IMG/VR virus record: IMGVR_UViG_3300010153_000037
Location: 1-35,775 of that record
Strand: one strand, 5' to 3'
DNA length: 35,775 nt
Source of the DNA: a virus
In this document: piece after piece, positions 1 through 35,775 of the stretch
Layout of the letters: every line of letters starts with the position of its first letter
How positions within the stretch are numbered: the first letter of the stretch is position 1
Made by a program: the position numbers and the translations under genes
Notes under the pieces: model-generated
Database searches by the model: none
What the model saw: the letters and a program-made list of their open reading frames with translations, nothing else
What the model was told of the DNA's origin: nothing

Positions 1-78
1 CACAAAGCTGAACGAGAAATCGCTAAAATGTTTGGTGTGGATTATAGCAGGAGGATCAAAAATGACAGATCAGAATAA
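1..78 (+). CDS. C-terminal end of a gene cut by the window edge; HTH-like tail
   Basis: Frame 1 is open from the left edge to a TAA at 76-78 and gives about 25 residues. The stretch EREIAKMFGVDYSR resembles the helix-turn-helix core seen at the end of phage HNH-type and AP2-type proteins (acidic residue, IA, FGV, then a polar helix). That family link is inference from a very short piece; it could equally be the end of another DNA-binding phage protein. The next gene starts inside it, at 62, behind a strong AGGAGG that this gene encodes, which supports translational coupling in one rightward operon. Confidence 0.5.
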   Translation, partial: HKAEREIAKMFGVDYSRRIKNDRSE

Positions 79-364
79 CAAAAAGGCTATTGATGTCGGC
101 AATCTTTTTGCCGTCATCGACAACGAGACTAACAAGCTCGTTGGTGTTGAACTTGGGTTCAACGCCAACGTAAAGAATAGGGATGGTGCGGCAGACTTGG
201 TAACAAGTTTGTCGTCATGCGTCTCAAGTCCCAGATGGGTAATCAATAACGTAATGAGGTTCGAATCCGATGCACAGAATAAAGCCGATGGAAATGAAGA
301 TAGCACTGACAATCATGTGGATGACGGCACAGAAGGATCAGTGGCAGAAGGTACGTCTGAGTGA
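62..364 (+). CDS. Acidic hypothetical protein, 100 aa
   Basis: The ATG at 62 lies 7 nt after AGGAGG (49-54), a much better start than the upstream ATG at 32. The product is 100 aa and unrecognised. Its N-terminal part (FAVIDNETNKLVGVELGFN) reads like a folded alpha/beta segment. The last third is low-complexity and rich in Asp, Glu, Asn and Thr, which suggests a disordered acidic tail. Its 3' part overlaps the next gene by about 70-95 nt depending on that gene's start, which is unusually long. No catalytic motif is visible and no function is proposed. Confidence 0.7.
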   Translation: MTDQNNKKAIDVGNLFAVIDNETNKLVGVELGFNANVKNRDGAADLVTSLSSCVSSPRWVINNVMRFESDAQNKADGNEDSTDNHVDDGTEGSVAEGTSE

Positions 365-515
365 CATATCTAAGCAGGTCGGAATATCTGGTTCGGCAGT
401 TAGTAATTACTGTAAGTGGTTACAACATTGTCGGATTGTTCAGAACTCTACCAAAGAGGGATGGACATCTGGCGATAAGGCTAAGATCTACCTCAAACAT
501 TGGGGGGTTATCTGA
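270..515 (+). CDS. Winged-helix / HTH DNA-binding protein
   Basis: The 81-aa product contains RLSDISKQVGISGSAVSNYCKWL (in two parts: RLSDISKQVGIS, then GSAVSNYCKWL), a clear helix-turn-helix with a MarR-like or winged-helix look, followed by a basic, aromatic C-terminus that could form the wing. A role in transcription control of this early operon is inferred. The start is uncertain: ATG at 270 has GAGG 10 nt upstream, while ATGs at 288 and 294 would shorten the protein and reduce the overlap with the preceding gene. The stop TGA overlaps the next ATG as TGATG, so the following zinc-ribbon gene is probably translationally coupled. Confidence 0.7.
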   Translation: MHRIKPMEMKIALTIMWMTAQKDQWQKVRLSDISKQVGISGSAVSNYCKWLQHCRIVQNSTKEGWTSGDKAKIYLKHWGVI

Positions 516-676
516 TGGATAAAGATTGGCGACCTAAATATACATGTTGTCTGTGCCATAAGGAGTTCAGAGGATCAGGGAATAACCCTGCTCCTCTGGC
601 GAGCCCAGATAAAAAATGTTGCGATGACTGCAACAAGGAAGTTATAGCCAGACGGTTTGTAGAGATGAACCGTTAA
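515..676 (+). CDS. Small Cys-rich (zinc-ribbon-like) protein, 53 aa
   Basis: This short gene starts in a TGATG overlap at 515 and stops in a TAATG overlap at 674-676, so it is embedded between two coupled genes. The product begins MDKDWRPKYTCCLCHKEF and continues with GSGNNPAPL and KKCCDDCNKEV. A CxxC pair near residues 12-15, the GxGNNPxPL linker and a second CxxC pair are the hallmark of a small conserved protein frequent in marine phages, presumed to bind one zinc ion. The molecular role is unknown. Confidence 0.8.
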   Translation: MDKDWRPKYTCCLCHKEFRGSGNNPAPLASPDKKCCDDCNKEVIARRFVEMNR

Positions 677-828
677 TGGCTACAAAGGAAGAGATCAACG
701 CATGGCTAGAGAGTTGTCCGACTAAAGACTTTATGATCGTTAATAGAGATCAGGGTATGTGGACAATCAGAGTTATCATTGATGGTAATCCAGAGAAAGA
801 AAAACCTACAGAAAAAACTATCAACTAG
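676..828 (+). CDS. Small hypothetical protein, 50 aa
   Basis: The ATG at 676 overlaps the previous stop (TAATG), the same coupling as its neighbour. The 50-aa product starts MATKEEINAWLESCPT and carries an amphipathic N-terminal helix followed by a beta-like stretch (MIVNRDQGMWTIRVIID), then a short charged tail. The compact alpha-beta pattern and tight packing suggest a real gene, but no family is recognised. It is the last gene of the left rightward operon; its stop codon abuts the terminator stem beginning at 828 and overlaps by 8 nt the 3' end of a convergent gene. Confidence 0.65.
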   Translation: MATKEEINAWLESCPTKDFMIVNRDQGMWTIRVIIDGNPEKEKPTEKTIN

Positions 829-979
829 GGGGTGAGGCTTCGGCTTCATCCCCTTTTTTTTGCTCAACAGTCGCAATGAAAAGATCATAGAGCCAGTTGT
901 CACCCTCCGTTTCTGCGAGGGTTAGACCGTCAGGTTCTTCGTTAAGGTCGAGGCTGAGTTGATTACTTGGGTGTACCAT
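821..979 (-). CDS. Small acidic hypothetical protein, 52 aa
   Basis: This minus-strand frame reads MVHPSNQLSLDLNEEPDG and ends in an acidic, Pro/Ser-rich tail; the centre (NWLYDLFIATVEQKKG) looks like an amphipathic helix. The ATG overlaps the last 17 nt of the preceding membrane-protein gene, and the 3' end runs through the + strand terminator into the last codons of the convergent gene. There is no strong Shine-Dalgarno, so expression would depend on coupling. Protein-like composition argues for a real gene, with moderate certainty; no family is recognised. Confidence 0.5.
   Translation of the reverse strand: MVHPSNQLSLDLNEEPDGLTLAETEGDNWLYDLFIATVEQKKGDEAEASPPS
828..861 (+). terminator. 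Rho-independent terminator with UUCG tetraloop
   Basis: GGGGGTGAGGC (828-838) pairs with GCTTCATCCCC (843-853) through an 11-bp stem with a few G-U pairs, closed by a C-TTCG-G loop, and is followed by eight T (854-861). It ends the left + operon. The hairpin also lies inside the 3' coding end of the convergent gene at 821-979. A T6 run beyond the stem on the other strand could give weak bidirectional termination. Confidence 0.85.
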
Positions 980-1400
980 ACAGCCATGCTACATACACAA
1001 GGCCAGCAAAGCCAGCAAGAAAGATTAAACTTCCTACGAGTATGGAGATTATATTCTTTATCTTGGCACTGCGTTTACGAGTTTCGTAGTCCTCAAGTTC
1101 CATAGCTTTCTTTTCTTCGTTGCGGAGAGCCATGAATTGCTTGAGCCCTGCTTCGCCACGAGTTGCACGAATGATTTGTTGCAGGTTATATTCAAGGTCT
1201 TCAGCTTCTTTGAGGGCAACGAACTTCTCCATTGCATTGGATGCTCCAGACTTCTTCGCAGACTTAGCGTCTGCCTTGACACGATCTATCGCAGACCAGA
1301 CCTGGCCCAGGTCTTTCGCAATTTCGGACGCACTTTTAGAAAGCTCAATACTTTTCTTTGCGACTTTGAACGCACCAATAGCTACAGTAATAGGGTCGAT
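963..1400 (-). CDS. Membrane-anchored phage protein with probable ATC start, 145 aa
   Basis: The open frame extends far upstream of the first ATG (1232) without a stop, back to a TAA near 1418. No ATG, GTG or TTG fits; an ATC at 1398-1400 lies 7 nt after AAAGAGG, and the protein then begins DPITVAIGAFKVAKKSIEL. That opening, an alpha-helical middle (residues about 20-115) and the GEAGLKQFMALRNEEKK segment resemble a protein I associate with marine podoviruses (recollection, not a search). A hydrophobic helix (IISILVGSLIFLAGFAGLVY) near residues 119-138 predicts C-terminal membrane anchoring. The gene follows the 59-aa Met/Arg-rich gene by 4 nt. The start is an inference; using ATG 1232 instead would give only 89 aa. 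Confidence 0.65.
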   Translation of the reverse strand: MDPITVAIGAFKVAKKSIELSKSASEIAKDLGQVWSAIDRVKADAKSAKKSGASNAMEKFVALKEAEDLEYNLQQIIRATRGEAGLKQFMALRNEEKKAMELEDYETRKRSAKIKNIISILVGSLIFLAGFAGLVYVAWLYGTPK

Positions 1401-1404
1401 GGGA

Positions 1405-1584
1405 CTACCTCTTTCTTAATCGTCCGAGGATTGGCTTACGCCCTCCCATATTCCTCCCAAACATACCAGACGGACGAGACATAGGTCTTGCCATCGGGTT
1501 CATTCCACCTCTCATTTGATTAGGCATTATGTTTCCAGATCGGGTAAACACCACACCTCTATTCGGTCTTTTCATTCCACGCAT
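1405..1584 (-). CDS. Met/Arg/Gly-rich small basic protein, 59 aa
   Basis: The ATG at 1584 overlaps the upstream stop as TGATG. The product begins MRGMKRPNRGVVFTRSG and is dominated by Met, Arg, Gly and Pro, with no acidic residues, ending KPILGRLRKR. Such basic, Met-rich micro-proteins occur among marine phage virion-associated genes and may bind DNA or an acidic partner, but no function is established. Its last codons contain the AAGAGG that would serve as ribosome-binding site for the following ATC-initiated gene. Confidence 0.65.
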   Translation of the reverse strand: MRGMKRPNRGVVFTRSGNIMPNQMRGGMNPMARPMSRPSGMFGRNMGGRKPILGRLRKR

Positions 1585-2261
1585 CAGTGCCTCACTTCTT
1601 CTTCTTCGTATACTTCGAGCAAGATTTCCTTACTGCTTTTTTCATACCACGCATTAGCCGTTACCTTTCTTTCTACCAAGTCTGTTATGTCATCCAATCC
1701 TCTGTAGTACTGAGTTCCGAGGAGGATCGAGTGAGCATTGTCTAAGTCAGCTAATGATTGCACAAGAAGTATGCCCCAGTCGTCCATGTTGAGGGACTGC
1801 CAGATAGATAATTCTGCGTCTGGGTGATCGGGGTGCATGCCTATAAGCCAACATCCAAAGTGGTTCTTGTTCTGGTCAGCGATCCAATCGGTCATTTCAT
1901 CTGGTGACATTTGCGATGGGTCTGTCCAGATGAAGACGTGCGTGAACTTGTCTGGGTCGCCAATGGCTTTGATATCTACTGCGGCGGTTAGATCGTCTGA
2001 GGTATGGAAGATCACACGTCCAGCCATGAGTGCTTGTCGTGCATACGGGCAGGGAGGCATGTCGTTGTATTCTTCGGTAGGGTTGGAGAGGTCGTGGACT
2101 ATCCAGTTCCATACTTGTTGTACAAGTTTAGTTTGTTTTGAGGTAGCCCGACGGCCCGTCAGGGCAGAGGAGGGCGAACTATCGTCGGCTTTTTTTAGTT
2201 GGTCGATCAGGAATGGGAGCTTGTCTTTTTTCACTCTTCCTCTCTTTCCTTTCTGCCTCAC
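1584..2261 (-). CDS. Conserved-type phage hypothetical protein, 225 aa
   Basis: The frame opens with GTG at 2261; a second GTG at 2234 has GAGG just upstream and would give 216 aa, so the start is unsettled. After a basic N-terminus and a Ser/Thr linker come KLVQQVWNWIVHDLSNP and NDMPPCPYARQALMAG near residues 45-80, then a mixed alpha/beta core with many Trp and Asp residues (THVFIWTDPSQMSPDEMTDW, LIGMHPDHPDAEL) and an acidic C-terminus (YEEEE). I recognise the MPPCPYA style from other phage proteins but cannot name the family. It overlaps the Cys-motif gene upstream by 56-83 nt and is coupled to the 59-aa gene. Confidence 0.7.
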   Translation of the reverse strand: MRQKGKRGRVKKDKLPFLIDQLKKADDSSPSSALTGRRATSKQTKLVQQVWNWIVHDLSNPTEEYNDMPPCPYARQALMAGRVIFHTSDDLTAAVDIKAIGDPDKFTHVFIWTDPSQMSPDEMTDWIADQNKNHFGCWLIGMHPDHPDAELSIWQSLNMDDWGILLVQSLADLDNAHSILLGTQYYRGLDDITDLVERKVTANAWYEKSSKEILLEVYEEEEVRH

Positions 2262-2358
2262 AACGTGGGCAAGCCATCAGTGCCTTTATCCATTTCTGCT
2301 TCAGTGTATAGAGGGCTACAGTTTCTTGGTTGGTTGAGCACACTGGGCAGGTAGGCAT
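2179..2358 (-). CDS. Small zinc-finger-like protein, 59 aa
   Basis: The ATG at 2358 sits a few nt after AAGGAAG and makes a 59-aa protein; the longer frame to 2436 lacks a comparable ribosome site. Two CxxC knuckles (CPVC near residues 4-7 and CPRC near 35-38), separated by a helix-like stretch, are the classic layout of a small zinc ribbon. The C-terminus is Lys/Arg/Pro-rich. It overlaps the resolvase-like gene by 43 nt and the following gene by 56-83 nt. A nucleic-acid-binding or adaptor role is likely but not shown. Confidence 0.65.
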   Translation of the reverse strand: MPTCPVCSTNQETVALYTLKQKWIKALMACPRCEAERKERKSEKRQAPIPDRPTKKSRR

Positions 2359-2738
2359 TCGTCTTCCTTTACAAAGCCCTCCTGACATAAGTATGCACGA
2401 TAGAAGGTGAGTAGGTCGTCCAGTCTGAGGAGACAAAGACTATCTCCCGTCTTCATTCTATTCTTTCTGTTGATGACTACGGGTACGTCGTCTGTCGCAC
2501 GGCTGGTACGATTACGTTCAGCCTGACGCATAGCATCGTGAAAGTTCAGACGCTCGACACGCTTCGCTTCTATGAAAAGGTTGGGTACGCCGAGCAGGTC
2601 TGCACCGCCAGACAGTATACCTATCGCACCGCCGCCAGACAGAGGGGCTCGTGAACAATCGAGGCCAGTGTTGTCGTTGATGTACGCCGCAAGTTCACGC
2701 TCGTACCCGTCGCCTTTAGCTTTCTGTGGGTTGCTCAT
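2316..2738 (-). CDS. Holliday-junction-resolvase-like PD-(D/E)XK nuclease
   Basis: The 140-aa protein shows the signature of small PD-(D/E)XK endonucleases: GDGYERELA with E13, SGGADLLG with D47, and LFIEAKR with E57 and K59, preceded by a Gly-rich SGGG turn. This order matches archaeal Hjc-like and phage resolvases, which cut branched DNA during recombination and before packaging. The C-terminal third is variable and contains several Cys. It lies with accessory genes, not beside the Sak4 module at 6102-8602, but would complement it. An alternative is a VRR-type or other structure-specific nuclease of the same fold. Confidence 0.75.
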   Translation of the reverse strand: MSNPQKAKGDGYERELAAYINDNTGLDCSRAPLSGGGAIGILSGGADLLGVPNLFIEAKRVERLNFHDAMRQAERNRTSRATDDVPVVINRKNRMKTGDSLCLLRLDDLLTFYRAYLCQEGFVKEDECLPAQCAQPTKKL

Positions 2739-2913
2739 TGTTCAATCCCCTTTCTGCAAGCATCGCATAGAACTCGACACCTTCGCTTACACGAGCGATG
2801 TCACGGATTTCAATAAGTGTTTCTTCAAGAAGTTTAATTCTTGCTTCGAGATCTTTTACTTGCTTGATCTGTTTGTGAGTTAGAAATTTCTGAAAGTCAC
2901 TTGGTTGTGTCAT
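2716..2913 (-). CDS. Small coiled-coil protein, 65 aa
   Basis: ATG at 2913 follows GAGG at a spacing of 7 nt, better than the upstream in-frame start at 2943. The product (MTQPSDFQKFLTHKQIKQV...) contains a heptad-like helix KDLEARIKLLEETLIEIRD near residues 19-37, so it probably forms a short coiled coil or dimer. The ends overlap both neighbours by about 20 nt, typical of this compact block. No enzymatic motif; function unknown. Confidence 0.65.
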   Translation of the reverse strand: MTQPSDFQKFLTHKQIKQVKDLEARIKLLEETLIEIRDIARVSEGVEFYAMLAERGLNNEQPTES

Positions 2914-3217
2914 TGAGTTTCCTCTTCTCGATGGGGATACCATTCTGTTTAGCCAGATTGATTGCCAGTTCCATACCGTAAGTTATGCCGTAGTCTTCAT
3001 AGACGACTAGCTTGTCTGCGTGTTTGTGCCAGAGGAATGATGCCGAGATACCTTTGTATCGCTCACCTTCGTTAGATTCATCTAGTACTTGGGTGTAAAG
3101 TAAGTGGAAAACTAATGGTGACTCTCCACGATTTAGACTGTCGATCATGCAACGCTTCGCATAATCGGTGTTCCGCACGATGTCGTCCTTGTACGGACTC
3201 TCTATTATTACTTTCAT
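2897..3217 (-). CDS. DUF7768-like protein
   Basis: The 106-aa product carries the pattern IIESPY near the N-terminus, NTDYAKRCMIDSLNRGESPLVFHLLYT (seen as NTDYAKRCMIDS, RGESP and HLLYT), an LDES turn, and VVYEDYGITYGM near the end. This is the profile of a widespread phage family (DUF7768) resembling DUF4406 and nucleoside 2-deoxyribosyltransferase-type folds. Members are full length at roughly this size. A nucleotide-related role is suggested only by the fold similarity. The start overlaps the previous stop as ATGA at 3214-3217, and an SD-like GAGGA lies just upstream. Confidence 0.75.
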   Translation of the reverse strand: MKVIIESPYKDDIVRNTDYAKRCMIDSLNRGESPLVFHLLYTQVLDESNEGERYKGISASFLWHKHADKLVVYEDYGITYGMELAINLAKQNGIPIEKRKLNDTTK

Positions 3218-3513
3218 TCCTCCTCATATCCTCTCTTCTTTCTGCAAGTTCGACAGTAGAACCAGTTCTTTGGACGCAACTCCTCGTTTGAACATTGAAG
3301 GCAAGGACGATTCCACATTGTTACACCAACGTCTCGACGTAGCTGGTACTTTGCTCCATCAAATTCTTGAAGTCCTTCACGCACGAGTATGCGTTTGAGC
3401 GTGTCTACGCACACACCGATTCTATCTGACATATCTGAGTACGTCTTCCTTCTGTGATTTTCTCTGAGCCATCTCAAGTTTGTTGGCCCTATCTCTATCG
3501 GCTTTGGCAACAC
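3214..3513 (-). CDS. HTH plus zinc-ribbon protein
   Basis: The frame opens with TTG at 3573 but shows no ribosome site there; within AACGGAGCAGTGTTG a GTG (3513) or TTG (3510) follows GGAG, giving about 99 aa, which I prefer. An N-terminal helix pair (LRWLRENHRRKTYSDMSDRIGV, as LRWLRENH and YSDMSDRIGV) with DTLKRILVREGL reads as a helix-turn-helix. The C-terminus has CLQC and CRTC knuckles (two CxxC pairs about 15 residues apart), a zinc ribbon. It is the first gene of the leftward accessory block and could regulate it; that is inference. Confidence 0.65.
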   Translation of the reverse strand: MLPKPIEIGPTNLRWLRENHRRKTYSDMSDRIGVCVDTLKRILVREGLQEFDGAKYQLRRDVGVTMWNRPCLQCSNEELRPKNWFYCRTCRKKRGYEEE

Positions 3514-3573
3514 TGCTCCGTTGTTACTTGTACCTATTTGTATAGATATACCTAATGCACACCTAAGATACAA

Positions 3574-3603
3574 CCGAATATATAAAATAGTATAAACTAA
3601 TTT
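3574..3603 (-). promoter_or_regulatory. AT-rich promoter-like stretch upstream of the leftward accessory block
   Basis: The minus strand here contains TATACT and TATATT hexamers in an AT-rich run immediately upstream of the HTH/zinc-ribbon gene. A well-spaced -35 is not evident: the nearest TTGAAG is 25 nt from TATACT. The stretch is a reasonable site for restarting leftward transcription after the terminator at 3604-3627, but assignment is weak. Confidence 0.3.
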
Positions 3604-3627
3604 AAAAAAAGGGGTTGACCTTCAACC
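3604..3627 (-). terminator. Small hairpin plus T7 tract, minus strand
   Basis: GGTTGA (3613-3618) and TCAACC (3622-3627) form a perfect 6-bp stem with a 3-nt loop. On the minus strand it is followed by CC and seven T (3610-3604). It would stop transcripts of the HTH/primase operon that pass beneath the small + gene. The stem is short, and the same palindrome could instead be an operator or part of the + strand leader structure. Confidence 0.5.
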
Positions 3628-3700
3628 TCTCAAGGTGTAGGAACGCTGAGAGCGACTTGAGCCGAAGTGTTACTCAGCCCCCTTGGGGGGTCTGAGTATA
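3612..3700 (+). ncRNA. Candidate structured RNA / leader of the small + gene
   Basis: Consecutive stems can be drawn: GGTTGA/TCAACC (3613-3627); CTCAAG (3629-3634) with CTTGAG (3656-3661) enclosing CGCT-gag-AGCG (3644-3654); and ACTCAGCCCCC (3672-3682) with GGGGG (3685-3689) and CTGAGT (3692-3697), leaving only a GT bulge. Such dense, GC-rich pairing in an otherwise AT-rich gap is unexpected. It precedes the gene at 3723 and could be a regulatory leader or an independent small RNA. No known family was recognised. Confidence 0.4.
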
Positions 3701-3722
3701 AACGAAGGAGAAACAAGCGAAC

Positions 3723-3914
3723 ATGAGCCGTAAGCGACACGTTCCTAAATTCAGAACCATTGGTCAGCAGACAGAAACAAATGGCAACAGAGCCAAGTAT
3801 CCAGAGATAGCTGAATGGGTTGATAGCATCAGAGAAGTTTTCCCTGATGCTAAAGTTATGGGTATCTATGAGAAAGGTTATTGGAAGGTTAAACCTCCAA
3901 CCAATCCTTTATAA
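3723..3914 (+). CDS. Small basic hypothetical protein, 63 aa
   Basis: The ATG at 3723 follows AAGGAG at about 12 nt, slightly long but usable. The product begins MSRKRHVPKFRTIGQQTETNG (basic, probably flexible) and continues with a compact alpha-beta part, YPEIAEWVDSIREVFPDAKV, ending in an aromatic strand (EKGYWKVKPP). It is an isolated + gene between two leftward blocks, behind a strongly structured leader, and its last 26 nt overlap the end of the convergent primase/helicase gene. No family recognised. Confidence 0.65.
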   Translation: MSRKRHVPKFRTIGQQTETNGNRAKYPEIAEWVDSIREVFPDAKVMGIYEKGYWKVKPPTNPL

Positions 3915-5796
3915 CTCTTAAAGGTTTAGATAGAACTCGACTGATCTCCTCAACATCTTTACCGTCAAGTGCCAAGTCTTTTGAAATTTGTTTTGTTGAA
4001 CGAGATGATACGATACATCTATCATCTGTCTGGTTGTTAGCCGCCAAACCAATCCATTGAACTCGATCATGTGCGTCTGTCCATTCACGAACTTTACCGT
4101 AACGAATTTCCATTACCATATATAATTGGAAGTCTTTCATTAACCTTGCCGACAACATAGGCCACACTGGTCTGTCGTATGAGCCGTCATAGATTGCGGC
4201 GTTTTGTTTCGCCGTCTCTTCATCCTGATAAACTTGTGTCACACGGATCTGTGTTTCCAAGACAGTCAACTGGTTCGTTGACCCAGCCTCTCTACCAACA
4301 CCAGACTCACTTGGCTTGTTGCTGTGGTGAACAAGGATGACAGCATAGCCAGAGTTACGCAGACGGACAGCCAACTGGTTTACCTTTGCCCATTCGTCTG
4401 AGGAATTTTCCATTAAGCCAGGGTATGCAGTTCTTATTGTGTCAACTACGATTACGTCTGGCTTAATAAAATCTACCCAACCTTGTAACTCAGTAAGACC
4501 TTCCTTAGTTCTGAGGTTCATCTCGTGATTATCAACAAAGGGTGTCCATATCTGTAACCTATCTTTCGTATCTCCATGCACTTGCTTCATCTCAAGCAAT
4601 CGTCTGGCTATCGTAGACATACCCATCTCGAAGTCTAAGTATAGGATCTTGCTTGGCTTATTGATTTCAAAGCAACCAAAGTATTTACGCCCCGATGCCA
4701 ATGAAGCCATAGCGTTCTGGACAAATAAAGATTTACCATGACCAGAATAACCATAGACCTGCGTGATTGAGGCAGGGGATAGCCAAGGTTCAATAAGGAA
4801 CTCTCTAGCCTCTGACTTCTCAGCTAACTCTTTAGCATCTCCCATAGTAATTAATCTTCGTGATCTACCTTCACCATTCTCCTCTGCTTTAGCTTCTTCT
4901 ATTTTATGCCGATGAATATATTCACCCTTCTCATCAAATCTGTCTGGATGATTACGTCTCTCACTCTCCTCCATGCTCCTAACTGTAGCTTCGAACTCGG
5001 CAACGGAAAGATGTTCTTCAAAGAACTCAGTCATAAAGGCGTAGCCACGAACACGAAGTTCTGCACCAAAGTTCCCATCTATGATTTGTTCAGAGATATA
5101 CTTCATCACCCTCTCATTCCTACTATTACCAACACCAGATGGGATCTTCATGGTATTTGGGTACGTCTCTCTCACATACCTTGCAGTCCTATCCCACTCA
5201 GACATAAGTTCGATGGGGTTCATTGCCACAACGTCAGATAGATCTAGGTCATTAAAACTAAATGAGTCATCAAATTCTGATTTAATCTGTGGCTTCCAAT
5301 CTTTCCAGACTGGAAAGTCTTCTGGGTCAAGGCTGAAACCTTTAGGTATCTCCCAACTATAATTCTTAGAAGGTGGAACGAGGGCATAAGAACCGTCGCC
5401 TCTGAAATCTAAACCATCAATCTTGGGCCAGTCTGAACCTCTGGTCATAAGACCTGCTCTTGGCCCACGACGTAAGCCGTCTTGTGGGTGGCGAAAATAT
5501 AAATGATGTCCTCTCTTGGTCTTCGCACGAAAGGGTGACTTCATTCCGCAATCAAAGGCGGCGTGAAGGGCTTCCTCGTTATCGCAATCAACCACAACCA
5601 CACCTGATAAACTGCCAGTGATTAGAGCGATAGGATCATCTGGGAATTTAGTCCACCAGTCTGTTACCTGATCTTCTGTTGGTAAGGTTTCTTGAAATTC
5701 TTTCCACTTAATTCGTGGACGCTTAGTGTCTGGGCGACATGGGATGATTGACCACCCCATGTCTAGCAGTTCAAGTGCCGCCTCCAAGTTCTTCAT
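3889..5796 (-). CDS. Primase-polymerase / RepA-type helicase fusion
   Basis: Numbering is from ATG 5796, which has GGAG 7 nt upstream (a TTG at 5811 is the alternative). Residues about 1-155 match the PrimPol domain: DCD (D70, D72), GHHLYF (H97, H98) and LDFRGDGSYALVPPS with D130. After a linker, residues about 320-530 form a RecA-fold ATPase of the AAA_25/RepA type: Walker A GYSGHGKS at 349-356, LYLDFEMG, Walker B PDVIVVD ending at D452, and an HHSNKP sensor-like motif. Such fusions synthesise primers and unwind DNA at phage forks. The C-terminus (KDLALDGKDVEEISRVL) suggests a small winged helix. It overlaps the upstream HTH gene by 26 nt, so the two are co-transcribed. No DNA polymerase lies nearby. 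Confidence 0.88.
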   Translation of the reverse strand: MKNLEAALELLDMGWSIIPCRPDTKRPRIKWKEFQETLPTEDQVTDWWTKFPDDPIALITGSLSGVVVVDCDNEEALHAAFDCGMKSPFRAKTKRGHHLYFRHPQDGLRRGPRAGLMTRGSDWPKIDGLDFRGDGSYALVPPSKNYSWEIPKGFSLDPEDFPVWKDWKPQIKSEFDDSFSFNDLDLSDVVAMNPIELMSEWDRTARYVRETYPNTMKIPSGVGNSRNERVMKYISEQIIDGNFGAELRVRGYAFMTEFFEEHLSVAEFEATVRSMEESERRNHPDRFDEKGEYIHRHKIEEAKAEENGEGRSRRLITMGDAKELAEKSEAREFLIEPWLSPASITQVYGYSGHGKSLFVQNAMASLASGRKYFGCFEINKPSKILYLDFEMGMSTIARRLLEMKQVHGDTKDRLQIWTPFVDNHEMNLRTKEGLTELQGWVDFIKPDVIVVDTIRTAYPGLMENSSDEWAKVNQLAVRLRNSGYAVILVHHSNKPSESGVGREAGSTNQLTVLETQIRVTQVYQDEETAKQNAAIYDGSYDRPVWPMLSARLMKDFQLYMVMEIRYGKVREWTDAHDRVQWIGLAANNQTDDRCIVSSRSTKQISKDLALDGKDVEEISRVLSKPLRVIKDWLEV

Positions 5797-5989
5797 TTTG
5801 TCTCTCCTCAAAATATTTGTTTATGTTTAATGTTGGATTAGCTGATGTAATCTTTTCTAAAAATGTGGATCGGATGTGTCCTTGACGCACCCATCCATAG
5901 GGTGCTGTCCTCTGAACGCCCACTATTTCTGCAACCTTACGAGCACCACCAACATCTTCTATTAATCTTTTAATGTTTAATTTTTTCAT
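5771..5989 (-). CDS. Cro/YdaS-like HTH regulator, 72 aa
   Basis: The N-terminal 40 residues (KLNIKRLIEDVGGARKVAEI, VGVQRTAPYGWVRQGHI) follow the Cro/YdaS helix-turn-helix pattern: helix, GG-A, a short recognition helix and W-x-x-x-G. The C-terminal part (TLNINKYFEERQ) may serve dimerisation. The gene is first in the leftward primase operon and reads away from a 112-nt region with a TTGACAC inverted repeat, the arrangement of a phage transcription switch. It probably binds there and controls both directions; that is inference. It need not imply lysogeny, since no integrase or CI-like partner is visible. Confidence 0.8.
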   Translation of the reverse strand: MKKLNIKRLIEDVGGARKVAEIVGVQRTAPYGWVRQGHIRSTFLEKITSANPTLNINKYFEERQNEELGGGT

Positions 5990-6101
5990 TCTTTTCTCTT
6001 TTTTAGGTTGACACCTGTAACTTATACTATACTACTAAAGTGTCAAATAGTATTACAACTAATTATATTTAGAGTGATACAGAATAAAAGAAAGGTAATA
6101 T
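5990..6101. promoter_or_regulatory. Divergent promoter/operator region
   Basis: TTGACAC (6008-6014) and GTGTCAA (6040-6046) are perfect inverted copies separated by 25 nt. Each contains a consensus -35 box facing the other. On the + strand TTGACA is followed after 16 nt by TACTAC (6030-6035), a plausible -10. On the minus strand, -10 candidates (TAGTAT, TATAAG) are less well spaced. The repeat could equally be the operator of the adjacent HTH protein. A further AT-rich stretch leads to the AAAGG ribosome site of the Sak4-like gene. Confidence 0.55.
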
Positions 6102-6884
6102 ATGAAGTTTCGACCAAGTAAAACATCTGACTTACAATCAGATGGCCCAACCAAGACGTTGCTATATGCACATCACGGGTGGGGAAAAACATTTCAATGC
6201 AGGTTCTATCAAAAGCGATTTGGAAAAGGCTTAATCATTTCTGGTGAAGCAGGTCTAAAGTCTATTGAAGATACCGACATTGATTACATTCCGTTCCTAT
6301 CGTGGGATGGAGAGAACAATGAAGAGAAGGGTACATACTCTTTTATGCAGATCTTTAAATGGTTAACACATCCAGACTTCTTAAAAGCTCAAGGATATAA
6401 GTGGATTGCCATAGATAGTTTGACAGAAATGTCAGACAGACTTCTCGAAAGTCTGGATGAAAAGCTAGACGGCGAGAAGAATGGGTTCAAGGTCTGGGGG
6501 GAATATGCAACGCAGATGATAGGTGTCCTTAAAAAAATAAGAGACTTACCTGCTCATGTGTTCGTGACATGCCTAGCCAAAGAAGAAGCAGATGCTAACG
6601 GAGTAACACAGTATTGGCCTCATGTGAAAGGTCAGGCTGTCTCTAAGCAGATACCTGCAATCTTTGACCATGTCTTTTGTGGAGTGAGAACTACAGAGAA
6701 GACAGATAGTGGACATCCAAAAGTCAGACGTATGTTTGCGACAGACGAAGTCAATGGATGGCACGGCAAGAGTCGAGATCCTCAGAGAAGGCTAAACGCA
6801 ATCGAAGAGTATGACGATGTAACAGAACTACTGGCAAAAATGTCAGAAACAAAAGAACAGTTTGAGAAGAGGAAAGTAAAATGA
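6102..6884 (+). CDS. Sak4-like RecA-fold recombination ATPase (AAA_24)
   Basis: The 260-aa protein begins with a short lead and Walker A AHHGWGKT (residues 23-30), followed by ISGEAG, and Walker B WIAIDSLTE (101-109). The RecA-like core, the size and the gene directly downstream (an SSB-like protein) match Sak4-type single-strand annealing or recombination proteins of phages. These load on ssDNA with their partner SSB and act in recombination-dependent replication and repair. The C-terminus (EQFEKRKVK) is charged. Start is ATG 6102 behind AAAGG. It leads the rightward operon; its stop overlaps the next ATG (ATGA). Confidence 0.85.
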   Translation: MKFRPSKTSDLQSDGPTKTLLYAHHGWGKTFQCRFYQKRFGKGLIISGEAGLKSIEDTDIDYIPFLSWDGENNEEKGTYSFMQIFKWLTHPDFLKAQGYKWIAIDSLTEMSDRLLESLDEKLDGEKNGFKVWGEYATQMIGVLKKIRDLPAHVFVTCLAKEEADANGVTQYWPHVKGQAVSKQIPAIFDHVFCGVRTTEKTDSGHPKVRRMFATDEVNGWHGKSRDPQRRLNAIEEYDDVTELLAKMSETKEQFEKRKVK

Positions 6885-7336
6885 GTGGTTTTAATTTTGG
6901 AGAATTAGATTTAACGGACGTAGCCGCAGACGATGGCCCACCTAAAAGATTTTTAGAGGTCGGCAATCACGATGTACGCATTAAAGAAGCTATGATTAAA
7001 GAAACGGCGGCAAGGACTGGACGTTATCTTGAAGTTACCTTTGCTGATGAAAACGACATGACAATCGTAGAGCGATATAATGTTCAGAACCCAAATCCGA
7101 AGGCAGTTCAGATTGGTAAGTCTCAATTAAAAGCCATGCTTGAAGCGTCTGACCACCCTGATGCCAATAAGCCTGGGGATGCAGACAAGCTAAGTGGTTA
7201 TCAAGTTCGCATAAACGTAGGTCTTGGTAAGGCAAATGAGAAGGGTGACAAGTGGCCTGAAGTTAAATCTTATGAAAAATCTCAAGCGTTGGTTGAAGCA
7301 GTAGCCTCCACTGACGACGATGAGATTCCGTTTTAG
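6881..7336 (+). CDS. Phage single-stranded-DNA-binding-like protein
   Basis: The 151-aa product has an OB-like beta-rich middle (residues about 25-125: YLEVTFADEN, MTIVERYN, YQVRINVGLG) and ends with the acidic tip DDDEIPF. That tip is the classic partner-binding tail of SSB proteins. Phage SSB/DUF669-like proteins of this size are commonly encoded immediately after Sak4, as here, with a 4-nt overlap. It would coat ssDNA and recruit the upstream ATPase and nuclease. The fold is inferred from sequence pattern and context. Confidence 0.75.
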   Translation: MSGFNFGELDLTDVAADDGPPKRFLEVGNHDVRIKEAMIKETAARTGRYLEVTFADENDMTIVERYNVQNPNPKAVQIGKSQLKAMLEASDHPDANKPGDADKLSGYQVRINVGLGKANEKGDKWPEVKSYEKSQALVEAVASTDDDEIPF

Positions 7337-7450
7337 TCGTAGTTTATTGGTTTCCCTACGACTAACGTAAGTCGTGAGAGCGAGGGTTTTATCATGCCCA
7401 TATCCACGACATAACAGCCCAAGGTTCTCTCCCTTTTCCTTGGGCTGTTT
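7335..7450 (+). promoter_or_regulatory. Structured intergenic region with possible terminator/attenuator
   Basis: AGTCGTAG (7335-7342, overlapping the SSB stop codon) pairs with CTACGACT (7356-7363). A second arm, GTCGTG, can pair with CACGAC further on. A 12-bp perfect stem follows, AACAGCCCAAGG (7413-7424) with CCTTGGGCTGTT (7438-7449), followed by only a weak T stretch. The last stem could partly terminate transcription before the exonuclease gene, lowering its expression relative to SSB. Confidence 0.5.
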
Positions 7451-7466
7451 CATTTGAGGAGCAGTT

Positions 7467-8291
7467 ATGAAAAAGATTAGAACGGCAGAAGATATAGTTG
7501 AGGCGATTGACATTGGCTATCGAAATAAAAAGATACAAGAAGCCCGACAATATATTGGGGCTAGTGGAGTAGGTACTCCTTGTGATGCCGCACTCGCTTT
7601 CTCACTCAGAGGTTTCCCCGAACCACAAATTAACCCAAGGACACAACGCATATTTGCGTTGGGTCATTTGCTTGAAGACATTGTTGTTAAGGATCTAAAG
7701 GAGAACGCAGACGTAAGAGTGTGGGAAGTAGACGGCATGACTGGTCGTCAGTATTCCTATCATCTATACGGCGGTCATGTGAGTTGTCACATGGACGGAC
7801 ACATAGAGACAGACGATCAGATTGTACGAGTACTTGAGATCAAGTCTATGAATGACGCAAGTCACAAAAAGTTTTTAAAGAATGGGGTGAAGGATGCACA
7901 CCCTAAATATTATTCACAGTTGCAGATGATGATGGGTATGAGTGGTTTCAAGGAAGCCGTGTTTGTAGCTATCAACAAAAATACGTCAGAATATGGTGCT
8001 GAGATAGTCGAGTATGACGACATACACTACCACTTTCTGTTATCAAAGGTTGAACGTGTGATGTCTGGAGAGGCCACAAAGGTCAGCGATAACCCAGATA
8101 GTTTCAGTTGTAGGTTTTGTTTTAAGAAAGCCGCTTGCTGGGAAGGGCTCGGAGCACCAGTGAGGTGTGAGACATGTGCCTTTGCTTTCCCAAGAGAGGA
8201 CGGAGGGTGGCACTGCGACAAACATGATCGTGAAGCTATACACGCTTGCCAAGAATATAAAGTTTATAAGCCAAAGGAAAAAGGTCAATGA
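7467..8291 (+). CDS. Cas4/RecB-like Fe-S exonuclease
   Basis: The 274-aa protein shows a RecB-family PD-(D/E)XK core: HLLE (H67, E70), HMDGH with D110, LEIKS with E124 and K126, and a YYSQLQ motif (Q151). One Cys near the N-terminus (C39 in TPCD) and a C-terminal trio (C215, C218, C224) reproduce the four-Cys layout that holds a 4Fe-4S cluster in Cas4 and AddB. An extra CxxC...C...C tail (C234, C237, C250, C261) looks like a zinc site. It likely resects DNA ends for the Sak4/SSB pair. ATG 7467 has GAGGAG upstream. There is no CRISPR array in the window, so a CRISPR adaptation role is not supported. Confidence 0.8.
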   Translation: MKKIRTAEDIVEAIDIGYRNKKIQEARQYIGASGVGTPCDAALAFSLRGFPEPQINPRTQRIFALGHLLEDIVVKDLKENADVRVWEVDGMTGRQYSYHLYGGHVSCHMDGHIETDDQIVRVLEIKSMNDASHKKFLKNGVKDAHPKYYSQLQMMMGMSGFKEAVFVAINKNTSEYGAEIVEYDDIHYHFLLSKVERVMSGEATKVSDNPDSFSCRFCFKKAACWEGLGAPVRCETCAFAFPREDGGWHCDKHDREAIHACQEYKVYKPKEKGQ

Positions 8292-8602
8292 GTGAAAAGA
8301 ATAGATCAGAAGTTCTGTGTGAAGCAGAAGAATTAATTAATGGGGACAGAGCAAAAGATTATGGAGATGCCTACAAAAACCACGAAAGAATTGCAAAGCT
8401 ATGGGCTGTCATCCTTGAGAAAGATATTACAGTTAAAGACGTTATTCTTTGTATGGTAGCCATGAAGACAGCCAGACTTATCCATTCAGATAAATTTGAT
8501 TCTTGGCTGGACATCTGTGGATACGGTGCAATCGGTGGAGAATTTCAACAGAGATCAGAAAATAAATCCGAAGTACCTCTCTTTAATGTAACCAAGGAGT
8601 AA
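8288..8602 (+). CDS. DUF6378-domain phage protein
   Basis: The 104-aa protein matches the DUF6378 profile: EAEELINGDRAKDYGDAYKN near residues 12-31, RIAKLWAVIL, ITVKDVILCMVAMKTARL, then DSWLDICGYGAIGGE. The family is common in phages and is built of helices around the GDRAKDYG motif; some related folds act on nucleotides, but no activity is proven. The ATG overlaps the exonuclease stop (ATGA), making it the last gene of the recombination operon. Confidence 0.85.
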   Translation: MSEKNRSEVLCEAEELINGDRAKDYGDAYKNHERIAKLWAVILEKDITVKDVILCMVAMKTARLIHSDKFDSWLDICGYGAIGGEFQQRSENKSEVPLFNVTKE

Positions 8603-8684
8603 TGGATAGTGGGTAAGCACGAAGTTGAAACCTTCTGGTGTAGATATATAGGCTAAGAATACAAAGAAGATAAGTATTTTATCC
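8603..8684. other. Convergent gap with possible gene remnant
   Basis: No terminator with a T-tract is visible between the rightward and leftward operons. A + frame from GTG 8609 reads VGKHEVETFWCRYIG, meets TAA at 8654-8656, and continues EYKEDKYFILSREF before further stops. It may be a decayed small gene or chance. Confidence 0.25.
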
Positions 8685-8966
8685 TCAGTCGAGAGTTCCA
8701 ATTTCTCTCATCGTCATTCTCCAAATGAAAAGTGGAGTGGCTTTACCAACATAAGATCCAGCTATATTGAAGTTGTAATATTCTAAAGCATCTTCCCAAG
8801 ACATACCGTCACGGGTCATTAGGATATCTATAACTTCTTCTGCGTCATACACAATTCGTCTGGTATCAAACCCAATGTCTGTGACACCGATCACAGCTTC
8901 ATCGAAGCCGTCTGCCTGTATTAGTTTCTCGTCTGCCTGAATTAGTTCCTCGTCTGGCTCAGTCAT
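8685..8966 (-). CDS. Conserved phage hypothetical protein, 93 aa
   Basis: After an acidic start with a short repeat (EELIQAD then EKLIQAD), the protein contains FDEAVIGV, RIVYDAEEVIDILMTRDGMS, EDALEYYNFNIAGSYVG and TPLFIW. This pattern is a small alpha/beta protein that recurs in many marine phages near lysis or DNA genes; its function is not known. The N-terminal repeat is an addition compared with the usual short form. It is the last gene of the long leftward late block and overlaps the preceding gene by 4 nt (ATGA). Confidence 0.75.
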   Translation of the reverse strand: MTEPDEELIQADEKLIQADGFDEAVIGVTDIGFDTRRIVYDAEEVIDILMTRDGMSWEDALEYYNFNIAGSYVGKATPLFIWRMTMREIGTLD

Positions 8967-9196
8967 CTAAAGTTCCAAATGTTATACCTGCCACCAACCA
9001 TTATCTTCTTGCCAACATAAATGTTCTGACACATAGGCTGGACATAATATATGTCCTCGTCGTCTGAGATTATCTGTGCTTTGCTGACAGAAACATTGAA
9101 ACATTCCTCTTGTGTCGGTAATAAATCTTTCCGAGTAACCACCATGCAAGACTCAGCTTGAACAGACGAACAGAACATAATGATGGATAGCCACAT
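8963..9196 (-). CDS. Small secreted/periplasmic protein with signal peptide, 77 aa
   Basis: ATG 9196 overlaps the upstream stop in TGATG and is preferred over TTG 9199. The N-terminus MWLSIIMFCSSVQAES reads as a short signal peptide with a likely cleavage after VQA. The mature part of about 62 residues has three Cys (two near the start, one in QPMCQNIY) and beta-like strands, fitting a disulfide-stabilised periplasmic protein. Being next to the M15 peptidase and holin, it may be a lysis accessory (for example an outer-membrane or spanin-like partner), but no lipobox is present and the role is inference. Confidence 0.6.
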   Translation of the reverse strand: MWLSIIMFCSSVQAESCMVVTRKDLLPTQEECFNVSVSKAQIISDDEDIYYVQPMCQNIYVGKKIMVGGRYNIWNFR

Positions 9197-9666
9197 CAAT
9201 GAGGCATGATTTCGAAATGTGGGCCGTCTATAAAAGGCCGTCTGCCTTCTGACCTTCGGAGATCAATGTATTCATTCATCGCTTCTTCCATTGTTCCTTC
9301 GTACTCACCGATTGAGTCAACAGACCAAGCTCCACCCCACCTTATCTTAATACCTTTTTCCCTTGCCGCTTTAGCCATTGCGTCTGCAATATCGTCGTAC
9401 AGATTCAACTCCCAAGAAGCTCGTGACTTTCCATTCACGGAAACATACGCCATTAAATCGACAGCATCTCCCGTAAGGTGCTTGCTCTTCCTCGTCTGGC
9501 TTGCTCCACGAGCTACTAAATCGTCCTGTTCTGCTTGAGTTCTCATCCCCGAAATGACTCCGAAGTCCACAGAACTCTGGGAGATCGCCGAGGTAACAAC
9601 TGAGAACAGTTCATTCTTTACGCCGTCCAGTCTACCCAGACTTCTTTGAGATAGTTTAAAGGTCAT
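9196..9666 (-). CDS. M15-family peptidoglycan peptidase (endolysin)
   Basis: The 156-aa protein carries the M15/VanY zinc-site motifs SKHLTGDAVDL (H63, D70) and DGPHFEI (H150), with IRWGGAW between. Early residues SGMRTQAEQ match the conserved substrate-loop region. This is the full length of a single-domain phage L-Ala-D-Glu or D-Ala-D-Ala peptidase that cleaves cell-wall peptides at lysis. No signal peptide, so it depends on the adjacent holin. A second, different lytic enzyme (SleB type) lies at 32849-33253. Confidence 0.88.
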   Translation of the reverse strand: MTFKLSQRSLGRLDGVKNELFSVVTSAISQSSVDFGVISGMRTQAEQDDLVARGASQTRKSKHLTGDAVDLMAYVSVNGKSRASWELNLYDDIADAMAKAAREKGIKIRWGGAWSVDSIGEYEGTMEEAMNEYIDLRRSEGRRPFIDGPHFEIMPH

Positions 9667-9669
9667 ACC

Positions 9670-9750
9670 TTACTCCTTCACACAGTTACAATTCTCGTTG
9701 CATTTTTTGTTGAGCAACGCACACCAAATTCTTTTTAAATATCTTCTCAT
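9670..9750 (-). CDS. Micro-protein, 26 aa, Cys-rich
   Basis: ATG 9750 follows AAAGG at about 7 nt. The 26-residue product starts MRRYLKRIWCALLNKKC and ends with several Asn and Cys (NENCNCVKE), giving four Cys in total. Similar basic-helix plus Cys micro-proteins occur in lysis regions of marine phages. The amphipathic, positively charged N-terminus could associate with membrane. It lies between holin and endolysin genes, where a small lysis regulator would fit; that is speculation. Confidence 0.5.
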   Translation of the reverse strand: MRRYLKRIWCALLNKKCNENCNCVKE

Positions 9751-9763
9751 TGTTTTACCTTTC

Positions 9764-10123
9764 TTATTTGCCTACGCTTTTCACACGCTCGTAGGAGCGT
9801 AATGTTGCAAGACCCAACATTCCTGTCAAAATCGGAATCATCATGGATACATCCACTTGTGGAATGACAACACCAAATGGTGCGGCTAGGGGGCTGACCA
9901 AATAATTCATAACAAATCCTGTAAGACAGACGTAAGCAGTCAATGGTCGCCAGCTTGACTGAAACCAATTCCCCTTCGCATCTTCTTTATTTATTTCCAA
10001 CTGAGCCATGACTTGTTTATCAGCCATCGTTGCTATCTCATGGGCAAGCATTGCCTTTTGGTCTTTGTCTTCTACAAATTTATCAAGCAACCCTGCGACT
10101 GGGTTAATTAAATCTTTAAGCAT
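9764..10123 (-). CDS. Holin of the 3-TM (gene-transfer-release) type
   Basis: The 119-aa protein starts MLKDLINPVAGLLDKFVEDKD, has a charged helix with EINKEDAKGNWFQSSWRPL (the WRP motif precedes the membrane part), then hydrophobic segments: AYVCLTGFVMNYLVSPLAAP and MMIPILTGMLGLATLRSYE. This matches the family of three-TM holins used for GTA and phage release. It would permeabilise the inner membrane so the M15 enzyme reaches the wall. ATG overlaps the upstream stop as TAATG behind GGAGG. Confidence 0.8.
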   Translation of the reverse strand: MLKDLINPVAGLLDKFVEDKDQKAMLAHEIATMADKQVMAQLEINKEDAKGNWFQSSWRPLTAYVCLTGFVMNYLVSPLAAPFGVVIPQVDVSMMIPILTGMLGLATLRSYERVKSVGK

Positions 10124-10470
10124 TATCTTTCCTCCTTCGATTTAGCCCAAGCATTAGCACCAACATACCCACCGATTATTCCTAACTGGCTAAGTATGAA
10201 TGTCGTTGCAACACCGACCAAATCATCTAGTCTGCTTTCTGGAACGACCTCTGGTATTGTTAGTATTGCGACAAAGATTACGGTTGCTATGGATTGAAAC
10301 CAGATAAGCAATCTTATCTGGTCTTCCTTCTTGTCACTATTCTCCATACGAATACGACGTTCTTCTCGATCCAGTTCAGCGTCAAGCTCTTCGTCTGTCA
10401 GGATATTGTCCCCATTCGTATCAGCTTTGCTGAAGCGAGACTTGGGGTCGAGCTTCTTCGTCAACTCCAT
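10123..10470 (-). CDS. EF-hand membrane protein
   Basis: The 115-aa product contains a canonical EF-hand loop, DTNGDNILTDEE, with ligands D17, N19, D21 and E28 and the usual I23, followed by an acidic helix. Two hydrophobic segments follow (LLIWFQSIATVIFVAILTIP and a stretch around TTFILSQLGIIGGYVGANAW), so it is probably a two-TM inner-membrane protein with a cytoplasmic Ca2+-type site. Next to the holin it may be a second holin or an antiholin. The ATG overlaps the giant gene's stop region by 10 nt, behind GGGGAGG. A calcium-sensing lysis role is inference. Confidence 0.75.
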   Translation of the reverse strand: MELTKKLDPKSRFSKADTNGDNILTDEELDAELDREERRIRMENSDKKEDQIRLLIWFQSIATVIFVAILTIPEVVPESRLDDLVGVATTFILSQLGIIGGYVGANAWAKSKEER

Positions 10471-13400
10471 TTACCTCCCCAGCTACCCCAGCCAGACGAA
10501 TTATTTCCTGTGGGTTCACCTGCGACGGAGTTAACTATTCCTTCTCTTGCTCGTTTGACACCTCCAACAACTGGAATACGGGTTGCGATTTCCCTAACGG
10601 CAGTTCTCTCTTTTGAATTACTTTCTGATGAACCGAATGCGGAGTCCATGCCGCCGCCGAGTACAGACAGACCTGCTGTAATCAGGCCAACACTTGGGCC
10701 ACCTAATGTCTGCAAGAACCTTGTCTGTCCATAAGAACCATTGTCTGCCTGTGTAACCGCTGAGTGTAAGATGTCACCGAGCAGACCAACGCCACCCATT
10801 TGCAACATTCCCTCAAGATACCAGCCTAAGAAATCAACTTCGTTACCGTGAATTTTTTCATCATACCCTGCTGTCTTCAGAGCATTTCTAACTCTCAACT
10901 GTGGTGATTGCTCGTCCTCGCCACCTCGCATTTGCACAATGTCTTTCACTGCCAATGCACCCATACCGAAAGTTGGGCCGAGTGAAAGGAAGTAGAGTAG
11001 GGGCTTTATGTTTGACTCGCTTGCGTCTCCTTTGAGTAGCTTGCCAATCTGTGCTTCTCTAATCACATGACCTGCCAGACGGCTCATCATTAACGGGAAT
11101 GATTTAAGCTGGAACGCTAAAGCTCCCAGTGGTGTCTGTGCAAATAGAGGAGCATCGTTTGCGTTAGGCTGGAAGATACTCTCGTCTGCAAACCTTATCA
11201 TTGCTTTGCGTAAAGAGTCATCTGTGCCAAGAAGAGATCTATCGCTTAGACTAACTCTACTTTTTGATCCACCCTCAAGATAATCTTCGAGGCCAAAGTT
11301 CTTCATGTATCTGTAGGCTAGTTTATATTCTCTAGGCTGTTCACTAACTGGCTTGCCTTTAACATAAGATCTTAACGCTTTCTTCTGGTGCGTAATGAAT
11401 GTCTGGTGAGCCAATGCACCTGCGATCTGTCGGTTCATGTCTGTCCAAGGCGTTAGCATTGTAGCGTTGAAGAAGGCATTAGATAATTTACTATCTACCG
11501 CACCATACATATTTAACATACGCTCATGCGTAATGTTCTCCATTGCCACACCAACTTCAGACAAAGCTCTCTTATAATCTGGATCAAGAGCCAGTGTCTT
11601 AACGGCTTTCATCCAGTCTGTCACAGAGCCAGACCTTACGATTGGGAGAACAAGGTCGCCCAATGATGTTAGCGTAGTAAAGCCAAGCAGGGTTACATTG
11701 TTAAAACTTCTTAGGCCACGAGAAACTCTCAGACCTGCCTTACCACCAAAGTCATTGAGACTATCTTTCCTAGACACTCGCATAGCATTCTCAATAAACT
11801 TAGCATTGTCATTCTCCAATAGTGTCTTATTACCCTTATGGTCTTCCAATGCACCAAGTATCGCTTCAACTCTGGCTGTATATGTCTTATCAATCTGACC
11901 GCTAGGTGTCCTAATTGCGATGGAGTTAAGCATTTCTCTTGCGGCTGGTATGCCCTGTGTATTGGCAACCTCCACCAGTTCTTCAGAAAACTTAATAGCG
12001 TCCTGATCCTTGCCAGTAAAAGGCATAGATACCTCAGACCTTAGTGTTCCTTCTTGGACACCGTCAGTCGTTACAGATCTAAAGTCTTTATTAAATACTT
12101 TATTAGTTGATAGGAGTTTAGCTATACCCCTCGCTCCGTTTTCAGTTGTATAAAGATAGTCATCAACGCCGTGAGAGTTTAATCCAAACTTCTTTGTGTG
12201 AAGTATTCTTCTTGTTGATCCTTCAAAGTATTTAACGAGCATGAACTCAAGGTCGTCCTCAAGAAATTTCTCCATAATCTCCATAGCTCTAGGATATTTC
12301 TCCAACTCGATCAGTCTGTTGAAGTCTATGCTTTCTGCTTGAGGATTTTTAGTAGATCCTCTGATAGGAGACTTAGGACTTTCTGGTACTTGAACGCCAT
12401 CTACACTCTCTCTGGTCAGGCTCTGGTAAACTTTCTCAGCAAATTTTCTTGCGTCGTCTTTCTGCAAGATATTGCTAGTACCAGAAAGGAGTTGAATTTG
12501 CTCCTGAAAATAATACTCCATCATACCTTCAAGGAACTCTTCCCTATTCTTTTGAATCTTATCTCTGCTCCAAACCTGTGGTATATAGTTCTTTCTCCAA
12601 CCAACATAGTGCATACCAGCTTCATTCATCCGTGCGTGTTCTCTAGCGAACTCATCTTTAATCTTATCAAAGACTACTCTTTCAGATGGTGTCAGAACTT
12701 TTGCCTGTCTGCTGTCTGCCCCGTGCCTAAGTGCAGAAACAATTTTCCTGTATGCCTGGGGCTGTTTTTGCCAGACCGAGCCAGACGCAGACCGAGCCCA
12801 CGCCCGCACCTTTCCGTCTGCCCCTGGAAGACCACGCAACATATTATGAATAGGCATATATTTAGATGCAAAAGTCTGGTGCTGGTCTGGGAAATGTTGC
12901 TTGTACCAGCCACCTAACCAGTTCATACCCATTGATTCCATGCGTGTTGACTGAGCTTGAAGCCATGCGAATGGCCCTTGTTTTCTTACTGCTTGCTCTT
13001 GAACAGGGGTTAAGTCTCTTTGTCTTATAATGCTAGACATAGCGTCTACCATTGGGGGAGATACGCCTTCGTCTTCAACCGCCTGTAGCATGTCTACCGT
13101 ATTCGTGGTATCTAGCTTACTCGTCTGTCCGTCAGCCATAGCCATTGCCGCTCCGCCATTGAAACCTTTAGCAGACCCTTCAAAGTCCCTGTAATACAGA
13201 CGAGCGTCTTCGGCATCAAAGAACTCTGCGTTAACATGCTTCACATTCTCTGGATTGAATATCACAAAGGCATCATAATCCACCTCTTCGCCAGCACGAT
13301 AATCGTCACTATCAGATACCTTGTCTCTGTTAATTCTGTTTCTATGTGGTGCTCTCATACTGTCATACCCAGCATCTTCAAGAGCTTCCCTGAATATCTC

Positions 13401-16400
13401 TTTAGCTTGCTCTTCAGTGAGAGAACTATCTCCTCTCATTATTGTCTTAATGTAGGAATTATATGCTACTTGCCCAGCAACTCCCGTCTTTGAAGCCCCA
13501 AAGTTTTCTTCGACAGCTTTCTGGAAGTCTGCCATGTTGCCGCCTTCGAAATTGTTTGTCACTCGCATGATTGCATTCAAGGCCGCATTCGTATCCTCTC
13601 TACCTACGTTGTGAGTATTCGAATAATTTACTCCATTGCCGTCATCACCCACTCTCCAGATATTTTTACCGAGATCGAAAGTGTTCTTCATTCTTGTTAT
13701 GAGAGGAAGGACGGTGGGTTCGAAATTTAAGCCAGCATCATCCAGAATCTTCATTGACATCTTCTCTGAATATAGAAGGTAATCCAAATTGTCTTGGATC
13801 TGCTTTCGTCTTTGTGTAATAGATCTTAGTTCTACATTCAAATCTGCTAGGTCATCTTCTTCCAGAGCATTTCTCAATCTCTCAACAGTATCGTTATGAG
13901 TTTCAACCTCATTCTGTACGTCTGCCAATCTCCTTCTTTCAGATGCAATTTTTTCTCTGTCTGAATGCAGTCTTTCATTCTGCCAAATGAGATCATCTTT
14001 TGTTTTTTCGTCAAAGTCTCCATCATCAATCATTCTTCTCACAGCCGATTGGGTTGGTCGCCTTGCATAAGTACCTTCGACTGCTCTACTGCTTGGAGAA
14101 ATATAAATACCAGACCCCATCATACCGCCACCCTGACGCATCACGACCTGAGAGTCTTTGAATGGTGCTCCATTAGGTGTGCCATGATAGTAAATGGTTG
14201 GCGTTCCATCATCATTAACCGAATGCTTACCATTGGCTGTGTATTTACTGATCGCCGCTTTCTTAGAGTCCTTGCTCTGTCGTATAATATCGTGTGCGTA
14301 TGCAGTAACATAAGTGGGAGATACGGCAGGTTCTTTAACATCAACACGAGCCAGTGGAGATTTATTAGATGCCTCAAGCATATCTCCGTAGATTGTTAGT
14401 CGTCTGAACTGTTGCTTGATATCTTTGCGTCCAATCAATCCATTAACAACGTAGGAGATATACTCGACCATTCTATCAATGGCTCTCTCGAATGAATTTT
14501 TAAGACGGATATTATCCATACTGCCAGACAACATGCTTTTCATAACATCGCCACGCATAACCCGTTGACCAAGATAGTTAGCCATACCTTCAGCAAACCA
14601 CTCCTCTGCTAGAACTTCTTCAAGCTGGGCTGGTGTCATGTCTGGATATTTTTTCCCGTAAGACTTTTCTACATTTGATTTGATAGTGTCGTCAGCCGCC
14701 CTGTATAACTCAATGACAGCGTCCATCTCTTCTTTAGGTAGCATTCCACCCCTGACCATTGTATGACCAATCTCATGCACGGCATCAAATGGGTTAGAGT
14801 TTCCTTTGGTTAGACCAATAGAAATCTTTCTGAGGTCTGATCTTAATTTATTAAATGTATCGCTTCTAAAATCGACAGAAACATTTTTCATTCCAGCAGG
14901 GTCTACCTTTGCCAGACGAGCAATATCAGACCCATCCATCACATTAGTTTCGCCAAGAGTATTCTCTACGTTCTTGCCCATTAAGTTCATCATACGATGC
15001 AACATGGTTCTCATGGTGTACTGAACTTCAGGATCACGATGGGACATATATGAAAGGATTGTCTTTGTGGAAATAGGTGCTGAAGGTGGGATGCCATCTT
15101 CAGTAGCAATACCAACACCATTACTAAGTTCTGTTCTAATGCGTTGTCTGAGATATTTTGGAACAGGCTTGTCTAGCTTCTTGTATGTATCAGTGATACC
15201 TCGTCGATGGATTTCCCACTCGACGGCATGTATAGGCCACTCAATATTTCCATGAGTGAAAAAACCTGTCTCAGCACCATTCTTCCACAGTTCTACAAGC
15301 TCATTCTTTTGTAACTTCCTGAGTTCCTTTGTGGTCTTCCACATACTCCTTGGGGCTAGATCCATTGGGGGAGACGCTTGATCCATCGGGGGGGACGCTT
15401 GTTGTTGATCCCAGATGTTCCTGTACTTAGCTAACCAAGTGTCTATATCCTTGATTGATTTAGTTTTACCCCATTCTCTTTTCGCTTGTGCTTTTAAATT
15501 ATCAGGTAACTCTACGATAAATAGAACAGATGCTTCTTCGTCATAAAACTCTTTATATCTTCCACCATCATTTTTTGCTTTAATATCAGCAAGCTCCTCT
15601 TGAATTGCCTTATCTTCTGCAATAGCTTCTGGAGAACCTGCTTCTGGGCCTTCCTCCTTCATCACCTGTATGTCATCTGCACTTTGTTCATAGTGAATTT
15701 GAGTGAAGTATTCAGGCTCTGGTTCGGCGTTCTTCTTTTGCCACATTAACCAAGCAACCTGATCGCCAAGTTGTGTGTCTTTATTCTTCTTGTAGATTTC
15801 ACGCAGTTCTGGGATAGACTTATCGCCATAGGATCTTTGAGTTGCCTCAGTTACATTATCCATCCTTGGCTTTTTATTTGTCGCAGACTTACGTTTATTT
15901 GCAGGGGTTTTTATTACTTTATTAGCGTCGTTGTCTGCGGCTCTGTTAGCAACTTTAATTTTTCTACCTTCTTTTGTTCTAATTTCAAAAGAAGGCTTTC
16001 TGGATACCATGCCCGTTCTTAAATTTACAAACTCGTCTGCTCTCGATGCACCTTCTGCCTTTTTATATTCAATGTCTGAATACTCACGCATTAACCGAAT
16101 AAGTTCATTTAAAGTTGTGTAACTGGTCTGTTCACCGCCGTATGGTCTGGCGTTTGATCCACCTTTAAGCAGATCTGCGTGTCCATGCTCGAACAGTTCT
16201 TCAATATATTTTGCTTTCAACTCGATAGCTTCAGGACTATCAGCCTCTTGTAAAGCGTCGTCTCTTATTTGACCAAGCTCATCTTGTTTTGCTCTGAGTT
16301 GCTGAACAAGACCCCCTTTCTCAGCCATAATATAATTTAAGTCTGCAAACCTACCTCTTGCTACTTTATCTAAAGGACGTAGCCAGCTTAGTGTATTCTT

Positions 16401-19400
16401 CATTGCAGTAGATTTAGAGCCGACATCTCTATTTGGGAAAGCGGAAGCTAGAAGAGATCTAAAACCTCTTGCCGCATTTACTAATTCTTCTGGGTTGCCT
16501 TCAGGGTCTTGATAAACCCTGATAGCTCGTTGTATTTCATCAACTGCCATTTCAAGCCTAACCTGAAATCCCTTTACTACCATTCCCTTCTTTGTCTTCG
16601 GATCGTCCGAAATTACACCAATCTTTTTTATGCTTCTGACTTGTTCTGGAAGAACTTTCGAAAACAAACCTTCGAGTTCTGGGGCAATGTTCGCTCCAGA
16701 AAAATACCTGTCCACAGATGCCCTTTGGATCTTAGACATTTTTTGCCAGTAATGTTCATTGTAGACATTAGTTTTATGATCGCTAAATATGCCGTGAGAA
16801 CGGTTGTCAAAAGCCCAAGATGCAAACTGGTCTGCCCATATCTTTCGTGCCAAGCCTGTCTCAGTTTCTGCATACCTGTCTAACACAGGTATCTTTGCCT
16901 TTGCTTTTCCTTTTGTTGCAATGTCTCTACTTAAAGCATTCCAGAAAAGCATTCGGTCTTCTGGTGTTAAGATATTGTCATAAGACCATTGGGCTACTGC
17001 ATGGAAAAAAGTATGGTCAGCAGATACCTTTTCTCTGTCACCCATTCTAATGTTCCCATTGGCATAACTCCAACCTTGATCTCCTCCTTCTGTCGTCACA
17101 ATTCTTGGAGCTTTAAGAGGATCTCCTCCAATAAAAGCCAGTGTGTTTTTCACAACTACCGCAACCTCTGGGTCGGCATCTTGCATAATTTTTTCAATCT
17201 TGTTGATTATCTTTTCTCTATCACTAGCTTTTCTAACAATACCCCCTGGAATTAAGTCTCTTTGAATGGAGTAGAGTTGCTCAAGATCGCTGATTAATAT
17301 TGCGAGTTCTGTCTTATTTCCTTTAGTGGGAAATTCACCGTTATCAATACTATCTATGGCATGTTGAACGTCGCTGAGTGTAGGATCACCTAGAGCCTGT
17401 CTGGTGTTCCTTCTGTTAAAAGCTGTACGCTGTTGTTCGTTTAACTTAGATACATCGAGAGGGCTTTCGGCAAGGTTCTCTACGGGAGTAGCCATACCAT
17501 TTCCTGTCTCGTCACCAACGAAACGTATAACTCCTTGTCCGTCTGAAGCACTTGGCTCTTCCCCTGCTTCATCCCAAAGTTTTGCCAAAGCATTTATATT
17601 AGACCTAGAGCCAGTAGGGACTTTGCTTTCTTCTATGTAACGAACTTCCCAATCATCTGGGTTTTGTTTTCCGAGCAGGGACTTAATACCTTCGCCTGTT
17701 TCTGCTTGCTTTTTAGAAGCCAGACGGTATGGCAACTTACCTGTGCCATCCTTTTTCTTTATGAATAAAAGTTTATTACCTTTAACTGCTGGGTTTTTCT
17801 CAAGAACCTCTGACACTAAACTAGGTTTTTTCTGACTAACTAATTCTGCTGTAGCTTCGTCTGCGTATATCTTTCCATCCCGTCCGTTGGCGTAAAGAAT
17901 TTCTCCTTTTTTAGCAGTGTGCCTGAAATCAACTCTGCCTTTATTCGGGCCTTCCGTAATTTCTTTGATGACATTGGGTGTAGATTTATCAGCTTGAAAA
18001 GGAACAAGAAGACTTTCAGACTCAATCCTAGCTATTTCTTGTTCTACTTCTTCTATTTTCTTCGGGCTTCTAAGTCTCTCAAGTTTCTTTCTTAATGTTT
18101 CTACATTCTCTCCCTTTGAATTTTTACGTCTAGTAGCTTCCGCAAGGGCAGAGCCAATGTCATTCATTCTATTGCCAACAAACGTCTGCTCTTTTGAACC
18201 TAAACCAACACGCTTTGAGTCCCATTTTAGAAATGATTGGATTTTACCGCTTTCAGTTCTACCAGCCCCTTCAAGAATAGATGCTCTCTCAATAGCATTC
18301 GTAACATTCCTTGGGCTTTTAAGTCCTTTCTCAGCCCTCTGAGCTAGGACAACCTTCTTTGCATTGAGCTTCATTTGCTCCATGCTCATAGGTTCGTAAT
18401 CTGCAAGCTCCTCTTCAGTTAAATCTTTTTTGTAATCAGCTTCGTTCTTTTGTAGATCTCTAACTGCTTTGATAAATTCCTTTTCTTCATCACCTTTAAA
18501 TTTGGCATTCAATATAGTCTGATCGTCTGCCAGTCTCTGCTTCTCACCGCCAGACATGAGTGTGTCATAAACTGAGTCTATCTCCTCTTGGCTCTTGCTA
18601 GGTAAATTTCGTTTTGCTTGAGCCTTTATAATCTCAGCCATCTTTTCTGGGTCTGTGACTTTCCTATTGTCTTCCGCTATTTTTGCTATTTCTTCGGCTA
18701 CCGAAGGCTCTCCTTCGACCTTAACTGCTGGAGCTTCAGTATCTTTTAGAAGTTGTCTGACAGTCTTTGTAGCACCTTGTTTTCCAAGTTTGATTACCCC
18801 CTTCTCATTCGTTGCAATGTTTCCATTGGCAATGTTTTCTTTCAGCCACTGATCGGCTTGCTCTGGGGTAAACCCTGCCTTCGCAAGTTGTTCGTCAACA
18901 CTCTTCTGTCCACCTTGACCAGCTTTACCTCCCCAATTAACTTCAGGAAGTTTTGGTGCAGATGCTTTATCTGGGTCTTCTACCTTTGTCTGTAATCTCT
19001 CAGACACCTCGTCAATAATTTTATCAACATCATCTGATGTTTTTGCTTTTTTTAATTTTCTTTTTATTTTGCTTGCGTCTGGTTCGCCTGAAATCAAGGT
19101 ATTGACAACTGGTGTCATCTCTTTCTTGTAGCCTTCAGGATTATTTTCCCTGAGATCAGCAACTCTTGCTTCATCAGCCTCTATATCTTCAGTGGTGACG
19201 GAGGAATCGTCTGTGGAGGAAGGGCCAGATCCATCCTCCGTCGCCAATTCAGCCTCGTCGGTTGTAGTTGAGGCCGAACCTTTTCCTTTTCCTCTCGCCT
19301 TTTTAGCAGAGGCTTTCTTAGCCTGTTCATCTATCTTCTTTGCTCGCTTCTTTGCTGAAGTAAGAATAGCTTCGGAAGTTAGAGCGTCGCCTTTCTTAGC

Positions 19401-20606
19401 CGCAACTCTTGCATGTGCCACATCTGCATCCAAAGCGGCTTGCATAGCTTTAGCCATCTTTTGGTCAGCAACTTTATTGGACTGCATCAGGGCTGAAATC
19501 TGGTCTTGCTCATTCTTCAGACGCTCTACTATTTCTTTATTAACCTCTGCTCGTGATACATCCTTCGCAATTTCTCTACCCAAAGTAGTATTTTCTAAGC
19601 CGTCTTCTACTATTGCCTCTTGTGCTATCCTTGCTTCGTTTAACTGCTGTTGAAATACAGGTTGCTGTCCGTCCAACTCTCCAAGTATCTCGTCTGTCGA
19701 TGTCTTGGGAACAGGTTCTACTTCAACTTCTGCTTCTGCTCCAATTTTGGGTTCATCTGTTTTTGGAGCAGGGAGTATTAATCCCGATTCTTTTTGATTC
19801 AAAAAGTTTATCTCTTCTGAAGCTCTTCTATTAGTTAAAGACGCTATTTCTTCTGGAGAGAGGTCTGACCTTGATAAAGTTTGAGCCTCTCTAGCTCCTT
19901 GTCTGACACCTGAAATAGCTGACGGAATACCGATTGCACCACCGACAGCACCACCAAGAGCAGTTCCGAATGCTGTTGCTTGAGCGAATTGATTCCAGTC
20001 AAACTCCTGTTGGAGTCCAATGTCTTGTCTGTATCCTTGTTCACTTACGTTGATAAGAGCTTCTTGCCCACCAGATATTGCACCCTCAGTTGCCGCACCA
20101 GTAGTAACACCTTTAAGAAATGATTTAACTGGAGCAGATCTTCCAAGGGCAGTTGTTGTTCTCATTGCCGCTTGGGAAACACCTTTAGCCGCAATACCAC
20201 CAATTAAGTTAATTGGGTCTGCCAACACAGACTTTGCTATGTCTGGCACAGCACCCCAACCACGACCACCTTCTTGATAGAAGTTAGGCAGGTTGTCCCA
20301 GACTGTTGTTAGTCTGGCGTTTCTCATCTTCTCTTCGTCGGTGTCTCCACCACCTTCCATCATTCTGCCGACAGCACCGATAGTATTTAACTGAGCCCAG
20401 TTCTCGTCTGAATAAAATTTGTTGATAAGGTCTTCGTCTGACAGTTGCTGTAACGGGTCGTATCTGTCTTGAAGGTCTTTAATAAATCTTGGATCTTTAA
20501 GTATGCTTCGTCTGTCTACATTAGAAGCGTATCCAAGGTCTGCTGTTTGAGAGGTGGTTTGATCTTTAGGGTCTGTAAGATCAAAAGTAACTTTTTTAAA
20601 TGTCAT
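10461..20606 (-). CDS. Giant 3381-aa internal/ejection-type virion protein with metallopeptidase and ADP-ribosyltransferase-like domains
   Basis: The position after two medium virion proteins matches T7 gp16, the ejected core protein, but the length is far greater. Visible parts: residues 121-236 form a glycine-rich hydrophobic segment (DPINLIGGIAAKG; TALGGAVGGAIGIPSAI); about 240-950 are charged helices with a Lys/Ala/Gly/Ser low-complexity patch; 1195-1250 resembles a peptidase fold whose HExxH is HAVAQ (1202-1206), so probably inactive; 1944-1948 is HEIGH with a possible third ligand E2001, E2002 or E2006, an intact zinc-peptidase site; 2138-2460 matches ADP-ribosyltransferase-like domains of phage polyvalent proteins (YYHGTPNG with H2141, GSGIYIS with Y2168, FVIFNPENVKHVNAEFFD) split by a coiled coil. 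The C-terminus has further hydrophobic stretches. No T7-type transglycosylase motif was seen. The ATG has GGAG 8 nt upstream inside a hairpin. Confidence 0.85.
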   Translation of the reverse strand: MTFKKVTFDLTDPKDQTTSQTADLGYASNVDRRSILKDPRFIKDLQDRYDPLQQLSDEDLINKFYSDENWAQLNTIGAVGRMMEGGGDTDEEKMRNARLTTVWDNLPNFYQEGGRGWGAVPDIAKSVLADPINLIGGIAAKGVSQAAMRTTTALGRSAPVKSFLKGVTTGAATEGAISGGQEALINVSEQGYRQDIGLQQEFDWNQFAQATAFGTALGGAVGGAIGIPSAISGVRQGAREAQTLSRSDLSPEEIASLTNRRASEEINFLNQKESGLILPAPKTDEPKIGAEAEVEVEPVPKTSTDEILGELDGQQPVFQQQLNEARIAQEAIVEDGLENTTLGREIAKDVSRAEVNKEIVERLKNEQDQISALMQSNKVADQKMAKAMQAALDADVAHARVAAKKGDALTSEAILTSAKKRAKKIDEQAKKASAKKARGKGKGSASTTTDEAELATEDGSGPSSTDDSSVTTEDIEADEARVADLRENNPEGYKKEMTPVVNTLISGEPDASKIKRKLKKAKTSDDVDKIIDEVSERLQTKVEDPDKASAPKLPEVNWGGKAGQGGQKSVDEQLAKAGFTPEQADQWLKENIANGNIATNEKGVIKLGKQGATKTVRQLLKDTEAPAVKVEGEPSVAEEIAKIAEDNRKVTDPEKMAEIIKAQAKRNLPSKSQEEIDSVYDTLMSGGEKQRLADDQTILNAKFKGDEEKEFIKAVRDLQKNEADYKKDLTEEELADYEPMSMEQMKLNAKKVVLAQRAEKGLKSPRNVTNAIERASILEGAGRTESGKIQSFLKWDSKRVGLGSKEQTFVGNRMNDIGSALAEATRRKNSKGENVETLRKKLERLRSPKKIEEVEQEIARIESESLLVPFQADKSTPNVIKEITEGPNKGRVDFRHTAKKGEILYANGRDGKIYADEATAELVSQKKPSLVSEVLEKNPAVKGNKLLFIKKKDGTGKLPYRLASKKQAETGEGIKSLLGKQNPDDWEVRYIEESKVPTGSRSNINALAKLWDEAGEEPSASDGQGVIRFVGDETGNGMATPVENLAESPLDVSKLNEQQRTAFNRRNTRQALGDPTLSDVQHAIDSIDNGEFPTKGNKTELAILISDLEQLYSIQRDLIPGGIVRKASDREKIINKIEKIMQDADPEVAVVVKNTLAFIGGDPLKAPRIVTTEGGDQGWSYANGNIRMGDREKVSADHTFFHAVAQWSYDNILTPEDRMLFWNALSRDIATKGKAKAKIPVLDRYAETETGLARKIWADQFASWAFDNRSHGIFSDHKTNVYNEHYWQKMSKIQRASVDRYFSGANIAPELEGLFSKVLPEQVRSIKKIGVISDDPKTKKGMVVKGFQVRLEMAVDEIQRAIRVYQDPEGNPEELVNAARGFRSLLASAFPNRDVGSKSTAMKNTLSWLRPLDKVARGRFADLNYIMAEKGGLVQQLRAKQDELGQIRDDALQEADSPEAIELKAKYIEELFEHGHADLLKGGSNARPYGGEQTSYTTLNELIRLMREYSDIEYKKAEGASRADEFVNLRTGMVSRKPSFEIRTKEGRKIKVANRAADNDANKVIKTPANKRKSATNKKPRMDNVTEATQRSYGDKSIPELREIYKKNKDTQLGDQVAWLMWQKKNAEPEPEYFTQIHYEQSADDIQVMKEEGPEAGSPEAIAEDKAIQEELADIKAKNDGGRYKEFYDEEASVLFIVELPDNLKAQAKREWGKTKSIKDIDTWLAKYRNIWDQQQASPPMDQASPPMDLAPRSMWKTTKELRKLQKNELVELWKNGAETGFFTHGNIEWPIHAVEWEIHRRGITDTYKKLDKPVPKYLRQRIRTELSNGVGIATEDGIPPSAPISTKTILSYMSHRDPEVQYTMRTMLHRMMNLMGKNVENTLGETNVMDGSDIARLAKVDPAGMKNVSVDFRSDTFNKLRSDLRKISIGLTKGNSNPFDAVHEIGHTMVRGGMLPKEEMDAVIELYRAADDTIKSNVEKSYGKKYPDMTPAQLEEVLAEEWFAEGMANYLGQRVMRGDVMKSMLSGSMDNIRLKNSFERAIDRMVEYISYVVNGLIGRKDIKQQFRRLTIYGDMLEASNKSPLARVDVKEPAVSPTYVTAYAHDIIRQSKDSKKAAISKYTANGKHSVNDDGTPTIYYHGTPNGAPFKDSQVVMRQGGGMMGSGIYISPSSRAVEGTYARRPTQSAVRRMIDDGDFDEKTKDDLIWQNERLHSDREKIASERRRLADVQNEVETHNDTVERLRNALEEDDLADLNVELRSITQRRKQIQDNLDYLLYSEKMSMKILDDAGLNFEPTVLPLITRMKNTFDLGKNIWRVGDDGNGVNYSNTHNVGREDTNAALNAIMRVTNNFEGGNMADFQKAVEENFGASKTGVAGQVAYNSYIKTIMRGDSSLTEEQAKEIFREALEDAGYDSMRAPHRNRINRDKVSDSDDYRAGEEVDYDAFVIFNPENVKHVNAEFFDAEDARLYYRDFEGSAKGFNGGAAMAMADGQTSKLDTTNTVDMLQAVEDEGVSPPMVDAMSSIIRQRDLTPVQEQAVRKQGPFAWLQAQSTRMESMGMNWLGGWYKQHFPDQHQTFASKYMPIHNMLRGLPGADGKVRAWARSASGSVWQKQPQAYRKIVSALRHGADSRQAKVLTPSERVVFDKIKDEFAREHARMNEAGMHYVGWRKNYIPQVWSRDKIQKNREEFLEGMMEYYFQEQIQLLSGTSNILQKDDARKFAEKVYQSLTRESVDGVQVPESPKSPIRGSTKNPQAESIDFNRLIELEKYPRAMEIMEKFLEDDLEFMLVKYFEGSTRRILHTKKFGLNSHGVDDYLYTTENGARGIAKLLSTNKVFNKDFRSVTTDGVQEGTLRSEVSMPFTGKDQDAIKFSEELVEVANTQGIPAAREMLNSIAIRTPSGQIDKTYTARVEAILGALEDHKGNKTLLENDNAKFIENAMRVSRKDSLNDFGGKAGLRVSRGLRSFNNVTLLGFTTLTSLGDLVLPIVRSGSVTDWMKAVKTLALDPDYKRALSEVGVAMENITHERMLNMYGAVDSKLSNAFFNATMLTPWTDMNRQIAGALAHQTFITHQKKALRSYVKGKPVSEQPREYKLAYRYMKNFGLEDYLEGGSKSRVSLSDRSLLGTDDSLRKAMIRFADESIFQPNANDAPLFAQTPLGALAFQLKSFPLMMSRLAGHVIREAQIGKLLKGDASESNIKPLLYFLSLGPTFGMGALAVKDIVQMRGGEDEQSPQLRVRNALKTAGYDEKIHGNEVDFLGWYLEGMLQMGGVGLLGDILHSAVTQADNGSYGQTRFLQTLGGPSVGLITAGLSVLGGGMDSAFGSSESNSKERTAVREIATRIPVVGGVKRAREGIVNSVAGEPTGNNSSGWGSWGGKWS
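15359..15400 (-). repeat. Two tandem 21-nt units inside the giant gene
   Basis: The unit gatccattgggggagacgctt (seen at 15359-15379, shown here as gatccattgg plus gggagacgctt) is repeated at 15380-15400 with two changes, encoding a doubled SPPMDQA peptide in a Pro-rich linker of the giant protein. It probably arose by slippage and marks a flexible joint upstream of the HEIGH domain. Confidence 0.8.
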
Positions 20607-20613
20607 TTACGGT

Positions 20614-20649
20614 ACTCCAGTTTCCGAATAATTCTCAGAATACTGGAGT
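20614..20649 (-). promoter_or_regulatory. Hairpin enclosing the ribosome-binding site of the giant gene
   Basis: ACTCCAGT (20642-20649 as read on the minus strand) pairs perfectly with ACTGGAGT (20621-20614), with further TTC/GAA pairing inside. The second arm holds the GGAG that lies 8 nt before the ATG at 20606. Folding would block ribosome binding, so production of the giant protein may be kept low or timed. Confidence 0.6.
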
Positions 20650-20658
20650 TAAAAGAAG

Positions 20659-20670
20659 GGGTCGTCCTTA
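20659..20670 (-). promoter_or_regulatory. Stop-codon-fused TAAGGACGACC hairpin after the 898-aa gene
   Basis: On the minus strand the stop codon TAA is the first part of TAAGGACGACC, followed by CCTTC. AAGG can pair with CCTT around the loop ACGACC. The identical 11-mer follows the capsid gene stop (see 31092-31110). Confidence 0.45.
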
Positions 20671-23364
20671 TTTAGGTATCTCATACCCAAAAGACACAGC
20701 CATAGAAGCCAATTCAGGTACTTCCTCTATGGCCTTGAATGGATCTTCTATGAATGCTTGGAAAACTTCAGGATTTCTTCTAAAGTATGCCTTCACACCT
20801 ATATCATCTGTCATTTCATCAAGAAACTTTCTTTGAGCTATCTGATCTCTATTTTCAGCGTCTTCAGATCCAAGAAGAAGATTTCTTAAACTCACTCCAC
20901 CGTCGCCAACTCTTCCTTTCAGCCACTCTTCTAATTTATTACCAACGAATGGTAGGTCTGTACCTAGAGCTTTCTCTGACCGAAGCTGACCCAGATTGAG
21001 ATCAAACTTAGCTTCTATTCTTTTCTTGTTCTTATTGTTCCAATCTACACTCTTAGTGTCGTCATAATACTGGTTATACCAATCTTGGTTTCTGTTTTCA
21101 TTGTTTAGGTCAGTTGGCTGTATCCTCTCTTTTTGTGTTTTTAGACGGTCAATCAACCTATCTACGGCTGTATTATCTGAAAGATAACCTGATGCACCTG
21201 CATATAGCTCGTCGATTGCATCTCTGTCATAAGCCTTACCAGCTATGTCTCTCCAATTTCTACGAGTTTCGAAGTTGTTTTCAAGAACATTTCCGTACTC
21301 TCCTACCCACTTTCTATACTGACCCTTGAGGTTATTAAGTACCCGAATGGCAGAATCATATTGTTCTGCTGTCTCAAATTCTTTAGAGTTTTGTTGGATC
21401 TCATTAAAACTAGACTCAAATGAATCTATTGTTTCACTAATGTGTGCTTCAACACTATCCTGATAATCTGTAAACAAAGTTCTCTGCTGAACCAACTCAT
21501 CGGTACTGAGGCTTTCGACGGCATCTGCCCAAGGAGTTGCCCCATGTGCTCTAAGCCATGCGTCTGCCATGTTTTTTAGTTGGCTAGGCGTAACATTCTC
21601 TCCAGCATTTTTAAGAGAATCACTGGTTGCAAAAGTAAGTAAAAGATTTTTGGTATTGTCATTCATTAGCCAATCTTTAGCTAGTTGTGGAGCTATCTCT
21701 TGTAGATAAGGGTTGCCACCACTCTTAATTTTTGAAGCATCTCCAGCAAAAATTTGAGAGGCTTTTTCTGCATTATCAGATACGGCTGTTGCAAGTAACT
21801 GTTTCTCCCTGTCTTTAGCTGTAAGGATACCGTCTGTAATTTGTCCATCCATTACATCCTGATTTAGTTTAATCACACCTTCAAGATGCTCTTGGATAAA
21901 CTTCTCTTTTTCTGCAATGCCCTCCTTAGACAGCCAGTATTCACCAGTAAGAGTACTGCTGAGAGTTTCGGAAATATATTTGCTTGCCGCTTCCATTCCT
22001 CCCACCCTGAGTTGTGATTCAATAGCTGTCGCCACAGTTTGATTCCAAAGTTTAGTTTCTACTTTGCTTAATTCGTCGGATCTTTCTGCATCAACTTTAA
22101 GTTCATATTTTTCTGTAGCATTAGTAATCATTGTCGCCAGATCGTCTGGTATCCCAGCAGAGCCAGTGCCGAGTATGTCTTCAAACTCTTTTGGTAGTGT
22201 TGACCTTGCGGTTGCGAGAAGAGTAGAAGGATCATCTCCTCGAATGATAGCGGCTTCGACAGCTTGGTAAGCACTTCGCTGTGCTTCGTCCCTACGAGTT
22301 TCTGTGGCAACCGATTGGGTACTTGTCGCTCTATCTACAATTTGATCTAGCCAGTCACGGTCTGCAAACAATTTATCAAAGAAGTCGTTGTCTTCCGATT
22401 GTAAAAGGTAATTGTATTTACTCCTTAGATCTTTCTCGATTTGTAATACGTCCATGTTTCGTTGGGAGTATATACCCTCTAAGCGACTTGCTTCGCCTTG
22501 TGCTTCTGTCAGTAAGGCTTTGAACCGTGCGTCTTTTGCTTTTGCTAAAAGATCTTCACCTTCTTTAACTACACCGCCAATAAAATCTGTATCAGTTTTA
22601 TCCCATAATGGGTTGCCCCCAAATTCACTTTCTAATGTGGCTAAAAGATTAGCTGGAGTTATCGTAGAATCTTTTGCAAGTTCTCTTACTCTGGCATTGA
22701 CAGTAGTATTAAAATTGTCTTTCTTTTTTTGTTGGGTTTCGTTAAATTCTACCTTTGCTTGGTCTAACACCTCCTTTGCAATCCCTTCACCAAGGCCATA
22801 CATATCCGCAAACATGCCGACATTTATATTAGTCGGGTCTTTTGCATCTTCAATAAACTTCATGGCATTTTCATAGTTTTCCGCAATTCGTCCTCGCCTT
22901 AATTTATCAAATCTCGTTTGGTTAAATTGACCCTTGATATCAAATCCCAGTTTGTCAAACCTTGGATTATTTTCCATGAAAGTTTCGTATGCTTTGTTAA
23001 ATTCTACCGTTCCGTCTTTACCTATTGGTGCGTTTAACAAGGCGTTGTCTATATCAGTGCTAAACAAATCACTAATTCTTCGCATATCTTCCATCTCTCC
23101 AAGAAGACGGGTTCTGTCTGCTATTTCTTTTTGCCGAAAATTTTCTGCCGCTATCCTATTACGAACATTTACAGATGGTGCTCCACCTGAGATGTAATTG
23201 TTTCCACCAGAATATGAATCAACGAAACTTTGGAAATCTGCGGCAGTTGCATAAGGGTTAGCCGCTTTGTAGTCAGCAAATGCTTCTGCCATCTGTTGTC
23301 TTTGTCCATGCCTGAACTCTTTTTGGTCTTGCATTCCCTGTGATATTGCTGAAAATATACTCAT
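20668..23364 (-). CDS. Internal virion protein, T7 gp15-like by position, 898 aa
   Basis: The product is almost wholly alpha-helical and polar, rich in Lys, Glu, Asn and Asp, with no signal or clear membrane segment. N-terminal MSIFSAISQGMQDQKEFRHG precedes many repeats of charged helices; there are no enzyme motifs I can name. Its place between a 469-aa coiled-coil protein and the giant protein is that of gp15 in the gp14-gp15-gp16 ejection set of T7-type phages, which builds the periplasmic tunnel for DNA entry. The function is inferred from order, size and composition only. It starts 3 nt after the 469-aa gene ends. Confidence 0.65.
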   Translation of the reverse strand: MSIFSAISQGMQDQKEFRHGQRQQMAEAFADYKAANPYATAADFQSFVDSYSGGNNYISGGAPSVNVRNRIAAENFRQKEIADRTRLLGEMEDMRRISDLFSTDIDNALLNAPIGKDGTVEFNKAYETFMENNPRFDKLGFDIKGQFNQTRFDKLRRGRIAENYENAMKFIEDAKDPTNINVGMFADMYGLGEGIAKEVLDQAKVEFNETQQKKKDNFNTTVNARVRELAKDSTITPANLLATLESEFGGNPLWDKTDTDFIGGVVKEGEDLLAKAKDARFKALLTEAQGEASRLEGIYSQRNMDVLQIEKDLRSKYNYLLQSEDNDFFDKLFADRDWLDQIVDRATSTQSVATETRRDEAQRSAYQAVEAAIIRGDDPSTLLATARSTLPKEFEDILGTGSAGIPDDLATMITNATEKYELKVDAERSDELSKVETKLWNQTVATAIESQLRVGGMEAASKYISETLSSTLTGEYWLSKEGIAEKEKFIQEHLEGVIKLNQDVMDGQITDGILTAKDREKQLLATAVSDNAEKASQIFAGDASKIKSGGNPYLQEIAPQLAKDWLMNDNTKNLLLTFATSDSLKNAGENVTPSQLKNMADAWLRAHGATPWADAVESLSTDELVQQRTLFTDYQDSVEAHISETIDSFESSFNEIQQNSKEFETAEQYDSAIRVLNNLKGQYRKWVGEYGNVLENNFETRRNWRDIAGKAYDRDAIDELYAGASGYLSDNTAVDRLIDRLKTQKERIQPTDLNNENRNQDWYNQYYDDTKSVDWNNKNKKRIEAKFDLNLGQLRSEKALGTDLPFVGNKLEEWLKGRVGDGGVSLRNLLLGSEDAENRDQIAQRKFLDEMTDDIGVKAYFRRNPEVFQAFIEDPFKAIEEVPELASMAVSFGYEIPK

Positions 23365-23367
23365 TGA

Positions 23368-24777
23368 TTAACTCCAATTAAAAATATCTTTAACGGTGTA
23401 CTTAGGTGTCATATCTGAATATTCTCCCGTACCATAATTCCAATCTAAGAATGCTTTACCGAATGTTCCTCCAGATGTTTTTGATTGTTCTAAGGCTTTA
23501 TTATACCTTTCACTCGCAGAGGTTAACATGTTTCCAGAATAGGAGCTTGGGTCTGACCAATTTTGTGGTGAATAGTCGTAAACGCCACTTCCGAGATTTA
23601 GACCTGCACTTGCCGCACCGCTTGTATTTACCCCTGTTAGGGAAGCAAGCTCTGAACCAAGATCTGTGTAGCCACTGCTTATTCCACTTCTCAGACCATA
23701 CTTGTCTTGGAACGCATTAGCAGAAGATCCGACACCTCTGTCGTAAATAGAAGAGGCTGGCATATAATTCATATAACCCATAGAAGACGGAGCGTCTGGA
23801 AGGTTAGCCATTTGTGCTAGACCTGCACCCATAGTATCTCCGTACTGACCAAGCTGACTTTGTCTTGAAGCTAAGATTTGGTTTATGTCTGTATTCTCAA
23901 TATTCTGCTGACCGCCAATATATTTCATTGCATCATCATAAGCTCTGAACCGAGCGTTCTGATATTCGTCTGCAAGACGTGAAGCTATATCACCTCTGGT
24001 CTGGTTAGCCAGAGTAGAGTTGTCCATGCCTCTGTTTATCAGACCACCTTCAGCAACAGACGCAACTCTGTCAGCCGCACGGTCTACGTCTCCGATATAT
24101 TGGTCTGCACGTTTGTTTACTTCTGCGTCAATTCGTGCCTGAGTAACTGGTGTTACGTCTGGGATATCTTGTAAGCCAGCGTACACATTCTCAAGACCTG
24201 TCTGCATACCCTGAATGCGATCTGAAATCATCTTGCGTTGACGCAACATATCGTTTCGTTCTTGCTGGAATCCAACTCTGGCATTATTTATCTGCTGGAT
24301 CTGGTAGTCTCTTTCAACTTCCTTTTGAGCCTTTGCCATTTCAAATCTTCGTTGGTCTTCGTCTCTTTCACCTGCGGCTATCGCCTTTGCGTCTTCAAGT
24401 TCCTGAAGAGCCCGTTCTCTTTCTTGACCAGTTATTTCCTGATTTCTTAAATACTGTTCTAGCTTAAATGCGTATTGACGTGCGGCTTCCCTGTCCATTT
24501 GAAGCATACGTTCAATCTCAAACTCACGTTCCTTGAGTAATCTGGATTTGTATTCACCTAACTCTCGTTCAGCGAATGCTCTCTCGTCTCCACGGATACC
24601 ACGATTTAGGTCATCAAGTCTGTTGTAACGTGCTCTGTCTTCCTCCATCCAATCCATTGACTGACGAGCCATTTCTCGATTGAACGCTTCAGCAGAGTCG
24701 TATCTCCTTTGTGCCTTGTTTTCACGAGACATGTCTTGGAGAAGACCAAGACCACCTAATACAACTGACCAAACCAT
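23368..24777 (-). CDS. Internal virion protein, T7 gp14-like by position, 469 aa
   Basis: Residues 1-14 (MVWSVVLGGLGLLQ) form a short hydrophobic start, then about 20-200 is a long charged helix with heptad-like repeats (EREFEIERMLQMDREAARQY, ELEDAKAIAAGERDEDQRRFEM), a coiled coil. The C-terminal half is Gly/Ser/Tyr-rich and less ordered, ending KYTVKDIFNWS. T7 gp14 is the membrane-inserting member of the ejection complex and is also encoded just before gp15 and gp16. Similarity here is positional and compositional, not a recognised homology. The gene is spaced 1 nt from the 781-aa gene. Confidence 0.6.
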   Translation of the reverse strand: MVWSVVLGGLGLLQDMSRENKAQRRYDSAEAFNREMARQSMDWMEEDRARYNRLDDLNRGIRGDERAFAERELGEYKSRLLKEREFEIERMLQMDREAARQYAFKLEQYLRNQEITGQERERALQELEDAKAIAAGERDEDQRRFEMAKAQKEVERDYQIQQINNARVGFQQERNDMLRQRKMISDRIQGMQTGLENVYAGLQDIPDVTPVTQARIDAEVNKRADQYIGDVDRAADRVASVAEGGLINRGMDNSTLANQTRGDIASRLADEYQNARFRAYDDAMKYIGGQQNIENTDINQILASRQSQLGQYGDTMGAGLAQMANLPDAPSSMGYMNYMPASSIYDRGVGSSANAFQDKYGLRSGISSGYTDLGSELASLTGVNTSGAASAGLNLGSGVYDYSPQNWSDPSSYSGNMLTSASERYNKALEQSKTSGGTFGKAFLDWNYGTGEYSDMTPKYTVKDIFNWS

Positions 24778-24778
24778 C

Positions 24779-27124
24779 TTAATACCTCAATATGTTTTGT
24801 GCGAAGGCCGAGGTTGGATTGTTAAACAAGTCCTCCTCTTCATCCTCTGCACTATATAAAGCTCCTCTGTTTAAGGATGTAAGTGGATCAACCAATCTGT
24901 AATCCTGAAACTGAAAATCATTATTGTCTGCATTAGCTCTTGCCGTCCGTGCGGCAACATTTGATTCATCTTGCTCGATCTGAGCCAGACGGGATGCAAG
25001 CTCTGCGGTTATGTCGCCTCTTTCATCATACGCCTGAGATGCTGTGTACTTATTTATCTCAGCTTTTATTGGATCAAATTCTTCTAAGAAGGCATCATAG
25101 TTTGCTCTGTTCGTATCTTCACCCATTAATCTGTCGTAAAGACCTTTAGAGCTTGTCTCTAAACCTTCACGGTAATCACCTAATTGACCCAGCTTGTTTG
25201 TGACATCTCTTTTATAACTATCCATATCAGCATAGATATCTCCCACTCTTCCACCTGTAAAATATCCCAGGTCGTAATCAACGTCTTCGATACCTCCAAG
25301 TATCTTATTCATTTCACTTTCTTCCCACAGATCTAAATCTGCAAGAGGACTGTAAGCTCCTGAAAGATCACCCTCTATTGAATCAAGTTTTCTTTTTCTT
25401 TGAGCCAGAAGATCATTAAGTGCAGTCTGAGCAGAACCATATTGATTAGTTGCCTTTGTAAAATCATAGGCCAATGGGGAAGAGAAATCTTCGTAAGTTC
25501 CTTGGCCCTGAGTGATTGCGTTCTGGAGTTGGTCGAGCATTGACTTGTTATAGTAACCTGATGAACCAATATTTGAGAATGCTGTGTTTGCACCAGCCAA
25601 TGCGTCTGACTGTGCTCTCGCAATACGGGATTCTTCAGCCGCCCTATCTGCGTCTGTCTGGCTAAGACCAGATCTAATATCAGTTATCTTGTTTCCAATT
25701 CCTGAGTCTTGGAATATTGCTTCGATCTGACTGTCTGATAGACCAGTAGCATTCCCAAGTCTTTCTGCTTCAGTGATGTATTGATTTAAAGTATTCCGAG
25801 AACCTGCCGTATCTCCAGTCATGTCCATACCACGAACAGTATTAAGAAGATCACCGAACCCAAGACCCCTAAAACTTGTGTCCAGACCTTCGGCGGCTGT
25901 GTCATAGTTGCCGATTATTGTATTCAGATTTCCTAATGCGTCACTATATGATGACTGGTAATCGTCAGCTAACCCCATACCTTCAGCAAGCCGTCTGTCT
26001 ATACCTGTGTCATAATCAAAGTCTATGTCTGAGCTTTGAAGTTGTGTCCTAAGATCTCTTGCGGCGTTAGCATCTTGCATATCCCAGTCACTTGTTCCAA
26101 GAAGTGATTTGGCTAAACCTTTTTCATAGTTGTCGATCTGTGCATTTGTATCAGTAACTGCTGTATCGTACTGACCTTGTAAGCCAGAAAGAGTTGTATC
26201 TAAACCTTGATACTTTCCAAGCAAGTTATTAATCGCATCCATATTCGACCAGTTGCCACCTGATGCTGAAGTCAAGTCTCCGATAGCAGAACTGATATTA
26301 CCTCTTGAGTCAGCAAGTCCATTGTTCATAAGTGAGTACATGTCTGCCCCACCTACGGCTGAACTTGCGTCTCCGTACATGGTGTCCCAATTACCGAGGT
26401 CGAAAGAAGGTGCAGATGGGGTAGAGGGTTCAGTGGGTGCTGGATTAGTATTGCCAGCATTCTGAGATCCGTCGGGTTTATTATTTTTTAAGTATTGTTC
26501 ATACACTGAGTCTGAAAGATAGTCTTTATGGCTTGGATCTAATTTGTTAGCCGCTTCAGGAGTTCTCACAGTCAAACCACCTTCGCCTTTTTCGTCAGCA
26601 CCATACGTCCATGTGTCTGCACCCATAAAGCTCCTACCTTCATTAGCAGGGTTATTTCCACCCACTAAATTACTAAGCCAATCTAAAACAAAATATTCTT
26701 TGACACCATCATTGTCGCTATCAACGCCAGCACCACCAAAGTCTTTTAAGATATCAGCTTCTTCATCAGTTATATAGGCGAGGTTATGTTTCTCCCCTTG
26801 CACCATCTTCTCTGGCTTTACGAGTAACTCGTCTCCACCAGTAGGTGTTGCGGAAGCTGAACCTAGTTGTGGGTTCTTTGCGTACTCTTCCCAATTCTCG
26901 ATATGATCGAAAAGGTTTTTAACAACATTTCCCGTAAAATCTAAGGTGTGTTTAGTTCCAGCGTCGAGCCATTCTTTAGGAGTATCTATATATACGTCTT
27001 TGAGTCTTTGACCTGCCCAAGCTAGATCTTGAGGAACTTCTTGCTTTACCCTATCCCAATCTTTGTAAAACCTTTCCCAGTCCTCGTCGCTTGACTTTAA
27101 TCCTAAACTTTCTAGCCAACTCAT
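24779..27124 (-). CDS. Virion structural protein, unrecognised, 781 aa
   Basis: The N-terminal 80 residues (MSWLESLGLKSSDEDWERFY...) are helical and acidic, followed by a DSDNDGVKEYFVLDWLSNLVGG motif (as DSDNDG and LDWLSNLVGG) that resembles a calcium-binding aspartate loop. The rest is long stretches of Ala/Gly/Asn/Asp-rich helices with repeated patterns such as GLDTTLSGLQGQYDTA and IDNYEKGLAKS. No enzyme motif. Placement between the fibre gene and the gp14-like gene suggests an internal or tail-associated structural role. It cannot be assigned to a named family by eye. Confidence 0.6.
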   Translation of the reverse strand: MSWLESLGLKSSDEDWERFYKDWDRVKQEVPQDLAWAGQRLKDVYIDTPKEWLDAGTKHTLDFTGNVVKNLFDHIENWEEYAKNPQLGSASATPTGGDELLVKPEKMVQGEKHNLAYITDEEADILKDFGGAGVDSDNDGVKEYFVLDWLSNLVGGNNPANEGRSFMGADTWTYGADEKGEGGLTVRTPEAANKLDPSHKDYLSDSVYEQYLKNNKPDGSQNAGNTNPAPTEPSTPSAPSFDLGNWDTMYGDASSAVGGADMYSLMNNGLADSRGNISSAIGDLTSASGGNWSNMDAINNLLGKYQGLDTTLSGLQGQYDTAVTDTNAQIDNYEKGLAKSLLGTSDWDMQDANAARDLRTQLQSSDIDFDYDTGIDRRLAEGMGLADDYQSSYSDALGNLNTIIGNYDTAAEGLDTSFRGLGFGDLLNTVRGMDMTGDTAGSRNTLNQYITEAERLGNATGLSDSQIEAIFQDSGIGNKITDIRSGLSQTDADRAAEESRIARAQSDALAGANTAFSNIGSSGYYNKSMLDQLQNAITQGQGTYEDFSSPLAYDFTKATNQYGSAQTALNDLLAQRKRKLDSIEGDLSGAYSPLADLDLWEESEMNKILGGIEDVDYDLGYFTGGRVGDIYADMDSYKRDVTNKLGQLGDYREGLETSSKGLYDRLMGEDTNRANYDAFLEEFDPIKAEINKYTASQAYDERGDITAELASRLAQIEQDESNVAARTARANADNNDFQFQDYRLVDPLTSLNRGALYSAEDEEEDLFNNPTSAFAQNILRY

Positions 27125-27133
27125 TTTATTCTC

Positions 27134-28699
27134 CTATGAACTCATAATGTTGTACGCAAGCACCACCTCTAAATTTGCCGCCGAGCTATTACTTGTAGTT
27201 GTAAAGCCTACTGTCTTGGCGGCTGTGTTACAGTCAATCTCAAGAACAGTACCTAAAGTCGTATCACTGCCAGACGAGTTTGCGGTGTATGTGGCAGAAC
27301 CTGCCAGTGTTCCGTTTACTTGAGGCTGAACAACAATAGTTCCTCCTGTGGTCGCTACTGAAATAGCGGTAATCTGGATTTTCATTTTCCAGAATTTTTC
27401 CATTGTGTATGTTGCATTGCTTGGCGATGCTATCTTCAAGTACATATTGCCAGACGTTAGGGCAGACGGAAGTTGTGAAGCTGGTAAAAGTCCAGTTGAG
27501 TCAAGTGATGCTACGCCATTCGCCGCACCTCTTTGCGAGGTTGCAAGTACAGACGATAAATCTACAGTCGCATATTCAAGAGCCGTACCTGCACCGTTCA
27601 CCCGTACATACTTACTTGCGTCTGATGAGGTAAATGTTGGAAGTGTGCTGTCTGGCGATGTCTGTAACCATTGTGTGCCAGTGTAGAACTTTAGGATATT
27701 AGGTGTCGAGCTTGTGTCGAGCCATAAGTTTCCTGTTGCAGGGCTTGATGGTGTAGAGCTTGCTGTAGTTATCTTTGCTTTGGCACTTAGGTCTGTTGCC
27801 AAGTCTTTGACTTTCGCTTGTGTTATTTCATCGTTGTCTATCGCTAACTTTGCAAAGTCAATTAAGCCAGTAGTAGTATTGACAAAATCTTGCTCCATCA
27901 TAATACCAGTGACAGTAGTAGTAGAAGTGTTCTCAACAGTAATAATTGATACTAAATTTCCAGAGGCTACTGTGCTTGTGAATGTAACCACGTCGTTTTG
28001 TGGACTGGTTGTATAGTCGTTTGAACCACCTTCTCTTTGCAGAATACCATTCTTATATACTTGGAGAACAGTTTCCTCATCGTGAGCAAAAGCGAACTGT
28101 ACTTGGTTGCCAGTTGTTAATGTGTCTGATCGTGTGTAACCAGTAACAGAGGTCGCTCTGACTTTATAGATTGTAACTACCGCACCTGAAGCATGAGGAG
28201 ACGAATTAAATGTAACAGCACCAGCAGAACCCGAACCTGCTGTGTGGCTTTTTGTGTAATCGTGTGAACTTCCTTCTCTTTTAAGGACACCATTTACATA
28301 TACGAGAAGGTCGTCTGTTGAATCGTGAGCATAATCAAAGACTGTCTGCCCTGATGTTGTTGCCACATCCTGTCTGGAATAAAGGATTGGTGCTCCGATA
28401 GTACCAGCAGTCGAGCCAGCCGCACCTCGAAGATCATCCATTGAAGCAATAGTTACCCAACCTGTCGTTGTATCTGTGTATGTTCCGATACGATATTGTA
28501 TGCCAAGACTGCTGTCTTTACGCATTTCAATCGGGCCTTGCCAGACACCGTCAGTGTCGAAAAGTGTTGCTAGGAGTTCTCCTAAAGTTTTTTCACCAAG
28601 TTCGGCGGCGTTTAAATACCTAACAAGGTTCTCAAACTCAGTATTAATGTTACTAGAAGAACCGTAATTCTGCGAATATTGTTGTCTAAGTCTTGCCAT
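27134..28699 (-). CDS. Tail fibre / tail-spike-like protein, 521 aa
   Basis: N-terminal residues 1-60 (MARLRQQYSQNYGSSSNINT...) look like a virion-binding head. Residues 119-181 and 199-255 are two copies of one beta module (VFDYAHD...VYVNGVLKREGSSHDYT and QFAFAHD...VYKNGILQREGGSNDYT). Then come ITQAKVKDLATDLSAKAK, typical of fibre shaft joints, and a Thr/Ser-rich C-terminal beta domain (about 385-521) that likely trimerises and binds the receptor. The fibre lies right after the tail gene at 28712-30214 in transcription order, as for a podovirus fibre. Confidence 0.8.
   Translation of the reverse strand: MARLRQQYSQNYGSSSNINTEFENLVRYLNAAELGEKTLGELLATLFDTDGVWQGPIEMRKDSSLGIQYRIGTYTDTTTGWVTIASMDDLRGAAGSTAGTIGAPILYSRQDVATTSGQTVFDYAHDSTDDLLVYVNGVLKREGSSHDYTKSHTAGSGSAGAVTFNSSPHASGAVVTIYKVRATSVTGYTRSDTLTTGNQVQFAFAHDEETVLQVYKNGILQREGGSNDYTTSPQNDVVTFTSTVASGNLVSIITVENTSTTTVTGIMMEQDFVNTTTGLIDFAKLAIDNDEITQAKVKDLATDLSAKAKITTASSTPSSPATGNLWLDTSSTPNILKFYTGTQWLQTSPDSTLPTFTSSDASKYVRVNGAGTALEYATVDLSSVLATSQRGAANGVASLDSTGLLPASQLPSALTSGNMYLKIASPSNATYTMEKFWKMKIQITAISVATTGGTIVVQPQVNGTLAGSATYTANSSGSDTTLGTVLEIDCNTAAKTVGFTTTSNSSAANLEVVLAYNIMSS
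27935..28345 (-). repeat. Internal module duplication in the tail-fibre gene
   Basis: The segments 28157-28345 and 27935-28105 encode two similar 57- to 63-residue beta modules with the shared pattern FxxAHD...VYxNGxLxREGxSxDYT...VTF. DNA similarity is visible around the NG-LK-REG coding part. It indicates tandem duplication followed by divergence. Confidence 0.7.
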
Positions 28700-28711
28700 T
28701 TACCTTCTCAC

Positions 28712-30214
28712 TTAATTTTTTATGTTGACTGCAAAGCCAATAAGACGGAGAAGACCCCCACCTCCTTCGGCTTTAAAGCTATATTGTGCCGCTTTATATC
28801 GGTAGCTCCATTTTCTTTCATACTGTTTGGATAATGGCACACCAACGAAATAGTTGTCGTCCGTAGTGTCGTCCACTTCGAAAACTAAAGAACCTATTTG
28901 ATTGCCATCTAAATCTTGGGCATCCATAGTTATCGTGCCTTTACCTGCCGCTTGTATAATAACACTGTGCGTCTGCTTGGTATCAACAAGTGAACCATGC
29001 CAGAGCAGGGGAGTCATTATGGTTAGAGTAGGAACAAAGCCAGTGGTTTCTTCAACCTGATTTACGTTATAAATTCCACCTGTTGTCCCTAATACGAGCT
29101 TTCCCCCAAGGAAAGCTCCGCATCTTGCGTTAAGGAAATCTCCCTCACCGAACTTTGGTTGAGCACCTTCGCCACCTTCTGGGTTAAGCGACAGTGTTAA
29201 TCTTTTCGTATTCACGTCTCCAGCTTGTGGGAAAAAGACATGGTACTGAGCAGTATCTTGGTCAAATACGGCTGAGATCTTTTGAGGATCGTCAACAGAC
29301 GAAAAGAGTTCACGGTATAAAATGTCTATCTTGTCTGAAAGTGAGTAGGAATAAACAAGTATCCCGTTCTCCTCTGATCTTTTAATTGAATGGATGCCAG
29401 ACCGAGAGCAGAACATAAGGTCTGTGCCAGCGTTACATATTGTGTTGTGACTGGCACATCCAATGTTTATGAATGTGTCGTCGTCTATGAGCCAGTTGTC
29501 TATTGATGGGTCAATCTTATATATGATTGCCCTGTCTGATGTAAATACGACTAGCCTATTTTGCTCAAAAGAGCCCAGACCAGTTATCTGGTCAGCCGTT
29601 CCTAGTAGGTTAGCTATATCTATAAAGCCAGCACGGAGTACGTTAGAACTATTTACATCTTCGTCTTCTGGGAATACTTCATCATTATCCACACGACTGA
29701 AATGAACTTGGGTTTCACGCCCTGGAATACCAGCAACTACCATGCGTCTTTGGATAGAGGATATGAATGCAGGTGTGAGGCTATTTAAAGAGGTAGATTG
29801 ATTGCGAGAGAACTTAGTTCCATCGTATCTATATGTGGCTCTGCCTCTACAAGTTAAGTGAACGCTTTGATTAAAAACGATTGAAGAAATGATAGAGCCA
29901 ATGGGGTGGACATTTTCAAGAACATGGTCGTCGTCGGAACGAAAGTTAATTGCTGAACCTGTTTCTTCGGCCCAGACAACGGCTTCCTTTCCATAGAAAG
30001 AACAGTGCGTAACCTTGTTGCTACCTTTCCTAAAGGCAACTGTTGGATCACGGACAATCTGTCCACGCCAGTCACAGTATCCGTTTACCAGCTTTGTTAA
30101 GTGCTGATCTTCCCCAGTGTCTAATGATGTAATATCCCTCGAAGTGTCTAATCCTTGGAAGTTTTCATAACTGAATGTTTTATATGGTACACCACTGGCT
30201 GATTGTGTGCTCAT
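28712..30214 (-). CDS. Tail nozzle/stabilisation-type protein, 500 aa
   Basis: The protein opens with FSYENFQGLDTSRDITSLDTGE and continues with many repeated beta hairpins (NRLVVFTSDRAIIYKID, NTICNAGTDLMFCSRSGIHSI, QYHVFFPQAG), the pattern of a beta-propeller-like tail protein. I relate it to P22 gp10/T7 gp12-type tail components, which close the short tail below the adaptor; this is inference from order and fold pattern. The ATG overlaps the adaptor stop as ATGA. Confidence 0.7.
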   Translation of the reverse strand: MSTQSASGVPYKTFSYENFQGLDTSRDITSLDTGEDQHLTKLVNGYCDWRGQIVRDPTVAFRKGSNKVTHCSFYGKEAVVWAEETGSAINFRSDDDHVLENVHPIGSIISSIVFNQSVHLTCRGRATYRYDGTKFSRNQSTSLNSLTPAFISSIQRRMVVAGIPGRETQVHFSRVDNDEVFPEDEDVNSSNVLRAGFIDIANLLGTADQITGLGSFEQNRLVVFTSDRAIIYKIDPSIDNWLIDDDTFINIGCASHNTICNAGTDLMFCSRSGIHSIKRSEENGILVYSYSLSDKIDILYRELFSSVDDPQKISAVFDQDTAQYHVFFPQAGDVNTKRLTLSLNPEGGEGAQPKFGEGDFLNARCGAFLGGKLVLGTTGGIYNVNQVEETTGFVPTLTIMTPLLWHGSLVDTKQTHSVIIQAAGKGTITMDAQDLDGNQIGSLVFEVDDTTDDNYFVGVPLSKQYERKWSYRYKAAQYSFKAEGGGGLLRLIGFAVNIKN

Positions 30215-30729
30215 GTTGATTCAAGAAGTCCATTATATACGTTAGTTTTTATATCGTTTGCATTCCGCTTATTTGTTCCGTCATCAACAACACGAAGTTT
30301 AATTCTGGTATTGCCGTTAAGCTCATTCCAAAGTTGTTGGTTAAGAGTTTTGTAGTAATTAGGCATATATATCTGCATCTTTTCACTGCCCTGCTGAACA
30401 GCATACTGTGCAAGAATGCCAGCAACTATTATCTGATCGTCTATCTCCCGTGTCTCGTCTGGGGATGTATAGTAATCAATGGCATTTGCTGTTGTTGTTG
30501 TAACCGTCTGCCCATTTGTTGTTGTCGTTGTTGTAGTTCTTGCCGCATACGGATGCTGACGAATATCATCAATCACCATATTCGCAAATTCTAGGAACAT
30601 AAGAACGACATCACCGTCTACTGTACTCGCATTAAAATCTCCGAAACGTCTGAGAGCTTGCATGGCAAGCGTCCTAAGTGGAGAATACTTTGTCCGTATA
30701 TGTGGGTTCGTGTTACTTGTTTCTGCCAT
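30211..30729 (-). CDS. Head-tail adaptor (T7 gp11 / P22 gp4-like), 172 aa
   Basis: N-terminal helices (YSPLRTLAMQALRRFGDFNA; LMFLEFANMVIDDIRQHPY) precede a Thr-rich beta-hairpin loop (TTTTTTNGQTVTTTTAN), then an amphipathic helical C-terminus (AQYAVQQGS, YKTLNQQLWNELNG). This helix bundle with one beta excursion, its length and its place after the capsid gene fit the adaptor ring that joins portal to tail. Start overlaps the previous stop as TAATG at 30729. Confidence 0.75.
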   Translation of the reverse strand: MAETSNTNPHIRTKYSPLRTLAMQALRRFGDFNASTVDGDVVLMFLEFANMVIDDIRQHPYAARTTTTTTTNGQTVTTTTANAIDYYTSPDETREIDDQIIVAGILAQYAVQQGSEKMQIYMPNYYKTLNQQLWNELNGNTRIKLRVVDDGTNKRNANDIKTNVYNGLLEST

Positions 30730-31034
30730 TATTTCTTCCTAACAATCCTTGCGTTCATACAAAAATGATGCTGTTCGAATCTTTCAACGTCGTCTGCGTC
30801 TACTTCATATTCGAGCCGACCTGTCTGAAAGTTTCTGATTGGGTTAATATCTGCAACAGGAAACATACTAGGTTCTTTCTCACGACTTTCGTACCAGACG
30901 GTCTGAGGTTTCATAGGTTTCATAGGTTTCACAACCTCTTCCTGAACAAACGCTTCGTTTATGTCTGGTGTTGAAGGGTCATCTTTCTTGTAGTGACCTT
31001 TAGATGTTCTTGCTCTTTTTTTATTTTCTGCCAT
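30729..31034 (-). CDS. Small virion-associated hypothetical protein, 101 aa
   Basis: The 101-aa product begins MAENKKRARTSKGHYKKDDP and continues STPDINEAFVQEEV; the RTSKGHYKKDDPSTPDINEA part recurs in marine podovirus proteins between capsid and adaptor genes. A Lys-Pro-Met repeat (KPMKPMKP) and a charged C-terminus follow. It may be a capsid-interior or connector protein. GGAGG is upstream, and the UUCG hairpin after the capsid gene precedes it. Confidence 0.7.
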   Translation of the reverse strand: MAENKKRARTSKGHYKKDDPSTPDINEAFVQEEVVKPMKPMKPQTVWYESREKEPSMFPVADINPIRNFQTGRLEYEVDADDVERFEQHHFCMNARIVRKK

Positions 31035-31050
31035 TTAGTCCTCCAAATGT

Positions 31051-31072
31051 TAAAGGGAAGCCGAAGCTCCCC
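31051..31072 (-). terminator. cUUCGg hairpin downstream of the capsid gene
   Basis: On the minus strand GGGGAGC and GCTTCCC form a perfect 7-bp stem (one G-U) closed by TTCG, followed by TTTA. The T-tract is weak, so partial termination or 3'-end protection is likelier than a full stop. T7 also has its partial late terminator directly after the capsid gene. Confidence 0.6.
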
Positions 31073-31091
31073 TCTAATATGGATTAAATTT

Positions 31092-31110
31092 AAGGAATGG
31101 TCGTCCTTAT
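31092..31110 (-). promoter_or_regulatory. Stop-codon-fused TAAGGACGACC hairpin after the capsid gene
   Basis: The minus strand reads TAAGGACGACCATTCCTTA: stem TAAGGA/TCCTTA with a 7-nt loop CGACCAT. The first TAA is the capsid stop codon. The same 11-mer follows the 898-aa gene; the stems differ but both arms pair, so the structure rather than only the sequence seems kept. Confidence 0.5.
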
Positions 31111-32297
31111 GATCTGGAGTTCCAACCTTTGATGTAAGCATGAACCTTGTCTTGCAATAGTTCCAAACCACATTCGGTTAGGTACTCGTGCTTGACTGAG
31201 TCAGCGTCTGGTGACTGTCTGTTCTCCAAGAGTGAAGTATCACGACCTTCGAGGTAGCGATAGCTCAAGTATGGGAAGTCAACAATTACCATTGCATTCT
31301 TCATGTGATCCAACTGACGGAACTGTGGGTGTAAGTGAACCATCAAGTCACCTGCAAATGTTGTGTATCTGATGAGGTTAACCCCATAAGACCCTTCAAC
31401 AACTGTAGGCTTCCATCTGTCCTTACCCATTTGCTGTAGCTGATTAGCTACTGTTTCGCCTACGAAAGCGATCTTTTGATTGCTTCCATACTTGAAGACA
31501 GTTGACATTAGAAGTTTGTCGAAACCTTCTTCTGTCATCTTTCCAGCACCAGAACCACCGTAAGTTGCATAGGAAGTTGTGATATCAACTACGTTTGTTA
31601 ACGAGTTGACCAAACCACCTGTGTATCTGGTTGGAGCAGATGTTGAACCGTTAGCTTCATGCTTGTAACCGAAGAACATAGCTCTCTCAATGTCGCTCAT
31701 GTGTAGCTTGAGAGCTTTAGTCATGCTCTCGTCCATCTTATCACCAGTTCTTAGGTAGGTTGAACTCAAAGTATTTGATACTTGGAATGCAGTCCTAAAG
31801 ATCTGTGTGTAGTTAGACACTACTGAAGCGTCGAAAGAGATCGCTGTTGGGCTTGTTCCACCTTCAGCCGCCGCATATCCACTTATAAAGAGGACTGCAT
31901 TGTCTGCAATTTGGTGAGATGTACCGCCGATGTTTCGAGTTACAGCTAGGGTTGTTGAAGTAGTATCAGCAGTAGCTTGCATTACCTCACCAGTTGTCTG
32001 GTTGATAACGATAGCACCTTTGATAGCGTACTTGTTGTCGTCTGCCGCATCAATAGTGATAGACGCAGTAGATGTGGAAGCGATTGCACCATTCACAGTT
32101 AGTGTACGGTCTGGTAATTCGTCTCTGAAGTTTTTGTACTCAGGATCGTCTGTGCTTTCAGACGAACCCATAGATAACAAAGCGTTCAAAGGTGCATTAC
32201 CATTAGGCTCTAACAGAGTGAATAGTTCTCTGTAATTTTTTGGACGGAAGTCAGTGCCGAACTCGCCTGTGCCTCTCATCCCTTGTATTGCCGCCAT
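31107..32297 (-). CDS. Major capsid protein, SU10/DUF5309-like
   Basis: The 396-aa product has the SU10-type profile of an HK97-fold capsid subunit: an N-arm with YRELFTLLEPNGNAPLNALLSM (as YRELFTLLEPNGN and PLNALLSM), an inserted beta domain (about residues 65-140, TTGEVMQATADTTSTTLAV), the P-domain spine (KALKLHMSDIERAMFFGYKH), and the A-domain (IAFVGETVANQLQQM; YLSYRYLEGRDTSLLENRQS). It is preceded in transcription order by scaffold, then the SleB/nuclease insert. ATG 32297 has AAGGAG 9 nt upstream. It is probably the most highly expressed gene of the window. Confidence 0.9.
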   Translation of the reverse strand: MAAIQGMRGTGEFGTDFRPKNYRELFTLLEPNGNAPLNALLSMGSSESTDDPEYKNFRDELPDRTLTVNGAIASTSTASITIDAADDNKYAIKGAIVINQTTGEVMQATADTTSTTLAVTRNIGGTSHQIADNAVLFISGYAAAEGGTSPTAISFDASVVSNYTQIFRTAFQVSNTLSSTYLRTGDKMDESMTKALKLHMSDIERAMFFGYKHEANGSTSAPTRYTGGLVNSLTNVVDITTSYATYGGSGAGKMTEEGFDKLLMSTVFKYGSNQKIAFVGETVANQLQQMGKDRWKPTVVEGSYGVNLIRYTTFAGDLMVHLHPQFRQLDHMKNAMVIVDFPYLSYRYLEGRDTSLLENRQSPDADSVKHEYLTECGLELLQDKVHAYIKGWNSRS

Positions 32298-32429
32298 AAT
32301 AAAATACTCCTTGGCTTAAAGGTTAAGATAAAAATTTGACGAGTGTTGTGGAATTACCTTCACTAAACTCATAAGTCTTGTAGGCCGTAGCGTACATTTT
32401 GTGACTTGATTAGAAAGGTACAGTATTTA
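32298..32429 (-). promoter_or_regulatory. Leader of the capsid gene with repeated ACGCTACGGCCT element
   Basis: The 132-nt gap holds no ORF. On the minus strand TGTA-CGCTACGGCC-TACA (32379-32396) has complementary outer tetramers; the same inner decamer flanked by a different complementary pair lies before the scaffold gene. Promoter boxes of usual type are not obvious; an AAATACTGTACC stretch lies upstream. It may hold a late promoter or an RNA processing site. Confidence 0.4.
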
Positions 32430-32852
32430 TCACAGGGTTTCGTCCCTATCGAAACATTTTTTCCAAGAAAATAAATCGCAGCCAATAAAAAAATCGTCTG
32501 GGGTGATATGTTTCGTTAACTTTCCATCCAGTTCTTCAACCTTTTTAAAGATAACTCTCTCTCTATCTATGGCTACAAGTGCCACAATATCACAAACTTC
32601 TTTTGTTAATGGCTGTTTTGGTCTGCCACCAGAGGCAATAGAGAAGTGATATGAGAAATACTCTCTTCCTTTTCGCTCATACGCCCTTTTCATTCTGCTT
32701 GATTTGACCTGTATCCTGAGAGGCTTGCCATCCTTTAGAGCCAGAATGTCTGTCTTTTGGAGGTGGACGAGGGAGCAGGGTATATCCATCTTGAGTAGCC
32801 TGACTGAGCAAATGCTTTCTCCTAGCTGACCAGTAAGGATATTATCAGTCAT
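32430..32852 (-). CDS. PD-(D/E)XK-like nuclease, 140 aa
   Basis: TGQLGES (E12), DILAL (D35) and RIQVKSS (Q48-V-K50) follow the E-D-QxK variant of PD-(D/E)XK nucleases of the Hjc/restriction type. The C-terminal part ends WKKCFD, with further Cys. It overlaps the SleB gene by 4 nt and forms a two-gene cassette with it between scaffold and capsid. Alternatives are a resolvase or a homing/anti-competitor nuclease; substrate is unknown. Confidence 0.65.
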   Translation of the reverse strand: MTDNILTGQLGESICSVRLLKMDIPCSLVHLQKTDILALKDGKPLRIQVKSSRMKRAYERKGREYFSYHFSIASGGRPKQPLTKEVCDIVALVAIDRERVIFKKVEELDGKLTKHITPDDFFIGCDLFSWKKCFDRDETL

Positions 32853-33253
32853 TTATTCTTCTCATAAAAGATATGACCACCTATCTGCTTTATCTTTGAT
32901 ACATCCGAAAGCCAGTAGGGAGATACAGATGTGGCGTGAAAGAAGAGGGCGGTTTTTCCTACGCAGGTTACACGGTCTTTCTCCGTGTATTCATCCAGCA
33001 TAATCTTTGCGAGGAAGACAGAGTTTTCCCACGCTTTCTTTTCTTTTGGTCTGTCTGACTTCCCGTCACAATACCAACTGAAGGAGCAGACCCTATCACC
33101 CTTTTGAGTTACGACTTCCTTTACTGTGTCTGGGTAGTGAGGGGAGGCTACACGGTTCAGGGTTACTTCGGCGACAGCTATTTGTCCCTGCAATGGTTCA
33201 TTGCGAGATTCAAAGTAGATGTTAAGTGCGAGCCAGAGTACTGCTTCGATCAT
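32849..33253 (-). CDS. SleB-type cell-wall hydrolase
   Basis: The 134-aa product matches the Hydrolase_2/SleB profile: NIYFESRNEPLQGQ with the catalytic Glu candidate E15, VAEVTLNRV, CSFSWYCDG (C56), then FFHATSVSPYW and IGGHIFYEKN at the end. SleB enzymes cut the peptidoglycan glycan backbone. There is no signal peptide; with the M15 peptidase the phage has two wall enzymes. Its place next to the scaffold, behind a terminator, suggests separate timing or a virion-borne role. Confidence 0.85.
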   Translation of the reverse strand: MIEAVLWLALNIYFESRNEPLQGQIAVAEVTLNRVASPHYPDTVKEVVTQKGDRVCSFSWYCDGKSDRPKEKKAWENSVFLAKIMLDEYTEKDRVTCVGKTALFFHATSVSPYWLSDVSKIKQIGGHIFYEKNK

Positions 33254-33262
33254 GGGTTTCTG

Positions 33263-33288
33263 AAAAAGTAAGCCCCCGTTAGGGGGCT
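33263..33288 (-). terminator. Rho-independent terminator after the scaffold gene
   Basis: On the minus strand AGCCCCC-TAAC-GGGGGCT forms a 7-bp stem with a 4-nt loop, followed by TAC and five T (33267-33263). It would stop or attenuate transcription between scaffold and the SleB/nuclease pair. The SleB ATG lies 10 nt beyond. Confidence 0.7.
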
Positions 33289-33306
33289 AGTTCAGAGAGA
33301 CAATCT

Positions 33307-34320
33307 CTAGGCTAAACCTTTTTGTGCCATCTTTTGATTTGCGAATTGGTCAAACCTGCTTTCCGTAGGGGCATCACCTGTTGCACCAGCAGACGGTGAG
33401 CTTCCTAAAGAGCCTGTATAAGCAGATCTTTTCTTCGCAATTTCAACAAGACGCTCCATTTCTGGAGAGTTGAGATTGTTTTTATAATCTTGCATCAGCT
33501 TCATTGTTAATGACGGGTCGATAAGATCCTCCATTGTGTATCCACGCTCTGCCATAAACACTGGGAAGTTTTGTGCCGCTTCGTCTGGCAGACCAAGTTG
33601 CTGTTGAACACTGTCTATGTTGTTCCCGATTTGCTTTTGCATGGCTTGGATCTGCATATTGTTTGCATTATCCATCGTGTCTTTAGCGGCATTGACGTTG
33701 CCCTGTGACATCTGAAGAACCTGTTGGAGCATACCTTCCATCTTTGACATTCTGTCGCCCATGTTGTTCATGCCAGACGTATTGCCTTGCATCATTTCTG
33801 CATATCCAGGGGGAAGGGAGATTGCGTTGTCTTCAGACCACTTTGTCAAAGCGTCGCCCATGTTTTCTTGACCTGCTTTTGCAGGTTGCTCACCTTTGGT
33901 ATTCCCCATTTCAGGGTTCTTTCTACTAGACTTCAAAATGTTTTCTAGTGTACCTGCTACGTCCTTCGGTTGCATGTTTGGGTTTGCTCTAAGGATTTTT
34001 GCGACCAGATCGTTAACTGGCTTTAAGTTTGCATTTTGATAATTTAATGCGGCGTATCTCTGCATAGTTGAAGAGATTTGCTTTGGGGTCATGTTGCGTG
34101 TTTTACCATCACCCATTTCTATCTCGTAGACAACAGCTTCCGCTTGCATCTTGTCGCCTTCAGTTTGAGGACTTCCTTTTGCAGACGCTTTGTCTTCGTT
34201 ACTGTCTTTTGCTTTTGGATCTGGTGCTGGTGTTGGTGTAGGTTCAACAGGCATATTGTTGGGCGTACCGAGCTTCGCCGTTGAGATACTGTCGATTATT
34301 GCTTTGTCGTCTATAGCCAT
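33307..34320 (-). CDS. Capsid scaffold protein candidate
   Basis: The 337-aa product is typical of podovirus scaffolds: a Pro/Thr-rich acidic N-terminus (MPVEPTPTPAPDPKAKDSNED), then helices with MTPKQISSTMQRYAALNYQN, a Met/Gln-rich coiled coil (about 185-240: MSKMEGMLQQVLQMSQGN, MQIQAMQKQIGNNIDSVQQQ) and a charged C-terminus (SRFDQFANQKMAQKGLA). It directs capsid assembly and leaves or is cleaved on maturation. It lies one cassette upstream of the capsid gene. ATG 34320 follows AAGGAGTAATA. Confidence 0.78.
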   Translation of the reverse strand: MAIDDKAIIDSISTAKLGTPNNMPVEPTPTPAPDPKAKDSNEDKASAKGSPQTEGDKMQAEAVVYEIEMGDGKTRNMTPKQISSTMQRYAALNYQNANLKPVNDLVAKILRANPNMQPKDVAGTLENILKSSRKNPEMGNTKGEQPAKAGQENMGDALTKWSEDNAISLPPGYAEMMQGNTSGMNNMGDRMSKMEGMLQQVLQMSQGNVNAAKDTMDNANNMQIQAMQKQIGNNIDSVQQQLGLPDEAAQNFPVFMAERGYTMEDLIDPSLTMKLMQDYKNNLNSPEMERLVEIAKKRSAYTGSLGSSPSAGATGDAPTESRFDQFANQKMAQKGLA

Positions 34321-34329
34321 TATTACTCC

Positions 34330-34349
34330 TTGGGAGGCCGTAGCGTCCC
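34330..34349 (-). promoter_or_regulatory. ACGCTACGGCCT element before the scaffold gene
   Basis: The minus strand reads GGGA-CGCTACGGCC-TCCC. The central decamer is identical to the one before the capsid gene, while the flanking complementary tetramers differ (GGGA/TCCC versus TGTA/TACA). It lies just 5' of the CCAAGGAG ribosome site. Confidence 0.5.
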
Positions 34350-34371
34350 GATTAAATTGAATGTGATGGCA

Positions 34372-34641
34372 TTATGTATTGCTGTTGATACTCTTGTCGT
34401 CCCTCGTTAAAGCTATTTCAGCTTCAAACTTTGACCTGAGTTTTGTCGGCATATCCAGTAGGGCTTTCGCCGCAAATATAGTTCCTCTTCTAAAGTTTAT
34501 TTCATCCAAAGACATTGTCGGTGATTCTGCGATTGCCATTGCGGAAGAAACGATTTCCTCCTCCATTACTTTACGCATGACTGTCCACCCTTTGCTATTC
34601 TCAAGGGTATCTATCGCATTCAGCGAAGCCTTTGGGTTCAT
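34372..34641 (-). CDS. Small helical hypothetical protein, 89 aa
   Basis: The product MNPKASLNAIDTLENSKGW... is all-helical and charged (VMRKVMEEEIVSSAMAIAES, EINFRRGTIFAAKALLDMP), ending with a flexible Asp/Ser/Asn tail. Proteins of this size and kind are often found just before scaffold genes in marine podoviruses, but I cannot name a family. Its ATG overlaps the stop of the basic 42-aa gene (ATGA at 34638-34641). Confidence 0.7.
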   Translation of the reverse strand: MNPKASLNAIDTLENSKGWTVMRKVMEEEIVSSAMAIAESPTMSLDEINFRRGTIFAAKALLDMPTKLRSKFEAEIALTRDDKSINSNT

Positions 34642-34766
34642 CTCTTCTTAGCTGATTTCTTCTTTATTGCTTTACCTGCCATAACCGCACCATGACCTTT
34701 CGGGCCAGACGAGGTTTTATGAGGTATGCTACCCATGTAGGGTTTTAAGTTAGGCTGTTTTCCCAT
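34638..34766 (-). CDS. Small basic Lys/Gly-rich protein, 42 aa
   Basis: ATG 34766 overlaps the previous stop as TAATG and has GGAAA upstream; an ATG at 34778 would add four residues. The product MGKQPNLKPYMGSIPHKTSS... ends AIKKKSAKKR and is strongly basic. Similar Lys/Gly-rich micro-proteins occur in phage virion blocks and may bind DNA. No family is named with confidence. Confidence 0.6.
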   Translation of the reverse strand: MGKQPNLKPYMGSIPHKTSSGPKGHGAVMAGKAIKKKSAKKR

Positions 34767-34939
34767 TATATTTTCCATAACATAGTTGATAATAAAAGTA
34801 TGATAGCAGACGCAGTACCTATAAGTAGTCCCTCTATCCGTTTCAGACGGACAAAAAGTTCTTTGAACTGGATTGATGTCTCTGTTTCCAGTTTTGTTAA
34901 GCGTCTGTCTAGCGATGATATTGTTGGCTTATCTATCAT
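34766..34939 (-). CDS. Coiled-coil tail-anchored membrane protein, 57 aa
   Basis: The 57-aa product begins MIDKPTISSLDRRLTKLETE, a short coiled coil, followed by a hydrophobic C-terminal segment (IEGLLIGTASAIILLLSTML). This XhlA-like layout is seen in phage membrane-associated lysis and surface proteins. It sits between a beta-rich surface protein and small virion genes, so its partner is unclear. The start overlaps the previous stop (ATGA). Confidence 0.65.
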   Translation of the reverse strand: MIDKPTISSLDRRLTKLETETSIQFKELFVRLKRIEGLLIGTASAIILLLSTMLWKI

Positions 34940-35427
34940 GCGGCTATTTCCTGTAGAGTTATACGGCTTCCAGCAAGTGTAACTACACTGCCATTACCAT
35001 CTGCTCTACTTTGTGTTTTATATGTAGTACTGCTTGTAGTACTTGGGCTGTCTAACTCATGTGAAGTCCACCAAACGTAAGTTGCACCATTGCTACCTGC
35101 GAAGTCATGGCTTCCATGGCTTTGACCTATAGTGTAATTATCGCCATTACCAATTACTGTACTCCCTCTAAGTAATTTAAGGCCGCCTAGCCAGTTATCA
35201 GATACTGTTCTTGCCACATTTGTTGGCTGTGTAACAATTACAAGTATCTTACTGCTTGATGACGTAGGAGTAATTGAAGCTGATAGACTTGTATCAGTCC
35301 AGCTAGTAGTAGCATTACTATTTTGAGATGATTGAACAGCGGTAACTACTTGCAACACACTTCCACTCGGCATCTTTGAATGAGGAACAACAGCTTGCCC
35401 TGTGTAATTTATTTTAGTTAGTGCCAT
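34936..35427 (-). CDS. Beta-rich virion surface / fibre-like protein, 163 aa
   Basis: After MALTKINYTGQAVVPHSKMP comes GSVLQVVTAVQSS and a Ser/Thr-rich series of strands (TDTSLSASITPTSSSSKILV, NWLGGLKLLRGSTVIGNG, ATYVWWTSHELDSPSTT), ending SRITLQEIAA. The SxTDTSLSASITP...SKILV pattern recurs in marine phage fibre and decoration proteins and is likely a jelly-roll fold. ATG 35427 has GAGGAG upstream. Receptor binding or capsid decoration is inferred. Confidence 0.65.
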   Translation of the reverse strand: MALTKINYTGQAVVPHSKMPSGSVLQVVTAVQSSQNSNATTSWTDTSLSASITPTSSSSKILVIVTQPTNVARTVSDNWLGGLKLLRGSTVIGNGDNYTIGQSHGSHDFAGSNGATYVWWTSHELDSPSTTSSTTYKTQSRADGNGSVVTLAGSRITLQEIAA

Positions 35428-35442
35428 GTTGTTCTCCTCATT

Positions 35443-35775
35443 TTATGCTACTGCTGGAGCTATCCACTCAAAGCAAATCATTGTATCAAAGTCATTAGTA
35501 GAACCCTTAAGTGTAATAGAAGCACTTGATCCCACATACATATAACATTGATCTCCAGTGTGGTTAAAATTGTAGTACCTCATTCTATTAGAAACCAGAT
35601 AAGTTGAGCTACTTTCAGAGATATGTACATTATCATACAGATCTCCACCAACAGTACTTCCACCATTAGGTGTAAACTTTAAATCTACTTGTATCCACCT
35701 AGAATCATTACTACAAGAAAAATGAGCTTCGCAGTAAACTCTGTAAAGACCAAGTTTACTTGTTGTAAAACTGCC
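35443..35775 (-). CDS. C1q-like beta-sandwich protein, cut by the right edge
   Basis: The frame is open from the right edge to a TAA at 35445-35443 and yields 110 residues without its N-terminus. Strand pattern LGLYRVYCEAHFSC, WIQVDLKFTPNGG, CYMYVGSSASITLKGS, DTMICFEWIAP resembles a C1q/TNF-like jelly roll, a fold used by phages for trimeric surface proteins. It precedes the 163-aa surface protein, with 15 nt between them, and may form part of the same fibre or decoration. Confidence 0.6.
   Translation of the reverse strand, partial: GSFTTSKLGLYRVYCEAHFSCSNDSRWIQVDLKFTPNGGSTVGGDLYDNVHISESSSTYLVSNRMRYYNFNHTGDQCYMYVGSSASITLKGSTNDFDTMICFEWIAPAVA

Follow-up and report, generated by a model that had tools for sequence, protein, structure and literature searches.

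The locus considered here raises the question of why a phage protein in the position of T7 gp16 should carry enzyme-like domains, and what those domains would act on. The window, meaning the whole stretch of DNA analyzed, comprises 35,775 bases, the length of the IMG/VR virus record that bears the giant-protein ORF. Its source virus is a marine podovirus-like phage of the CRP-810 type, which infects bacteria; the marine family for which CRP-810 serves as prototype was described from a single isolate together with 251 genomes of uncultured members (PMC11288001). The genes run in the order capsid, tail tube genes, fibre, three middle-sized internal-protein-like genes and the giant protein (Table 1). 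For the 898-aa protein of this block, PHROG and Pfam searches gave no PHROG and no convincing Pfam match. The giant ORF itself is intact and is unbroken in close relatives. An ORF check bore out the extent and length given for it in the initial annotation, which had not stated the strand, and the residue numbers given there proved exact, including a FVIFNP motif placed near 2450 that lies at 2447-2452.

Table 1. Positions of the giant protein, its domains and candidate catalytic residues, and neighboring virion genes in the window.
Feature	Residues	Position	Strand	Remarks
Giant ejection-type protein	1-3381	10461..20606	minus	Intact ORF, 3381 aa, ATG start; relatives 55-97% identity; constant domain order
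N-terminal module	1-250	19857..20606	minus	Homologous to pelagiphage internal virion protein D
Zn1, upstream zincin-like domain	~1075-1345	16572..17384	minus	Predicted catalytically dead in the window protein
Degenerate Zn1 motif HAVAQ	1202-1206	16989..17003	minus	Third ligand position is Lys
Zn2, zincin-like domain, intact HEIGH	~1820-2080	14367..15149	minus	Site conserved in relatives; profile similarity to Zn1
HEIGH motif	1944-1948	14763..14777	minus	Sole HExxH in chain
E2002, candidate third metal ligand (LAEEWFAE)	2002	14601..14603	minus	Glu in 37/37 proteins keeping HExxH
ART domain, ART-PolyVal type	~2131-2475	13182..14216	minus	Pfam PF18760 in relatives; RPP1 ART match; predicted structure
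H2141 of ART (YYHGTP)	2141	14184..14186	minus	Motif, conserved in family
Y2168 of ART (GSGIYIS)	2168	14103..14105	minus	Motif, conserved in family
Two long helices within ART, coiled-coil-like insert	~2200-2290	13737..14009	minus	Predicted helices 381-425 and 431-471 of model
C-terminal module	2500-3381	10464..13109	minus	Best conserved part of chain; LUZ24 gp50 and phiA008 gp66 homology
Major capsid protein		31107..32297	minus	84% identical to Roseobacter phage CRP-810 capsid
898-aa protein, T7 gp15 position		20668..23364	minus	Gene order only
469-aa protein, internal virion protein block		23368..24777	minus	Homologous to CRP-810 gp38

The protein had been taken for the T7 gp16 counterpart by gene order, and this assignment is now backed by homology at the N-terminus. 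By tblastn, 16 pelagiphage records align with the first ~200 residues at E values reaching 7e-8, and most of them carry the annotation internal virion protein D. Against a database of six sequences, the family profile of the N-terminal module matches HTVC019P gp37 (iE 7e-31; hhalign 99.2%) and HTVC033P gp52 (2.5e-25). HTVC019P gp37 is an annotated gp16 counterpart that shares the gene position and is homologous over ~230 N-terminal aa, the comparison being with gp37 rather than with T7 gp16 itself; it differs in its length of 1265 aa and gives no zincin or ART match. The N-terminal counterpart in CRP-810, gp36, is likewise annotated as internal virion protein D (PMC11288001), and hydropathy places a glycine-rich hydrophobic segment at residues 216-234 of the window protein.

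The opposite end of the chain is homologous to LUZ24 gp50 and to Aeromonas phage phiA008 gp66. Among six sequences, the C-terminal family profile matches gp50 in two collinear pieces (1.5e-9) and gp66 at 6e-26, and Pseudomonas LUZ24-like records are reached by tblastn at E=3e-3 or weaker. LUZ24 gp50, which is without HExxH, is annotated as a phage particle or virion structural protein. In phiA008 gp66, a HELGH zincin-like domain precedes a module of the same C-terminal type, but the protein has an N-terminal SNase domain and no ART. Hydrophobic segments were located by hydropathy at residues 2971-2989, 3202-3220 and 3298-3316. Judged by homology, both chain ends thus look like the large podoviral internal virion protein, which would support ejection more strongly than gene order does while falling short of proof of packaging. 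It is probable that the giant protein brings enzymes into the host at the start of infection. The two end homologies, which support virion delivery, had been missed in the initial annotation.

IMG/VR scans show the giant protein to be conserved among CRP-810-type phages, in at least 62 proteins once redundancy is removed. Complete chains measure ~3,100-4,000 aa, and dozens of phage contigs show the same unvarying succession of N-terminal module, Zn1, Zn2, ART and C-terminal module. CRP-810 itself (OR671924; PMC11288001) is homologous along most of the chain, with the same gene order, the HExxH sites and the ART His and Tyr. It differs in that the protein is split over three ORFs, gp36, gp35 and gp34, which are equivalent to residues 1-372, 625-2535 and 2526-3381 of the window protein; gp36 is annotated only as internal virion protein D, and the other two as hypothetical proteins. 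A 31-bp tandem duplication lies at the gp35/gp34 junction. The breaks, which may be sequence errors, fall outside the enzymatic domains, and CRP-810 and two further relatives (L200 and L207) encode the N-terminal module in an ORF of its own; the modules therefore appear able to work apart. A search of distant family members for swapped effector domains found none. A scan of genome contigs brought up four MAG contigs, none of them a clear prophage. Searches of PHROGs and NCBIfam with the window protein yielded no useful match, and searches of PDB sequences with the whole protein and with the zincin+ART, Zn1, C-terminal and N-terminal profiles yielded no useful relative, the hits being tankyrase for the ART (E ~0.8), coiled-coil or designed helices for the N-terminal linker and otherwise chance.

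The identification of the ART domain is a solid prediction. On the window domain the Pfam ART-PolyVal family (PF18760) scores 26 bits, short of the 31.2-bit threshold (domain E=1.8e-5), while it matches 32 of 43 relatives with a best E of 1.8e-10, and Pfam PARP matches three relatives. The motifs YHGT(P), GxGxYxt, GYDG and VxFxPxxVKH follow one another as they would in an ART, and both the His and the Tyr are retained in 56 of the 62 family members examined. H2141 and Y2168 fall on predicted strands, as is characteristic of ART-PolyVal domains with their His on strand 1 and Tyr on strand 2. The model shows strands and helices in ART order, with blocks mostly at pLDDT 85-95 and the two long helices inserted. 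Foldseek searches against viral structures gave as best matches phage proteins labeled 'large polyvalent protein associated domain' and 'ART-PolyVal-like' (best E 9e-17). An in-register profile match to the ART of the virion RNA polymerase (vRNAP) of Roseovarius Plymouth podovirus 1 (RPP1) has P=6e-4, compared with >0.2 for three control stretches. The Foldseek search of the zincin+ART model against PDB was uninformative, its matches being coiled coils attracted by the long inserted helices. The strand-5 acid of this ART class is Asp (PMC5512222); the candidate third residue here is D2445, a position that is D or E in ~25 of 43 proteins, and columns 2445 and 2451 are both variable. The ART-like domain proposed in the initial annotation is thereby borne out by the family matches, the retained His and Tyr and the viral structural matches.

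The peptidase call for the HEIGH domain (Zn2) is good but incomplete. A single HExxH would be expected by composition only 0.04 times in the window protein, and the one that occurs is HEIGH. Of 62 non-redundant full proteins, 37 keep the equivalent site, and every one of these also has Glu at position 2002, the candidate for the third ligand that a zincin site comprises. The profiles of Zn2 and Zn1 align with each other (hhalign 94.4%, E 9e-8) over a span that includes the motif and the ligand. The domain is, however, predicted to be all-helical (pLDDT 72 alone, mostly 75-95 per block in a larger model). A Pfam search with Zn2 found no family match, and Foldseek with Zn2 alone against PDB found no peptidase, its hits being unrelated helical proteins with E>0.5. 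Neither a zincin fold nor likeness to solved zincins was found, and the sole link is the hhalign match to Zn1. Zn2 thus looks like a zinc peptidase and may work like one, but it is not filed here as a zincin member. What stands of the zinc-peptidase proposed earlier is the intact and conserved HExxH+E site; the all-helical predicted fold and the absence of any solved peptidase among the matches count against it.

A second HExxH domain upstream, Zn1, had gone unnoticed in the initial annotation. Of 62 relatives, 54 retain its HExxH, each together with an EFFAxQF-type Glu, and the motif is lost in the clade of the window protein; CRP-810 retains both zincin-like sites, whereas Zn1 is apparently dead in the window protein. 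Pfam gives Zn1 sub-threshold matches to M91, M48, ATLF and SprT, all of them HExxH families. On a tree of the C-terminal module, a single loss of the Zn1 site falls at the base of the clade that includes the window protein (SH-aLRT 99), while the Zn2 site was lost ~7 times (at least 6 on well-supported branches) and is therefore not essential in general. No complete family protein is without both sites; in the lone apparent double loss (L084), the contig end cuts the chain before the Zn1 motif. The absence of double losses has P=0.011 by row counts, but this signal vanishes on the tree (P ~0.64, not significant), and a statistical claim that one of the two sites must live is for that reason not made. 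It may be suggested, tentatively and with more doubt than confidence, that the active site shifted from the first to the second zincin-like domain in the window clade, that at least one site is always active so that a built-in protease releases the ART inside the host, and that this is a new ejection-protein architecture in globally distributed marine phages.

These losses also bear on whether the chain is a purely structural ejection protein in which the enzyme-like domains are relics, spacers or folding units. Zn1 is dead in the window clade and Zn2 in many others, with the domains retained nonetheless, and the third ART residue is variable, all of which would suit such a protein. Yet the ART His and Tyr persist in 56 of 62 members despite deep divergence, and all three candidate metal ligands are retained together wherever HExxH is present; a solely structural role is rated very improbable.

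The protein class to which the chain would belong is already known from polyvalent proteins (Iyer 2017) and from the N4 and RPP1 vRNAPs. Polyvalent proteins hold at least two unrelated biochemical domains per polypeptide, here the ART and HExxH domains between ejection modules, and are encoded among late virion genes and delivered with the DNA; position and homology in the window fit such a setting, with delivery as a prediction from gene order and sequence. The RPP1 vRNAP (CBX87992), the prototype of ART-bearing polyvalent proteins (PMC5512222), is ~3,760 aa long and occupies a gp16-like position, and its ART-PolyVal and M90/SprT-like HExxH metallopeptidase domains align in register with the ART and Zn1 of the window family. 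It differs in possessing an RNA polymerase and other N- and C-terminal modules, and in placing the ART before the peptidase. Size, gene position and the combination of ART with zincin-like domains could suggest that the window protein is itself an N4-type virion RNA polymerase. However, neither vRNAP_dom (PF21769) nor N4_RNAP_helical matches the window protein, although both score in RPP1, and the N-terminal, ART and C-terminal family profiles have no significant N4 or RPP1 match, Zn1 and Zn2 matching weakly. With PF21769 absent from the window protein and at 1.3e-46 in RPP1, a polymerase is rejected as next to impossible.

The best reading, which we regard as fairly probable, is that a large ejection protein of CRP-810-type phages has grown into a polyvalent effector with a self-processing peptidase and a host-directed ART. 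The gp16-like N-terminal and LUZ24 gp50-like C-terminal modules would be packaged in the virion and would enter the cell envelope together with the DNA. The chain between them would carry in two zincin-like domains, the first dead and the second with HEIGH and E2002 intact, and the ART. After ejection, the peptidase would most likely cleave its own chain and free the ART, which would then modify a protein or nucleic acid of the host with ADP-ribose from NAD+ as infection sets in. Processing of polyvalent proteins by their own MPTase domains was proposed by Iyer et al. (PMC5512222), where precedent is given for three roles of such peptidases: cleavage of the chain ahead of packaging (P1 DdrB), its cleavage once inside the cell, and attack on host proteins. 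This precedent points to self-processing as the commoner role; post-entry processing is favored here, with the ART as a host-directed enzyme after the T4 Alt model (PMC9503650).

A peptidase acting as a maturation protease, which would cut the chain during head assembly and before packaging as proposed for P1 DdrB, is quite unlikely. Besides the DdrB precedent (PMC5512222), it could draw on chain length: N4 vRNAP, of about the same length, must pass a ~35 A channel, which it crosses as beads on a string (PMC12633501). The same N4 vRNAP, with its MPTase, is nevertheless packaged into the virion uncleaved (PMC5512222), and self-processing is therefore not a given either; the channel study assigned no function to its HExxH domain (PMC12633501).

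The initial annotation had instead proposed a virion-delivered effector whose peptidase and ART both attack host proteins, for example defence proteins. Both domains do lie in an ejection-type protein, and in the view of Iyer et al. MPTases may serve as effectors (PMC5512222). Were the peptidase directed at the host, variation and swapping of the domain might be expected, yet the two zincin-like domains hold fixed places in the chain; a joint attack on host proteins is judged unlikely. Of the proposed modification and cleavage of host proteins, the former would follow from an ART of the polyvalent class in an ejection-type protein, while the latter is weakened by the precedent for self-processing and by the all-helical HEIGH domain.

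While the class is familiar, the combination of a gp16-like N-terminus, two zincin-like domains, an ART and a gp50-like C-terminus without an RNA polymerase appears undescribed. A limited search of open-licence PMC literature turned up no account of this architecture and no assignment of such functions in CRP-810-type phages, and the text of the CRP-810 paper (PMC11288001) mentions neither peptidase nor ADP-ribosyl. The reading thus proposes a function for CRP-810 genes left hypothetical, and the cultured CRP-810 makes virion delivery and ART activity directly testable. Early host takeover by Roseobacter and SAR11 phages is little known. If the reading is true, a large marine phage family would deliver an ADP-ribosyltransferase with its DNA by way of its main ejection protein and with no RNA polymerase, extending the theme of T4 Alt and N4 to Roseobacter phages and probably to SAR11 phages as well.

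The giant ejection-type chain of Roseobacter phage CRP-810 (OR671924) is carried by three ORFs (gp36, gp35 and gp34), and a near-exact 31-bp tandem duplication at the gp35/gp34 junction (L014:10040-10150) causes a frameshift. This frameshift coincides exactly with the end of gp35 and the start of gp34, which is the boundary between the ART domain and the C-terminal region; the break is either a sequence error or a true gene fission. Three overlapping pieces (759, 1086 and 1577 codons) also make up the giant gene on another contig of the family (L088 and L167); this contrasts with the closely related L089, in which the gene is a single ORF.

Within the giant gene of the window, an imperfect 21-bp repeat (15355-15401) codes for copies of QASPPMD and sits within residues about 1635-1765, a stretch mostly absent from close relatives. 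Among distant family members, L177, L191, L194 and L199 retain an intact Zn1 but have lost the Zn2 site as well as H/Y of the ART.

Smaller ORFs of the window
Feature	Position	Context or match
Predicted cell-wall enzyme, Hydrolase_2	32849-33253	adjoins capsid genes
Predicted cell-wall enzyme, M15 peptidase	9196-9666	adjoins holin
140-aa ORF	32430-32852	between capsid and cell-wall-hydrolase genes
104-aa ORF	8288-8602	match to PHROG named phosphofructokinase

In place of the M15 peptidase, CRP-810 possesses a GH108 enzyme. The 140-aa ORF has no Pfam match and, by eye, resembles a PD-(D/E)XK nuclease. Because the 104-aa protein, whose counterpart is CRP-810 gp30, is so short, the name phosphofructokinase looks doubtful.

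Aeromonas phage phiA008 gp66 (L208:13911-20063; 2050 aa) combines a staphylococcal nuclease domain and a HELGH zincin-like domain with the same C-terminal module as the giant protein. The enzyme cargo on this related ejection module is a different one.
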